The translations under genes and the position numbers were made by a program. From the NCBI RefSeq assembly GCF_009720525.1, contig NZ_CP043930.1, positions 7,824,001 through 7,888,000 of the forward strand: a DNA stretch of 64,000 nucleotides, written 5' to 3'. The DNA is from Gimesia benthica (GTDB taxonomy: Bacteria; Planctomycetota; Planctomycetia; Planctomycetales; Planctomycetaceae). Shown piece by piece: positions 1 through 64,000 of this stretch. How positions within the stretch are numbered: position 1 is the stretch's first letter; every line of letters begins with the position of its first letter. The notes beneath the pieces are model-generated. The model had not been told where the DNA came from and did not search any database. It saw only the letters and a list, made by a program, of their open reading frames with translations.

Positions 1-107
1 CCGCTACACGTCCAACAGTAAAAGTCTTTCCCACCTCGATCGACTGAATATTCCGATGGCTCAGGAAATATTACCTCTCTAAATATCGCTGTTTCAGAAT
101 AACTATA

Positions 108-135
108 TTGATATGTCGCGATGTTCCGATATAAT
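108..135 (+). promoter_or_regulatory. Probable sigma70-type promoter of the sulfur operon
   Basis: A -35-like TTGATA (108-113) and a perfect -10 TATAAT (130-135) are separated by 16 bases. They lie about 100 bases upstream of the tauE start. The stretch between and around them is AT-rich with a loose dyad (ATATTGATAT against CGATATAAT), which might be an operator, but the symmetry is poor. No regulator gene is visible in the window. Confidence 0.45.
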
Positions 136-236
136 GCGTATGAGATTCATCGGACTGGCCGCTGTTTGAATCGGGGAATGAATCTCCCGCAGGCCGGTCT
201 GCATGGAATCTGCATGGAATCTGCTGGGAGAGCATC

Positions 237-1118
237 ATGGCATACATTCTGATTGGTTCACTGCTGATTGGCCTGACTCTGGGTCTGCTCGGTTCGGGCG
301 GATCGGCGATTACGGTGCCCATTTTAGTCTATCTCGTGGGACATGGCACCAAGGAATCCATTGCCGAATCCATGGCGATCGTGGGAATGATCTCCATCGC
401 CGCTGCAATCCCTTATGCCAGTTCTAAATTGATCGACTGGCGCAGTGTGGTCTTCTTCGGACTTCCCGGCATGCTGGGAACCCTCGCAGGGGCCTGGCTG
501 GGAGGTCTGGCCACGGAGACGTTGCAGCTGGTAGTCTTTGGCACCATCCTGCTGGCTGCCGCCTTCGTGATGTTTCGCAGAGCGCGCGGACCGGAGGGTG
601 CCCACGAATCTCTTGAGCCCTCTGCGCAGCTGTCACCCCGCTGGAAAATGGCGGCGGAAGGAATCGGCGTCGGAATGCTGACTGGCTTCGTAGGAGTGGG
701 GGGCGGCTTTCTGATTGTTCCCGCGCTGGTCATTCTGGGCAAATTACCCATGCGAAAAGCGATTGGTACGAGCCTGGTCATCATCGTGATTAACGCTACC
801 GTCGGATTCGTCAAGTACGAACACTTTCTGGTCTCACACCAGATGTCCGTCAACTGGCAGACAATTCTCGTCTTCACCTTGATCGGCATCGTCGGCAGTG
901 TCGTGGGGCACAAATTAAATGCCCACCTGAATCAACATGTTTTAAAAACCGTCTTTGCCGGATTTCTGATTCTGCTCGGCGGGTTCGTCATCGTCCATGA
1001 AGGCAGCAAACTGGTACCTGCAGCTGCTCGGCAGGCGCGCATGACAACTGGCAACAACTATGTGCTGCTGCCTTCTCACCACAGAAATTCCACCTTTCAG
1101 CATCAGGGAGATGAGTGA
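237..1118 (+). CDS. tauE: TauE/SafE family sulfite exporter-like membrane protein
   Basis: A 293-residue integral membrane protein that probably exports sulfite or a related sulfur anion across the inner membrane. It shows the internal duplication of the TauE/SafE family: a glycine-rich helix start near residue 15 (GLLGSGGSAITVP) is echoed near residue 145 (GFVGVGGGFLIVP). Hydrophobic segments run through the whole protein, and the length fits the family. The ATG has a good ribosome binding site (GGGAG, 226-230). Its stop codon overlaps the start of the persulfide dioxygenase gene by one base, so the two are probably translationally coupled. Sulfite is a product of that enzyme, which supports sulfite as cargo; the substrate remains an inference. 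Confidence 0.85.
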   Translation: MAYILIGSLLIGLTLGLLGSGGSAITVPILVYLVGHGTKESIAESMAIVGMISIAAAIPYASSKLIDWRSVVFFGLPGMLGTLAGAWLGGLATETLQLVVFGTILLAAAFVMFRRARGPEGAHESLEPSAQLSPRWKMAAEGIGVGMLTGFVGVGGGFLIVPALVILGKLPMRKAIGTSLVIIVINATVGFVKYEHFLVSHQMSVNWQTILVFTLIGIVGSVVGHKLNAHLNQHVLKTVFAGFLILLGGFVIVHEGSKLVPAAARQARMTTGNNYVLLPSHHRNSTFQHQGDE

Positions 1119-2581
1119 TGTTATTGAAATACTTTTACGATCAGAAACTGGCCCATGCATCGTATCTGGTGGGCTGTCAGAAAACCAAAGAAGCCATCGT
1201 AGTCGATCCGGGACGTGACATCGAACAATACCTCGAGATGGCACAGCGTGAAGGTGTCAAACTGACCGGGGTGGCTGAAACCCATATCCACGCCGATTAT
1301 GTTTCCGGTGCCCGGGAACTGGCAGAACGCGTGGGAGCGAAGTTGTACGTTTCCGATGAAGGTCCTGCAGAATGGAAGTACGAATACGCGGACCAGTACG
1401 AGACACAGTTGTTGAAAGAAGGAGATACTTTCCAGGTCGGGAACATTCGTTTTGACGTCCTGCACACTCCCGGTCATACACCGGAAAGTATCTCCTTCCT
1501 GTTGACCGATCAGGGCGGCGGTGCCAATGAACCGATGGGAATCTTCACGGGAGATTTCGTGTTCGTCGGGTCGATTGGACGTCCGGACCTGCTGGAAGCT
1601 GCTGCCGGCGTTCAGGGAAGTGCCGAAGTCGGTGCGAAGCAGCTCTATCATTCGGCCCAGCGTTTTAAAGAATTACCCGACTATCTGCAGGTCTGGCCGG
1701 CCCATGGTGCGGGCAGTGCCTGCGGCAAGGGACTCGGAGCGATTCCGTCTTCCACCGTTGGTTATGAAAAACGATTCAATCCGGCGCTGCAGTATGCAGA
1801 CGAAACCGAATTCGTGAACTACATCCTGTCCGATCAGCCCGAAGCACCCAGCTATTTTGCGGTGATGAAACGCGTCAATAAAGAAGGACCGCTGGTGCTC
1901 GGCAAGGTCACGCTGCCCAAACCGCTCCCGGCATTGCAGGAGTCGCTGGTCAGTTCCACTGCTACCGTGATCGACCTGTCTCCTTCCAGTGAATTCGCGA
2001 CAGCACATGTGCCGGGCACAATCAACATCCCGCTGTCGATGCTGGCAGCCTGGGCGGGCTGGCTCGTCGACTACGATCAGCCGGTCTACCTGATCGCAGA
2101 CGCTGCCGACCTGCCGGAAGCCTATCGCGTATTACACAAGATCGGCATCGATCGCGTCTCCGGCTGGTTCGAACGGAGTGGAGAGATCCGGTCTGGTCGG
2201 GCGACGGAACACTATCCCGTGAAAACGCCAGCCGAACTCGCGCCCCAGATCGAGTCTGGCGAGGTAACGCTGTTTGATGTCCGTGCTGACTCGGAATGGA
2301 GCCAGGGACATGTTCCCCAGGCCGAACACCGGTTCCTCGGACATTTTCCTGACATGATATCTACCCTGGAATGCCATCAGCCAGTGGTCGTGCAATGCCG
2401 TAGTGGGGCTCGCTCTGCAATTGCGGCCAGTCTATTGCAGGCGGCTGGTATTGACGTCATCAACCTGGCTGGTGGCTACCAGGCATGGGAAACCACGGGA
2501 CTACCCACTACCGGCAGCTCCGGTCCCATCAGTTGTTCTACAAGTTCCGCAGCAGCCTGTTCACTGGAGAAAAAATCATGA
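1118..2581 (+). CDS. Persulfide dioxygenase-rhodanese fusion (ETHE1/CstB type)
   Basis: An N-terminal metallo-beta-lactamase domain (about residues 1-240) of the ETHE1 type is followed by two rhodanese domains. Metal-site motifs are THIHADY (H56, H58, D60), HTPGHTPES, GDFVFVGSIGRPDL and PAHGAGSACG. The first rhodanese domain (about 275-365) has no cysteine in its loop and should be inactive. The second has the active loop CRSGARS with C427. Known relatives oxidise glutathione, CoA or other persulfides to sulfite, and the rhodanese part moves sulfane sulfur, giving thiosulfate. I chose the ATG at 1118 over the GTG at 1115 because it sits in TGATG with the tauE stop and has GGGAG eight bases upstream. 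The 3' end overlaps the next small gene as ATGA. Confidence 0.9.
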   Translation: MLLKYFYDQKLAHASYLVGCQKTKEAIVVDPGRDIEQYLEMAQREGVKLTGVAETHIHADYVSGARELAERVGAKLYVSDEGPAEWKYEYADQYETQLLKEGDTFQVGNIRFDVLHTPGHTPESISFLLTDQGGGANEPMGIFTGDFVFVGSIGRPDLLEAAAGVQGSAEVGAKQLYHSAQRFKELPDYLQVWPAHGAGSACGKGLGAIPSSTVGYEKRFNPALQYADETEFVNYILSDQPEAPSYFAVMKRVNKEGPLVLGKVTLPKPLPALQESLVSSTATVIDLSPSSEFATAHVPGTINIPLSMLAAWAGWLVDYDQPVYLIADAADLPEAYRVLHKIGIDRVSGWFERSGEIRSGRATEHYPVKTPAELAPQIESGEVTLFDVRADSEWSQGHVPQAEHRFLGHFPDMISTLECHQPVVVQCRSGARSAIAASLLQAAGIDVINLAGGYQAWETTGLPTTGSSGPISCSTSSAAACSLEKKS

Positions 2582-2781
2582 CTGACCTCGTCGTTTTACT
2601 CGCGGTGCTGGCCCTCTGGTTCATCTTGAATCTCTGGATCCTGCCCCGACTGGGAATGCAGACCTGTCTGAGTGGGCTGTGTGGACTCAACCTCCAGCCT
2701 TGTCCTCAACCTGTAAAAACCGCTACCACTGACCGTCGAGATCCACAAGCGGTATCCCGACATCCAGAACAGGGAGAATAA
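2578..2781 (+). CDS. Small cysteine-containing membrane protein in the sulfide operon
   Basis: A 67-residue protein with one N-terminal hydrophobic helix (about residues 4-24), followed by a cysteine cluster C-x4-C-x6-C at about residues 29-42 and a short polar tail. I do not recognise the family. The ATG at 2578 overlaps the stop of the persulfide dioxygenase gene (ATGA), with GGAG just upstream, so it is very likely translated. Its stop is four bases from the sulfide:quinone oxidoreductase start. The predicted membrane anchor plus thiols suggests a sulfur carrier or an anchor for one of its operon partners, but that is inference. A longer reading from an upstream ATG at 2485 would only duplicate the end of the previous gene in another frame. 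Confidence 0.75.
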   Translation: MTDLVVLLAVLALWFILNLWILPRLGMQTCLSGLCGLNLQPCPQPVKTATTDRRDPQAVSRHPEQGE

Positions 2782-2785
2782 AAAT

Positions 2786-4036
2786 ATGATTTCCGATGTG
2801 ATTGCAGAAACAGAGAATCAGGCACAGGTGCAGCCACCTTCCGAGAAAGTCGTGCATCACCAGGTTGTGATTGTCGGCGGCGGCAGCGCGGGTATTACGG
2901 TCGCCGCGAAATTGACCAAAGGCTGGCTCAGTGATTACGACGTGGCCATTATTGACCCGTCGGAGAATCATTATTACCAGCCGGCCTGGACCCTGGTCGG
3001 TGGCGGAACCTTTCGCAAGGAAAGCACGCGACGCACCGAAGCCTCCGTGATTCCCCCCAAAGCGAAATGGATTAAAGACGCCGTCGTTTCATTCGAACCA
3101 GAGCGGAACCGCCTGAAAACCCGTGATGGACAGACCATTGAATACGATTTCCTCGTGGTCAGTGCAGGCATCGGTATCAAGTGGGATGCGATCTCAGGCC
3201 TGAAAGACGCGCTCGGCAAAGAGGGCGTCTGCAGCAACTACTCGTTTGAGTCGGTAGGCAGTACCTGGGAGAATATCCGCGATTTCAAAGGGGGAACCGC
3301 AATCTTCACTCAGCCCGAAACCGGCATCAAGTGCGGTGGCGCGCCGCAGAAGATCTGTTATCTCGCGGATGACTATTTCCGTAAATCAGGAGTACGCGAT
3401 AAAACGCAGATCATCTTCGCCTCGGGCAGCAGTACGATCTTTGCCGTCGAAAAGTATCGAAAAACGCTGGAAAAAGTGATCGATCGCAAAAATATCGATA
3501 CCCGCTTCAATCAGAAGCTGGTCGCCATCAGTGCTGAGACAAAAGAAGCCATCTTCCAGCATACGGAGACCGGTGAAGAGACCACGATTGCGTACGACAT
3601 GATTCATGTGACGCCCCCGATGGGGCCACCGGCGTTCATTGCTCAGAGCCCCCTCGCTGACGAAAAGGGCTGGGTGGATGTCGATAAGTACTCGCTGCAG
3701 CATGTCCGTTATCCGAATGTATTTGCTCTCGGAGACAGCAGTAATCTGCCGACTTCCAAAACGGCAGCCGCCATCCGCAAACAGGCACCGGTGGCCGTCA
3801 GGAACCTGAAAGCGGCCATCGCCGGCAAACCGCTGACGGCGAAGTACGATGGTTATACATCGTGTCCGCTGGTGACCGGGTATGGCAAACTCGTGCTGGC
3901 GGAATTCGACTACGACAAACATCCCCATGAAACCTTTCCCTTCGATCAGTCAAAGGAACGCTGGAGCATGTGGGTTCTGAAAAAATACTTTCTCCCCTTG
4001 CTCTACTGGAAAGGCATGCTCAAGGGACGGGCGTAA
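2786..4036 (+). CDS. sqr: Type II sulfide:quinone oxidoreductase (mitochondrial SQOR-like)
   Basis: A 416-residue FAD flavoprotein that should oxidise sulfide at the membrane, pass electrons to quinone and hand the sulfane sulfur to an acceptor as a persulfide. The dinucleotide-binding motif is GGGSAGITVA at about 31-40. The redox cysteines are C183 in KCGGAPQKI and C360 in GYTSCPLVTGYG, which correspond to the catalytic pair of animal SQOR. The C-terminal stretch around ETFPFDQSKER and the LPLLYWKGML tail also match my recollection of the mitochondrial enzyme closely, so this is the type II family. The ribosome binding site is AGGGAG at 2771-2776. It is the last gene of the tightly packed operon that starts with tauE. 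Confidence 0.92.
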   Translation: MISDVIAETENQAQVQPPSEKVVHHQVVIVGGGSAGITVAAKLTKGWLSDYDVAIIDPSENHYYQPAWTLVGGGTFRKESTRRTEASVIPPKAKWIKDAVVSFEPERNRLKTRDGQTIEYDFLVVSAGIGIKWDAISGLKDALGKEGVCSNYSFESVGSTWENIRDFKGGTAIFTQPETGIKCGGAPQKICYLADDYFRKSGVRDKTQIIFASGSSTIFAVEKYRKTLEKVIDRKNIDTRFNQKLVAISAETKEAIFQHTETGEETTIAYDMIHVTPPMGPPAFIAQSPLADEKGWVDVDKYSLQHVRYPNVFALGDSSNLPTSKTAAAIRKQAPVAVRNLKAAIAGKPLTAKYDGYTSCPLVTGYGKLVLAEFDYDKHPHETFPFDQSKERWSMWVLKKYFLPLLYWKGMLKGRA

Positions 4037-4089
4037 TCACACAACGGGACTGCGATTTTATCTGTGAATAAACTGGAAAGGGCGTCAAA

Positions 4090-5151
4090 GTGAAGAAGTC
4101 AAACTATCTACGGAATTTAGTTGCCTTACTGCTGGTCTGTGCCATCGCCGGAACCGCACTCGCACAGCGGGGGCCGGGACGCGGCAAAGGTCCCGGGCGG
4201 GGGCAGGGACATGGACGAGGTCACGCGGGAGTCGGACAGGGTCAAGGAAATGGTCATTCGCAGGCACATGACCGGGATCATGCCGACTTCCGTTACCTCT
4301 TAACGAATCATCAGAAGATTCGTCGCGATGTGCAGCTGCTCCCCAATGGCGTCAAGACGCTGACGGAATCCGATGATCCCCAGGTGGCAGCGAAAATCCG
4401 CGAACATGTCTACTGGATGAAAGAGCGGATTGAAAAACAGCAGCCCATTCGGATGCGGGATCCCCTGTTCGCCGAACTCTTCCGGCATGCAAAACAGATC
4501 AAAATGGTCACTGAAAACACACCCAAAGGTGTGCGGGTGATGGAGACTTCAGAGAACCCCTACGTTGTGAAGCTCATTCAACAACATGCGAAGACCGTTT
4601 CGGAATTCGTCAAACGGGGATTCCCCGAGGCGATGAAGAACCACCCGGTCTCTACGTCAGCCAAAGAGCCTGCACCGCTGGAATACCATCATCCCCGTAT
4701 CAAGGAATATGGCAAGGTCGTCCAGTTGCCTGGCGCAGCTCAGCAGCCACGGGATCAGAGTAAAATCTGTGTCGACCTGACCAAGGGAGGCCCTGCTGAC
4801 AAGCTGAACCCATCCATCGAAAAAGTGGCTCGCTTTGTGAATATTTATGAGGGGGCCGGGAAGGATCCTGCGGCAGCTAAAATCGCGGTCGTTCTGCACG
4901 GCGATGCCACGCTTTGTGCCTTGAATGATGATGCCTACGCGGAACGCTTCGATACGAAAAGTAATCCGAACCTGGATTGCCTGCACGAACTGCATGAAGC
5001 TGGTGTCGAGATCTACGTCTGTGGTCAGTCACTTGTCGGCAAAGGGGGCCAGCCGGATCAGGTGGTTGTATTCACGGATGTCGCGGTCTCCGCACTCACG
5101 TCTCTGGTGAACCTGCAGGCAGACGGCTATGCCTATGTCCCACTGAAATAA
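4090..5151 (+). CDS. Secreted DsrE-domain protein with Gly/Arg/His-rich N-terminal segment
   Basis: A 353-residue protein beginning with a signal peptide (about residues 1-25, ending ALAQR). A low-complexity stretch rich in Gly, Arg, Gln and His follows (about 26-65), then a helical region with repeated short DD/EN motifs (70-190). The C-terminal DsrE-like domain (about 230-353) carries VVLHGDATLCALNDDAY and VEIYVCGQSL. Such extracytoplasmic DsrE proteins often sit near sulfide oxidation genes and may bind or relay sulfane sulfur; two cysteines, in TLCAL and YVCGQ, are candidates. The start is GTG at 4090 with GGAAAGGG upstream. It follows sqr by 53 bases and may be co-transcribed. Confidence 0.8.
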   Translation: MKKSNYLRNLVALLLVCAIAGTALAQRGPGRGKGPGRGQGHGRGHAGVGQGQGNGHSQAHDRDHADFRYLLTNHQKIRRDVQLLPNGVKTLTESDDPQVAAKIREHVYWMKERIEKQQPIRMRDPLFAELFRHAKQIKMVTENTPKGVRVMETSENPYVVKLIQQHAKTVSEFVKRGFPEAMKNHPVSTSAKEPAPLEYHHPRIKEYGKVVQLPGAAQQPRDQSKICVDLTKGGPADKLNPSIEKVARFVNIYEGAGKDPAAAKIAVVLHGDATLCALNDDAYAERFDTKSNPNLDCLHELHEAGVEIYVCGQSLVGKGGQPDQVVVFTDVAVSALTSLVNLQADGYAYVPLK

Positions 5152-5181
5152 AAAACAGAAGAAAATCACTTCTGTCGGTCT

Positions 5182-5215
5182 CTCTGTGCGTATAATCCCA
5201 AGCGTACGCACAGAG
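5182..5215 (+). promoter_or_regulatory. Perfect 10-bp inverted repeat overlapping a TATAAT box
   Basis: The arms CTCTGTGCGT (5182-5191) and ACGCACAGAG (5206-5215) pair perfectly, with one more A-T pair inside. The -10-like TATAAT (5191-5196) lies at the edge of the left arm. No convincing -35 is visible (TTCTGT at best). There is no T-run after the right arm, so a regulator-binding dyad at the cytochrome promoter or a weak hairpin after the DsrE gene are both possible. Confidence 0.4.
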
Positions 5216-5274
5216 TAGGGAAGATACGCGCCTGCTGCTCCCTGTGAGAGATGGCCGAATTTGGAAAGAAGACG

Positions 5275-6123
5275 ATGCAACGACGCTGGCTGACGCTACC
5301 GGTTACTGGACTGGCCCTGTTAATTGTGTTGACGACACTGTCTGCACAGGAGGCTTCTGAGGAACCACAGAAATCACTCCTTCCGGAGGCGTACCCTCCC
5401 GGGGAACTGGGAACCATCGTCAAGCTGGGTGAAGAGATCGTCGCACGCACACACGAGCATCCACTTTCAAAACAGTATATCGGGAATAAACTCAACTGCA
5501 CTTCCTGTCATCTGGAGAACGGCACCAATCCACAGGCCGCCAGTTTTCTGGGAGTGGCTTCCGCTTACCCGGCCTGGTCTCCCCGTGAAAAACGGGTGAT
5601 CACACTCGAAGATCGTGTGCTGAACTGTTTCATGCGCAGCCAGAACGGGATTCGTCCTCCCCTCGGCAGCAAAGTATCAGTGGCGATTACCGCGTATATC
5701 ACCTGGCTCTCCTCGGGCTCTGAGATCAAAATGAATCATCAGAAACCACTGGGCCCCCGTCATGTGCAGCCCCTCAGTCTGCAGGCGGAACTGGCTGAAG
5801 AACGACGGGGCGCGAAACTCTACGCAGCACGCTGTGCCGACTGTCACGATGCATCAGGCGCGGGAACATCCGAAGGACCACCAGTCTGGGGCACAGATTC
5901 CTATAACGACGGCGCGGGACTGAGCAGAAACGATAAGCTGGCAGCCTGGCTCAAAGTGGCCATGCCTCCGGGGGAAACCGATCTGACCGAGCAGGAAGCC
6001 CTGGATATCGCCGCCTATGTGAATTCGCATTCGCGTCCGCATTTCATCCTGGAAGAGCATCTGCCCCCGGTCGAACAGCGCGGCGTTTATGACTGGCAGC
6101 CCGCTGCAGCCCCGGCGAAGTAG
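5275..6123 (+). CDS. tsdA: TsdA-like dihaem cytochrome c (probable thiosulfate dehydrogenase)
   Basis: A periplasmic dihaem cytochrome of 282 residues. An N-terminal signal (about 1-24, ending LSAQE) is followed by haem motifs CTSCH (C75, C78, H79) and CADCH (C187, C190, H191). Between them, LEDRVLNCFMRSQNG carries C118, at the place where TsdA enzymes supply the Cys axial ligand of the catalytic haem. The C-terminal GPPVWGTDSYNDGAG segment and the ending IAAYVNSHSRP also fit TsdA. Known members oxidise thiosulfate to tetrathionate or run the reverse. The ATG at 5275 has GGAAAGAAG just upstream and gives a cleaner signal peptide than the in-frame ATG at 5251. Position after the sulfide genes supports a thiosulfate role. 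Confidence 0.8.
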   Translation: MQRRWLTLPVTGLALLIVLTTLSAQEASEEPQKSLLPEAYPPGELGTIVKLGEEIVARTHEHPLSKQYIGNKLNCTSCHLENGTNPQAASFLGVASAYPAWSPREKRVITLEDRVLNCFMRSQNGIRPPLGSKVSVAITAYITWLSSGSEIKMNHQKPLGPRHVQPLSLQAELAEERRGAKLYAARCADCHDASGAGTSEGPPVWGTDSYNDGAGLSRNDKLAAWLKVAMPPGETDLTEQEALDIAAYVNSHSRPHFILEEHLPPVEQRGVYDWQPAAAPAK

Positions 6124-6126
6124 CTG

Positions 6127-6696
6127 TCAGGAATGGTTCGGTTCCGGATAGAGCCATTTCTGGAGCAGCCAGCTTAACAGGGGAATCATCACCCAGGTCA
6201 TCAGCGGAACTGTAATCGAGGTGGTGATCGCGCTTCCGATCAGGAAATGCAGTTCGCTGGTATAGGGCCGAATCAGGTTGATGATCGGTATGATACTGAT
6301 GTAGACGGCGATCCAGATGATGATGGCCATCTTGTATTTGGGGGGATGCGGGCGATGCTCATCCTGGTGTGAAAATTCAAACCAGGTTTCCAGCCCCGTG
6401 TTGTGAGTGATCACCGGAGGACGGTGCTCAAGGGCGTGCAGGCGGGAGATCCAGTGCTCCCGTTCGGGAGAATTCTTCCAGCGTTCCAGATTCTCCAGTC
6501 GGTCAAACCTCAGTACGATCTGATAGGTGGGCCGGGAGCGGGATTCCTGTTTGAGGACCGTCGTTCCCAGGTGACCGGGAAATTTCAGCGAAGCCTGGAT
6601 GGTGTTCGTCAGCGTCTGCTCCCATTCCTTTTGATTTCCGGGAGCAGGGTGGGCCGTCACAACCATGGTAACGGGATCGGAATCTGTTGAATGCAT
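6127..6696 (-). CDS. Antibiotic-biosynthesis-monooxygenase (ABM) domain membrane protein
   Basis: A 189-residue protein with an N-terminal ABM-like ferredoxin-fold domain (about 8-110; typical elements are VTAHPAPGNQKEWEQ, FPGHLGTTVL and YQIVLRFDRLENLERWKNS). Two hydrophobic helices follow (about 122-145 and 152-180). This two-part layout matches the COG3224 group, whose biochemical role is not settled; the ABM fold often handles small aromatic or haem-like substrates. It ends three bases from the cytochrome stop on the other strand and stands alone on its strand. Confidence 0.75.
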   Translation of the reverse strand: MHSTDSDPVTMVVTAHPAPGNQKEWEQTLTNTIQASLKFPGHLGTTVLKQESRSRPTYQIVLRFDRLENLERWKNSPEREHWISRLHALEHRPPVITHNTGLETWFEFSHQDEHRPHPPKYKMAIIIWIAVYISIIPIINLIRPYTSELHFLIGSAITTSITVPLMTWVMIPLLSWLLQKWLYPEPNHS

Positions 6697-7057
6697 GCGT
6701 CCTGTACTTTCGAGTATCCAGGGTAATCGTAATTCAGTCAGCAGGCGGGGCGCTGATGTGTCCGTGAATTGAAACTATTGTTCGTCCGGATGTGTCATTT
6801 TGTGAAGTGGCCATTTCGTGATTTTTCTGCAGAGCGTTAAAGACCCTGTAAATAACATCTTAGGGACACTGAAAACCATAAACTTGCACCCGGCAGTTTA
6901 CCATTGAGAAATTCATCTAGGCAACCCCCAGAAAATCTGATAATGGAAGCCAGCGATCCCGATATATTAACTGAGGGGACGATGGTTGCCCGTCAGCGTG
7001 GAGAAACTGTTCAGGGATTGTAAAAACTGCAAGTGTTGTGTGGAAGGATTCACATCA
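6697..7057. other. Intergenic region with no clear feature
   Basis: This stretch separates divergent genes. I see no tRNA, strong hairpin or convincing promoter. A frame entering from 6986 only extends the following lipoprotein upstream with a cysteine-rich stretch that would hide its signal peptide, so I do not accept it as coding. Confidence 0.5.
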
Positions 7058-7663
7058 ATGAACGCGTTATCGTATCGGGCTGGTATTACTCTTATTTTCG
7101 CAGGCCTGTTAGTTCAGACAGGCTGCGCTGCCAGAAACCATACGGAAGCCGGCATGGCCAGTGGCGCGGGGATCGGTGCTCTGGCCGGTGCGATTATCGG
7201 CAGTAATTCCGGCGACGCCGGAGCAGGTGCCCTGATTGGAGCTGCAACGGGTGGACTCGCCGGCGGTTTGATCGGCAATGCGGAAGATGCCCGGGAAGAA
7301 CGCGACGTCGCCATCGCCCAGGCAAATCATGAACGCATGGCACGCGGGGCGATCCGCAACAGCGACGTCATTCAGATGGCCCACAGCGGCGTCAGCGATT
7401 CCGTCATCATGGGCGCCATTCGCAGTCGCGGCGGTGCTTTTGATCTGAGTCCTCAGACGCTGATCATGCTCAAACAGCAGGGACTGAGTGACCAACTGAT
7501 CGAGTACATGCAGCAACACAACTACGTCAGCACCACTGCCGAGCCGGTCATTGTCCGGGAACGGGCAGTTGTGACATCGCCCTCGGTGGTCTATGTCCGA
7601 CCCCGTCCGCGTCCACGGTATGTCCGCCCGCACTACGGTGTGCACGGGCACTTCCACTTTTAA
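7058..7663 (+). CDS. Glycine-zipper outer membrane lipoprotein
   Basis: A 201-residue lipoprotein. A hydrophobic signal ends in a lipobox-like LVQTGC, with the lipidated Cys near residue 23. A glycine-zipper region follows (about 32-80, alternating GAGIGALAGAIIG and GAATGGLAGGLIG patterns), of the kind that inserts in or packs against membranes. A helical middle part (about 90-155) resembles a short-repeat segment with GVSDSVIMGAI and GLSDQLIEYM. The tail is rich in Arg, Pro and His. The start is ATG 7058, with AAGGA about ten bases upstream. The last four bases (TTAA) are shared with the stop codon of the convergent kinase gene. Function unknown; envelope structure or stress are the usual guesses for the family. 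Confidence 0.78.
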   Translation: MNALSYRAGITLIFAGLLVQTGCAARNHTEAGMASGAGIGALAGAIIGSNSGDAGAGALIGAATGGLAGGLIGNAEDAREERDVAIAQANHERMARGAIRNSDVIQMAHSGVSDSVIMGAIRSRGGAFDLSPQTLIMLKQQGLSDQLIEYMQQHNYVSTTAEPVIVRERAVVTSPSVVYVRPRPRPRYVRPHYGVHGHFHF

Positions 7664-10600
7664 GGATCGCGACTGACAACGCGGGCGACCGCTTTGTCTT
7701 TCCAGTCAACGGTCAGCCACAAAATGGCCTGTCCGTCCTGGCTGCCTGTTGCGACAAAGCGTCCATCGGGAGAGAAATCGACCGAGGTCACACCCTGTGA
7801 GTGGCTGCTCAGCGTCAGAATTTCCTTACCCGACTTCGTATCCCACAGTTTGGCGGTACCATCGTCGCTGGCTGTGAAGGCCCGCGAATCGTCTGGCGAA
7901 AAGACGACCGATTCCACCGATGCCGTATGACCGGCCAGTACCTTTTTCTCTTTAGTCGCGATATCCCAGATAATCGCCGTATTATCTTCGGAACCGGAGA
8001 TCAGCCGCTTACCATCGTGTGAAAATGCGACTTCCAACACGGGCCAGTCGTGTCCTTTAAAAGTGGATAGTTTTTTGCCGGTCTGGGCATCCCACATCAC
8101 CAGGGTCTTGTCATCGGAGGCAGTCACAACTTTTTTCCCGTCGGGAGAGAAGACTGCGCTCTTCACGTGTGTACCGGGTTGATCGAGGCTTAACAGCATC
8201 TCGCCCGATTGTGCATCCCAGATTTTCGAAGTCCCGTCATCGCTGGCGGTCACAATCCGATTCCCCTGGGGTGAGTAGCGAACCGTATTTACATAGCCGG
8301 TATGTTTCTGTTCCAGTTTCATTTCTGCCTGTCCGGTTTCGGTATTCCAGATCTTCGCAGAATTATCCCAGCTGCCGGTCACCAGCCATTTACCGTCTGG
8401 AGAAAACGAAGCAGAGGCGACCACGCCGTGCGGGTGGAAGGCCATCAACTGTTGGGCCGTCACACCGTTCCAGAGCCGGGCATCGCGACCGCCGACCGTC
8501 AGAATGGAATCGTGATAGGGTGAGAAGACCGCCGTCCAGAGCATGCCGCCCCGGGCTTTGAAATCCAGGAATGGTTGCAAGTGTCCGTTATTACCGGGAA
8601 CCTGCAGCTCTTTTCCGGTATCCAGCGCCCAGACTTGAATCACCCGCTGTTGCACGTTCGCAGTTAACAGGCGCTTGTTGTCATGGGAAACACTGACGGA
8701 GTTGATCAACCCGTTGGCAGGATGAATGGTCTGCGTGACTTCCGGTGTTGATAAATTCCAGATTCGGACCAGTCCATCCGCACAACTGGTGACAGCTTTG
8801 GTGCCGTTATCAAACACGTCCATCGACATAATGGCATCGGGGTGCTTCAGAATCTTTTGCTGGTTCTCTTCACCCGTCGTGATGTCCCAGTTACCCACGG
8901 TATTATCACCGCTGGCGGATAACAGCGTTTTTCCATCCGGCAGGAAGGCCAGCCCATTAATCCTTCGCGTATGTGCTTCCAGGCGGTGCAGCTGTTTTCC
9001 ACTGGCGACTTCCCACACCATGCAGCGTCCGCGAGCGTCTCCGCTGGCGCAGTAGCGCATGTCATCGGAAAAAGCGACGGCACTGACTTCCGATTTGTGG
9101 CCGCGCAGTTCCCGGATCAATTTACCGGTTTCAATGTTCCAGATCCGTACGGTCTTTTGATCGCTGCCCGTCAGCAGTAGTCGGGAATCGGCGGAGACAT
9201 CAATGGCGGCACTCCGTCCCGTATGTTCAAATCGCTTGTGTTCGGTCCCCGTCTGAATATCCCAGATCCGAACCGAGTTATCTACAGCAGCCGTTGCCAG
9301 GCGTTTCCGGTCCGGCAGAAAGACGGCACTGGAAGCCAGAAAGGCATGACCTTCCGTAAATTCTTTTTCCGGTGTGCCGGTCGCGACATCCCAGGAGATG
9401 GCGGTTTTATCACGGCTGGCAGTTACCAGATGCTTGCCATCTTTCGAGAAGGAGACATCCAGAACCGCATCGACATGCTTCTCCAGAACCCGGCCTTTCA
9501 GCGTGCGGATCTCGGCATAACCGGCGATGTTCCACAGTTTCGTATGTGCATCGTGACTCGCGGAAAGGATCCACTTACCATCGTTCAGTAACGTTGCCAC
9601 CTGGACCCAACTGTCATGACCGCGGAAGGTCTTGATGGCTTTCACCGTTTCCACGTCCCAGAGTTTAACCGTGTTATCGTGGCTGGCAGAGATGATCATC
9701 GAACCATCCTGCGAGAATTCGGCAGACTGCACGCTGTCCTGGTGACCTTCGAATGCGAGGTAGGGAGGCGCATTGACTTTCTGTCCAGAGACGATTTTCG
9801 AGAAATCGAAGGGGACAATGTCTTCCGGTTTCCAGAGCAGAACCCGGCGGTCATAACCGCTGGTTACGACATGCGTGCTCTGTGGATCAGGTGAAAAATG
9901 AGCGGAATAGATCGGCCCCTGGTGTCCGGTGAAGGGCGCGCCTTTTTCTCCCGTCTCGACCGACCAGATCACGGCGGTTCCATCCTGGCTGGCGGTGACA
10001 ATTCGCCGTTCATCGGTTGAGAAATTCGCATCCCAGACCCACCAGTTGTGTCCCCAGAAGCGTCGGATCTGTTGACCGGAGTCGACGTCCCACAAGCGGG
10101 CTGTCTTGTCATACGAACTGGTCAGCAGTCGCTCTCCGTCTTTAGAGAAGCTGATGCTCAGAATGCCTTCGGTATGTCCCCGGTCGAATGGTGCGCTCTG
10201 GCTCGGATCTTCAAACTTGCGGGCGATCGGCAGATGCGTTTCCAGGTCCCAGAGCTTGATGTAGCCGTTCGGGTCTTCACTGCCGGTCGCCAGGATTTTC
10301 CCATCGGGGCTGATGGCTGCTGCCAGCACCGGGTGATTATTATGATCGAACGTCGCCAGAATCTGACCGGTTGCACGATCCCAGAGCCGGGCAAAACCAT
10401 CGCGGCTCCCCGTAACATACTGCGTATTGTCCTGCGACAACGCCAGAGAGTCCACCGGCGCCTTAGCGTCGTAAGTCCGGCTACTCTGCGAACAGAGATG
10501 CATCAACCGACCCCATTCCCAGTTCCGCAGCCGCTCGGGACATCCCTTGAGCAGTTCGATTGCACTTTCGAATGCGTTCTCATCAATCTTGGCCGCCGCC

Positions 10601-12813
10601 AGTCCAATACGGGCAATGTAGGCCTCGTACTCTTCTGCTTCTTTGGCCTGTTCTGCTTTAATTCGCTCGACATTAGCTCGGTCACGTTCCTGAATCGCAA
10701 CTTCCCGGTTTTTGACCGCTTCTTCACGGGCAATTTCTTCTTTCTCGCGCGCTTTATCCGCCTCTTCTTTTTGCGCAATGGCGACTTTTTCCGACTCAAT
10801 CGCCTGTGTCAATGCGATCGTTTCTTTTTCTTTCGCTTTCACGGCATTGTCACGTTCTTCTGCAGCGACTTTTTCAGCTTTTCGTGCGTTTTCCGCTTCA
10901 GCACGAATCCAGAAGAAAGCTCCGGTCACAATGACCAGCACGGTTGCCAGCATGCCCACGAACACCCGCTTAGCGGTTTTCAGACGCTGCTGACGCGCAT
11001 CGCGCTCTGTCTGGGCTTCGCGGATCGAGTCGATCAGGTCGGCGTGTCCGGATTCTTCTTCCTTAAGTAAGGAGAGCGCGAGGTCGTAGTCCCCCTTGGC
11101 ATACGCGGTATTCGCATAACACAGGGTTGTCTTTTCGACGCCTTCCCGGGCGGTCTTGTTTTCCGGCCAGAGGGAAACGGCTTCCTGGAATCCAAATAGG
11201 GCACGCGAGAACATTTCGTAATTCTCGGTATCGATGGCCTGTTTCAAATCTTCTTCGGCCCGGGTTGCCAGTGAGATACTCTCTGAGTGCGACTGATACT
11301 GCAGAATGGCCTGCTGAAGTTCTTGTACACTCTGGTAGCGGTCTTCCTGTCTCAGGGCCATCGCCTTCATCGCGATGTCAACCAGCTCACCGGTTTTCTC
11401 GGTCGGCACGATTTCGTTCTTGGCCGCCGACATCAGACACTTCATGGCGGTCTTGCCCGTATGCGGCGGACGTCCCGTCAGAATTTCATACAGAATCGCC
11501 CCCAGTAGATAGATATCCGACAGCGGTGTGATCTTATCGACGGGCCCGGTTGCCATTTCCGGTGCCATATAGGCGGGAGTCCCCCCCATGCTCGAAGTCG
11601 TGATAATGCTTTCTGATTTCCGGAAGCCCGACGTCGACTGGGCAAGCCCCCAGTCCATCACCAGCACTTCGCCGAACTCACCCAGCATCACGTTTTCGGG
11701 CTTCAGGTCGCGGTGAACCACGCTCCGTGAATGGGCAAACGCGACGGCATCGGCCACCTTCATCAGGATATTCAGATTTTCGCCCAGCGAATTTTTGCGG
11801 ATCGTCTTCAGCCAGGGACGTCCTTCGACTTTTTTCATTGAGTAGAAGAGCGCGCCGCTGTTGTTGCTACCCACATCGTAAATGGGAACGATGTTCGGGT
11901 GATCCAGTTCTCCGGTGACGACTGCTTCGGCCAGGAACTTATGCCGCTGGTCTTTGTTCTTGGCGGTTTTGCCCTTGAGCATCTTGACCGCGACCTGACG
12001 GTCAATTGAAGTCTGGCGCGCAGTATAGACCACACCCATACCTCCCTGTCCCAGGACTTCCAGCAGTTCGTATTCCGCATTCTCCAGGTATTCTGAGTTG
12101 ATCTTGTCGCTGAAGTCACGTTTTTTGATCACGAGCGAAGTCTGGTTCGTCAGTTCCTCCAGGGGAACTTCCCGGGCCTTGATGGTCATTTCCGGGCCTT
12201 CCGGAATCGTAGCCATCCCGGGTCCCCAGGCATCGTTCATGGTCGCCACCAGTTCCGGGGGCACGTCGTCAGAGACAATGGTGGCGTCAATGTCGGCAGG
12301 AGAGCTGCCATCCTCGACCAGGGTTGCGCCAATATCGGATTGATCCAGCGGCTCATCGATGATCAGGGTCTGGTCGTTACCTTGTTCGGGCTGATCGTTG
12401 GGGTTTTCGCTGACCGTCTGCATGCCGGCCCAGCTTTCATGCTCTTCCTCGGTGATCGTCCGGTCCAGATCATTCAGGTCCGGATCGACAATGGTGGCAT
12501 TGATTTCATCAGACACGCCGGCGTCGACCATGGTCTGATCGTTGCCTGCCAGGTCTTCATAAGTATCATTTTCCGAATCAGACTCTTCCATTGTCTGGAA
12601 CTGATCATCAGACATTGTGGCATCCGACGTGTCTCGCGCTTCATCAGCCAGCGCTTCGGAATCCCATTGATCCGAAATGATCGTCTGGTCGATGTCACTG
12701 CCAGCTTCATCGGAATCAGAGAACGAATCGGGCAGCGTCTGATCATTGCGCAGGCTCTGATCGTCGTCAGCCGATGCTTCGTTCTGTTCTTCTTTGTCCG
12801 GAAATTCATTCAT
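7660..12813 (-). CDS. Membrane Ser/Thr protein kinase with 21 WD40 repeats
   Basis: A 1,717-residue Hanks-type kinase. Residues 1-230 are acidic and repeat short Thr motifs such as DQTLPD, DATMSD, DQTMVD and NATIVD. The kinase domain (about 248-510) has the glycine loop GQGGMGVV (255-262), Lys277, HRDLKPEN (367-374), DWG in place of DFG (387-389) and APE (417-419), so it should be active. A helical linker, one membrane helix (about 622-642) and a long charged coiled coil (about 643-765) follow. A stretch ending RLRNWEWGRL (about 770-800) is typical of planctomycete kinases. Then come 21 WD40 repeats, probably three seven-bladed propellers, outside the membrane. It lies 111 bases after the giant repeat protein gene on the same strand, with no clear terminator between. 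Its targets are unknown. Confidence 0.93.
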   Translation of the reverse strand: MNEFPDKEEQNEASADDDQSLRNDQTLPDSFSDSDEAGSDIDQTIISDQWDSEALADEARDTSDATMSDDQFQTMEESDSENDTYEDLAGNDQTMVDAGVSDEINATIVDPDLNDLDRTITEEEHESWAGMQTVSENPNDQPEQGNDQTLIIDEPLDQSDIGATLVEDGSSPADIDATIVSDDVPPELVATMNDAWGPGMATIPEGPEMTIKAREVPLEELTNQTSLVIKKRDFSDKINSEYLENAEYELLEVLGQGGMGVVYTARQTSIDRQVAVKMLKGKTAKNKDQRHKFLAEAVVTGELDHPNIVPIYDVGSNNSGALFYSMKKVEGRPWLKTIRKNSLGENLNILMKVADAVAFAHSRSVVHRDLKPENVMLGEFGEVLVMDWGLAQSTSGFRKSESIITTSSMGGTPAYMAPEMATGPVDKITPLSDIYLLGAILYEILTGRPPHTGKTAMKCLMSAAKNEIVPTEKTGELVDIAMKAMALRQEDRYQSVQELQQAILQYQSHSESISLATRAEEDLKQAIDTENYEMFSRALFGFQEAVSLWPENKTAREGVEKTTLCYANTAYAKGDYDLALSLLKEEESGHADLIDSIREAQTERDARQQRLKTAKRVFVGMLATVLVIVTGAFFWIRAEAENARKAEKVAAEERDNAVKAKEKETIALTQAIESEKVAIAQKEEADKAREKEEIAREEAVKNREVAIQERDRANVERIKAEQAKEAEEYEAYIARIGLAAAKIDENAFESAIELLKGCPERLRNWEWGRLMHLCSQSSRTYDAKAPVDSLALSQDNTQYVTGSRDGFARLWDRATGQILATFDHNNHPVLAAAISPDGKILATGSEDPNGYIKLWDLETHLPIARKFEDPSQSAPFDRGHTEGILSISFSKDGERLLTSSYDKTARLWDVDSGQQIRRFWGHNWWVWDANFSTDERRIVTASQDGTAVIWSVETGEKGAPFTGHQGPIYSAHFSPDPQSTHVVTSGYDRRVLLWKPEDIVPFDFSKIVSGQKVNAPPYLAFEGHQDSVQSAEFSQDGSMIISASHDNTVKLWDVETVKAIKTFRGHDSWVQVATLLNDGKWILSASHDAHTKLWNIAGYAEIRTLKGRVLEKHVDAVLDVSFSKDGKHLVTASRDKTAISWDVATGTPEKEFTEGHAFLASSAVFLPDRKRLATAAVDNSVRIWDIQTGTEHKRFEHTGRSAAIDVSADSRLLLTGSDQKTVRIWNIETGKLIRELRGHKSEVSAVAFSDDMRYCASGDARGRCMVWEVASGKQLHRLEAHTRRINGLAFLPDGKTLLSASGDNTVGNWDITTGEENQQKILKHPDAIMSMDVFDNGTKAVTSCADGLVRIWNLSTPEVTQTIHPANGLINSVSVSHDNKRLLTANVQQRVIQVWALDTGKELQVPGNNGHLQPFLDFKARGGMLWTAVFSPYHDSILTVGGRDARLWNGVTAQQLMAFHPHGVVASASFSPDGKWLVTGSWDNSAKIWNTETGQAEMKLEQKHTGYVNTVRYSPQGNRIVTASDDGTSKIWDAQSGEMLLSLDQPGTHVKSAVFSPDGKKVVTASDDKTLVMWDAQTGKKLSTFKGHDWPVLEVAFSHDGKRLISGSEDNTAIIWDIATKEKKVLAGHTASVESVVFSPDDSRAFTASDDGTAKLWDTKSGKEILTLSSHSQGVTSVDFSPDGRFVATGSQDGQAILWLTVDWKDKAVARVVSRDP

Positions 12814-12924
12814 AATGATACCCGCATGTTGTCGCTCATGGCGACGATCTCAGTTCTGTTTGAGCGTTGGTCTGTTTCTATTCTTACGGTTATTTGCACG
12901 AGTTCGGTGGCTCGATTATATCAG

Positions 12925-15900
12925 TTATTTCTGCCTGCGATTCAGTTTATATCGCCGATTCAGCAGACGGCTGCCATATTTTTCCATCGCGGATTCGCAT
13001 TCGTTCTGCGTCACCGGCTTGCGGAATAATGATCGACCGTGGAAATAACCGGAAAGTAAAGCGGCACTGCCCCAGGCTTTTTCACTGGTTTCGAGTTGTG
13101 CCGTCGCTTCAGCAGGTGAGGGGAGGGGCGGCTGTTCCTGTACATATTCTACGTCAGATCCAGGCGTCAGGAGAGGTTGCCAGTCTGAGGTTTCATCAAT
13201 CAGGATCTGCAGGAGCAGGTCAATCCGGTCGGAAAGGTCTGCTTCACCCGCGTCCGCCATGACGATAGTAGTCAATTGTTCCAGGTCGCTGAAGGACAAC
13301 GTCCGCTGCTCCTGGTTTTCAAGTTGGGAATTGATCGTGTTATTCGTCGAGGGCTGCTGCTCTGAACTGGTGGGAGGATTGGACTGTTCCTCGGTGACAT
13401 CGCTGGCTTTCCCGTTTCGGATATCGACATCCATCAGCAGACGTACCCGCTCTTCACCCGCTTCCTTCAGATAAATCTGGTAGCGGCCGTCAGGCAGTGT
13501 GCTGAACAGTTTCGGCAGGTTATCCAGGTCAGATTCCTGCAGCGGCACATCCTCAATCACATCGCCGTTAGGAGCCAGGATCCGCAGGAAGACCAGACGT
13601 TCTGCATTCCGATTGGCTTCATTGATCGCCGTTTCCAGCAATTGAGTTTCCCGCATGCTGAACACGGTCTGCTGGAGCGAAGAAGCATCCAGGATCACTT
13701 CCTGTTGTGGGAAGATCAGCTGTGGTACCTGGGGAGTCGTATCGATGGCGACTGTCGCCAGGCCCTCACCAGGCGTTTCCAGAACGTCGGCTTCGCTGGT
13801 GAAATCGAGAGTACCGTTCCCATCAGAGAAGGTAAACTGCTTATCCCCCTGCATGGTCACCAGGATCGGAATATCAGCGGCAGGGTTTCCCGCATCCGGG
13901 TTGGCGGTATAGGTATGCTCAAATACGAACGAACCAGGATCGGAGAAGTTGAACGTCTCCACTGTTCCATCACCCCAGTCGATGGTGATAAAGAAGTTCT
14001 GTTCGGTAAAGCGTCCGAAATCACCAGTGACCGTCGCCAGACCTGTGGGCTGAATCTGTGGTGTCAGAATATTCCGCAGATCAGGAGGCAGACCGGCAAT
14101 TGCACCCGTTTCTGAATTCATTGTCATGTTGGCATCAATCAAGACACCACTGTCCCCGTGTCCCGAGAAGACCCCGGATCCCGCGACACTGTGATCGGAA
14201 GCGACCCCTGTATCGTTGATGGCCAGGAATCCAAAGCCTGCCTGGAGATCGATATTCCCGTTGCCGCCAAAAGCACGCACAGAGGCATTCAGGGTTAAAT
14301 CTCCGGGCCCAGTCGATTCCAGGCCGATGTTACCACCCGAACCGTTGGTGACCGGGGAGTCGACTGTCAGGGGGCTGGCGTTCGAGACGAAGATGTCTCC
14401 GGCAACGCTTCCCGAATGAGTGATCCCCGCCAGTCCATCGACAGTTCCAATCGTCAGAAGTGCGCCTCCCAGATCATTATGAATCTGAACATGACCGGAA
14501 TCGGTATTGTGTGCAGCCAGTAGGGAGACTGCCGTTTCCAGAGCATTCGCAGAGCCAGCGCCGGTCGCGCTGCGGATCACCAGTTCATCCGCGATGATGT
14601 CGCGGCCACCGGCATCACCGGCGTCCACAAGCCCGCCGTCTGTGGTAGTCAGGCGGGTCAGAGTGGTCGTCATCAACTGGCCAACGGTGATCGAATCCCC
14701 GGCCTGGAGATCGACAATCCCCAACCCGGCGTCAAAGACGGTTCCATCTGACATGGTAATACCGCCACCTCCGGTCCCGACAGAAGCGGAATCGGCCAGC
14801 AGCATGATTTTCCCATCTGAGGAACTCAAATCGCCCTCACTGCCAAAATTCAGACTGTGCTGTGCGGTCAGGTCAATCGTTCCACCAGCCGTGCTGAAGC
14901 CATCGTTGATTTCAACCGAGGAATTGACGCCTGTTGCTGTGACTTCAATGGTACCGATACCATCCGTTTCAACAACATTCAGCAGAACGCCGGGATTTTC
15001 GAACAACAGGGAACCATCCGCTTTCACGGTAATATCAGAATCCGTGGTAGAGATCTCTTCAAAGGACGCAGACTCTTGTCCCGTCTGTTCGTAGTTGATG
15101 TCACCGGTCCCCGTTGTCAGTTTCGTGACCCTCACTGATCCGGTCGCGGCCGAAGACACGTGGTGCAGGTCCAGATCGCCAGTGTTACTGTTGACTGATA
15201 AGGTTCCAGCAGAGACCTCGATCGGATCTGTATTACCAATTCCGTTGACCGCTTCCAGAGTGATTGAACCCGATGCCGCATTCAGATCGACTTCCGGAGC
15301 ACCCTGGTCGTCAACCGCGTCATTGATCTCACCAGCGGAGGTGACGGCGATCGATCCCTCCAGGGCGACAAGATCACCGAGTAGAATGTTACCGAAGTTC
15401 AGCGTGGAAACATCAATGGCCGGTGTAGCGCCTCCGGCTGACATTGAGGTCAGCGTCAACGTATCACTCTGGGCGTCTCCCGTATTGGCGACCGTAATCG
15501 AACCGTCGACGGTTGTTGCCAGATCGATGGCCAGGGACTCATTACCGACCTGTTCCAGATTGATGTTGCCGGTGCCGGTAGTAATGCTGGTTGCAGTCAC
15601 ACCCGTTGTCGCGGTGTTGTGCAGCAGGACGTCGCCATTGGTCGAATCTGCTGAGAAGGTATCGACACTCATCTCAAGTGTGTCACCTGTGCCGATCCCT
15701 GTAACCGCATTCATATCCAGACTGGTGGCATGAATATTGAGTTCACCCGGTACACCATCGTTCTGGTCGATGATCGCTGCCTTGGAATCGAGCAGCACAT
15801 TGTCAGAAATCGTTTCGATCAAGCCGTTGAGCAGGATGTTTCCTGTTGTGAAGACTTCAATATCTCCCGCTGTGGACTGGATCAGGTCGTGCACAATCAG

Positions 15901-18900
15901 GTCATCCGTCTCGATAATCCGGATTTCGCCCGCTGTCTGGTTGGTGACATTGATCTGATCGATGTGAGTTTCCAGATGGCCGTTCAGATCGGCCACTTTG
16001 CCGGCACCCAGGGACGCGATAATCGTGACCCGGGCTCCCGACTCATTGGCGATCAGATCTTCTCCCGTGCTGTCGCCGGCATCTACCAGGCTGGAGTCGG
16101 TATCGATCAGAATCGCAGAACTGGTGTTGTTGGCCGTGATGATCTGGCTGAGGACAATATCATCGCTGGCAACCAGGCTGACTGCCCCATCCCCGGCATT
16201 GATGAATGTTCCATCGGCCATGGTGATGCCACCAAACAGGCCTCCCGCTCCATTGTCTGCATCGGCGGTCAGGCTCACGGCCCCCGACGTGCTGGTCAGA
16301 TTCGTCGTCCCGTTGAAGAGGATATCGTTGGCCGTTGAAATCGTGACCGAGCCGGTATCACTCAGCAGACTATGATTCAGAATCAGATCGGCGTCGGTAT
16401 TCGTCGTTTCCAGGAACAGAGTACCGGTTCCCAGTGTCTGTACCAGGTCGCTGACAGTGATACTACCGGCAGAACTCAACGAAATGTTGGTGTCCGTTCC
16501 CCCGGTCAGGCTCAGGTTGTCTTCATTGAGGTCAACCAGTTCCAGGGCAGGGGAGTCGTTGTTGATGACGAAATCAGATCCGAGCACAGTACCGTCGAAC
16601 TGCTGTGCGGTGATATTCACAGTCTCTGCGGAACCTGATTTGAACAGGATCGAGTTTACCGCATTAACGTCGATTGCTCCCCCACCAGCGTCGATAATAT
16701 CCGGTGCGTCCAGCCGCAGATTTGCAGTCTGCAGACCAGTCGGAACAGTGATGGAAACATCGGAAATAAAGCTGATGGTATCCTGGGTGTTGCTGATACC
16801 GGTGGTCGTGGAAGCATCCAGAGCCCCGCCGGTCGCTCTGACATAAGTCGTGCCCGCGGTGCCTGTGCCCGCATCCAGATTGATCAGTTCCGGCGTAGTA
16901 CCCGTGTTGTCAATCACGATCTGGTCACCACTGGTCAGGTCCAGGTGGCCCACGCTGGTCTGCAGGGGATCAAAGCCAGCTGCAGTGAAGACATTCGTAA
17001 TACCTCCAATGTTGCGGCCAGCGACAATCGTCAGCAGGTCACCACTGGTCAGTTGACTGTCGGTGCTGTCTGAGTCGAGTACGTCCCGGTCGGCGTTCAA
17101 TGTGATATCAGCCGTATTCTCAGCGGTCAGAGACGTCACCAGAATATCGCTGTCGACTCCGGTTGCCGTCAGAGTGATGCCATTGTTCAAGTCGGAAGAT
17201 GAGTTGTTCGTGGAAGTAACATCCAGCACTTCAATGGTCCCGGCAGCGTTGACGATGATGAAACCGTCGAACGTCGTCAGTTGCGTCAACGTGATACCGT
17301 CCACTTCGTCGATGCGAAGGCCTCCGGCGTTGGTGTTCACGTCAGCCGTCACGCTGTTGACGTCCGTATCCACGTCAATCCCGTCCTGCGTACCACCGGC
17401 ACTGCTGGATGACATGTTCAAGTCATCGGCGGTGATCCGGTTCGAGTCGGCCCCGTTGGTGTCGAGAATGCCGTCATCAGCAGTCAGCATGACGTCCGCC
17501 AGACCGGTCGCCGTGATGGTGGTGACCAGAATGTCGCTGTTGGTTCCGGTGGCATTGAGAGTGATGTCGTTATCGTCGCTGTTCGAGTTGTTCTGTGAAA
17601 CGACCGAAGTTGCCGTAAGACTCGCCGTATTATTCACGGTGATCGCACCGTCAAATGTCGACAGGTCCAGTAACTCGACGGCGATCCCATTGTCAATCAG
17701 CAGATTGCCGACTCCCGAGACGGTCGCGGAAAGTGTGCTGATCTCTGTTTCCAGCGGATTTCCATCACCAATGCCAGTTACGGCGTTCAGAACGGCAGTG
17801 GAAGCGACGATGTCTGCATGGCTGTCGCCATTATCGCTGATCGCAGCCGACAGGGAATCAATATTGACCGTGCCCGTGGTCAGCAGGCCAGCCAGAAGCA
17901 CGTCCCCGTCTGCAGTCAGGTTAATGGTTCCCGTGCCTGCATCAATCAGTGATCCGTCTGTCATCGTAATCGGATTGCCGTTACTGCCCGATGCATTGTC
18001 TGCGGTGAGAGTCACGGTGCCGGAGGTTGAATCGATCAGAGCGACACTACCCAGCAGCAGGTCATCTTCTGCAGTCAGGGTGACCGTTCCGGTATTACTT
18101 TTCAGTGTGGCATCCAGGTGAATTCCGCTGCCGGAGCCCGTCGATTCGCCCAGCAGTTCGATATTCCCGGTGCCCGAGGCCGAAACCACTGCGTCATTCG
18201 AAATCTCAATTCCGTCGTCACCGTTCGAAGTGCCGTTGATCGTGATCTGGCCGTTTTCATTGATCACGATACCGTTGGTCGTCGCGATCAGTGTTCCCTG
18301 TGAAGTTGTTCCACCGCCCGTTGATTCACCGGTGATGGAAATGGCTCCTGCCGTCGATTGAATCAGGCTGGTAATCTGAACCCCGTCCCGGTCTGCAGTC
18401 GTTGTTCCCAGAATGGTGATGTCCGCTGCATTAACACCCGCACCATTCGAGACAATCTTTGCCTGGTCGGAGAGCACAAAACCGGTACCATAATCCGTGG
18501 TTCCAGTGATTCCAATCGCGCCATCGGTTGACGTGATATTCGTGCCTGCACCATCAATCATGACGCCATGATTGTCGTTGATTCCCTCTCCCGCGGTTCC
18601 ATTGATGGTGATCGTGCCGGCATCGATTCCGCTGGCTGAGGACGAAACGGTCGTTCCGGAATGCAGGAAGACCCCATGATGATCACTGGTCACGACATCC
18701 GCTCCGCCGAAGCCGGTAATCAGAATGTTACCTGTTCCGGTAGTCGAGATCGTCGCATTATCTGCCTCGACACCGATGAAATCGCCTGCGGTCAAGCCCC
18801 CGTCATTGGCCAGCAGTGTAATACCGCCGTTGACCGTTTTCAGGTTGCTGCCACTGTTTAGTTTGATATTCCGGTTCGATGTCAGCAGAATTGCACCGGT

Positions 18901-21900
18901 TCCCAGTGTGCTGATGGTCGTCGCGAGGTCGACAGTCAGAGTGTCTGTCGCATCCAGGGTGATAGAACCGGTGGCTGACTGCATGGTTTCCGTAACATTC
19001 AGCGTACCCGTGTTATGAATTACAATGTCCAGATCCGCGTCCAGACCATCCTGGGCAGTGATACCTCCAATCGTCAGGGCTCCCGTGTTGTCCAGGAAGA
19101 GGCCCCCCGTTCCCGCATCTGCTTCGAGGAAGGCAATCGCAGTGTCGATCGCATCCGCAAGCTGGCCAATACTCAGATTCGAATTCAGAACGAGCTGGCT
19201 GGCGGTCACGTTGTTGACGCCTGTGCTGTCGTTGTCTGTGATTGCCCCCAGGGTCGAAGTAATATCGACGCGGCCACCAGTCGTGGTAATACCGGAGAGA
19301 GCGATGTCCCCCGCAGCGGAGATTTGAATCTGTCCCCCCTGTGATTCGACCCGGCTGCCGGAAGCCATGGTGATACTGCCAACGTTCGAACCGTCATTGT
19401 CAGCGGTCAGGGTAATACTTCCGCTCGCCTGACTGAGAATGCTGGTTGTCGCCGACAGGGTGATATCATTGTCCGCCAGCAGCGTAATACTGCCGTCAGC
19501 GCTGGTCAGGTTTGTGTCCAGCTGAATATCGGAGGTTGTTCCTTTAGCCGTCAGCAGAATAGAACCGGCACCATTGACTGTCGAAGCGCCACCGGTGATC
19601 GACATCGTTCCGTTCGAAACATTTGCTTCCACGGAACCTCCACCGGTGCCAGCCGTTGTATCGAGGCTGGTATTCAGTGTGGTGAATCCGGTAACCGCAT
19701 TGACGGTAATACTGCCTCCGTCTCCGGTGAGCAGAGAGCCATTGGAAAGATCGACCTGGCCGGCGGTGGAAGTAACAGCAATGTTCCCTCCCGCAGCAGC
19801 ACCATTGGTGGTGTCGATTCCGCTGCCTGTCGAGATGACATCCCCGTCAGCCTGTACATTCACGCTGCCACCTTCACCGGTATTCACTCCATTGTCTTCC
19901 AGGGTGATACTGCCGGTGGCGTTAACTGTGATATCGCCCAAGGCGTTCACGCCATTATCTCGAGTGACCACATTCCCGTTATGGGCATCGATGGTGATTG
20001 CACTCGCGGTTCCGTTGGTGGTGGTCAGCGAACGCGTCAGCACGTTCGCACCATCAATGTCGATCGTTCCCGTACCGGCATCCAGGCTGGACCCGGATAC
20101 CATTGTCACATTGCCGGTACCGGAGATGTCGGAATCCGCGGTTACCGTAACAGCCCCATCGGTGCTCACAGCATCTTTCAAGATGACATCTTCAGTAGAA
20201 CTGATCTGGATTGTAATCCCGTTTCCACCAGTCAGTGTCTGGTCGAAGGTGATGTCGTCCACGGTAGTTGAGGTGAATACCACGGATGCTCCCAGCGAGA
20301 CAATGTCGTGGAAGGTCTGTCCGCCGGTCGTGGTGATTGTGCCACCGTTGACTTCCGTCGTGCCATCCACATCGGTCGTCAGGCTCGTCAGGGCAGCGGA
20401 ATTGCCGACCTGGTCATCAAAAATCGTGGCTCCGGCAGTGTTAATGTTGAGTGTGTGGGCACCGTTCAACGTCGATTTGAAATTGACAGATCCCGAGACT
20501 GAACTGGACAGAACCGTATTGGCCCCCAACAGCACGGCATCGTTGAATAGCTGACCGCCTTCGGTGGCAATGCTGCCCCCGTTGATAAACGTCGTCCCGT
20601 TAGCATCCGTCGTCAGGCTGACGAGTTCGTTTGTATCACCCACGGTCCCATTGAAGGTTGTGTCGCCATCCGTATTCAGTTCCAGCGTACGCGTACCATT
20701 CACACGCTGATTGAAGGTGATCGCTCCACTGCCAGTACTGGTAAGGACTGTATTCGCCCCCAGCTCGACATCATCATTAAAGATCTGATTACCGGTGGTC
20801 TCAATGCTTCCACCATTGATCTGTGTTGTTCCGTTTGTATTTGTAGTCAGGCTGATCAATGCGGCGGAGTTACCAACCTGGTCATCAAATATCGTTGTGC
20901 CGTCTGTATTGACATTGAGGGTATAAGCCCCGTTCAGAGTCTTAGCAAACTGGATTGTCCCGCTGGAGGAACTGGAGAGAACCGTATTTGCTCCCAGTTG
21001 AACCATGTCGTTATAGAACTGTCCACCTGAGGTTGCAACACTGCCTCCGTTGATGTTGGTCGTGCCGTCGGCATCGGTGGTCAGACTTGTCAGCTCATCG
21101 GTATTGCCCACAGTGCCATTGAAAGTCGTCACGCCAGCGGTATTTAATACCAGTGTAAATGCACCATTCAATGTTTGATCGAACGTAAGCGCTCCGTTGC
21201 TGGTACTGGTGAGGACAGTGTTCGCGCCCAGTTCAACATCGTCATTGAAAATCTGATCGCCGGTCGTTTCAATACTTCCGCCATTAATCTCTGTAGTGCC
21301 GCCGGCGTTAGTTGTCAGGCTCGCCAGCGCTACTGTGTTACCAACCAGGCTGTTGAATGTGGTCGTGCCTGTTGTGTTCAGGTTTAAGGACCAGGGGCCG
21401 TTGAGTGACTCCTGAAAAGTGAGGGCACCACTCGTGCTGCTGGTAAGTATTGTGTTTGCTCCCAGCTCTACAGCGTCATTAAAAATCTGCTCAAATGTGG
21501 TCTCAATACTCCCGCCGTTGATGTAAGTCGTTCCGTTGGCGTCCGTCGTCAGGCTGACAAGTTCGTTGGTGTCACCCACGGTGCCATTGAAGGTCGTGTT
21601 GCCATCAGTATTCAGTTGCAGCGTAAACGTGCCATTCACCCGCTGATTGAAGGTGATCGCTCCGCTGCCGGTGCTGGTGAGGACCGTATTCGCTCCCAGC
21701 TCGACATCGTCGTTAAAGATCTGGTCGCCAGTCGTGTTGATGCTGCCGCCATTAATCTGAGTGGTACCATTTGCATTTGTGGTCAGGCTGGTCAGGGCTG
21801 CGGAGTTGCCGACCTGGTTATCAAAGATCGTTGTGCCGTCGGTATTGACGTTGAGGGTGTAGGCTCCGTTGAGAGTCTCAACAAACTGGATCGTCCCGCT

Positions 21901-24900
21901 GGCTGAACTGGACAGAACGGTATTTGCTCCCAGTTGAACCATGTCGTTATAGAACTGCCCACCCGTGGTCGCAACACTGCCTCCATTGATGTTGGTTGTT
22001 CCGTTGGCATCGGTCGTCAGGCTTGTTAACGCGTCGTTGTTCCCTACGGTTCCATTGAATGTCGTATTTCCATCGGTATTCAGATTGAGTGTAAAGCTAC
22101 CGTTGAGGGTATTATTGAAGGTTAAATCACCACTGCTTGTGCTGGTCAAAATCGTGTTGTCGCCCAGCTCTACCTGGTCATGGAAGATCTGATCACCGGT
22201 GGTCTCGATACTTCCACCGTTGATCTGGGTCGAACCACTGGCATCGGTGGTCAGGCTCGTCAGGGCAGCCGAATTACCGACCTGATCATCAAAAATCGTG
22301 GCTCCGGCAGTGTTAATGTTGAGTGTGTGGGCACCGTTCAACGTCGATTTGAAATTAATCGAACCCGAGGCTGAACTGGAGAGAATCGTATTGGCCCCCA
22401 AGAGTACGGCATCGTTGAATAGCTGACCGCCTTCGGTGGCAATGCTGCCCCCGTTGATAAATGTCGTTCCGTTGGCGTCCGTCGTCAGGCTGACGAGTTC
22501 GTTTGTATCACCCACGGTCCCGTTAAATGTGGTGTCTCCATTCGTATTCAGTTCCAGCGTGTGCGTACCATTCAACCGCTGGTTGAAGGTGATCGCTCCA
22601 CTACCTGTACTGGTAAGGACTGTATTCGCCCCCAGCTCGACATCATCATTTAAAATCTGGTCGCCAGTCGTGTTGATACTGCCGCCATTGATCTGTGTTG
22701 TTCCGTTTGTATTTGTGGTCAGGCTGATCAATGCGGCGGAGTTACCAACCTGGTCATCAAACCTGGTCGTGCCGTCGGTATTGACGTTGAGGGTATAAGC
22801 CCCGTTCAGAGTCTTAGCAAACTGGATTGTTCCGCTGGCTGAACTGGAGAGAACCGTGTTTGCTCCCAGTTGAACCATGTCGTTATAGAACTGTCCACCT
22901 GAGGTCGCAACACTGCCTCCGTTGATGTTGGTCGTGCCGTCGGCATCGGTGGTCAGACTTGTCAGTTCATTAGTGTTACCCACAGTGCCATTGAAAGTCG
23001 TCACGCCAGTGGTATTCAATTCCAGTGTAAATGCACCATTCAGTGTCTGATCAAACGTAAGCGCTCCATTGCTGGTACTGGTGAGGACAGTGTTTGCTCC
23101 CAGTTCAACATCGTCATTGAAAATCTGATCACCGGTCGTTTTAATACTTCCGCCATTAATCTCTGTAGTGCCGCCGGCGTTAGTTGTCAGGCTCGCCAGC
23201 GCTGCTGTGTTACCAACCAGGCTGTTGAATGTGGTCGTGCCTGCTGTATTCAGGTTTAATGACCAGGGACCGTTTAACGACTCATGAAAGGTCAAGGCAC
23301 CACTCGTGCTGCTGGTGAGCATTGTGTTTGCTCCCAGCTCTACAGCGTCATTGAATATCTGCTCAAATGTGGTCTCAATGCTCCCGCCGTTGATGGAAGT
23401 TGTTCCGTTGGCGTCCGTCGTCAGGCTGAGGAGTTCGTTAGTGTCTCCCACGGTGCCATTGAAGGTTGTGTTGCCGTCAGTATTCAGTTCCAGCGTATAC
23501 GTGCCATTCAACCGCTGATTGAAGGTGATCGCTCCGCTGCCGGTGCTGGTGAGGACCGTATTCGCTCCCAGCTCGACATCATCGTTAAAGATTTGATCAC
23601 CAGTCGTGTTGATGCTGCCGCCATTAATCTGAGTGGTACCATTTGCATTTGTGGTCAGGCTGGTCAGGGCTGCGGAGTTGCCGACCTGGTTATCAAAGAT
23701 CGTTGTGCCGTCGGTATTGACGTTGAGGGTGTAGGCTCCGTTGAGAGTCTCAACAAACTGGATCGTCCCGCTGGCTGAACTGGACAGAACGGTATTTGCA
23801 CCCAGTTGGACCATGTCGTTATAGAACTGCCCACCCGTGGTCGCAATACTGCCTCCATTGATGTTAGTTGTTCCGTTGGCATCGGTCGTCAGGCTTGTTA
23901 ACGCGTCGTTGTTCCCCACGGTTCCATTGAATGTCGTATTTCCATCGGTATTCAGATTGAGTGTAAAGCTTCCGTTGAGGGTATTGTTGAAGGTTAAATC
24001 ACCACTGCTTGTGCTGGTCAAAATCGTGTTGGCACCCAGTACGACCTGGTCATGGAAGATCTGATCACCGGTGGTCTCGATACTTCCACCGTTGATCTGG
24101 GTCGAGCCACTGGCATCGGTGGTCAGACTCGTCAGGGCAGCCGAATTACCGACCTGGTCATCAAAGATCGTAGATCCGGCAGTGTTAATGTTGAGTGTGT
24201 GGGCACCGTTCAACGTCGATTTGAAATTGACAGATCCCGAGGCTGAACTGGACAGAACCGTATTGGCCCCCAACAGCACGGCATCGTTGAATAGCTGACC
24301 GCCTTCGGTGGAAATGCTGCCCCCGTTGATAAATGTCGTCCCGTTAGCATCCGTGGTCAGGCTGGCCAGTTCGTTGGTGTCACCCACGGTCCCATTGAAG
24401 GTTGTGTCGCCATCCGTGTTAAGTTCCAGCGTATATGTGCCGTTTAACCGCTGATTGAAAGTGATGACCCCGCTGCCAGTGCTGGTGAGAATCGTATTTT
24501 CTCCCAGTTCTACGTCATCATTGAAGATCAGGTTTCCGGTGGCGTTGATGCTGCCACCATTGATCTGCGTAGTGCCTCCGGCGTCTGTTGTCAGACTGTT
24601 CAGAGCGGTATTGCTGCCGATGGCGCCATTAAAGATCGTTGAACCCGAGGTTTGAATTTCCAGATCAATCGCACCGTCGATGGTTCCATCGAATTGAATA
24701 TCGCCTCCCCCGGAACTGATCAGGGTTGTATCTGTGACAAAGTTGACCGCGTCATGGTAGAGTTGGGATCCGGTTGTTGTGATGGTACCGCCGTTGAACG
24801 GTGTTCCAGTTGCACCCGACGAACTGATTTCGACAGAAGCGGCATTAATATTTGCCAGGATATTCACACTTTCGGCAGTCACGAAGAGATTACCAGTGCC

Positions 24901-27900
24901 CAGATCAACATCACTCTGGAAGATGACCGGATCGTCGGCTCCAGCCAGGATTGTCAGATCTGCATTAAACAGGCTGTCCAGAGTGTTGACCTCGATTGTA
25001 TCGACTCCTGCAGAAGCCCCTACGCTACTGGTGCGAATCGTGATAGAACCGGTCGGATTCAGGAACTCCACTGATTCACTGAGAGTGGAATCGATGAATA
25101 AATAATTGTCCCCTGCCAGGCCGTTATCGGACAGAGATATCGTTTCATCAGCATCAGTAAAGTCAAACTCTCGATCAGCCACCAGCAGATTATCCAGAAT
25201 GGGCTCCAGGCCGGTGAAGGCAATCGTTGTCGAACCATCCGTCATGCTGCTGTCGGAAATGGTGATGATGCCATCTTCCCCTTCCGCAGGCACGTTATCC
25301 GGCGTAAAGACATAACCAACCGAATCCGCTTCAAGAGATACACTGTGATTGAGTACCAGCGTATCCCCCAGAATGCCAGCGATTCCCAGCGAGTTACCAT
25401 CGTTGTTCTGGGTGCCCCCATTGAAGGTGATGCCATCGGTGGGATTGAAGAACAGGTTGTCGGGCTGATTGACAATCAAGACATCGTCACCGCCCAGGCC
25501 GTTGAAGGTGATTGAGGTAATGTCAGTGATTGACACACTGGCCAGGACCAGTTCATTCGGACCGCCGAAGTCGCGTGTTAACACAAAGGTGGCAGTGTCT
25601 TCGCCGGTCAGCGTCAATACCAGTTGATCGTCTTCCCCCGTTCCGTAGACGACAATATCACCAGATCCGTAGATTCCTGGATAAACAGTAGGCAGGTTCT
25701 GGAAGGCTCCAATGTGAGGTATGCTGGTGTTTGTATCTGCCGCGAACTCCGAGGAACCATAGGCGGCCGAGGAACCAAAGCCGACAACGTATTGTGTTGC
25801 CAGAGAATCGGTAGGGATATAATTGGGATCGTTGGCATACGCAAACAGCGGGTCGCCAAACGTATTGGTCGAATCGAGGGGCACGTTCGAATCGAGGTCA
25901 TTCCCGTTAAAGGCGTTGTAAGTCACATTTGCATTCAGAGGTGCAATAACACCAAAACCTTCAATCGGTGGCAGGGGAGGATTCGCCTGCAGGTACAGTG
26001 TGATATTAGTTCCACTGTCGCCGGAAACGATTTCGGTACCCGAAGGATCATCCAGGTTCCAGTGCGCGACCAGACGCGAGTCGCCGGTCATACTGGAAAC
26101 GCCTGTGTTCATGATCGTTGTACGATCGGTAGAGTCCAGCACATCATTAAACCAGCCGATATCATCCATCAGACCATCAAAGAAGCGTCCGCTCCCCGGG
26201 TCCTGGCCGACATTCATTAAACCATTGACCGTGTCAGTAAAATGAGTGCTGTCAAAGCCGGAGAGGTTCTCATCGAACGAGGAGAGATAAGGTTGTTCCG
26301 AACCGTTGATGTAGATATGCATCTCCCCGGTATCGGCATCCCACGTATATTGGATGTTGGTCCAGACGCCGCCGTTGACCGACTGGCCTCCCGCCTGGAT
26401 CGTGTAATCTCCGCCGTCCTGCGTGCGGCCATAGAACTGACCACCACTGTTGGTTCGATACTGGAACTCGAGCCCCCCGTTATCGGGGCCTTCGAAGAAC
26501 TGGTTTCGTTTCCCGACATCATCCATCTTGACCCAGAAGTTCAACGTCCCTTTCCGACCCACATCGAATGAGGCATCCTGGAAGGTGGCGAAATCGTCGA
26601 TGCCGTCAAATTCGAGGGCACCACCAAAGACACCTGCCGTTTCCTGGAATTCAGGTCCAAAAGGCACAATCCCATCAGTGACCAGATACATCTGAATGCC
26701 GCTCACATTGTCAACCGCGATGTCTCCTGAACTCTGATCGAAATCCCAGTGAGCAACCAGGCGTGCATCTCCGGACAGGGCACTGACGCCGGTCGTACGA
26801 ATTGTATCCAGATCAGTCTGTCCGAGTGCCTGATCAAACCAGCCCACATCGTCCATCTTGCCGTCAAAGAAGCGGCTACTGTCACCCGGGTCGCGTCCGA
26901 CGTTCATCATTTCATTGATGGTACTTACAGTCGCAGTCCACTGGGCAAGATTGGAATCGTATGTTCCACTCAGATAACCGACCTCGGCACCATTGATGTA
27001 GAGGTGCATTTCCGGATTGACACCGCCATTGAAATCCCAGGTGTACTGGATGTTCTGCCAGACTCCGGTCGTCCCGCCCGCACCACCATTTTGAATGATG
27101 TAGGTATTGCCGTTTCCGTCATTACGATTAGGGCTGCCGAAGAACTGACCACCACCGTTCGTGCGGTACTGGAACTCCATGCCCCCGTTATTCGGACCTT
27201 CAAAGAACTGGTTGCGGCGTCCCTGGTCATCCATGTTCACCCAGAAGCTGAGAGTGCCGGATTCTCCTACATCGAAGTTCGCCGACTGGAAGAGGCCGAA
27301 ATCATCGACGCCGTCAAATTCCAGGGCACCGCCGAAGACGCCGCCCGTCGGATCCCAGGCGGGAATCGTAGCGGAAGGCTGTGGTCCTTCGTAGCTGAAA
27401 CCATTGAAAATATTGTTGGTGATATTCACCGAATTCGCTGGTACCGCGAGAGATGGATCGAAATAGATTCCCCCGGGCTGTGCATAGATCCCGTTTGAGT
27501 TCGTCGTGGAGGAATCCTGCCAGTCGAATGTATTGTGATTGATGTCGATTCCGTCGGCCGTCATTCCCCGGTTGGTGATCGTGACCGTATAGTTCTGGTC
27601 GCCCGCTTCCTGGAAAGCACCCGCTTCGAGACCATTGCCGAAGTAGTTAAAGGAGATCTCACCACTGAAGGCATGGTTGTTGGGATCACCGAAGGTCCCC
27701 TGTGGTCCAATCGCGATGGGTCCCCAGCGGAAATGGTTTTCACGGAATTCATTCCTCGTAATCAGGAAGTTTTCACCGCTGCCTCCGTCCCCGTCACGGA
27801 TCGCGGCGCGGCCGTAATTTCCTTCGAATATGGAGTCGGAGACCTCCAGGTTATTCGCTCCCTCAAAGACGACGGCACTACGATAGTTATCACCGAAAAG

Positions 27901-30900
27901 CAGATTGTTCAATGTAGTATTGTCTGCATTCGTGTAAACCACATAGCCTCGATAATCAGTGGCCGAGGTGTGCGTCTCCCAGCCCAACTGGGCACCCGAG
28001 ATAGAAACGTTGTTCGCACTGATATTCACGGCGATGTCAAAAGTATTCGTCGGGGCTCCCGCCTTGCGGATTTCGACAACGTCTTTACCGGCTCCGATCA
28101 GTGAGACCGATTCATCAATTTCCAGTGTGCCCGTTGTATGATAGATACCGGCGGCAATGTTGATGATACCACCGGTACCTGCCACATCGACGGCATCCTG
28201 GATATCGGCATCTCCGGCTGATCCCAGTACATTCACGGTTGCAGCATCACCGGAGACAGTCGCTGCGACGAGGTCACCATCCAGGTCAACAGTGTCAGCG
28301 TTGAAGGCGATACTGGCTGCGGTCATCACCGTACCATTGGCAACGGTAATCGACTCGACATTCAGTTCCACGTTTTTCCCGGCGTCGAAAGTCAGACTGC
28401 CATTAACGTTCAGGGTGTCTGCTGCACCTTCTCCGTTGATCGTCAGTGAAGCGGTATAATCGCTAGCCAGTGAATTCAGTTCGATCTGGTCGGCGCCGTT
28501 GCCTGTATTGATCGTCAGCAGGCCATCCGGGTTGGTAAACGTCAGCAGTTCGCCGGCTGTCGAAGTGACGGTGGTCTGCCCACCGCCGGCATCGCTGATC
28601 GTAATGATTTCCGCGACCGCACTGTAATTCAGGGTCACGTTGGTCGTGTTGATCGTTGAGGTGATCGGTTCCAGGCCGCTGTAGGTGATGAAATCAGTGC
28701 CTGCACCATCAATGCGGATCGAACCGGAGTTGCTGTCAACAAAGAAATACTCAACAGAAGTGGTCGTCCCCAGCAGGTTCAGCACATCCCCCGGACTGGT
28801 CGAGTCCTGGCCTTCGCCATCGTAATCGACAGTGATCCCGGCCGCAGCGAGAGCAGCATCGATGGTCAGACTGTCATCGCCATCCCCGCCTTTCACTGTG
28901 ATTGAAGTCGTACCTGAAAGAGCACTGGTGCCGATCAATGTTCCACCCAGACGGTATTCGATGTCCGAACCGTTGACCAGAATTTCAATGTCATCAGCGT
29001 TTGCAGTTCCCTGCAGTTCAATGTCGACGGCACCCGTAATCGTGAAGTTTTCAATTTCACTGTAAGTCACGGTGGGGAAGCTGCCGGTAACCGATCCTGA
29101 GCCGTCCCCATTGTTTGAGACGACTGCCGTTCCGGCTGCAGAAGTATCCACGTGAAGTTCATCACCCAGCGGGTTACTGATTGGGTCACCGCCGACAATG
29201 TTAAAGGCTTCCGCATTCGGTGTGACCTGGAAACTGTCGGCGGCACTGCCACCGGTCAGGTTCACAAAGTTACTGAAGGTCAGTGTGTTGGTGCTGTTAT
29301 AAGTGTTGACGCCGTTCAGTGTCCAGGTGGCGGCGCTGTCGATACCCGTCAGAGTGTTACTGCCGCTGCCCCCGGTGAGGACGTCGATATTCGCGAAGCT
29401 GACGGACTTGGTAGATTCACTGCCATCGAAGCCGTCAATTCCCCCGAGTGCGCTGAGCGTGACGTTCAAATCGGAAGAATAGGTGTCGAGGTTCAAATGA
29501 TCTTCGCCGTCTTCACCATCGATGGTTCCATTCAGCGTGGATCCATTATTACTGAAGCGGAAGACATCCGCGCCCTGACCACCCAGCAGGTCGAGCGTAT
29601 GCGAACCGTTGATGTTGAACTGGTCAACATCATTGCCCCCCTGGAGGGTTTCAAAACTGGAGAAGGACAGGGAAGTCCCGCTGCCGTAGACGCTCGCCGG
29701 CTGAATCGACCATGTAGCGGCCGCGTTCTGTCCGGTCAGTTTGTCGGCAGCTCCTGATCCTGCTGCGATGTTGTTGATATTGTCAAACCCGCCACTGATC
29801 GACGCCTCGGTTCCCTGGAACCCGTCAAAGGTTCCGTTGGCCGTCAGAATCACGTCAATCGAAGAGGTCAGGGCACTGAAATCGATCTGGTCGGCACCCG
29901 CCTGACCGTCAATTGTTCCCGTCAGGGTTGCGCCATCGGCAAAAGCGAAGACATCGTTTCCGGAATTACCTGAGAGATTCAAAGACTGACTGCCGCTGAT
30001 GTTGAACTCATCAACGTCGGTTCCTCCGGTCAGATTCTCAAAATCACTGAAGTTCAGCGTGTTTGATGCTGTGTACTTATTCGTGCCATCCAGCGACCAG
30101 ACTGCAGACGCATTGATCCCTGCCAGGGCATCAGTATTACTGCTCCCCTGAATCGTGTCGATATTATCAAAATCAGCTACCGTGGAAGCTTCCACCCCTG
30201 TAAAGCCATCCGTTGATCCTGCTGCTGACAGAGCGAGATCGAGACTGAATGTGGACGCTGAATAGTCCAGGATGTCACCGCCGCCCAGGCCATCGATGCT
30301 GCCTGTGATCTGGCCACTACCGCTGAACTGGAATGTGTCGCTGCCTGTCGATCCAGCCAGGTGATTGAAACCATCAAAGTCAATCCCGGAGACCGATCCC
30401 TGGTTGACACCATTGATCAGGTAAGTGGTGCCTGCACTCAGTCCACTGATGGTATCCTGTGTGTCATCACCACTGAGGTTTTCGATCGTATTAAACAGAT
30501 TCACGCCCGAGGCACTGCTGGTTTGCAGATCGACAGTCACAGCACTGGTCACAGCAGAGAAGTCAATGTGGTCCGTTCCGTCACCCCCGCTGAGGGTACC
30601 GGTAAGCTGTCCGCCATCCTGGAAGGTGAACGTGTCGGCCCCCGCGTTACCTGTCAGATTCTCCACGTTGCTGAAACTGACGGCGCCGGAGAGCAGGCTG
30701 CCGGAATTCAAACCATTGATGAGCCAGTCGGTCGTCTGGTCGGCACTGACCAGCGTATTCGATCCACCCGCACCATTAATGCTGATGCCGCTCGGTGGCA
30801 GAATGGTGTCGACGCTCATATCCAGCCGCACGGTATTATCGGATCCATTTCCGGTGATGATAATACTGGAGACTTTATCGAACTCATGTGAAGGCACGAT

Positions 30901-33900
30901 CTCGTTGGAAGTGCCCGTTTCCAGGATGCGCAACTGACTGCCGTCCCGAATGATCGTAATGTCATTGCTGGACCAGTCGCCGGCAGTCACAACCATGCTT
31001 TCCACGAGGTCATTCAGGTTGATCGTCACAGTCGCGGTGGCGGTCGAACCCGCGTTGTCATCGACAATCACGTCCAGTGTGTAACTGGAATTGGTTTCGA
31101 AGTTGAGCAGACTCTGATCAGCAACAATGATCTGCCCCGTAGAGGTAATATCAAACGCGGCAGAACCTGTACCTCCCGCTTCGGTAAAGGTCAGTGTGTC
31201 TCCCGGTTGATCAGCATCGCTGGCAACTATCACCGCGCCGACCAATGTGCCGTTGGCTGCGTTCTCATCGACTTCGCGCGTCTGGTTGGCGATGACCGGA
31301 ACATTGTCATTCAGCGGATTCAGATTGATAGTCACCGTCGCCGTATCGGTTGCATTCGCACCATCCGACACCAGAATGTCCAGAGTGAAGGACGTTGTTG
31401 TTTCGTAGTCGAGCAGGCTCTGGTCAGCAACGACAATCTGACCACTGGGAGAAATGTCAAACGCTGCAGCGCCACTGCCACCGACTTCTGTAAATGTCAA
31501 CGTGTCATTTGGCAGATCATCATCTGAAGCAACGATTACAGCGCCGACAGAAGTTCCATTGGTTGAGTTCTCGTCGATACTCCTGATCTGATTGAGTACG
31601 ACTGGAGCATTGTCATTAACTGGATTGAGATTAATCGTGATTGTTGCCGTATCGGTTGCACCGGCTCCATCAGTGACCAGGATATCCAGGTCGAAAGAGG
31701 TCGTGGTTTCGTAGTCAAGCAGACTCTGATCAGCGACTGTGACTTGACCGCTAGAAGAAATATCAAAAGCAGTCGCTCCTGTCCCGCCGGTTTTAGAGAA
31801 AGTCAGACTGTCATTCGGCAAGTCGTCATCACTGGCAGGGATTGCTGCTCCAACGTTGGTGCCATTGACCGTGTTTTCATCGACACTCAAAAGCTGATTG
31901 TTCACAATCGGAGTATTGTCGTTGACCGGATTGAGATTAATCGTAATTGTTGCCGTGTCGGTCGCCCCGGTATCATCGGTAACCAGAATCTCAAGTCCAA
32001 ACGAAGTCGTTGTTTCATAATCCAGCTGATTGACATCGGCAACCGTAATCTCGCCGTCTGCACTGACGTTAAAGGCGGTTAGCCCCGATCCGCCCGTCAG
32101 GCTGAAAGTCAGGCTTCCTGGCGGTACGTTTGGGTCAGCAGCGACGATTGTTCCCACAGATGTCGTATTCGCTGTATTTTCATCAACGGAAAAGCTCTGA
32201 TCACCTGCTGACGGCGGTGAATTGACCGTCAACACAACATCGTTGCCATCTCCGCCCTGATAAGTGATATAGACCTGGTTGCCGTTGAAATTGAATAAGG
32301 TCCCTTCGGCCAGTCCGGCGAAATTACCTGTGACTGCATCGACATCATCATTGTCAATCAGCAGGAACTGGTCACCGGCGGCGGCCGTGAAAGAACTGCT
32401 GATATTCAGTGTTGCTCCGGTCAGATCGACTTCACCGGTCACCTGGATCTGGTCGTACTCTGATCCAGCATTAGTTCCGTTGATTTCAATATTGAGATCC
32501 GCATCTGCGTCGAGTGTCAGGTCGCCCGTACTGAGAACTCCGGGACTGGAACCCGGTGCCAGAGCTGCATCGGCATTGATGGTCACGGGCGCTGAGATGC
32601 TGCCGGAACCACCCAGGGTGGCGCCGGTCGCGACGATCACTTCCGATGTCGCCAGGGTCCCCTCAACTTTGAGAACGCCGTCCTGCACGTTGGTGGCACC
32701 CGTAAACGAGCTGCTTCCGGAAAGAATGACTTCCCCCGCACCAGCGATCGTCAGGCTTCCGTCACCGGAGATGTCTCCAGCAAACGTGGCTGAGGTCGAA
32801 ATCGCCTGATTCAGTGTCAGCGAACCGGCAGGACCTCCCAGCAGCACACTCCCCGTTCCGGTCAGCGACGTGAGTGAGACAGAGAACCCGTTCAGATCCA
32901 GCACGCTGGTTGCAGACGTCAGATCGATGCTGGATGTATTGGGAATCGCAGCTGACTGGGCCAGTTGCAGGGTACCGTCATTGACAGTGGTCGACCCGGT
33001 GTAGCCATTTAACGCATCCAGGATGACAGTTCCCGAACCGTTCTTGATGAGGTTGTTCCCGTTCAATTGAGCTTTCACACTGCCGGAGCGGAGATCCAGA
33101 TCGGACTGGGACATCAAGACGCCCCCGGTTGCGATGACGGTACCATCTTCCAGTGTGAACTGTGCGACGGTTTCATCGAAGCTGCCCAGATCGAGTGTGG
33201 CGCCACCGGAAAGAGTCAGCGCGACACTGTCGTCGAGCAGGTCACTACCGGCGAGTTGATAGGTGTCACCAGCCTGACCAGACAGAATCAGATCGGTGGG
33301 GGCAAAGCTGGCGTCATAGGAATTGAGTTCAACAATCGACGCACCACCGGCAGTGGTGATTTGCAGGGAGTCTGCAGGAGAAGCGAAGGTAGTCAGTTCG
33401 AAGCTGCTGCTCAGGCTGCGAATCTGCATTTCTCCCGGCAGAGCGGCATTTTCCAGGATCGCATCGGTCGTGGCAGTGGGCAGGTTGATGACGATGTTGT
33501 TGGCCGTGTTACTTCCGCCAAACACCGGTTCCAGACCGGTATAGCTGATTTCCGTGATCGCATTTCCGCTGAAATCGACGGCACCAGCACCCGGACCTGT
33601 CAGATTGTGAGTAACGGTATCAAAGGTGCCCCCGAAGAATTCGAGCGCGTCGTTGCCTCCCAGACCACCGTCAAAAGAGATTGAAAGCTGAGTCAGCTGT
33701 GCATCGCCGTAATTGAGTGCGAGCAGATCGGTCTCACCATCGGCTCCCTGGATCTGGATCGAATTCAATCCGGACAGGGAAGTGGAAAACAGCAGGGCAT
33801 TCGCGTTGTTTCGATCGAGAAGCTCGACGTCATTGCCATTGATTTGCACGGCAAACGAATCATCAGCGCCGATTTGATTCTGCAATAAGACATTCAACTG

Positions 33901-34410
33901 GTCTCCGACCCGGTCGTACTGTCCCTGGTAGGTGACCGTAGACTGGGTACTGAAGTCAGGAGCACCAGCGGTTCCAACCTGGATTTCAATGCCGATTTTC
34001 ACATCGCCGGTAAAACCGGTCAGATCCAGGGAGTCGGGGATAATCAGGTCATTCTGGCCCAGGAATTGAATTGACTGTGATGTATCGACGCCCGTAACGA
34101 GAATGGAGTTAATTTGGGTGGCATCAAACTGCATGATGCTGTCGGGCAGGCCCAGGCCATCGTCGACCTGAATCGTGGCGCCGCCATCAACGACGGAGAC
34201 GGTCGCTTCATCGTTGGCAGCATCAAGGTTAATCTGTAGAACATCGCTGGCAGCACCTGAGAGGCCAGCATCTACGTTCAAAACGATACGTTCTTCCAGA
34301 CGCACCAGTTCCAGTCCTGCGTGACTGTCGGCGCGGAGCGAATTGAACTCGAGATTGGGGGCAGGAGGAGTCTTGCCGAGGCATCGATTCAGCCATTCTA
34401 AAAATCGCAC
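12925..34410 (-). CDS. Giant (7,161-residue) mosaic repeat surface protein
   Basis: One uninterrupted reading frame fills a third of the window. The GTG at 34410 is the likely start: AAGGAG lies ten bases upstream, and the first residues are VRFLEWLNRC. Near residue 35, LVRLEERIVLNVD resembles the LEPR-type N-terminus of planctomycete exported proteins; there is no classical signal peptide. In order I see: autotransporter-type beta-strand repeats (about 445-605), four cadherin-like repeats (730-1137), RTX-like GNAGADTF/GGDGTD repeats (about 1240-1725), a right-handed beta-helix (about 2055-2340), two tandem LamG-like domains (about 2355-2825), the 78-residue repeat array (3249-4730), filamentous-haemagglutinin-like repeats (4731-6790), a PKD-like domain (about 6790-6840) and a charged tail. 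I noticed only two cysteines, one near each end. It is probably a cell-surface adhesin or matrix protein. Confidence 0.9.
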   Translation of the reverse strand: MRFLEWLNRCLGKTPPAPNLEFNSLRADSHAGLELVRLEERIVLNVDAGLSGAASDVLQINLDAANDEATVSVVDGGATIQVDDGLGLPDSIMQFDATQINSILVTGVDTSQSIQFLGQNDLIIPDSLDLTGFTGDVKIGIEIQVGTAGAPDFSTQSTVTYQGQYDRVGDQLNVLLQNQIGADDSFAVQINGNDVELLDRNNANALLFSTSLSGLNSIQIQGADGETDLLALNYGDAQLTQLSISFDGGLGGNDALEFFGGTFDTVTHNLTGPGAGAVDFSGNAITEISYTGLEPVFGGSNTANNIVINLPTATTDAILENAALPGEMQIRSLSSSFELTTFASPADSLQITTAGGASIVELNSYDASFAPTDLILSGQAGDTYQLAGSDLLDDSVALTLSGGATLDLGSFDETVAQFTLEDGTVIATGGVLMSQSDLDLRSGSVKAQLNGNNLIKNGSGTVILDALNGYTGSTTVNDGTLQLAQSAAIPNTSSIDLTSATSVLDLNGFSVSLTSLTGTGSVLLGGPAGSLTLNQAISTSATFAGDISGDGSLTIAGAGEVILSGSSSFTGATNVQDGVLKVEGTLATSEVIVATGATLGGSGSISAPVTINADAALAPGSSPGVLSTGDLTLDADADLNIEINGTNAGSEYDQIQVTGEVDLTGATLNISSSFTAAAGDQFLLIDNDDVDAVTGNFAGLAEGTLFNFNGNQVYITYQGGDGNDVVLTVNSPPSAGDQSFSVDENTANTTSVGTIVAADPNVPPGSLTFSLTGGSGLTAFNVSADGEITVADVNQLDYETTTSFGLEILVTDDTGATDTATITINLNPVNDNTPIVNNQLLSVDENTVNGTNVGAAIPASDDDLPNDSLTFSKTGGTGATAFDISSSGQVTVADQSLLDYETTTSFDLDILVTDGAGATDTATITINLNPVNDNAPVVLNQIRSIDENSTNGTSVGAVIVASDDDLPNDTLTFTEVGGSGAAAFDISPSGQIVVADQSLLDYETTTSFTLDILVSDGANATDTATVTINLNPLNDNVPVIANQTREVDENAANGTLVGAVIVASDADQPGDTLTFTEAGGTGSAAFDITSTGQIIVADQSLLNFETNSSYTLDVIVDDNAGSTATATVTINLNDLVESMVVTAGDWSSNDITIIRDGSQLRILETGTSNEIVPSHEFDKVSSIIITGNGSDNTVRLDMSVDTILPPSGISINGAGGSNTLVSADQTTDWLINGLNSGSLLSGAVSFSNVENLTGNAGADTFTFQDGGQLTGTLSGGDGTDHIDFSAVTSAVTVDLQTSSASGVNLFNTIENLSGDDTQDTISGLSAGTTYLINGVNQGSVSGIDFDGFNHLAGSTGSDTFQFSGSGQITGSIDGLGGGDILDYSASTFSLDLALSAAGSTDGFTGVEASTVADFDNIDTIQGSSNTDALAGINASAVWSLDGTNKYTASNTLNFSDFENLTGGTDVDEFNISGSQSLNLSGNSGNDVFAFADGATLTGTIDGQAGADQIDFSALTSSIDVILTANGTFDGFQGTEASISGGFDNINNIAAGSGAADKLTGQNAAATWSIQPASVYGSGTSLSFSSFETLQGGNDVDQFNINGSHTLDLLGGQGADVFRFSNNGSTLNGTIDGEDGEDHLNLDTYSSDLNVTLSALGGIDGFDGSESTKSVSFANIDVLTGGSGSNTLTGIDSAATWTLNGVNTYNSTNTLTFSNFVNLTGGSAADSFQVTPNAEAFNIVGGDPISNPLGDELHVDTSAAGTAVVSNNGDGSGSVTGSFPTVTYSEIENFTITGAVDIELQGTANADDIEILVNGSDIEYRLGGTLIGTSALSGTTSITVKGGDGDDSLTIDAALAAAGITVDYDGEGQDSTSPGDVLNLLGTTTSVEYFFVDSNSGSIRIDGAGTDFITYSGLEPITSTINTTNVTLNYSAVAEIITISDAGGGQTTVTSTAGELLTFTNPDGLLTINTGNGADQIELNSLASDYTASLTINGEGAADTLNVNGSLTFDAGKNVELNVESITVANGTVMTAASIAFNADTVDLDGDLVAATVSGDAATVNVLGSAGDADIQDAVDVAGTGGIINIAAGIYHTTGTLEIDESVSLIGAGKDVVEIRKAGAPTNTFDIAVNISANNVSISGAQLGWETHTSATDYRGYVVYTNADNTTLNNLLFGDNYRSAVVFEGANNLEVSDSIFEGNYGRAAIRDGDGGSGENFLITRNEFRENHFRWGPIAIGPQGTFGDPNNHAFSGEISFNYFGNGLEAGAFQEAGDQNYTVTITNRGMTADGIDINHNTFDWQDSSTTNSNGIYAQPGGIYFDPSLAVPANSVNITNNIFNGFSYEGPQPSATIPAWDPTGGVFGGALEFDGVDDFGLFQSANFDVGESGTLSFWVNMDDQGRRNQFFEGPNNGGMEFQYRTNGGGQFFGSPNRNDGNGNTYIIQNGGAGGTTGVWQNIQYTWDFNGGVNPEMHLYINGAEVGYLSGTYDSNLAQWTATVSTINEMMNVGRDPGDSSRFFDGKMDDVGWFDQALGQTDLDTIRTTGVSALSGDARLVAHWDFDQSSGDIAVDNVSGIQMYLVTDGIVPFGPEFQETAGVFGGALEFDGIDDFATFQDASFDVGRKGTLNFWVKMDDVGKRNQFFEGPDNGGLEFQYRTNSGGQFYGRTQDGGDYTIQAGGQSVNGGVWTNIQYTWDADTGEMHIYINGSEQPYLSSFDENLSGFDSTHFTDTVNGLMNVGQDPGSGRFFDGLMDDIGWFNDVLDSTDRTTIMNTGVSSMTGDSRLVAHWNLDDPSGTEIVSGDSGTNITLYLQANPPLPPIEGFGVIAPLNANVTYNAFNGNDLDSNVPLDSTNTFGDPLFAYANDPNYIPTDSLATQYVVGFGSSAAYGSSEFAADTNTSIPHIGAFQNLPTVYPGIYGSGDIVVYGTGEDDQLVLTLTGEDTATFVLTRDFGGPNELVLASVSITDITSITFNGLGGDDVLIVNQPDNLFFNPTDGITFNGGTQNNDGNSLGIAGILGDTLVLNHSVSLEADSVGYVFTPDNVPAEGEDGIITISDSSMTDGSTTIAFTGLEPILDNLLVADREFDFTDADETISLSDNGLAGDNYLFIDSTLSESVEFLNPTGSITIRTSSVGASAGVDTIEVNTLDSLFNADLTILAGADDPVIFQSDVDLGTGNLFVTAESVNILANINAASVEISSSGATGTPFNGGTITTTGSQLYHDAVNFVTDTTLISSGGGDIQFDGTIDGAIDLEIQTSGSTIFNGAIGSNTALNSLTTDAGGTTQINGGSINATGNLIFNDDVELGENTILTSTGSGVITFNQRLNGTYTLELNTDGDTTFNGTVGDTNELASLTTDANGTTFINGGSISTEGGQLFNDAVLLGANTVLSSSASGSVNFKSTLNGAHTLNINTAGSTIFDDQVGNSAALTSLTTDASGSTQINGGSIETTGDQIFHDQVVLGANTILTSTSSGDLTFNNTLNGSFTLNLNTDGNTTFNGTVGNNDALTSLTTDANGTTNINGGSIATTGGQFYNDMVQLGANTVLSSSASGTIQFVETLNGAYTLNVNTDGTTIFDNQVGNSAALTSLTTNANGTTQINGGSINTTGDQIFNDDVELGANTVLTSTGSGAITFNQRLNGTYTLELNTDGNTTFNGTVGDTNELLSLTTDANGTTSINGGSIETTFEQIFNDAVELGANTMLTSSTSGALTFHESLNGPWSLNLNTAGTTTFNSLVGNTAALASLTTNAGGTTEINGGSIKTTGDQIFNDDVELGANTVLTSTSNGALTFDQTLNGAFTLELNTTGVTTFNGTVGNTNELTSLTTDADGTTNINGGSVATSGGQFYNDMVQLGANTVLSSSASGTIQFAKTLNGAYTLNVNTDGTTRFDDQVGNSAALISLTTNTNGTTQINGGSINTTGDQILNDDVELGANTVLTSTGSGAITFNQRLNGTHTLELNTNGDTTFNGTVGDTNELVSLTTDANGTTFINGGSIATEGGQLFNDAVLLGANTILSSSASGSINFKSTLNGAHTLNINTAGATIFDDQVGNSAALTSLTTDASGSTQINGGSIETTGDQIFHDQVELGDNTILTSTSSGDLTFNNTLNGSFTLNLNTDGNTTFNGTVGNNDALTSLTTDANGTTNINGGSVATTGGQFYNDMVQLGANTVLSSSASGTIQFVETLNGAYTLNVNTDGTTIFDNQVGNSAALTSLTTNANGTTQINGGSINTTGDQIFNDDVELGANTVLTSTGSGAITFNQRVNGTFTLQLNTDGNTTFNGTVGDTNELVSLTTDANGTTYINGGSIETTFEQIFNDAVELGANTILTSSTSGALTFQESLNGPWSLNLNTTGTTTFNSLVGNTVALASLTTNAGGTTEINGGSIETTGDQIFNDDVELGANTVLTSTSNGALTFDQTLNGAFTLVLNTAGVTTFNGTVGNTDELTSLTTDADGTTNINGGSVATSGGQFYNDMVQLGANTVLSSSSSGTIQFAKTLNGAYTLNVNTDGTTIFDDQVGNSAALISLTTNTNGTTQINGGSIETTGNQIFNDDVELGANTVLTSTGSGAITFNQRVNGTRTLELNTDGDTTFNGTVGDTNELVSLTTDANGTTFINGGSIATEGGQLFNDAVLLGANTVLSSSVSGSVNFKSTLNGAHTLNINTAGATIFDDQVGNSAALTSLTTDVDGTTEVNGGTITTTGGQTFHDIVSLGASVVFTSTTVDDITFDQTLTGGNGITIQISSTEDVILKDAVSTDGAVTVTADSDISGTGNVTMVSGSSLDAGTGTIDIDGANVLTRSLTTTNGTASAITIDAHNGNVVTRDNGVNALGDITVNATGSITLEDNGVNTGEGGSVNVQADGDVISTGSGIDTTNGAAAGGNIAVTSTAGQVDLSNGSLLTGDGGSITVNAVTGFTTLNTSLDTTAGTGGGSVEANVSNGTMSITGGASTVNGAGSILLTAKGTTSDIQLDTNLTSADGSITLLADNDITLSATTSILSQASGSITLTADNDGSNVGSITMASGSRVESQGGQIQISAAGDIALSGITTTGGRVDITSTLGAITDNDSTGVNNVTASQLVLNSNLSIGQLADAIDTAIAFLEADAGTGGLFLDNTGALTIGGITAQDGLDADLDIVIHNTGTLNVTETMQSATGSITLDATDTLTVDLATTISTLGTGAILLTSNRNIKLNSGSNLKTVNGGITLLANDGGLTAGDFIGVEADNATISTTGTGNILITGFGGADVVTSDHHGVFLHSGTTVSSSASGIDAGTITINGTAGEGINDNHGVMIDGAGTNITSTDGAIGITGTTDYGTGFVLSDQAKIVSNGAGVNAADITILGTTTADRDGVQITSLIQSTAGAISITGESTGGGTTSQGTLIATTNGIVINENGQITINGTSNGDDGIEISNDAVVSASGTGNIELLGESTGSGSGIHLDATLKSNTGTVTLTAEDDLLLGSVALIDSTSGTVTLTADNASGSNGNPITMTDGSLIDAGTGTINLTADGDVLLAGLLTTGTVNIDSLSAAISDNGDSHADIVASTAVLNAVTGIGDGNPLETEISTLSATVSGVGNLLIDNGIAVELLDLSTFDGAITVNNTASLTATSVVSQNNSNSDDNDITLNATGTNSDILVTTITATGLADVMLTADDGILDTNGADSNRITADDLNMSSSSAGGTQDGIDVDTDVNSVTADVNTNAGGLRIDEVDGITLTQLTTFDGFIIVNAAGTIEVLDVTSTNNSSSDLNNGITLTATGVDSDILVTSLTAENTADITLNADRDVLDSDSTDSQLTSGDLLTIVAGRNIGGITNVFTAAGFDPLQTSVGHLDLTSGDQIVIDNTGTTPELINLDAGTGTAGTTYVRATGGALDASTTTGISNTQDTISFISDVSITVPTGLQTANLRLDAPDIIDAGGGAIDVNAVNSILFKSGSAETVNITAQQFDGTVLGSDFVINNDSPALELVDLNEDNLSLTGGTDTNISLSSAGSITVSDLVQTLGTGTLFLETTNTDADLILNHSLLSDTGSVTISTANDILFNGTTNLTSTSGAVSLTADADNGAGGLFGGITMADGTFINAGDGAVSLVASDDIVLSQIITANNTSSAILIDTDSSLVDAGDSTGEDLIANESGARVTIIASLGAGKVADLNGHLETHIDQINVTNQTAGEIRIIETDDLIVHDLIQSTAGDIEVFTTGNILLNGLIETISDNVLLDSKAAIIDQNDGVPGELNIHATSLDMNAVTGIGTGDTLEMSVDTFSADSTNGDVLLHNTATTGVTATSITTGTGNINLEQVGNESLAIDLATTVDGSITVANTGDAQSDTLTLTSMSAGGATPAIDVSTLNFGNILLGDLVALEGSIAVTSAGEINDAVDDQGAPEVDLNAASGSITLEAVNGIGNTDPIEVSAGTLSVNSNTGDLDLHHVSSAATGSVRVTKLTTGTGDINYEQTGQESASFEEISTTDSDITVKADGSLLFENPGVLLNVVETDGIGTIEVTATGVNSSVEINDGFSTAGGTIDLTAQHSLNFGSEGDLSSSDGKIMLLADSASVGTGGGGITMSDGTVFDAGLGIVDLQAGDSITVGQLMTTTLTRLTTTDGGLVDAGDAGGRDIIADELVIRSATGAGSANALETAVSLLAAHNTDSGHVQIHNDLGGALLTIGTVDGLAGITHSGSVAGDIFVSNASPLTVDSPVTNGSGGNIGLESTGPGDLTLNASVRAFGGNGNIDLQAGFGFLAINDTGVASDHSVAGSGVFSGHGDSGVLIDANMTMNSETGAIAGLPPDLRNILTPQIQPTGLATVTGDFGRFTEQNFFITIDWGDGTVETFNFSDPGSFVFEHTYTANPDAGNPAADIPILVTMQGDKQFTFSDGNGTLDFTSEADVLETPGEGLATVAIDTTPQVPQLIFPQQEVILDASSLQQTVFSMRETQLLETAINEANRNAERLVFLRILAPNGDVIEDVPLQESDLDNLPKLFSTLPDGRYQIYLKEAGEERVRLLMDVDIRNGKASDVTEEQSNPPTSSEQQPSTNNTINSQLENQEQRTLSFSDLEQLTTIVMADAGEADLSDRIDLLLQILIDETSDWQPLLTPGSDVEYVQEQPPLPSPAEATAQLETSEKAWGSAALLSGYFHGRSLFRKPVTQNECESAMEKYGSRLLNRRYKLNRRQK
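13890..14040 (-). other. PKD-like domain near the end of the giant protein
   Basis: This part encodes ITIDWGDGTVETF followed by FVFEHTYTANPD, the WGDG and HTY elements of a PKD-type Ig fold. It marks the change from the long beta-helical repeat region to a charged, non-repetitive C-terminal domain (about 320 residues), which is the likely anchoring or export part. Confidence 0.6.
20221..24666 (-). repeat. 19 tandem 234-bp (78-residue) units in an 8-unit higher-order repeat
   Basis: The frame is divided into nineteen units of exactly 78 codons with the core pattern SLTT-x4-T-x-INGGSI and LGANT-(V/I)-L. The same anchor (TTCGGTGG) recurs at 24304, 22432 and 20560, exactly 1,872 bp (8 x 234) apart. 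Units 1-8 (24432-22561) and 9-16 (22560-20689) align one to one with about 30 differences in 624 residues by eye. Units 17-18 (20688-20221) begin a third copy. Neighbouring units are much less alike. Inside each octet, units 1/5, 3/7 and 4/8 resemble each other, suggesting an older 4-unit stage. A divergent unit (24666-24433) and a partial one before it mark the decayed upstream edge. Confidence 0.95.
25937..27352 (-). repeat. Tandem LamG/concanavalin-like domain duplication (period 708 bp)
   Basis: Two copies of a region of about 236 residues follow each other. Both contain VFGGALEFDG, then GTL-x-FWV-x-MDD, RNQFFEGP-(N/D)-NGG, YTWD, a MHIYINGSE/MHLYINGAE strand and a DVGWF/DIGWF element near the end, the signature of LamG-type jelly rolls. 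The anchor GCCGTCAAATTC occurs at 27310 and 26602, exactly 708 bp apart. In known surface proteins such domains bind sugars or other ligands. Confidence 0.8.
31003..32223 (-). repeat. Four tandem cadherin-like repeats (about 102 residues each)
   Basis: Each unit opens with a P-x4-NQ or similar strand and carries VDEN or IDEN, then AFD(I)S-x-(S/D)G, a (L)DYETTTSF element and a final D-x-A-(T)-TITINLNPVNDN. These are the usual calcium-site motifs of bacterial cadherin-like domains. The period is close to 306 bp. Units 2 to 4 are the most alike. Confidence 0.8.
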
Positions 34411-34619
34411 GTTGAGATGCTCCTTCGAGTTCCTTGTAATGCACAGAAAATTAATGGCATGAGTTCGCGAATACCATTCAAGAGGCAATACAGTAGAGGG
34501 GAACACAAACAGGGAGCGTTTTACGCACACCGGCCCTGCATTTCTGCGAAAACCACGTTACCCCTGGCCGACATGTGCACCTGCGATCAGGTCTGTGGTA
34601 TTGCAGAAAAACTCCCCAC

Positions 34620-34649
34620 ATTATCTTTGCTCACTAAAAGGTATGTCAA
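34620..34649 (-). promoter_or_regulatory. Strong sigma70-like promoter of the giant protein gene
   Basis: On the minus strand a perfect TTGACA (34649-34644) is followed after 18 bases by GATAAT (34625-34620). Transcription would begin near 34612, leaving a leader of about 200 bases before the GTG start at 34410. This agrees with that start rather than the upstream in-frame ATG. Confidence 0.55.
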
Positions 34650-35098
34650 TCATTTTTAACGGAGCAGAAACATCTGTCAAAAATGGAAAGCTGCTGTCTT
34701 CATAAGTAATACAGCCGTTTTAATCATGTTATCTGAACCGCGACTCCAGTCATGATTGATCAGCGTGCCTTAACCGGACTAATCTTCCTACGTATAGGAA
34801 CTGATAAAATACGAACGTTGTTCGAGTACAAATCGAAGAATCAGTATGAAAGTGAGGTGAATAACGTGAATCACCTCCAGAAGGTAACTGTATGTCCATA
34901 TGATTTAGGCTGAATACTGGATTCTCTGAATGACTGGGGGGTTTGCAATGACCTTACGACTCAGACAGACACTGATGTCCCCGGTCCACTCCCCGAGCCG
35001 ATAACTGAGAATGAGTACTCCTGTTTCTACGAATTCGTATCTGATATACAGTTCTTAAGTTATGTGATATCAATTGTTTATTCACTGGAGCGCCTGTT
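34650..35098. other. Gene-free AT-rich region between divergent genes
   Basis: No gene is recognised. Two small dyads are close together: TTCCTA-CGTA-TAGGAA (34785-34800) and CGAAC-GTT-GTTCG (34812-34824). An extended -10-like TGATAAAAT (34802-34810) lies between them. They may form a promoter-operator for the plus-strand lipoprotein gene, but no good -35 is visible. Confidence 0.4.
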
Positions 35099-36124
35099 TT
35101 GGTTCGGTTGCCCGTCAAATCGTCTCGATTACTGCTCTGTCTCAGCTGTCTGATTTTCAGCGGTTGTGCAGTCAATCACGGCGCGCATTTCTCAGTCGCT
35201 CCCGAATATGACAAAGTGAAAATGTCTGCACTCGCGCAAGCCGCAGCCTCCCGCAGACAGTCATCACCAGATAAGACGCATGACGACGTAAAATCTGACC
35301 AGATCACGATTACCGGCTTCAATAAATTCCAGGTTTCAGAGAAATCCAGTCCGAAACCGGTTTCCAAACCCGTTGAGCTGCCTCCGTTGCCGGAATCACG
35401 AGAACTCACCATCGAATTCGATGAAACAAAGGATTTCCAGCCGATCGAGCTGACAGGAATCCGTTTCCCTCAGCCAGCATCAGCTGTCGATCCAGAGCCA
35501 GAAACTCCCGTTGTTGCTCAGAAGCCAGTGATCACGACTACGGAAGAACCAGAATTTCACTTTATTCAGCAGCAGACACAACCGGCTCCTGTACCGCCTG
35601 CACCCGATACACCAATGACGCCAGCACCGGCGAATCCTCCTGCCGCAAAGAAAGCACCCCGTCTGGTGGAGCTGGGGCTGAAGCCTTTAACGTCGCTCAC
35701 TCTGAATACCAAACCACCCACAGGCGATCTGCCGACCAACACGGCAGCCGAACACCTGGCTGACATCCCTGCGGAAAAAGTGACGATGGGCACCACCCGC
35801 GACTGGCAGCTCATGAATAAAGACTGGGTTGCAGCAGCGGTTCCACACAATCCGCTCTACTTCGAAGAACCTTATCTCGAGCGGTATGGCTATAACTACG
35901 GTCCTGCGATTCAACCATTCATTTCCGCCGGTCGTTTCTTTGGTCGCATTCCCGCACTGCCTTATATGATTGGTGCTTATCCGCTGTATGAGTGCCAGTA
36001 TACTCTCGGCTATGAAAAACCAGGGAACTGCCCCCCTTATCAGGTTGAACGGCTTCCGCTCAGTGCTCGCGGTGCTCTGTTTGAGAGCTTAACCGTCACC
36101 GGCCTCGTCTTCCTGATTCCCTGA
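35099..36124 (+). CDS. Proline-rich lipoprotein of unknown function
   Basis: A 341-residue protein with a Sec signal and lipobox LIFSGC, the lipidated Cys being near residue 24. The middle (about 90-190) is rich in Pro, Glu and Thr and probably extended. The C-terminal third (about 235-341) is more ordered, with many Tyr and Pro residues (NPLYFEEPYLERYGYNYG, AYPLYECQY). I do not recognise a family. The start is TTG at 35099, supported by GGAG eight bases upstream (35087-35090); no ATG or GTG fits as well. It is divergent from the giant protein gene and ends six bases from the convergent enolase-superfamily gene. Confidence 0.7.
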   Translation: MVRLPVKSSRLLLCLSCLIFSGCAVNHGAHFSVAPEYDKVKMSALAQAAASRRQSSPDKTHDDVKSDQITITGFNKFQVSEKSSPKPVSKPVELPPLPESRELTIEFDETKDFQPIELTGIRFPQPASAVDPEPETPVVAQKPVITTTEEPEFHFIQQQTQPAPVPPAPDTPMTPAPANPPAAKKAPRLVELGLKPLTSLTLNTKPPTGDLPTNTAAEHLADIPAEKVTMGTTRDWQLMNKDWVAAAVPHNPLYFEEPYLERYGYNYGPAIQPFISAGRFFGRIPALPYMIGAYPLYECQYTLGYEKPGNCPPYQVERLPLSARGALFESLTVTGLVFLIP

Positions 36125-36129
36125 TCGTA

Positions 36130-37320
36130 TCAGATCAGTTGCATTTCCTGCTGCATGAATTGTGACAGACGCTCTGCATTCACAGTGACACCCAACCCCG
36201 GTCCTTTCAGCGCGGGAGCTTTGCCCCCCCATTGAAACGAGATCTCCTCATTGATGATGTTCTGTCTCAGCAGATAGCGATCAAAGCTCCCCTCCAGAAA
36301 CTCGATTCCCCTGATATGGCTGGCAAAATGCCTGCCTGCTGCCGAGAGAACGCCTGTCTCTCCCACCTGGCATCCCAGCTGACAATGGATCCCCGCCTGC
36401 TGTGCGAGACGGGCAATCTGAAACGTGGGGATCAGGCCACCCAGCTTGGAAATCCGTAAATTGAAGGCGTCACAGTACCCCTCGGTAATCGCCTGTTCTG
36501 CATCCTGATAGCTGCACAATGACTCATCGAGCATCACCCAGGCTTTCAATTGTCCGTGAATGCCCTTCAGGTCCGTGAGGGAAGAATGGGCCACTGGTTG
36601 TTCGATCGACTGGATTTCCAGTGAACTGAAAGCCGCATCGTATGCTTCCAGTTCGGAGCGGGTCCAGGCTTCATTGGCATCAATCCGCAGTTCCATGCGG
36701 CGGCCTGTCAGACGGCGGACTTTTCGCAGCAGTGCCAGATCGTCGCAGCCGGGCATACCAACTTTGACTTTACACTGACGAAAGCCCGTCAGTCGATACA
36801 GCAGAGACAACAGAGTCTGTTTGACCGGTTTCATCGAGGTCAGTACGGCACTGTAACGCACTTCGGGAAGCTGCTGAGTCAGTGTCTGATCCTCATCCAG
36901 ACACGTCAGCACTTCCGCGATGGGAACATTGAGAGAGCGGGTTGCCGCATCCAGCAGGCTCAATTCCATCGCACAGCGGGCGGCATTTCCCAGGCAGCCC
37001 CGTGACTCATATGCGGCTGGTCCATCAGGGGGCGCTGCGAACTTCAAAGAGAGACAAAGTGACACCATTTCTGCGGCACTGTCCCACCGCCAGTCCGTCA
37101 GCGGCCGAAAATCGGTCGCCTGGTATTGTGATAGAACCGAATCGGCGGTATCCCCGGTCACGTAGGGACGGGGCACAGATTCCCCCCAGCCCACGGTGCC
37201 ATCCTCCAGCTCACAGCGGACCAGAATCGACTCCGATTCCGTCCTGCTGTATGAAGCGTGCGTCACCTTACGCTTCAGCGGAACATGGATGCGATAAGCC
37301 TTCAGGCTGGCGATTTTCAT
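36130..37320 (-). CDS. Enolase-superfamily enzyme (muconate cycloisomerase/dipeptide epimerase subgroup)
   Basis: A 396-residue protein of the mandelate racemase/muconate lactonising family. Catalytic and metal elements are in order: CKVKVG (KxK acid-base pair), RIDANEAW (first metal Asp), IEQPV (Glu), MLDESLC (Asp) and LRISKLGG (the opposite Lys). This layout is that of the MLE subgroup, which includes muconate cycloisomerases, o-succinylbenzoate synthase and dipeptide epimerases. The sequence alone does not let me choose the substrate. It is divergent from hpnH across 138 bases. Confidence 0.8.
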   Translation of the reverse strand: MKIASLKAYRIHVPLKRKVTHASYSRTESESILVRCELEDGTVGWGESVPRPYVTGDTADSVLSQYQATDFRPLTDWRWDSAAEMVSLCLSLKFAAPPDGPAAYESRGCLGNAARCAMELSLLDAATRSLNVPIAEVLTCLDEDQTLTQQLPEVRYSAVLTSMKPVKQTLLSLLYRLTGFRQCKVKVGMPGCDDLALLRKVRRLTGRRMELRIDANEAWTRSELEAYDAAFSSLEIQSIEQPVAHSSLTDLKGIHGQLKAWVMLDESLCSYQDAEQAITEGYCDAFNLRISKLGGLIPTFQIARLAQQAGIHCQLGCQVGETGVLSAAGRHFASHIRGIEFLEGSFDRYLLRQNIINEEISFQWGGKAPALKGPGLGVTVNAERLSQFMQQEMQLI

Positions 37321-37381
37321 GTGGACCGGGTTAAACCTTCAATAACTCTTTGCTGGATTGCGAGATACGCGCGAATTGGGG

Positions 37382-37410
37382 GTGACAGCGTTTCTGAAAA
37401 CTGCTATGAA
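37382..37410 (+). promoter_or_regulatory. Possible promoter of hpnH
   Basis: GTGACA (37382-37387) and TATGAA (37405-37410) are 17 bases apart and end about 50 bases before the preferred hpnH start. The match is moderate. Confidence 0.3.
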
Positions 37411-37458
37411 ACCTCTATTCTGAACGGATTTAGAATTTTTCGCAACATGGAGGCGACT

Positions 37459-38613
37459 GTGGGTGTTCCCCTTTCCCAGATGTGGACTGTAGCTAAATAT
37501 GTCGTAACGCAACGACTCAAAGGCGTCAAACGCTATCCCCTGGTTTTGATGCTGGAACCCTTGTTCCGCTGCAACCTGGCCTGTGCCGGCTGTGGGAAGA
37601 TTCAGTTCCCCGCGAATATTCTCAAGCAGAATTTGAGCCCCGAAAAGTGCTTCCAGGCAGTCGAAGAGTGCGGTGCTCCGATTGTTTCAATCCCCGGCGG
37701 TGAACCGCTGCTGCACCCCCAGATGCCGGAAATCGTTGCGGGCCTGGTTGCTCGTAAGAAATTCGTCTATCTCTGCACGAACGCGATTCTGCTCGAAAAA
37801 CACCTGGAAAACTATCCTCCTTCGAAGTATCTCACATTTTCCATTCACCTGGATGGCATCAAGGAAGACCACGATGCTGCCGTCTGTCGTGAAGGAATCT
37901 ACGATAAAGCGATCAGCGCGATTAAAGCCGCTGTGAAAGCAGGGCACCGGGTCACAACCAATTCCACCCTGTTCAACAATGCCGATCCGGAACGCGTGCG
38001 GCAGATGTTTGATCAACTGGCCGAGCTGGGCATCGAAAGCATGATGCTCTCCCCGGGATACCAGTACGAAAAAGCCCCCGACCAGGAGCATTTTCTCAAA
38101 CGGAATCAGACGGTTTCCATGTTCCGCCGGATTCTGTCCGCCCCGAAAAAGGCCTGGAAGTTCAATCATTCCCCATTATTTCTCGAGTTCCTTAAAGGGA
38201 ACTGGGAACTGGAATGCACCCCCTGGGGTAACCCGACCTACAACATCTTCGGCTGGCAGAAACCCTGCTATCTGCTGGAAGAGGGCTACGCCGAGACGTT
38301 CGAAGAGCTGATGTCATCCACCAGCTGGGAAGCATATGGCCGTAAGAGCGGCAACGAAAAATGCCGGGACTGTATGGTGCACTGCGGACACGAACCAACG
38401 GCAGTCGACCAGACCTTCTCTTCCTGGAAAGGCTTCATGAAAGTGGTCTCTCTGACCCTGTTCGGTTCGAAGGACAACCAGCAGCCACTCCCCACACCAG
38501 AACCGATCCCGGCTCCTCACTATACCGTCAGCGACAGCGACCTGTATCAGCTGGAACTCCCGGCCGAAGACGAGTCCTGCGAGTCAGAAACCGAAGCGCT
38601 CGTGGAGCGCTGA
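37459..38613 (+). CDS. hpnH: Adenosyl-hopene transferase HpnH (radical SAM)
   Basis: A radical SAM enzyme of 384 residues that joins the 5'-deoxyadenosyl group to diploptene, the first step toward C35 hopanoids. The cluster motif is CNLACAGC (C38, C42, C45), inside the HpnH hallmark YPLVLMLEPLFRCN. The N-terminal VPLSQMWTV also matches the family. Further cysteines in the C-terminal part (KCRDCMVHC) may serve a second site. I chose GTG 37459: GGAGG ends five bases before it and it gives the expected N-terminus. ATG 37447 would place that site inside the gene, and a frame from 37258 runs over the divergent gene. No other hopanoid genes lie in the window. Confidence 0.9.
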   Translation: MGVPLSQMWTVAKYVVTQRLKGVKRYPLVLMLEPLFRCNLACAGCGKIQFPANILKQNLSPEKCFQAVEECGAPIVSIPGGEPLLHPQMPEIVAGLVARKKFVYLCTNAILLEKHLENYPPSKYLTFSIHLDGIKEDHDAAVCREGIYDKAISAIKAAVKAGHRVTTNSTLFNNADPERVRQMFDQLAELGIESMMLSPGYQYEKAPDQEHFLKRNQTVSMFRRILSAPKKAWKFNHSPLFLEFLKGNWELECTPWGNPTYNIFGWQKPCYLLEEGYAETFEELMSSTSWEAYGRKSGNEKCRDCMVHCGHEPTAVDQTFSSWKGFMKVVSLTLFGSKDNQQPLPTPEPIPAPHYTVSDSDLYQLELPAEDESCESETEALVER

Positions 38614-38675
38614 AAAGAGCCTTGCTGACCTTCTTATCAGCATTCGTTAATTCTCTGTACACAGTCAGATTCGGT

Positions 38676-38704
38676 TTGCGTCCCTGATTCGGGCGTGCTA
38701 TCAT
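38676..38704 (+). promoter_or_regulatory. Possible promoter of the DUF1501 gene
   Basis: TTGCGT (38676-38681) and TATCAT (38699-38704) are 17 bases apart, about 60 bases before the start codon. A short dyad ATCAAC/GTTGAT (38705-38726) follows directly and could bind a regulator near the transcription start. Confidence 0.35.
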
Positions 38705-38767
38705 ATCAACGTGTATTTATGTTGATTTGATTGTGCCGCAAATCATCGCCTCCAGGGAAGTGATCCG

Positions 38768-40141
38768 ATGCTGACAATTCTGGGTAAACCGACCGCGAAA
38801 AATGGAACCTTTTGTGACGGCGTCTCGCGCCGCAGCTTTCTGAAAATTGGTGGAATGGCCTTGGGGGGGATATCACTCCCCGGTGCCATGCGTGCTGAGG
38901 CCGACAGCCAGACCGGCAGTAATCACAAAGCGATCATCAATATCTATCTGCCCGGCGGGCCGTCGCACATCGATCTCTGGGATCCCAAGCCGGACGCGCC
39001 AAAAGAAATCCGCGGCGAATTTGCTCCCATCAAGACCAACGTACCCGGCGTGGAAATCTGCGAACTGTTCCCACGCATGGCCAGCATGATGGATAAGTTC
39101 ATCCCCGTCCGTACAATCTCTGATGCCGACGGCCGACACGATGCTTATCAATGTATGACGGGGCGAACCTTTGGAAGTCGCCAGCCCCCCGGAGGCTGGC
39201 CCGCTGCCGGTGCCTTTGTCTCCAAGCTGCAGGGCCCCGTCAATTCAGCGGTCCCCGCGCATGTCGCCCTGATGTACAAGACGGGTAATGGTACCTGGGG
39301 TGAACCGGGAACCGGTGGGTTTCTGGGCGTACCCTATGCTCCCTTCAATCTGGTGGGCCGCAAGGCACGTAGTTCACCAGACAATATGATCCTGCAGGGA
39401 ATCACACTCGAGCGATTACGCGACCGGGTAAAACTGCAGAAAGCCTTCGATTCCTTCCGCCGTGATGCTGACACCAGCGGTCTCATGGAAAGCATGGATG
39501 TCTACTCGCAGCAGGCGATGAATATTCTCACAACCTCCAAGCTCGCGGATGCCCTGGACCTGTCCAAGGAAGATCCCCAGATCCTCGCCCGCTACGGGGA
39601 AAGTAGTGAGAAATTCCAGCGGGACGGTGCTCCCCCTATGATCGAAAACTTCTGCATGGCACGCCGACTGGTCGAAGCAGGCGCGCGATTCGTGTCCTTG
39701 AATTACAGTCGCTGGGACTGGCACGGTCCGGACGGGATGAACTTCCCCAAGTCGCGTGAAGAGTTCCCACGTCTCGACCAGGGGTTGGCAGCTTTGGTGA
39801 CCGATCTGCATGAACGGGGGCTCGACAAAGACGTTTCGGTCGTGGTCTGGGGTGAATTCGGACGTACGCCCAAGATCAATAAAAACAACAGCCGCGATCA
39901 CTGGCCCCGCGTCTCCTGTGCCATGCTCGCCGGAGGCGGCATGAACGCCGGCCAGGTCATTGGCCGTACCAACCGCAAAGGGGAATACGCCGAAGATCGC
40001 CCTGTAAAATTCCAGGAAGTCTTTGCCACGCTGTACCAGAATGTTGGTCTCGACCTCAACGGAACCCGTATCTTCGACACGGCGGGAACACCTCAATACC
40101 TGGTCGATCAGGGAATCGAACCGATTCACGAGCTGATCTGA
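38768..40141 (+). CDS. Tat-exported DUF1501 protein
   Basis: A 457-residue protein of the DUF1501 family (alkaline-phosphatase-like fold), which is much expanded in planctomycetes. The N-terminal twin-arginine signal is SRRSFLKIGGMALGG (about residues 19-33). Typical family stretches are IYLPGGPSHIDLWDPKPDAP and VVVWGEFGRTPKINKN near the C-terminus, and the DHWPRV motif. Family members usually pair with DUF1549/DUF1553 cytochrome-type proteins, but no such partner is adjacent here. It ends in front of an intrinsic terminator. The enzymatic activity of the family is not established. Confidence 0.9.
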   Translation: MLTILGKPTAKNGTFCDGVSRRSFLKIGGMALGGISLPGAMRAEADSQTGSNHKAIINIYLPGGPSHIDLWDPKPDAPKEIRGEFAPIKTNVPGVEICELFPRMASMMDKFIPVRTISDADGRHDAYQCMTGRTFGSRQPPGGWPAAGAFVSKLQGPVNSAVPAHVALMYKTGNGTWGEPGTGGFLGVPYAPFNLVGRKARSSPDNMILQGITLERLRDRVKLQKAFDSFRRDADTSGLMESMDVYSQQAMNILTTSKLADALDLSKEDPQILARYGESSEKFQRDGAPPMIENFCMARRLVEAGARFVSLNYSRWDWHGPDGMNFPKSREEFPRLDQGLAALVTDLHERGLDKDVSVVVWGEFGRTPKINKNNSRDHWPRVSCAMLAGGGMNAGQVIGRTNRKGEYAEDRPVKFQEVFATLYQNVGLDLNGTRIFDTAGTPQYLVDQGIEPIHELI

Positions 40142-40156
40142 GAGCACCAGAAACAG

Positions 40157-40195
40157 AACGGCAGTCTTTCGTTTCCCGGGAGTCTGCCGTTTTTT
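40157..40195 (+). terminator. Intrinsic terminator after the DUF1501 gene
   Basis: The arms AACGGCAG (40157-40164) and CTGCCGTT (40184-40191) flank a 19-base loop and run into T6 (40190-40195). Confidence 0.8.
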
Positions 40196-40254
40196 ATTGC
40201 GCCCAGCGTGAACCCCTCTGGAATAAATATTTAATTTTCCCACCCTCGCATGAG

Positions 40255-40283
40255 TTGACGTTTTCTGATTTCCTGAAAATAAT
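40255..40283 (+). promoter_or_regulatory. Possible promoter of the MFS transporter gene
   Basis: TTGACG (40255-40260) and AATAAT (40278-40283) are 17 bases apart. The leader would be about 190 bases. The rest of the 336-base gap between the DUF1501 and MFS genes holds only the terminator and no other feature I can recognise. Confidence 0.35.
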
Positions 40284-40477
40284 TTCGCCGCGATCGAAAC
40301 GAATAGCCAGCCGCGGGGATTAATCTGCGGTCTGAGTTCGTGGGCTCTCCGGTAGTTTCCTTTGCTGTTCCCGGTAAAGGGAAGCTCTCTTCTGTCACCA
40401 GCTGAGTGACCTGACTGCCATCTCGCCAGTACCTGTTACTGCCCAATCCCTCCCTGATCAGAAAGAGAGCCTTCCGT

Positions 40478-41806
<1,329 letters not shown>

Positions 41807-41817
41807 TCTCGGTTGAT

Positions 41818-42510
41818 TTATTTGTCTGAAAGCAGCTGTTGTAGATAAGCCGGGTAGTTCGCCTGTTTAGATCCTTTGGTCAGGCTGTCACCGAAACAGA
41901 TTACCTTTGTGATATCCAATTGCTCTGCTTTCAGTTTCTCTGCTACGAGTCTGGCCAGCAGCTGATAACCGGCTGGTGTCAGATGCACGCCATCTTTGAC
42001 GCCGCTGTTCGCCGGGTTACGGATGACGCTGGTTTTTGAAGCGTCTGCGATTTTGTGGTCGATCAGATAGTTATGAAAGTCGATTACCGGGATCTGCTTT
42101 TGACGCGAAAGGTCCAGCAGTACGGTTCGAACTTCCTGCATGCGTACTTTTGGGGCCTGGTCGGCGTACTTTGTGTGGTCATGACGGGTAAACAGGAGCT
42201 CTGGAATACAGGTGGGGGGCGTCATCAGGACAACCTTCGCACCGCCTGACTGAATCTGATCGATCAGCGATACCACATTCTTGCGGTACGCCTTGATGTC
42301 AATAAAGCCTCCCGAGTTAAGCCGGTCATTCGTACCCACCATCAGCACGACCACGGTCGGCTGCTTCGAGAGCACATCCCGCTCCAGTCGCTTTAGCAGT
42401 TGTGAACTGCGATTTCCGCCGACGCCTGCATTGATGACCTCTGCAGCAGAAGAGGTTTCCGTACAGAGCAGGGGAGTTGCCAGCAACAGCAGGTAGATCA
42501 GTTTCAGCAT
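41818..42510 (-). CDS. SGNH/GDSL hydrolase with circularly permuted block order
   Basis: A secreted 230-residue esterase-type protein with a signal peptide (about 1-23). All SGNH blocks are present but rotated. Block II (VINAGVGGN, Gly29 region) comes first, then block III (VGTND, 59-62) and block V (DGVHLTPAG, D173 and H176). The nucleophile block I (ICFGDSLTKG, Ser209) and its following helix (YPAYLQQLL) are at the C-terminus. In ordinary family members block I is at the N-terminus, directly before the VINAGVGGN-type stretch. Relatives hydrolyse acetyl or other ester groups on carbohydrates and lipids. The gene is divergent from the porin gene. Confidence 0.85.
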   Translation of the reverse strand: MLKLIYLLLLATPLLCTETSSAAEVINAGVGGNRSSQLLKRLERDVLSKQPTVVVLMVGTNDRLNSGGFIDIKAYRKNVVSLIDQIQSGGAKVVLMTPPTCIPELLFTRHDHTKYADQAPKVRMQEVRTVLLDLSRQKQIPVIDFHNYLIDHKIADASKTSVIRNPANSGVKDGVHLTPAGYQLLARLVAEKLKAEQLDITKVICFGDSLTKGSKQANYPAYLQQLLSDK

Positions 42511-42683
42511 AATGGCGGTCTTTCCAGCAGGTTGATTTGAATCAGACGCAAGTCCTGGCGTCCATCATAGTCAGATAAATTAACAGAACGCAAGCCATGA
42601 TCACAATTGGCGGCGAGTCGTAAGTGCATGTCATGTAATCAGATATGGGTGTCTGGGTGTGGTGCTCCCGCTGCAAACCGAGG

Positions 42684-42712
42684 TTTTCACACTTTAGGGT
42701 TTCTGCTATAAA
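42684..42712 (+). promoter_or_regulatory. Probable promoter of the porin gene
   Basis: TTTTCA (42684-42689) and an extended -10 TGCTATAAA (TATAAA at 42707-42712) are separated by 17 bases. Transcription would start near 42719, about 50 bases before the ATG. Confidence 0.45.
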
Positions 42713-42767
42713 TCTGCCTCTCCTCAACCCTCTCAGCTCAAAATCCAATTCTTCTACTTCACATCCC

Positions 42768-44198
42768 ATGCACTGGAATACGAAGCTTGCCTGTACGTTG
42801 CTGCTGGCACTGACCGTTGTTCCCGCCACAGTCGGGGCACAAAGTCGGACTTTGCCACCGGAGCCTGCTGCGCGATCCGCTTACGATCCGTATCTGTCCG
42901 TCGATCAGCCCTTTCCACCGGGAGTGATGACGGATGAGCCCGGCCGGGTGAATATCTCGCTGGATGAGTCGAATAACACAGACAGTAGTCCGCTTCCGGA
43001 TGAGCGCGAGTCCAGTCAGGCGATAGTGCCGCCGCTGACCATGGGGGTAGGCAGCGGCGAGGTCAATCCGGAGCTCCTGGCGGACCCCTATATCACAGAT
43101 GCCCGCCAGTTTAATGTCGGTTTGGATCTCTACGCGGCCCCCTCGTTCTCCGACGGATTAATTATCTTTGGTAAAGAAGCGGCGATGAAAATCGGTGGCT
43201 TTGTCAAAGCCGATTTCATCTACGATTTCGATCCTATCGATTCGACAGACTCGTTTGTGACGACTGACATTCCCATCGGTGCCCCGCATCGAACGAATGC
43301 CCGGTTTCATGCGCGGCAGTCTCGCTTGAGTTTTGATACCCGCTGGCTGACGAACGGCCGTCTGGTTCGTGTCTACGTGGAAGGTGACTTCTTCAGTGAC
43401 GGCAACCGTTTTCGCTTAAGGCATGCTTTCGGTCAGTCCGGATCACTGCTGGTGGGACAGACCTGGACAACATTCACCGACGTGGCAGCTGCTCCTGCAA
43501 CACTCGACTTCGAAGGCTCTGTCTCTGCCGTGAACCGCAGGCAGGCCCAGGTCCGCTGGACAGAGAGAGTATTCAATGACAATACAACGTTCGCGGTCTC
43601 TGTCGAAGATTCGAATTTTATTATCGAGCCTCCCCAGGGAATCACAGGTGAACCCCGCAGTCCCTCCCCCGATTTTGTCACCCGACTGCGTTACGAAAAT
43701 GACTGCGGTCAGTACCAGGTTGCGGGGCTCTATCGTGTCGTCGGCTTCCAGCCGACGGGGCAGGATGTAATTACCAGCTTCGCTTATGGCTTCAACTTCA
43801 CTGGAGTGCGGCTGATTACTGAACGCACCAAGGTCTATTCACAGATCGTTTTCGGTGAAGGAATCGGCAGTTATCGTTCCCTGCCTGATGCCGCGCCGAC
43901 AGCCGCAGATAAGGGTGATCTGTTACCCATGTTCGGCTGGATGGTCGGTCTGACCCATGACTGGAATGACGAGCTGAGTTCCAACTTCACCTACGCGGAA
44001 AATACGCTCCAAACCTCGACCTTCCAGGCTGCCACCGATGTTAAGCAAACGACTTACCTGGCGGCAAACCTGATCTGGAATCCGATCGAGAACGTCAAGA
44101 TCGGTGTTGAGTATCTGTATGGAACCAAGGAAGATGTCGGCGGCGGGACAGGCGATGCACACCGCCTGCAGACCTCGTTCATTTTTGATCTGCCCTGA
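42768..44198 (+). CDS. DcaP-like outer membrane porin
   Basis: A 476-residue protein with a signal peptide ending ATVGAQS (about residue 25), a disordered acidic segment, and a beta-barrel region from about residue 135. The stretch KIGGFVKADFIYDFDPI followed by RFHARQSRLSFDTRW is typical of the DcaP family of trimeric anion-type porins. Alternating hydrophobic and aromatic strands continue to the terminal phenylalanine-containing TSFIFDLP. ATG 42768 was chosen because it begins directly at the signal peptide; no clear Shine-Dalgarno is visible. An outer membrane porin agrees with the didermic envelope of planctomycetes. Cargo unknown. Confidence 0.82.
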   Translation: MHWNTKLACTLLLALTVVPATVGAQSRTLPPEPAARSAYDPYLSVDQPFPPGVMTDEPGRVNISLDESNNTDSSPLPDERESSQAIVPPLTMGVGSGEVNPELLADPYITDARQFNVGLDLYAAPSFSDGLIIFGKEAAMKIGGFVKADFIYDFDPIDSTDSFVTTDIPIGAPHRTNARFHARQSRLSFDTRWLTNGRLVRVYVEGDFFSDGNRFRLRHAFGQSGSLLVGQTWTTFTDVAAAPATLDFEGSVSAVNRRQAQVRWTERVFNDNTTFAVSVEDSNFIIEPPQGITGEPRSPSPDFVTRLRYENDCGQYQVAGLYRVVGFQPTGQDVITSFAYGFNFTGVRLITERTKVYSQIVFGEGIGSYRSLPDAAPTAADKGDLLPMFGWMVGLTHDWNDELSSNFTYAENTLQTSTFQAATDVKQTTYLAANLIWNPIENVKIGVEYLYGTKEDVGGGTGDAHRLQTSFIFDLP

Positions 44199-44215
44199 TT
44201 CTGTTCGTGACGGAT

Positions 44216-45193
44216 TTATTTTGAGAGCAGCAAGATTTCCCTGGATGCCTTAATGGCAATCCATTGTCTGTGAAAAACATCGTGGAATGGCTCATTCCGT
44301 TGATGGGTCGTGCATTCGGTCTGACTGACGAGTTCCACTTTTCTCCAGGGTAAAGCAGGATCTTTGGGGATCGAACCGGTAATAGTCTGCTTGAGACTGG
44401 AATCCAGAATCTTCAGATTTTCGAGAATGTAGCCTGTCATGTAATCAGAATATTCTTCTGAGAAATGCAATTGCAGACAGTCGATGCCATGAACTTTTCC
44501 TGTGGATAACAGCTTGGCCGTCCCTGAACGGTCCATCTTCAGATCCAAATCATCCACATCCGAGAAGTACGCAGGATATTTATCCCAGTCGATCGTATTT
44601 TGTGAGAACTTCCAGGTACCGCCAATCTGCTGTTCAGAATCAGTCCCCAGAAGAATATCTGTCCCGACTGCACCAATCCGGTCTATAAAAAACAGCTTGG
44701 TTAAAACTTCCAGGTCATATCCAGTCACTTTTATTCCGTTAACGAAAAACTGCTTTCTGTTTCCCTGTTCGATGATCACCAACTCTTTTCCGGTCAGCTC
44801 TAAGAAGAAATCATCACTCTGCAGTTCTCCATTCACTTTGAATGAGTGGACTTGGATGTTTTTCTGCAATCCGCGTGGTGTTCGCATTAGTTTCATCTCT
44901 CCTTGAAGTTCAATGGTGTGAGTTGAAACATATTTGGAATTGGAATAGGGGACGATGACCCGGTCGGGATCCTGAAAATCAGCTCCCCCTTCTATGGTGA
45001 CGGAATAGAAAACCTGATAGTTCGTGTTTTCAACGAGAGGGCGGTCAAGTTTAATAAAATAAGGCTGTGCCTGCAGGCGGGGTATTGGCAGTACAGAGCC
45101 GACAATGAGCAGGAACGACAGCAGGTTAAAATTTCTGTGAAGCCTGAAAAGGTCATATGCAGGTTTTGTTAAAATAGACATACTCATAGTCAT
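44216..45193 (-). CDS. Hypothetical secreted protein in an operon with cytosine deaminase
   Basis: A 325-residue protein with an N-terminal hydrophobic segment (about 21-42, ending RLQAQ) that reads as a signal peptide. The rest is a soluble beta-rich sequence without a motif I know; short features are VTIEGGADFQDPDRV and EQQIGGTWKFSQNTIDWDKYP. The start ATG (45193) lies one base after the stop of the cytosine deaminase gene (TGATATG), so the two are probably coupled. Two further in-frame ATGs follow within 15 bases, so the exact start is uncertain. Function unknown. Confidence 0.65.
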   Translation of the reverse strand: MTMSMSILTKPAYDLFRLHRNFNLLSFLLIVGSVLPIPRLQAQPYFIKLDRPLVENTNYQVFYSVTIEGGADFQDPDRVIVPYSNSKYVSTHTIELQGEMKLMRTPRGLQKNIQVHSFKVNGELQSDDFFLELTGKELVIIEQGNRKQFFVNGIKVTGYDLEVLTKLFFIDRIGAVGTDILLGTDSEQQIGGTWKFSQNTIDWDKYPAYFSDVDDLDLKMDRSGTAKLLSTGKVHGIDCLQLHFSEEYSDYMTGYILENLKILDSSLKQTITGSIPKDPALPWRKVELVSQTECTTHQRNEPFHDVFHRQWIAIKASREILLLSK

Positions 45194-45194
45194 A

Positions 45195-45632
45195 TCACTC
45201 GCCGATATCTTCGTTCCACACATCCGGGTGCGCTGCAATAAACTGGTTCATCAGATCGATACACCGCTGGTCCTGCAGAACTTCCAGTTCTACGCCGCTT
45301 GCTTTCAGCAGTTCTTCATCGCCCAGAAAGGTCTGATTTTCGCCGATGATCACGCGGGGAATCTGATACAGGCGAATGGCACCACTGCACATGGGACAGG
45401 GGGAGAGCGTGGTATAAAGGACTGAGTTGCGATAGACGGACGCCGGCTGTCGTCCTGCATTTTCCAAAGCTGACATTTCGCCGTGCAGGATGGCACTTCC
45501 CTGCTGCTGACGCATGTTATGTCCCCGGCCAATGATCTTGCCTGCATGCACAATCACCGAACCAATGGGAACGCCTCCCTCTTTTAAGCCTTGCTCTGCT
45601 TCCTCAATCGCCGCCTGCATGAATTCATCCAT
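45195..45632 (-). CDS. Fungal-type (Fcy1-like) cytosine deaminase
   Basis: A 145-residue zinc deaminase of the CDA fold, expected to convert cytosine to uracil in pyrimidine salvage. Zinc ligands are H50 and C79/C82 (SPCPMC), and the catalytic Glu is E52 (HGEMSAL). The stretches GGVPIG, GRGHNMR, LYTTLSPC, IPRVIIGEN and the final EDIGE match yeast cytosine deaminase much more closely than tRNA deaminase TadA, and the spacing H50 to C79 equals that of the yeast enzyme. ATG 45632 was chosen because GGGGAGG lies seven bases upstream; a start at 45677 has no such support. Guanine or related base deamination cannot be excluded. Confidence 0.85.
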   Translation of the reverse strand: MDEFMQAAIEEAEQGLKEGGVPIGSVIVHAGKIIGRGHNMRQQQGSAILHGEMSALENAGRQPASVYRNSVLYTTLSPCPMCSGAIRLYQIPRVIIGENQTFLGDEELLKASGVELEVLQDQRCIDLMNQFIAAHPDVWNEDIGE

Positions 45633-45762
45633 GGATGAGCCTCCCCAGATATGTAATTCGAAATCCACCGGAATCAAGGTATAACCGAATCGGGGCGAAA
45701 TTACGACGGGGATTCTGCACGAAATGTGTGCCTGGCAAATCCAGACATTAGTCAGCCGGAAG

Positions 45763-46905
45763 TTAGAGCTTCACGCGCCCCGGCGGTTCTTCTGCAACTT
45801 CTTCAAACGAGCCTGGCGCGCGGAAGGGATTTCCATCGGGGGCAGGCATCGTGTCGCTGGCAGGGAAGGTATCCGGTTCTTCGAAACCGAACTGAGGTTC
45901 TTCCTGCGTTGCTCTCCATTGAGGCTCCGGACCGGGTGAATCGGCCCAGGCGGGTTCGACCCGCTCGGCAACCCGTGATTCAATCGGTGTCGGGCGATGT
46001 CTTATGGAGGCTTCCTGCTGCCTGACCTGGGGCAGTCCGGCAGCAAGGTCCAGCACGGGGTAGCCCGGAATCTGTGGCAGTCCCCAGACATCGGAGGGAA
46101 CCCCCGGATTGACGCTGATCTGGGACATGGTCATCGTCATCACGATTCCCGCCTGGGGCCAGTCGAGCTTGATCACGTGTGGCAGAACCGCATTCGTGGC
46201 ACCACAGGTACGATATTCACCCAGGGTAGCGGTCGCGATCCGTTGTCCCTGGCTGTCATACAGGGACTGTTCGATGATATGCCCGGTACAGAGATTGACG
46301 ACGATAATTTTCTGCACCAGTTTGCCGTTGGGCAGCAGTCGATCGGAGATCAGTTTCACGTTTGGTGAATTCTGACCTTCTTTCTGAATGGAAAGCTCTT
46401 TGTCGTTAAGCGGCACGACCCGCAGGGCTTCCAGCAGCCAGCTCGGTTCAAAGGGAATATTCAGCTGAGAACCCATGGCCTCGTACTGGTCATGCCGGAC
46501 GGTAAAAATGTTTTTCTGATCGCTACGCTTGACCCAGAACCAGAATCGCTCGTCATTCGAGCCGAAGTCAACCTCGGGACCCAGCGGAGAACTGGCCACC
46601 AGGCGAAAACGCTGGGGCTGTTCCACGGCCAGCATCGCACTCAGGCTGACGGGGATGCCCCCTTTCTGTCGTGCCCGGATCTTGACAGAGGATGACTGCC
46701 AGCCAAAGACGCCTTCAGTCTGTGAATTCAGGTGATTCACAATTTGTGTGTAGCTGGCATTGGGAGGCAGAACGCAGACAGGGGCTTCCTGGGGGAGAAA
46801 AGTGCGGACCGAGGAACAGGCAGAGAGCAGCAGAAGACAGCAGATCAAGGCACAAACTTGCGTCACGGCACGCAGCCGTCGAAAGATCAGCCTGGATCTC
46901 TTCAT
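45763..46905 (-). CDS. LolA/LolB-like lipoprotein
   Basis: A 380-residue lipoprotein with a signal peptide and lipobox LLSAC (Cys near residue 30). The central part (about 60-285) resembles the LolA/LolB or DUF4292 fold: strands such as VKIRARQKGGIPVSLSAML, RFRLVASSPLG, RFWFWVKR and LPHVIKLDWPQ. The C-terminal 95 residues are Pro-, Glu- and Arg-rich and probably disordered. The start ATG 46905 has AGGAAG upstream; frames beginning at 46971 overlap the previous gene and would hide the signal. It follows the hypothetical gene 46962-47450 by 56 bases. It may carry lipoproteins or hydrophobic cargo, which is inferred from the fold only. Confidence 0.65.
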   Translation of the reverse strand: MKRSRLIFRRLRAVTQVCALICCLLLLSACSSVRTFLPQEAPVCVLPPNASYTQIVNHLNSQTEGVFGWQSSSVKIRARQKGGIPVSLSAMLAVEQPQRFRLVASSPLGPEVDFGSNDERFWFWVKRSDQKNIFTVRHDQYEAMGSQLNIPFEPSWLLEALRVVPLNDKELSIQKEGQNSPNVKLISDRLLPNGKLVQKIIVVNLCTGHIIEQSLYDSQGQRIATATLGEYRTCGATNAVLPHVIKLDWPQAGIVMTMTMSQISVNPGVPSDVWGLPQIPGYPVLDLAAGLPQVRQQEASIRHRPTPIESRVAERVEPAWADSPGPEPQWRATQEEPQFGFEEPDTFPASDTMPAPDGNPFRAPGSFEEVAEEPPGRVKL

Positions 46906-46961
46906 TTCTGTTCTTCCTTGAACATGCGACATGTTGAATGGTCCGAAAGTGGGGATGTCCC

Positions 46962-47450
46962 TTATTCCCACTCTTCTAAAAACTGTGTGTTTAACTGTTG
47001 TTGCAGGGCTTCGATTTCTGACTCTTCCAGGTTTTGATCGCGAATTTCGAAACTGCCTTCACCGTGTGTTCCCGACAGTTGCAGATAGGAGTTCTGATCC
47101 TCATTCCGCGAGCCGTCCAGCTTCAGGCGACGTTTCTGTACCAGGAACAGTGCCAGGACATACAGGAATTTCTCCTGAACCTGGTTTGGATTCTCGTAAA
47201 GCTGCTCAAAGTACTGCATCAACGCATCGGGATCGATTTTGCGCGCCCCCTGAGCAGCTGGTTCCGGTACTCGTAATGTCCAGTCTCCCACAGCCCCTTC
47301 TGGAGGACCTGTCCAGGCATCTTCGGCAAAATCCATCCGAATCAGATGGCCGTTCTGATCGACGATCACTGAATGCACCGTTTCACCGGGCGCAAATTCC
47401 TTGCCCGTCGAAGAACAGGTTTTACCTAAAGGTTTGAGATGATAATCCAT
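46962..47450 (-). CDS. Conserved-looking hypothetical protein
   Basis: A 162-residue soluble protein, rich in acidic residues at the C-terminus. The N-terminal part reads KTCSSTGKEFAPGETVHSVI, then IRMDFAEDAWTGPPEG and DWTLRVPEP, a pattern I associate with uncharacterised planctomycete proteins, with one Cys that may belong to a degenerate zinc site. A helical stretch (about 95-125, EKFLYVLALFLVQKRRLKL) follows. No clear Shine-Dalgarno lies before the ATG. It precedes the LolA/LolB-like lipoprotein gene on the same strand, which suggests a shared transcript. Confidence 0.65.
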   Translation of the reverse strand: MDYHLKPLGKTCSSTGKEFAPGETVHSVIVDQNGHLIRMDFAEDAWTGPPEGAVGDWTLRVPEPAAQGARKIDPDALMQYFEQLYENPNQVQEKFLYVLALFLVQKRRLKLDGSRNEDQNSYLQLSGTHGEGSFEIRDQNLEESEIEALQQQLNTQFLEEWE

Positions 47451-47636
47451 GGATCAGGCTCAAATCAGGAAGTGGCAGGTCAGAATGGAAGTTGTTTCTG
47501 GTGTGTTGATTTGATCAATGCGGCGAATCCTAGAGCAATTCAGGATTTAGCTCAAGACGTTTCTGACCGCGAGAGCCATTTTTCTTCCTGAGAATGTCAG
47601 ATTTTTATGAGAGATAAGGCTTTCTACAGTAATAAG

Positions 47637-47837
47637 TTAGGATCCAGAGAGGAATCGACTGTTCGAGCCCCCTGATTTCGAGATGGGCACCTCAATCCGG
47701 GCCGAACAGCGGGGGCAATGCCCGGCGTAGGCACTCTGGTTGTGGTTTGCGTAGATTCTGCTGTAGACATTACAGCATTTGAAAAGAACTCCAACCGAGG
47801 GGCGCGGGGCGGGTTGGCGGGATTCCGCGTCGGTCAT
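47637..47837 (-). CDS. Small zinc-ribbon-like protein
   Basis: A 66-residue protein with two cysteine pairs, CC at 21-22 and CPRC at 41-44, separated by VYSRIYANHNQSAYAGH. This is the layout of a small zinc ribbon, and the ending GGSNSRF is a pattern I recall from short planctomycete proteins. ATG 47837 has GGAG six bases upstream. The gene begins only 14 bases after the terminator of the ATP synthase operon, on the same strand, so either read-through or a promoter inside the operon end would be needed. Function unknown. Confidence 0.6.
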   Translation of the reverse strand: MTDAESRQPAPRPSVGVLFKCCNVYSRIYANHNQSAYAGHCPRCSARIEVPISKSGGSNSRFLSGS

Positions 47838-47850
47838 GTACGGCTCCAGT

Positions 47851-47891
47851 AAAAAAATAAGCTGAAACGCGCGAGGCATTTCAGCTTATTT
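47851..47891 (-). terminator. Intrinsic terminator of the ATP synthase operon
   Basis: A perfect 13-bp stem (AAATAAGCTGAAA at 47855-47867 with TTTCAGCTTATTT at 47879-47891) has an 11-base loop. Read on the minus strand it runs into T7. It lies 51 bases after the atpC stop. Confidence 0.88.
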
Positions 47892-47941
47892 ATGAGATTC
47901 AGAGCTGTAGATCAAGATGTATCTGGAACCTGAAGTTCAGG

Positions 47942-48343
47942 TTATTTCTGATGGGCCAGTGCGAGCATCGCCCGGGCACGATCCTGATCCCGCTGACGGG
48001 CCTGGCACTGCTCATCGCCAACTGCGGTGCGATCGAGGGCTTCCTCGAGCATCTTTTCCGCATCGGCAGCATTCAGCTTGCTGGCCGGAATCGCCTGTTC
48101 GGTCAGAACAGAGATTACGGAGCCTTTGACCTGCAGGAAGCCGCCATCGACAAAGTAACGTTCTTCTTTACCGTCAGTGGCTTCAAACACCAGTTCGCCA
48201 TAACCCAGGCGTCCCACCATGGGCATACGACCGGGGAGAATTCCGATTTGACCGTCATACAGAGTACAACGCAGGCTCTGGATGGGTTGATCCAGCAGAG
48301 TCGTTTCCGGTGTGACTAATAACAGGCGAAATTCTTGAGCCAT
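47942..48343 (-). CDS. atpC: F1Fo ATP synthase epsilon subunit
   Basis: A 133-residue epsilon subunit of the F1 central stalk. The N-terminal beta-sandwich carries LLLVTPETTLLD, YDGQIGILPGRMPMVGRLGYGEL and YFVDGGFLQV, as expected. The C-terminal helical hairpin (about 90-133) is complete, with the Ala/Arg-rich helices that can inhibit ATP hydrolysis. I prefer the ATG at 48343 (MAQEFRLLL) over an upstream one at 48364, because it matches the usual family N-terminus. It is last in the operon and separated from atpD by a 30-bp near-palindrome. Confidence 0.93.
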   Translation of the reverse strand: MAQEFRLLLVTPETTLLDQPIQSLRCTLYDGQIGILPGRMPMVGRLGYGELVFEATDGKEERYFVDGGFLQVKGSVISVLTEQAIPASKLNAADAEKMLEEALDRTAVGDEQCQARQRDQDRARAMLALAHQK

Positions 48344-48384
48344 GGGTGCTCTAACCACATTCAAAACAGGATATTCAGATGGAA

Positions 48385-48414
48385 ATTGTGACCGAAACCA
48401 GTTTCGGTCACAAT
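48385..48414. repeat. 30-bp near-perfect palindrome between atpD and atpC
   Basis: The arms ATTGTGACCGAAAC (48385-48398) and GTTTCGGTCACAAT (48401-48414) pair over 14 bases around a 2-base centre. In mRNA this makes a stable hairpin in the 98-base gap. It is not followed by a T-run on the coding strand, so it is not a classical terminator. Confidence 0.85.
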
Positions 48415-48441
48415 CTGATCACGACGTTCGAAAACGTCTTA

Positions 48442-49920
<1,479 letters not shown>

Positions 49921-49966
49921 TCAATCTGTAAAAAACCATAATGTGCCATGCCGGGATGGCCGGAAA

Positions 49967-50839
49967 TTACTCGAGAGCTGCTGCCCCACCGATGATTTCC
50001 AGGATTTCCGATGTAATCTGGGTCTGTCGAGCCCGGTTGTACTGAGCCGACAGGGTTCCCACCATTTCATTCGCATTTTCCGTGGCGCCTTTCATGGCGA
50101 CCATGCGGGCAATCTGCTCACTCACCGCGGCATCAAGGAAGCACTTAAACAGGCGGGCCTTAAATGCAGTCGGAACGATTTCCTCAAGGATTTCCTGAGC
50201 AGAAGGCAGGAATTCATAGTCGTATTGTTCATCCGATTCAGTCTCTGATGTCTCCAGAGCACCAATCGGCAGCAGTGAGTGCACTACCGCTGCCTGGCGG
50301 GAAGACGAGATGAATTCGGTGTAGGCGACGTCGAGTCGATCGATTTTGCCTTCGATGTATTCCGTGATGTAACGGCTGGCCAGATCGTCTACTTCTTCAA
50401 AGGTCGGACGATCTTCGAAGTGCGTGTAGCTGTTGTCAGCCGTAACCCCCTGGAACTTCAAAAAGCTGATACCACGCTTACCGGAAACTTCCAGACGGAC
50501 ATTCTGTCCTTCGCTCTGCAGTTCCTGGTAACGCTTGAGTGCCAGTTTCAAAACGCCGGTGTTGTAACCGCCACACAATCCCCGGTTGGATGTCAGCACG
50601 AGCAGTACCGAGTTCTTTTCGGTTTCATGTTTTTCCAGCAGGGGATGGTGGAATTCCAGATTTGCCTGGGACAGATCGGCGACGAGCTCGGAAATCTTGC
50701 GGGTATAGGCAGCAGCTTCCGCAGCACGGTCCATGGCTTTCTTGAATCGCGCGGTGGCGATCAATTCCATGGTCCGTGTGATCTTACGGATGTTTTTAAC
50801 TGCCTTTAATCGTTTGACGATGGCACGTGCTTTGGCCAT
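49967..50839 (-). CDS. atpG: F1Fo ATP synthase gamma subunit
   Basis: The 290-residue rotary shaft of F1. The N-terminal helix (KAIVKRLKAVKNIRKITRTMELIATARFKKA) and the C-terminal helix (MVAMKGATENANEMVGTL, then ARQTQITSEILEIIGGA) are both typical. The central Rossmann-like part has VLLVLTSNRGLCGGYNT. It sits between atpA and atpD as usual. Confidence 0.97.
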   Translation of the reverse strand: MAKARAIVKRLKAVKNIRKITRTMELIATARFKKAMDRAAEAAAYTRKISELVADLSQANLEFHHPLLEKHETEKNSVLLVLTSNRGLCGGYNTGVLKLALKRYQELQSEGQNVRLEVSGKRGISFLKFQGVTADNSYTHFEDRPTFEEVDDLASRYITEYIEGKIDRLDVAYTEFISSSRQAAVVHSLLPIGALETSETESDEQYDYEFLPSAQEILEEIVPTAFKARLFKCFLDAAVSEQIARMVAMKGATENANEMVGTLSAQYNRARQTQITSEILEIIGGAAALE

Positions 50840-50897
50840 TAGATTCTAAACCTGTTTTCGATTAACTGTGCAAGCAATGAATACGGTAACGAGTCGA

Positions 50898-53019
<2,122 letters not shown>

Positions 53020-53086
53020 AACTCACTGCTAAAGGATGAATACTTCAAACTTGATACAACAGGTTTGAAAAAGTTTTGTCGTTAGT

Positions 53087-53713
53087 TCAGTTCGAACTTC
53101 CGGAAATCTGTGCCAGAGCTTCTTCAACGAGCCGATCACGATCGGACTCGTTGAGGGCACGCCCCAGTACAAGCTCGGTAGCATCGATTACGCGGGAGTT
53201 CATCTGATCGAACAGATCTTTCAATGCCAGTTCCCGGGCACGTTCGATTTCATCGACAGCATGAGCTTTAATTGACTCTGCTTCCTGGCGTGCCTGTTCG
53301 AGTACATCCTGCTTGATGCGCTCTGCATCGGAGCGGGCCTCGACCATCATTGCCTGGATTTCGTCCTGAGCTGCTTCAATCTTTCGGGTATGCTCTTTAA
53401 CCAGTTCTTCAGACTCTCGTTGTTTTGATTCTGCATCGCTGATAGCCGTGACAACCCGCTGTTCCCGTTCGTCCAGAGCCTGGATAAGTGGTCCCCAGGC
53501 AAATGACTTGAGTACAACGATGAATGCCACGAACACAACGAATGACCATAATGCCAGGTCGGTTTTCCAGTGCAGGGGCGGGCCTGCATGGTGACCTGCG
53601 TCTTCTGCTGCATACAAGGATGCATCTGAGCCCAGCAGGGCAGTACCCAGAATCACGCCGCCGAATACCAGCAGCATGATCATGCATCGGCTTGAAAAAA
53701 GACTTTTAAACAT
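53087..53713 (-). CDS. atpF: F1Fo ATP synthase b subunit with N-terminal presequence
   Basis: A 208-residue b subunit. The usual membrane helix (LALWSFVVFVAFIVVLKSFAW, about 56-76) and the long charged peripheral-stalk helix (about 85-200) are present. Before them is an additional 40-residue N-terminal segment: a hydrophobic stretch (MIMLLVFGGVILGTALLG) ending LYAAED, which looks like a cleavable signal peptide, then a His-rich linker. ATG 53713 was chosen over GTG 53728; neither has a strong ribosome binding site. Confidence 0.93.
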   Translation of the reverse strand: MFKSLFSSRCMIMLLVFGGVILGTALLGSDASLYAAEDAGHHAGPPLHWKTDLALWSFVVFVAFIVVLKSFAWGPLIQALDEREQRVVTAISDAESKQRESEELVKEHTRKIEAAQDEIQAMMVEARSDAERIKQDVLEQARQEAESIKAHAVDEIERARELALKDLFDQMNSRVIDATELVLGRALNESDRDRLVEEALAQISGSSN

Positions 53714-53821
53714 GATCAAAAATCTCACATTGTTGTCTGAAGGAGGTTAAAGATATTGCTCGAAATAACGTCAGCGGTTCATGCCTGACGATTCGACCGT
53801 CTGTTCTCTGCCTGAGCAGAA

Positions 53822-54139
53822 TCAGATCAGACAGATGATGAGCGCGAAGAAGGTAGCACCTTCGATCAACGCTGCAGCAATAATCATTGCAGTCTGAATC
53901 TTACCACCGGCTTCTGGCTGACGGGCGATTGCTTCAACAGCAGATGCACCGATTTTGCCAATCCCCAGAGCAGCACCAATAATGGTGATACCAGCACCGA
54001 TGGCACCCAGAGAGATACCAGCTGCCTGTGCTGCTGCAGCACCTTCTTCAGCTGCGCCACCTTCTTGAGCCAATGCTGGAACAGCTGTGGCCAATACAAC
54101 AACACATGTCACGCACATAATCCGTAAAGCCTGGATCAT
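53822..54139 (-). CDS. atpE: F1Fo ATP synthase c subunit with signal peptide
   Basis: A 105-residue c-ring subunit. The mature two-helix hairpin (about 38-105) has the Gly-rich first helix, the loop ARQPE and the ion-binding Glu in ALIEGATFF. The residue after that Glu is Gly, and the helix-1 Gln and Ser/Thr pattern of sodium-type rings is absent, so protons are the likely ion. The first 25 residues (MCVTCVVVLATAVPALAQ) look like a cleavable signal peptide, followed by an Ala/Glu-rich spacer. The ATG at 54139 has AGGGGA upstream. Confidence 0.95.
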   Translation of the reverse strand: MIQALRIMCVTCVVVLATAVPALAQEGGAAEEGAAAAQAAGISLGAIGAGITIIGAALGIGKIGASAVEAIARQPEAGGKIQTAMIIAAALIEGATFFALIICLI

Positions 54140-54221
54140 TGTAATTATCCCCTGACCTTTCTCAACGAGGAACACTCTAGAAATATACACAGCAAGTCTG
54201 AGTCAGATACCGACGGACATC

Positions 54222-55088
54222 TCAGTGAGGATGTACTGCGGTTCCGATAAACAGAGTTGCAAGAAACGCAAAAACATATGCCTGCAGGAACGCAACAAAC
54301 AGTTCCAGCAGACCAACGAGGACCTGGGCAATGATACTGGATGGCATCACTACGGCCCACATACTTGAATCAGCAGTCAAAGCGATGAAGCCGAGGAAGA
54401 CGGCAATCACGGTATGACCTGCCATGATATTGGCAAACAATCGAATGGCCAGTACAGCATGCTTAATCAGAAAGCCGACCAGCTCGATCACCCAGATCAT
54501 GGGGACCAGAATAATCTTAAGTAGGAAAGGCAGTTCCATCGACGGTGCCAGCGACATCCAGAAGCGGAAGAAACCCAGTTCTCTGACGCCGTACATGATG
54601 ACGGCACAGAATGTGGTGAATGCCAGTGCAATCGTCACGTTCAACTCGCCTGTTGCGGAACCCAGCCAGGGAATCGCACCCAGCAGGTTGCAGATCAGGA
54701 CGTAGAAGAAGCAGGAGAGAACGAACGGCAGATATTTATCGGCAGGGTGTCCTACCTGTTGTTCGTGGTGATGACCATGATCATGATCGTCATCATCGTG
54801 GTGATGTCCTTCACCAATTGTTGGCCGGACGACTTCGTCCCGAATGTAGATTACGATGGATTCCCAGAAGTTCCACCAGCGTCCGGTGACGACCTGACCG
54901 CCTGCAGCCCGTTTCGCCAGTCCCCGGAAAACAAAGAACAGGAATGCGACTGCGATCAGCTGAAGCAGCATGAATTTCGTAACCTGAAATCCCATGAATT
55001 CCGGTAGATGAACTTTCAAACCGGAGGGAAGGTCGAAATGAGCGAAATCGCGAACATGATGGAAGGTATCAGAGTGACCCGCGGCCAT
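54222..55088 (-). CDS. atpB: F1Fo ATP synthase a subunit with a His/Asp-rich insertion
   Basis: The 288-residue stator membrane subunit that forms the proton half-channels. The essential Arg is in LAIRLFANIMAGHT (about residue 220), and the other membrane helices are in their usual places. An insertion between the first two helices (about 93-115) is almost only His, Asp and Glu (HHHDDDDHDHGHHHEQQ), and the very N-terminus also has several His. Such a loop could bind metal ions or buffer protons at the membrane surface, but this is inference. It starts the Fo part after atpI. Confidence 0.95.
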   Translation of the reverse strand: MAAGHSDTFHHVRDFAHFDLPSGLKVHLPEFMGFQVTKFMLLQLIAVAFLFFVFRGLAKRAAGGQVVTGRWWNFWESIVIYIRDEVVRPTIGEGHHHDDDDHDHGHHHEQQVGHPADKYLPFVLSCFFYVLICNLLGAIPWLGSATGELNVTIALAFTTFCAVIMYGVRELGFFRFWMSLAPSMELPFLLKIILVPMIWVIELVGFLIKHAVLAIRLFANIMAGHTVIAVFLGFIALTADSSMWAVVMPSSIIAQVLVGLLELFVAFLQAYVFAFLATLFIGTAVHPH

Positions 55089-55137
55089 TGCTTCAGCTCG
55101 ATATTAAAAAATGTTTCTGATCAAAACTCTGTTTACT

Positions 55138-55539
55138 CTAAACGGCTTCGGCAGAGTACCGAACGAGCAGTAAGGTTTCAACCAATAGAGACGCAAAGTA
55201 ACAAATCAATAACCAAATCAAAAATTCGGGTAAACCAAAATCAGGTTTGACTTTCAAAATGATCAATGCCCCGAGCCCGACGGTCATCAGTCGCAGTAAG
55301 GTGGAGATACCCACGATTGCAACAGGAGCGATTTCACGATTCAGAAATCCGACCACAGGAAAGAGAACCAGTCCCGGAATCAGACAGAGCAGGGTGGCAT
55401 AGGTTAAGCCTTCCACTGCAAGAGGGCCAACCAGTCGCTGAGCCGGCAGATAAAGCACTGCAAACAGACCCAACAGTGTAGCGGTAAGGATGCCGCACTG
55501 TTTGAAAGCTGAATCTGATGTCTTTGGCGTTGATTGCAT
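55138..55539 (-). CDS. atpI: ATP synthase subunit I-like membrane protein
   Basis: A 133-residue protein with four hydrophobic segments (about 17-33, 43-65, 71-90 and 101-125), matching the small AtpI family that helps assemble the c-ring or brings magnesium to it. It is recognised mainly by its hydrophobic profile and its position between atpZ and atpB. The sequence itself is poorly conserved. Confidence 0.75.
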   Translation of the reverse strand: MQSTPKTSDSAFKQCGILTATLLGLFAVLYLPAQRLVGPLAVEGLTYATLLCLIPGLVLFPVVGFLNREIAPVAIVGISTLLRLMTVGLGALIILKVKPDFGLPEFLIWLLICYFASLLVETLLLVRYSAEAV

Positions 55540-55589
55540 GGTCAGCGGGTAGTGTTGTGTGTATTACTGGCGGTTATCATTCGAGAGAT

Positions 55590-55895
55590 TCAGGAGTCTG
55601 TTGCAGACGATTGGTCATCTCTCTGATTTGAATTCTTCTTGTCGGTTGACCGATCTTTCCTTTTTCGTTCCTTCTGCTCGGCTTCTTTAGCCATTTGCAG
55701 CAAATGCATCATCCCGGCTATAAAACCAAACACTGCACCAACTGCGGTCAGCCAGGGTAGTGTCCCCCACTGCTTGTCGAGCCAATAACCCAGAAAAGCA
55801 GGTAGCACCATTTCCAGACTGACTGTTGTCAGGCGGCTGACCCATTGATGGGCTTCTACCATTGCAGAACGACCGCGCCGGTCCGGTTGAGGCAT
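55590..55895 (-). CDS. atpZ: AtpZ-like small membrane protein
   Basis: A 101-residue protein with two membrane helices (about 26-46 and 50-72) and a highly charged Lys/Arg/Asp tail. The stretch LEMVLPAFLGYWLDKQWGTLPW, then VFGFIAGMMHLLQM, is the usual AtpZ pattern. AtpZ works with AtpI in ATP synthase assembly and ion uptake. The start is uncertain: ATG 55895 is taken, but neither it nor the in-frame GTG 55949 has a good ribosome binding site, and a later ATG also fits. It is the first gene of the operon. Confidence 0.78.
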   Translation of the reverse strand: MPQPDRRGRSAMVEAHQWVSRLTTVSLEMVLPAFLGYWLDKQWGTLPWLTAVGAVFGFIAGMMHLLQMAKEAEQKERKRKDRSTDKKNSNQRDDQSSATDS

Positions 55896-55949
55896 GGAGG
55901 TTGCTTTCGATGATGTATCAAAAACAGAAGATCGTGTCGCAGTCAGCAC

Positions 55950-56815
55950 GTACTTAAAGAACCAATCCGAACTGACTTGTTCAGACTGTAAAGAGATGTC
56001 TCCCAGGAGTCAAAGTATCTGCAACCTGAAATACGTGATTACCGGTTTTCTCAAAATTGGCATTCTGGATACGGGGGGTCTATTAGTCGTAAGAATAGAT
56101 CTGTGCTACCGAGATCATTCTGTAGTTTGCAGGCGACGGTTACAAGGGAGTCTGCTGATCTGAAATCAGTACAACCACTTAGACTCTGGGCAGGACGGGA
56201 AATGTGTAGCGTATGATCACGTGGGGTATTGTCGAGCAGGCTCTTGGCCAACACTATGAATTTTTGATGAGACTAAATTCTTAAGTGGTTGTTATATAAA
56301 GGGATGGTGAACGTCCTGATAAGTTTTTGTATAATTGGAAATGCCACATTAGTTGCTTTTTATCAACGCCCGTGTTAAAAAGTGTCCTAACGCTTCAAAC
56401 ATGTTTCATGTGTCAGCAGACATCTCAAACACCGTTCAAACGCGTTTCCAGACCCGGTAATCATCGCTTTACCAGACTGTATACGACGATTTGTGACTGT
56501 TTAGACGTGCAGACTTGAAGGGTAGGGAATCTCAGGACGAACTCTTGGGTTCAGTTCTGGTTCCTGAAAGTGAGAATTACTACTAGTGGCTTTCTGTTCT
56601 GGGAGAGTAGCGTCCTGGTCGAAATATTGATTTGACGTTTACAAGGTGTTCATACCATTCGGGCCGTTAGCATCAAAGGATTTATGTGGTCTGCGGCCAT
56701 AAGAGTGTGTGGAACGGGGCAGATATGCTTTACATTGATCCTGAGTGTCATGGAAGACTAAGAGCATGATCAAGACGCCGACCAGTGTCTTGGTTGATTT
56801 TGGGAGTCATTCCAA
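55950..56815. other. 866-bp region with no recognised gene
   Basis: The gap between the divergent atp operon and the DUF4912 gene has low GC compared with its neighbours. Only a 63-codon frame (56327-56518), Cys- and Thr-rich and without a ribosome binding site, is open for any length. A TTGACG (56632-56637) followed by TACCAT 15 bases later is a weak promoter candidate for the plus-strand gene. I recognise no tRNA, tmRNA, 6S or RNase P motif; an unknown small RNA is possible. Confidence 0.45.
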
Positions 56816-57943
56816 ATGTCCCCAGCGATTCTAAAGTCCCTTGAGAGTCAAACACGTCGCGATTTAGCGGCGACCGCCAAATCTCACGGAATTGCAGGCT
56901 GGCACGGTATGCGTAAGCAAGAACTGGTCAATGCCATTGCTAAAATCAAGATGGCGAAGTCCAAGCCCAAACGCAAAACCACCACTGCCAGCAATAAAAA
57001 ATCTACCAGTTCCTCACCAACCCCTTCGTCTACTCCGAACCCGGCAGCTGTCCCTGCTTATCCCTCTCAGAATTCGACCACTCAAACTCCTTCCGAACAG
57101 CCGGCTCGGATCCAGAAGCTTCTCAAATCGAATAGTCAGAAGCCTCAGAGTGATCGAATGCTCCCCACTTCAGAATCAGTTGAGACAAAACTCACCGCAC
57201 AGGTCAAAGACTCTCACTGGTTAATGGCGAACTGGACAATTACCCAATCCAGTCTGGATCGGGCCAAAGCAGCCCTGGGGGCCTACTGGTATCAGGCCGT
57301 TCCGGTGATTCGTGTCTACGACATCACAACCAACGAAAACAGCCGTACCAGCAAAGCCTATGTGAAAGATGTCGAAGTCAAAATTGATTCCGGTCTGTGG
57401 TTTGTGCAGATCGATCAACCGGCCCGCTCTTACAAGCTGCAACTGGGTTTTGTGACTCCGCAAAACAAGTTTTTCGGACTGGTCTACTCGCACAAACTCA
57501 CACCTCCGATGCCGGAAGTCTGTGATAAAGGCGGACGCATCAAGCGTCGACTGGACAACAACTATTCCGCAACCCGTTCGCGGCGTTATACGTCCCGTGC
57601 GGAAAACGGAAATGGCGTTCCCTCACGACTCGCATTACCTTTAAGTCTGGATCCCAGCGGCGAATCAAACGGTTCCCGTGCCAAGCAGGCGAAAAAGGAA
57701 TTCCATGTTGAAACGGAACTGTTGATTCACGGCACTTCCGATCCCCAGGCAGAAGTGACACTGCTCGGCGAAAAGATCCCGGTCAGCAAGGAAGGGCGTT
57801 TTGCCCTGCGGTTAAGCCTGCCCAACGGGCGTCAGGTGATCCCTGCAGTCAACACCTCATCCAATAAGCGACGTCAGCAGACAATCGTTCTGGCCATCGA
57901 ACGGAATACCAAAGATCTGGAACCCGTTCAACTCGACGAATAA
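56816..57943 (+). CDS. DUF4912 protein with N-terminal Rho-N/SAP-like motif
   Basis: A 375-residue cytoplasmic-looking protein. Residues about 5-45 (ESQTRRDLAATAKSHGIAGWHGMRKQELVNAI) are of the SAP/Rho-N helix-extended-loop-helix type, which often contacts nucleic acid. A Ser/Thr/Pro/Lys-rich linker (about 46-125) follows. The DUF4912 domain (about 132-240) has HWLMANWTIT, YWYQAVPVIRVYDIT, WFVQIDQPARSYKLQLGF. The C-terminal part is basic, then a short beta-rich segment (ELLIHGTSDPQAEVTLLGEKIPV) resembling a carbohydrate- or Ig-like strand pair. GGGAG lies eleven bases upstream. Function is unknown; the domain is shared by several bacterial phyla. Confidence 0.8.
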   Translation: MSPAILKSLESQTRRDLAATAKSHGIAGWHGMRKQELVNAIAKIKMAKSKPKRKTTTASNKKSTSSSPTPSSTPNPAAVPAYPSQNSTTQTPSEQPARIQKLLKSNSQKPQSDRMLPTSESVETKLTAQVKDSHWLMANWTITQSSLDRAKAALGAYWYQAVPVIRVYDITTNENSRTSKAYVKDVEVKIDSGLWFVQIDQPARSYKLQLGFVTPQNKFFGLVYSHKLTPPMPEVCDKGGRIKRRLDNNYSATRSRRYTSRAENGNGVPSRLALPLSLDPSGESNGSRAKQAKKEFHVETELLIHGTSDPQAEVTLLGEKIPVSKEGRFALRLSLPNGRQVIPAVNTSSNKRRQQTIVLAIERNTKDLEPVQLDE

Positions 57944-57970
57944 CTGGAATTTGCGCTCGCCTCGCCAGAT

Positions 57971-57999
57971 GACTGACAGAGTGCGCTTCTCTGTCAGTC
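57971..57999. terminator. Hairpin at convergent gene ends
   Basis: A perfect 11-bp stem (GACTGACAGAG at 57971-57981 with CTCTGTCAGTC at 57989-57999) has a 7-base loop. It spans the stop codon of the radical SAM gene. No T-run follows on either strand, so termination strength is uncertain. Confidence 0.5.
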
Positions 58000-58863
58000 G
58001 GCGTTGCCGTAATAGACTTCGGTCATCAATCCGGTCGCTTCGCGCACTTTGCGGGCAATCTCGTCGACCTGTCCTGACTTGAGGGAAGTCACATAAGCTT
58101 CCGCGGTACTGCGGGCAATCGTATAGACCTGCACCAGCTTGATCTGTCCTCCCGCAGCGACGAATTCATTCAGACGCGCGCAATAAGCGTCGATTTCCGC
58201 ATCACTCGGCGGCTCCTCATTCACGAGCATGAACAGGCTCTGAATCACAATTGGCCGCTGTTTTGCAGCTGCAGTGATGTTCTCCAGGATCTGTGAAAAT
58301 CGGATTTTCGTGCGATCGATGAGTTTAAAGTACTCTTCCGTTCCCGCATCCAGTTTCGCCCAGACCTCTCCCTGATTCTCATCGAAAATCTTCAAGGCTG
58401 CCTGTGTGCCCGGTCGGTGAAACATGCTCGCATTGCTGATCAGGACCAGCTTGACGTCATTTGCGCCATGCTTGTGCTTAAGATCAGCAACAGCAGCGAC
58501 AATCTGGTCAAAGTTCTTGTAAGTTGTCGGCTCCCCATCACCGGAAAAGGCGATGTCATTCAGGCGGCGTAATTCCTGGGGGACTGATTGGAACTTTTCA
58601 TCCTGGTAGATCTCACCACTCAGCACGAACTTGAGCATATGATCGAGCTCCTGCAGCAGCTGATCGAAGCCCACGAATCGTGTTTCTGACTCCTCGCGGC
58701 GATCCACCTGACAATAGATACAGTCAAAGTTGCAGATCTTGTCCGGATTCAGGTTCACGCCGATTGAAATTCCCTTACTCCGCCGGGATAAAACCGGGTA
58801 AACAAACTTATTCTCGTGATAAGTTCGCTGGTGCTGGGAGTGCAGGGGGAGTGAAGAAGTCAT
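57994..58863 (-). CDS. Radical SAM protein (COG0731-like)
   Basis: A 289-residue radical SAM enzyme with the cluster motif CNFDCIYC (C44, C48, C51), preceded by a SRRSKGISIGVNLNPDKI stretch that I associate with the COG0731 group (related to wyosine-type enzymes). The SAM-binding GDGEPTTY motif (about residue 100) and a conserved VLISNASMF strand follow. The substrate is unknown; the group includes many unassigned proteins. It is convergent with the DUF4912 gene. Confidence 0.82.
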   Translation of the reverse strand: MTSSLPLHSQHQRTYHENKFVYPVLSRRSKGISIGVNLNPDKICNFDCIYCQVDRREESETRFVGFDQLLQELDHMLKFVLSGEIYQDEKFQSVPQELRRLNDIAFSGDGEPTTYKNFDQIVAAVADLKHKHGANDVKLVLISNASMFHRPGTQAALKIFDENQGEVWAKLDAGTEEYFKLIDRTKIRFSQILENITAAAKQRPIVIQSLFMLVNEEPPSDAEIDAYCARLNEFVAAGGQIKLVQVYTIARSTAEAYVTSLKSGQVDEIARKVREATGLMTEVYYGNAD

Positions 58864-58987
58864 GATTCGATTTCCCGTGAAAAGACAGCGGTTCTACCTG
58901 TTTTATATGAGTCGTCACCCGGAAAGACAAGAGGCCGCTGGTAAGTTATCGCCCGGCAGTGAGTGGAATCGTGAAGTTCAGTCAAAT

Positions 58988-59027
58988 AAAAAACGCGTCG
59001 GGAACAGAGATCCGTTCCCGACGCGTT
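58988..59027 (-). terminator. Strong intrinsic terminator of the ilv genes
   Basis: A perfect 14-bp GC-rich stem (AACGCGTCGGGAAC at 58992-59005 with GTTCCCGACGCGTT at 59014-59027) has an 8-base loop. On the minus strand it runs into T6. It lies 30 bases after the ilvC stop. Confidence 0.9.
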
Positions 59028-59056
59028 GCGATGTCATTCGATGGAATTGACCTGGA

Positions 59057-60061
59057 TTAGACCTCTTTGGAATCAATCCAGCTCATCATCCGCCGCAGTT
59101 CTTTACCAACGGCTTCGATGGGATGCTGACGATTCAGACGACGGATCGCCTTGAAGGAAGCCTGGTTGGCTTTGTTTTCGAGCAACCAGTTTTTCGCAAA
59201 TTCACCGGTCTGGATTTCTTCCAGGATCTTCTTCATTTCCTTGCGGGTTTCGTCGGTGATGATTCGCGGACCGCTGGAGTAATCGCCGTATTCAGCAGTG
59301 TTAGAAACACTGTACCGCATGTAGTTCAGACCACCCTGATAGAACAGGTCGACGATCAGTTTGAGTTCGTGCATACATTCGAAGTAGGCCATTTCGGGCT
59401 GATATCCGGCTTCAACCAGAGTATCAAAACCGGCTTTAACCAGTTCACTGACACCACCGCAGAGCACAACCTGCTCGCCGAACAGGTCGGTTTCGGTTTC
59501 TTCAGCGAAAGATGTTTCGATCACACCACCGCGAGTACCACCGATACCTTTGGCGTAGGCCAGAGCCAGCTGACGGGTGCTTTCAGAAGCCCCTTCAACC
59601 AGAGCGATCAGCGAGGGAACACCGCCCCCTTTAACGTATTCGCTGCGAACCAGGTGGCCGGGGCCTTTGGGAGCAACCAAAGCTGCATCAACGCCAGCGG
59701 GCGGAACAACCTGGTTGAAGTGAATGTTGAAACCATGTGAGCAGAGCAGCAGGTTGCCTTTGCTCAGGTTCGGCAGGATGTCGCTCTTGTAGAGATCACC
59801 CTGAACTTCGTCGGGAAGCAGAATGTTGATCAGGTCGCCCTGTTTGGTGGCTTCTGCGATAGAGACCGGTTCGAATCCATGGCTGACGGCCAGATCGTAG
59901 TTTTCACTGCCTTTACGCTGACCGATAATGACGTTACAGCCACTGTCGCGAAGGTTTTGAGCTTGAGCGTGTCCCTGGCTTCCGTAGCCGAGGATGGCAA
60001 TGGTTTTGTCTTTCAACAGCGACAAGTCTGCATCGTCATCGTAATAAATTGTTACTGCCAT
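59057..60061 (-). CDS. ilvC: Ketol-acid reductoisomerase
   Basis: A 334-residue class I ketol-acid reductoisomerase of branched-chain amino acid synthesis, which isomerises and reduces acetolactate with NADPH and magnesium. The NADPH motif is [17 protein letters not shown] (about residues 25-41), and the active-site region reads [16 protein letters not shown]. The C-terminal knotted domain has the Glu-rich metal sites ([13 protein letters not shown] and [13 protein letters not shown]). The start [13 protein letters not shown] is the normal family N-terminus; a longer frame to 60193 adds unrelated residues. It follows ilvH by 173 bases. Confidence 0.97.
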
Positions 60062-60234
60062 AATCCTGATCTCTTGTATTGTTGTAAGGCGGTTAGAAGC
60101 AGAACCGGATCCGCTTCTACAAAAGGGAACTTGAACAGCCACACATTGATTCGAACGAAGTTCAGAACACAACAGGCCGTCCAGAGAGAACAAAACAACC
60201 GTGATTCACATTTTTGTTTGTTCGCGGCGGATTC

Positions 60235-60753
60235 TTAAGCTGTTTCCACAGGTTCCTCAGAGGGAGATTCTGCTTTCACGACTTCAGAGCGTAACAGGGC
60301 AATCCGACCTGTACGAACCATTTCAAGAATCCCAAACGGTCGCATCACGTCAATAAATGCATTGATCTTCGATTCCTGACCGGAAATCTCGATCATTACG
60401 TTTTCGGTGCTCACGTCAACGATTTTCGCACGGAAAATTTCGACTAATTCGCGAATTTCTGAGCGGGTTTTTCCGGGTGTCGCCACTTTCATCAGCATCA
60501 GGTCGCGTTCGACAAAGTCCTGTCCGGAAAAATCGACCACTTTCACTACGGTAACCAGCTTTTCCAGCTGTTTTCTGACCTGATCCAGCTTGTTGTAATC
60601 GCCGACGACAAAAGTAATTCGGGAAAACTGGGGTTCTTCGGTTTCACCGACCGCCAGACTCTCAATGTTAAAAGAGCGTGAGGCCAGCATGCCTGAAATC
60701 TGGGCCAGGACACCCGGTTGATTCATGACCAGAGCAGAAAGAACGTGTTTCAT
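60235..60753 (-). CDS. ilvH: Acetolactate synthase small (regulatory) subunit
   Basis: A 172-residue regulatory subunit of acetohydroxyacid synthase. The N-terminal ACT domain (about 1-78) begins KHVLSALVMNQPGVLAQISGMLASRSFNIESL, which is the valine-binding part. The C-terminal domain has ERDLMLMKVATPGKTR and IMIEISGQESKINAFIDVMRPFGILEMVRTGRIAL. The large catalytic subunit gene (ilvB) is not next to it; the upstream region holds a 340-bp gap and then recJ on the other strand, so ilvB must be elsewhere. It is in front of ilvC. Confidence 0.95.
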   Translation of the reverse strand: MKHVLSALVMNQPGVLAQISGMLASRSFNIESLAVGETEEPQFSRITFVVGDYNKLDQVRKQLEKLVTVVKVVDFSGQDFVERDLMLMKVATPGKTRSEIRELVEIFRAKIVDVSTENVMIEISGQESKINAFIDVMRPFGILEMVRTGRIALLRSEVVKAESPSEEPVETA

Positions 60754-61009
60754 CCCAAAACCTTAATCCGTGTACAATCAGAAACTCAAAAATACGTGAC
60801 AAGTGATTGAAGCATACAGTCTAGTCGCGGCGGTGAGTCGCGGCAAGTCCCGCAGTCGATAACTCTCAGACTCGGCTTATGATCAGGACGATTAGGCCGG
60901 TTATGCCTCTCCCTTACTTCCCGAACAGACAGGTTTACCCCCGAACGGGTTCATTTGCGAAGAAAACCTCGTGACTCGGGCATTTTCGCCAGTTCCCGGA
61001 GCAGGGGTT
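60754..61009. other. Divergent intergenic region between ilvH and recJ
   Basis: No gene, tRNA or leader peptide is evident. I looked for an attenuator-like branched-chain-rich leader before ilvH and saw none. The recJ promoter occupies the distal end, after this region. Confidence 0.45.
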
Positions 61010-61038
61010 TTGACAGCCAGCCTGGACTCTGTTTTAAT
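61010..61038 (+). promoter_or_regulatory. Probable promoter of recJ
   Basis: A perfect TTGACA (61010-61015) and TTTAAT (61033-61038) are 17 bases apart. The predicted start site near 61045 gives a leader of about 50 bases. Confidence 0.55.
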
Positions 61039-61093
61039 AAATACCCGATACAAGCGGAATTTGGCCCTCTGATGAAGAAGAGCGAGAGCACGG

Positions 61094-62857
61094 ATGACTC
61101 AAAACTGGCGATTTGCCCCCCACGATGAATCTCAGGTACGCCGCCTCAGTTCTGAAATGCGGATTTCTCCCCTGTTGGCTCAGGTTTTGATCGCCCGCGG
61201 GCTCCAGGATGTGGGCACCGCCCGCAGTTTTATCAACGCTCGCATGAATGAGCTTCTCGATCCCTGCAGTATGCCTGGCATCGAAGAAGCTACCGACCGT
61301 GTGATCGCTGCCCTGAATTCTAAACGTCGGATCACTATCTACGGCGACTACGACGTCGATGGCATGACCGCCACCAGTATTCTGCTGCAGTGCATTACCC
61401 TGGCGAATGGACAATGCGACTATTTCATTCCCAACCGCCTGGATGATGGCTACGGACTGAACTGTGATGCCATCCGCGAATTACATGAAGAAGATCCCGA
61501 GCGGCTGTTGATTACGGTCGACTGTGGGATCACCAGTGTCACAGAGGCCGCTCTCGCAAAAGAACTCGGCCTGGAACTGATTATTACCGATCACCATCAG
61601 ATGGATGAAGAGCTGCCGGCTGCGGCCTGCCTCGTGCATCCCCGTCTCCCCGGAGGCGACTATGAATTTCCTCACCTCTGTGGTGCCGGTGTCGCTTTGA
61701 AACTGGCCTGGGCCGTTTGCCAGAAACTGGGGGATGGCCAGAAAGCCTCTCCCCAGATGCGCGAGTTTCTCAAATGTGCCGTCGGATTGGCTGCAATTGG
61801 GACTATTGCCGATGTGGTTCCCCTGGTTGGTGAAAATCGGATTATTGTCCGCTACGGACTCGGGGCACTCGCAGAACTGGCTCCCCTGGGACTGCAGGAG
61901 CTGATGAAAGTCGCAGAGATCAAAACCGGTCAGCCGCTCGATACCGAAGACATCGGCTTTGCCATCGCGCCCCGACTGAATGCCGCCGGTCGACTGGGGC
62001 AGGCCCGCCTGGCAGTAGAACTGCTCACCACCAGTAATCGGGAACGGGCCGTGCAACTGGCACTCTACCTGGATGAACTCAATAAAAACCGTCGCACGGT
62101 CGAACGCCGGATTCTCAAGCAGGCACGCGAGATGGTCGAAGAGAACGCCGAGTGGGAAGAGCACCAGACCCTGGTACTTGCCCATCCGGACTGGCACCCC
62201 GGCGTGATCGGCATCGTTGCAAACCGAGTCGCCGAACATTTTGAAAAACCAACGGTTTTGATCGCCCTTGAAGCCGCGACCCGCACCGGTCAGGGATCGG
62301 CGCGATCCTTCGCCGGCTTTGATCTGCATGCCGGTTTCTCATCCTGTGCAGAGCACCTGATGCGTTTCGGCGGTCACCAGGCTGCCGCGGGCTTGCGCAT
62401 CGAAGAAGACAAAATCGAAGACTTTCGTCAGGCGTTCGCCGCCTATGCGGCTACGGCGCCACCACCGTCAGACGACGATCTACTGGTGAAGATCGATGCG
62501 GAAGTCTGTCTGAACGAAATCACCAAACAGGCGGTGTTGGAACTGGATTGCCTGGGCCCGTTCGGGCAGGAGAATCCACGGCCTCAGTTTGTCGCCACCC
62601 GGGTCGAACTGGCCGAGCCTCCCAAAACGATGGGAGAGGGGGGACGTCACCTGTCGCTGGTCTTCCAGCAGCACAAAACCCGTATTCGTGCCATCGCCTT
62701 CGGCAAAGGAGAGTGGGCCAGCCAGATGGAAGAAGCCGGCGGTCCTTTTTCGATCAGCTTCGCTCCGAATATCAACCGCTTTCGTGGCTTTGAAAGCGTA
62801 CAGCTCCAACTGAAAGACTGGATCTCCGAGACAGCTGATACGCCCGTTACTTCCTAA
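61094..62857 (+). CDS. recJ: Single-stranded-DNA-specific exonuclease RecJ
   Basis: A 587-residue 5'-3' exonuclease of the DHH family used in recombination and mismatch or base-excision repair. Metal motifs are [10 protein letters not shown] (D85, D87, D89), TVDCGIT and ITDHHQ, followed by HPRLPGG and [10 protein letters not shown]. The DHHA1 region has [10 protein letters not shown], and the C-terminal OB-type domain is complete. Length is normal. The start ATG 61094 is preceded by GAAGAAGAGCGAG. It stands alone on its strand and converges with the malectin-domain gene. Confidence 0.96.
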
Positions 62858-62868
62858 GCAGACGGCCG

Positions 62869-62890
62869 CTTATCAGTCCTCACTGATAAG
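62869..62890. terminator. Hairpin between recJ and the convergent malectin gene
   Basis: A perfect 9-bp stem (CTTATCAGT at 62869-62877 with ACTGATAAG at 62882-62890) has a 4-base loop. It lies 12 bases after the recJ stop and covers the stop of the opposite gene. No T-run follows. Confidence 0.45.
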
Positions 62891-64000
62891 TTCAACTCCC
62901 GAGATCAGGGGGGCGGCCTGAGAACCACGGACAGACTTGAATTCCAGCTCCAGCTGATCGGCTACCACCACTCCGGGGATATCCTTGACCAGGCTCCGCA
63001 TGGGCTGACCAGTCTCGGCCAGAATGTCGAAGTCCTGCAGCACCCGTTCTCCCTGCAGGAATACATCAAACTTTCGTTCCCCGATTTTGAGTTTCATGTT
63101 CGGTTCATTGAAGGTCAGACGAACTGAATAGCGTCTGGAATTTTCATTCGTTTTCGCTGCGACATCTTCAGCACGGTTCTCAGCCGGTGACTCTTTCTTT
63201 TTCAGTACCAGCCGCGCCGATCCGGAAGTCGGCCCCCGATAAGAGCGGGCCGTGCGTGTGCCCGTACCAGTGATGATAAATGAAATCGGGTTGCCCGGTT
63301 TCCAGCCGGGCTGCTGGCGAATTTCATCGAGAATCGGTTTCAGATCGGGTGTCCGCTGTGCTTCTCCAGCAGCATCCACTTTGGTCCAGGCAGGGGGCGA
63401 CCATGCAACGACAGCCCGCGTCCGTTTGCGGCTGGAGAGGTTGTGTTTTGCTTCCATCAGCGGTTTCGAATCCACAGTCAGCTCGCCCTGGATGTTCAGC
63501 TGGCACTCTTTCTTATCTGTCTCATCGACAGTGAATTGAATATAGGCTGCATCCAGTTCCTCGGCGCGCGACAGGGGGATATCGGTAAAACGGATCGCCA
63601 CGACCTGGGTATCGCCGCCATCCATCGTCAGCTCCAGATCGCTGCTGTTCATGCTGACGTTCCCCTTGGAGTTCTCTTCGGCGTCATCGTCTACACTGGC
63701 TACGGGAATGCCTTCTCCTTGTTTGGCCGAATCCTCCTGGCGGATGGCGATTGTAATCTTTTGTGGATCTTCAATGCCCGAAGCAGCAACCCAGCTCAAT
63801 CCTGGATTCGATGACGAATCGTTGATTTTAAGTGCATGGTGGCGAAAGGTGCGAAAATTTTTATTCGCGATGGTGACTGCTAAGTCAGGAGACTCCCCAC
63901 CCACACTGGGATAGTCCAGCCAGAGCGTGCCGGTGTCTGCCCTGCGATCCCCCGGGGCACCGAAATTGATCCCCGCCTGTTTCACCACTCCCGTCGATTC
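62873..64000 (-). CDS. PQQ-propeller/malectin-type protein, 3' part (cut by window edge)
   Basis: The reading frame continues without a stop to the window end, so its N-terminal part is missing; about 375 residues are visible. The first part (GAPGDRRADTGTLWLDYPSVGG) is typical of planctomycete proteins that carry a PQQ-like beta-propeller before this point. The last 90 residues (RRYSVRLTFNEPN, KFDVFLQGERVLQDFDI, LELEFKSVRG, ISGVELI) form a malectin-like carbohydrate-binding domain. A GTG at 63988 is in frame but is probably internal. It is likely an exported sugar-related protein; this is inferred from the domain. Confidence 0.72.
   Translation of the reverse strand, partial: ESTGVVKQAGINFGAPGDRRADTGTLWLDYPSVGGESPDLAVTIANKNFRTFRHHALKINDSSSNPGLSWVAASGIEDPQKITIAIRQEDSAKQGEGIPVASVDDDAEENSKGNVSMNSSDLELTMDGGDTQVVAIRFTDIPLSRAEELDAAYIQFTVDETDKKECQLNIQGELTVDSKPLMEAKHNLSSRKRTRAVVAWSPPAWTKVDAAGEAQRTPDLKPILDEIRQQPGWKPGNPISFIITGTGTRTARSYRGPTSGSARLVLKKKESPAENRAEDVAAKTNENSRRYSVRLTFNEPNMKLKIGERKFDVFLQGERVLQDFDILAETGQPMRSLVKDIPGVVVADQLELEFKSVRGSQAAPLISGVELISED

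What the first reader, a model, noticed from the sequence alone, without database searches (positions are those of the whole stretch)
20221..24666. Exact 8-unit higher-order repeat inside a bacterial giant protein
Nineteen units of exactly 234 bp (78 residues) are ordered so that each unit resembles the one eight units away (about 95% by eye), far more than its neighbours. The anchor TTCGGTGG recurs at 24304, 22432 and 20560, exactly 1,872 bp apart. Units 1/5, 3/7 and 4/8 in each octet also match, implying growth from 4 to 8 to 16 or more units by unequal exchange, like alpha-satellite DNA. The copies are expected to change in number by 1,872 bp between strains, altering protein length by 624 residues without a frameshift.
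Basis: seen in the sequence. Interest (0 to 1): 0.72.

Follow-up and report, generated by a model that had tools for sequence, protein, structure and literature searches.

The report
Nested repeat in bacterial giant protein
A giant surface-type protein of a planctomycete bacterium carries a fibre-like stretch built of nested, satellite-like repeats, and close relatives have the same stretch with only two units, so such stalks appear to grow and shrink in whole blocks.

Summary
A 7,201-aa ORF (12925-34530, minus strand) contains 18 full 234-bp units between two degenerate caps. From unit 2 on, units eight apart are 88-98% identical (octets 2-9 and 10-17: 117 of 1,872 bases differ, 89 at third codon positions); 0 of 100,000 reorderings match this. 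Within the octet 4/8 and 5/9 match (84-85%), 3/7 does not (68%). The copies are too diverged for an assembly duplicate (dS 0.21).

In 12 of 17 same-genus genomes (own included) full units could be counted: 2 in eight, 12 in two, 10 in one (gapped assembly), 18 here. Three relatives with about 90-94% identical flanks have 2 units, exactly two octets fewer. Tree tests place the B-type units before the split of these relatives; A-type tests are inconclusive. So the long array is old and probably shrank in relatives, or was imported here. The units are predicted as a continuous beta-helix (pLDDT 89), so whole blocks can lengthen a rod without a frameshift. Long arrays in G001, G002 and G050 lack the octet pattern. 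New variant of known variable-length stalk genes; strain-level variation was not testable.

The parts
12925..34530 (-). Giant ORF, 7,201 aa: PATR/autotransporter-type, cadherin and LamG-type stretches, the 78-aa repeat array, and a C-terminal region conserved in the genus
   Evidence: the last 401 aa match in 16 of 17 same-genus genomes, own included, one of them only at E 3.7e-4
24598..24831 (-). Unit 0, degenerate N-side cap (35-41% protein identity to units 1-18)
20386..24597 (-). 18 full 234-bp (78-aa) units, no indels
24364..24597 (-). Unit 1 (B1 type), 96% identical to unit 1 of relative G004
22492..24363 (-). Octet 1, units 2-9
20620..22491 (-). Octet 2, units 10-17 (93.8% identical to octet 1)
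20386..20619 (-). Unit 18 (A1 type), 93% and 96% identical to units 10 and 2
20146..20385 (-). Unit 19, degenerate C-side cap (240 bp; 37-42% protein identity to units 1-18)
7660..12813 (-). Neighbouring gene in the same orientation: serine/threonine kinase with WD40 repeats (1,717 aa); a link to the giant protein was not tested

Best explanation
The array is the extensible stalk segment of a giant secreted, surface-type planctomycete protein. Each 78-aa unit is about three rungs of a continuous beta-helix, so units can be added or removed in whole numbers without disturbing the fold. Homologous exchange between the most similar copies moves blocks: first a B-A pair, then a B1 A1 B2 A2 four, then an octet in this genome. 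As neighbours diverged to about 61% protein identity, only copies eight (or four) apart stayed similar enough to recombine, which fixes and reinforces the octet period, as in satellite DNA. The same process can delete blocks: recombination between the similar A1 units 2 and 18 would give exactly the two-unit state of the closest relatives. Shown: the nested pattern, its age, the copy-number differences among species, a tract of unusually high identity between octets, a predicted beta-helix. Inferred: surface location, stalk role, handedness of the helix, the exchange mechanism, and that relatives contracted rather than that this genome imported the array.
Against: AU tests on A units do not reject independent expansion (p=0.081 and 0.058). 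The A2 cluster of G000 and G009 has UFBoot 78 but only 49 in the A-only tree. More than one contraction to the same two-unit state is needed if G000 is nested among its relatives, so import into G000 is a live rival. Units 3/11 and 6/14 are only 59-69% identical to the units four places away and the tree does not place them as A1 or B2 with support (one search puts 6/14 with B2-type units at 63-69), so the doubling history is not clean. Units 2 and 18 differ from each other at 9 sites but from unit 10 at 17 and 16 (counted), not what one simple unequal crossover predicts. Foldseek found no PDB match below E 0.001; the second look also lists other helix types (LpxA/LpxD/GlmU) at high Z with rmsd near 12. 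Secretion signal, anchor and surface location were not tested. Long arrays in G001, G002 and G050 show no octet pattern, so nesting is not required.
Confidence: 0.66

Rival explanations
1. Import: the two-unit state is native to the species complex, and the core of the array (units 2-17) came into this genome by recombination from an unsampled relative with a long array.
For: G000 is nested among two-unit relatives in gene-flank trees; B-type units are older than the complex; G004 unit 1 is 96% identical to G000 unit 1 while its A1 unit is 91% identical to units 2, 10 and 18.
Against: No donor was found among the genomes searched: the nearest full units outside the complex are G009's, best matches 74-79%. 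G000 units 5/9/13/17 group with near relatives' B units and not with G009, but weakly (UFBoot 75, 43).
Confidence: 0.26
2. Recent expansion in this genome alone from its own two units.
For: Two units is the commonest state in the genus (8 of the 12 arrays with full units).
Against: dS between 4,5 and 8,9 is 0.81 and between 12,13 and 16,17 is 0.69, against 0.20-0.30 for flanks between these species; AU rejects it for B units, p=9e-17.
Confidence: 0.04
3. Assembly artefact: the second octet is a duplicated or mis-joined copy.
For: The G009 array contains an N-bounded misplaced piece, so such arrays can break assemblies.
Against: The octets differ at 117 of 1,872 sites with a coding-type pattern; no N in the window; the genome is held as one contig. 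Collapse of further octets cannot be excluded.
Confidence: 0.03
4. The octet is a functional ruler: a partner or a helical twist with an eight-unit period selects for the pattern, as in titin or nebulin super-repeats.
For: dN is much lower than dS between octets and the period is exact.
Against: Orthologues with 2, 10 (gapped) and 12 units and no octet exist; purifying selection on each unit alone explains the dN and dS.
Confidence: 0.07

Closest known systems
Periscope Proteins (variable-length bacterial stalk proteins; PMC8201768 and PMC9704523, passages seen)
   Same: Tandem repeats in a long surface-type protein, number differs between relatives, high DNA identity among copies proposed to drive intragenic recombination, rod-like extension
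   Different: Here neighbours average 61% protein identity and the high identity sits eight units away; the predicted fold is a continuous beta-helix (the review also lists a beta-helical PATR case, ShdA); variation was seen between species, not strains
Alpha-satellite higher-order repeats (recalled)
   Same: Multimer whose members differ from each other while multimer copies are similar; diverged array edges
   Different: Protein-coding, in frame, under purifying selection, only 18 units, in a bacterium
Titin and nebulin super-repeats (search listing seen; details recalled)
   Same: Super-repeat of several non-identical modules inside a giant protein
   Different: Beta-helix instead of Ig/Fn or helical modules; no partner filament known; orthologues lack the octet
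FHA/HxuA/EtpA-type two-partner-secreted and autotransporter beta-helix adhesins
   Same: Predicted beta-helix of similar build; PATR-type repeats elsewhere in the same protein
   Different: No relevant PDB sequence match (best E 0.64 to CD47); no secretion or barrel domain among Pfam/NCBIfam hits up to E 0.01
Planctomycete giant genes (PMC5177795, passages; PMC7716864, passages and section 16)
   Same: Very long genes for predicted surface proteins, common in this phylum and counted in Gimesia
   Different: The parts seen do not describe nested repeats

Membership tests
[quoted passage not shown]
   Adjacent 78-aa units: mean 61%, maximum 69%, so not met at that period; octet copies 92-99% protein identity unit by unit, met at 624 residues. 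The published screen used T-REKS, which was not run.
Periscope Proteins | Repeat number varies among close relatives | tested here: met
   18 versus 2 units in species with about 90-94% identical flanks. Within one species: not tested.
Periscope Proteins | Repeats fold individually and form a rod | tested here: inconclusive
   Models are an unbroken run of strands; folding of one unit alone was not tested.
Periscope Proteins | Cell-surface anchoring | not tested
   Surface location is inferred from domain content only
Higher-order repeat array | Copies n units apart much more alike than neighbours | tested here: met
   Lag-8 mean 0.918, lag-1 mean 0.613; 0 of 100,000 permutations
Higher-order repeat array | Copies homogenised after duplication | tested here: inconclusive
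   Consistent: 200-bp identical tract, P=0.0001, and uneven divergence, P=0.0007; local constraint was not excluded
Beta-helix adhesins | Beta-solenoid fold | tested here: met
Two-partner secretion (FHA-like) proteins | N-terminal TPS secretion domain | tested here: inconclusive
   None among Pfam and NCBIfam hits up to E 0.01; a diverged one is not excluded

The most novel reading that the evidence does not exclude
The nested arrangement solves a conflict in variable-length stalk proteins: length changes need near-identical DNA copies, while identical neighbours are thought to risk misfolding. In the octet array the recombining copies are separated by seven diverged units, so the gene can still lose or gain 624-residue blocks while no two neighbours exceed 69% protein identity. 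Array sizes 2, 10 (gapped assembly) and 18, differing by eight units, would be successive states of this switch.
Probability: 0.15. Interest if true: 0.68.

Novelty: new variant of a known kind. Interest (0 to 1): 0.5.

Why it matters
It gives a bacterial, protein-coding counterpart of satellite higher-order repeats in a genus where the same gene exists with caps only, with two units, with a four-unit period, with an eight-unit period and as a flat, well-mixed array. That makes it possible to test how array structure sets the rate and step size of length change, and whether neighbour similarity limits folding of long repeat proteins.

Tried and rejected
An insertion sequence in the G009 array (my first reading, notebook entry 1) was rejected: the foreign piece of about 1.25 kb is bounded on each side by 10 N and, by eye, reads like part of another giant protein, so I take it as an assembly gap or misjoin. 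The G009 count of 10 is therefore uncertain.

The fixed-offset left-flank comparison of G001 and G002 (dS 0.80, dN 0.53) was discarded because it ignores indels; one search gives aligned values (N side dS 0.24, C side 0.13). Paralogous giant genes in G001, G002, G013 and G016 (L095, L097, L099, L100) gave no 1,000-bp window above 0.50 at lags 150-3,999 and no unit hit; two more fetched paralogues (L096, L098) had no unit hit and were not scanned for lags. PDB sequence search found nothing relevant. Literature searches for bacterial higher-order or super-repeats listed no paper on such an array; they cover only the open-licence PMC library.

Rows dropped: the tree used 6 of 12 full units each of G001 and G002, left out caps and the interrupted 5' piece of G009 unit 7, and masked 60 bases of its 3' piece. 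AU tests left out G000 units 3, 6, 11, 14, both pieces of the interrupted G009 unit, and G001, G002, G005 and G011. G003, G006, G010 and G015 arrays could not be counted (contig ends, fragments, weak or no match).
Full report
The thing. The window's ORF 12925-34530 (minus strand, 7,201 aa) has two PATR, four cadherin and two LamG-type stretches by Pfam, then a repeat array at aa 3234-4795; the last 2,356 aa have no Pfam or NCBIfam hit up to E 0.01. The array is a degenerate cap (unit 0), 18 units of exactly 234 bp, and a degenerate 240-bp cap (unit 19). The genome is held as one contig of 8,027,492 bases; by size it fits Gimesia benthica E7, an inference.

The nested pattern. Lag identities are 0.82 at 1,872 bp, 0.70 at 936, 0.65 at 468, 0.59 at 234. 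Lag-8 unit pairs from 2/10 to 10/18 are 0.88-0.98; 1/9 is 0.75. 0 of 100,000 random orders reach the lag-8 mean; 564 reach the lag-4 mean and 29,700 the lag-2 mean. Within octets 4/8, 8/12, 12/16 are 0.85-0.87, 5/9, 9/13, 13/17 are 0.84, 1/5 is 0.79; 3/7, 7/11, 11/15 are 0.68-0.69, and 2/6, 6/10, 10/14, 14/18 are 0.59-0.65. Odd lags average 0.59-0.62 and even lags 0.68 or more, so odd and even units form two classes. With the unit tree I read the array as B1 A1 X A2, B1 Y B2 A2, twice, then B1 A1, where X (units 3, 11) and Y (6, 14) stand in the B2 and A1 places by position only; the tree does not place them there with support. The names are mine.

Not an assembly copy, not recent. The octets differ at 117 of 1,872 sites, 20/8/89 by codon position: dS 0.21, dN 0.023. 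Flanks of the same gene differ from G004 at dS 0.20-0.23, from G012 at 0.20-0.28, from G008 at 0.23-0.30. Units 4,5 against 8,9 give dS 0.81, 12,13 against 16,17 give 0.69 (my own Nei-Gojobori script). So the last octet duplication is about as old as the split of these species, and the four-unit-level duplication is older. The G000-G009 flank dS is 1.3-1.4.

Relatives. Of 17 genomes of the genus, own included, the C-terminal part is found in 16, one of them weakly. The array could be read in 13: 18 full units here; 2 in G004, G008, G012, G013, G016, G007, G011 and G005; 12 in G001 and G002; 10 in G009, with an N-bounded foreign piece inside one unit; caps only in G014. G003, G006, G010 and G015 could not be read. 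The 12 arrays with full units have even numbers, but they are not independent and G009 is uncertain. G004, G008 and G012 differ from the window by exactly 16 units; their flanks are 90-94% identical to the window's. G009 shows a four-unit period inside a gap-free stretch (1/5 91%, 2/6 96%). G001 and G002 are different: 12 units each, right flank 96.3% identical, yet units average 83% on the diagonal and 82% off it, so positional orthology is lost, and lag profiles are flat (0.78-0.83 and 0.80-0.84). G050, another genus of the family, has at least 20 units with a flat profile (0.75-0.78). Of these five long, evenly spaced arrays, two are nested. More distant arrays (e.g. L104, L105, L106) have uneven or other spacings; for L104 and L105 lag profiles show no octet, L106 was only window-scanned.

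History. A1 units of G000, near relatives and G009 cluster at UFBoot 97; A2 of G000 and G009 at 78 in the full tree but 49 in the A-only tree. AU tests: for B units, a clade of all B units of G000 and near relatives without G009's is rejected (0.011, SH 0.044), a G009-only clade is rejected by AU (0.024) but not by SH (0.148), and a clade of all G000 B units without near relatives' is rejected (9e-17). For A units the two corresponding tests do not reject (0.081, 0.058). Flank trees nest G000 among the two-unit relatives, with support 37-77 on the C side and 75-100 on the N side. Hence either relatives contracted, probably more than once, or G000 imported its array core. A single recombination between units 2 and 18 (96% identical) would yield the relatives' state, which I take as the simpler mechanism; it is inferred. 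A 200-bp identical tract across units 4-5 and 12-13 (P=0.0001) and uneven divergence (P=0.0007) fit conversion between octets after duplication. Against one clean crossover: units 2 and 18 differ at 9 sites, but at 17 and 16 from unit 10 (counted).

Link to known systems. Periscope Proteins (PMC8201768, PMC9704523; passages) are stalk proteins whose repeat number changes through proposed intragenic recombination, with identical neighbours seen as a misfolding puzzle. Here adjacent units average 61% protein identity (maximum 69%) against 87% in G001 and G002, while octet copies are 92-99% identical. That nesting relieves the puzzle is my most novel reading; G001, G002 and G050 show that it is not required. 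Searches of the open-licence library listed nothing of this kind; the nearest was a nested 10/11-residue leucine-rich repeat (PMC2946307, passages).

Verdict. Mechanism and direction of change remain partly inferred; strain-level variation is the open test.

Noticed in passing
L060:8738-10005 (G009): A piece of about 1.25 kb that by eye reads like part of another giant protein sits inside a repeat unit, bounded by 10 N on each side: an assembly gap or misjoin in a genome held as one contig.
   Followed up: yes
L110 and L111 (same genome, contig 1:1188000-1222000): Another giant ORF (7,286 aa) has long-lag self-similarity: 92% over 600 bp at lag 4,896, and 67-72% at 1,620, 1,671 and 3,276; perhaps a second nested repeat of about 1.63 kb.
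   Followed up: no
L064 and L066 (G001, G002): Two genomes with a 96% identical right flank and the same unit number have arrays whose units show no positional orthology; dS 0.45-1.06 per unit against 0.12 in that flank.
   Followed up: partly
L057, L059 against L058 and window 24364-24831: Units 0 and 1 occur in two allele groups: window and G004 (95-96% alike) versus G012 and G008 (72% and 81-82% to the window), suggesting recombination at the array edge between species.
   Followed up: partly
7660-12813: Kinase with a long WD40 region directly downstream of the giant gene in the same orientation.
   Followed up: no
about 31090-31996: The cadherin region of the same gene repeats at 306 bp with about 70% identity, an ordinary tandem repeat.
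   Followed up: no
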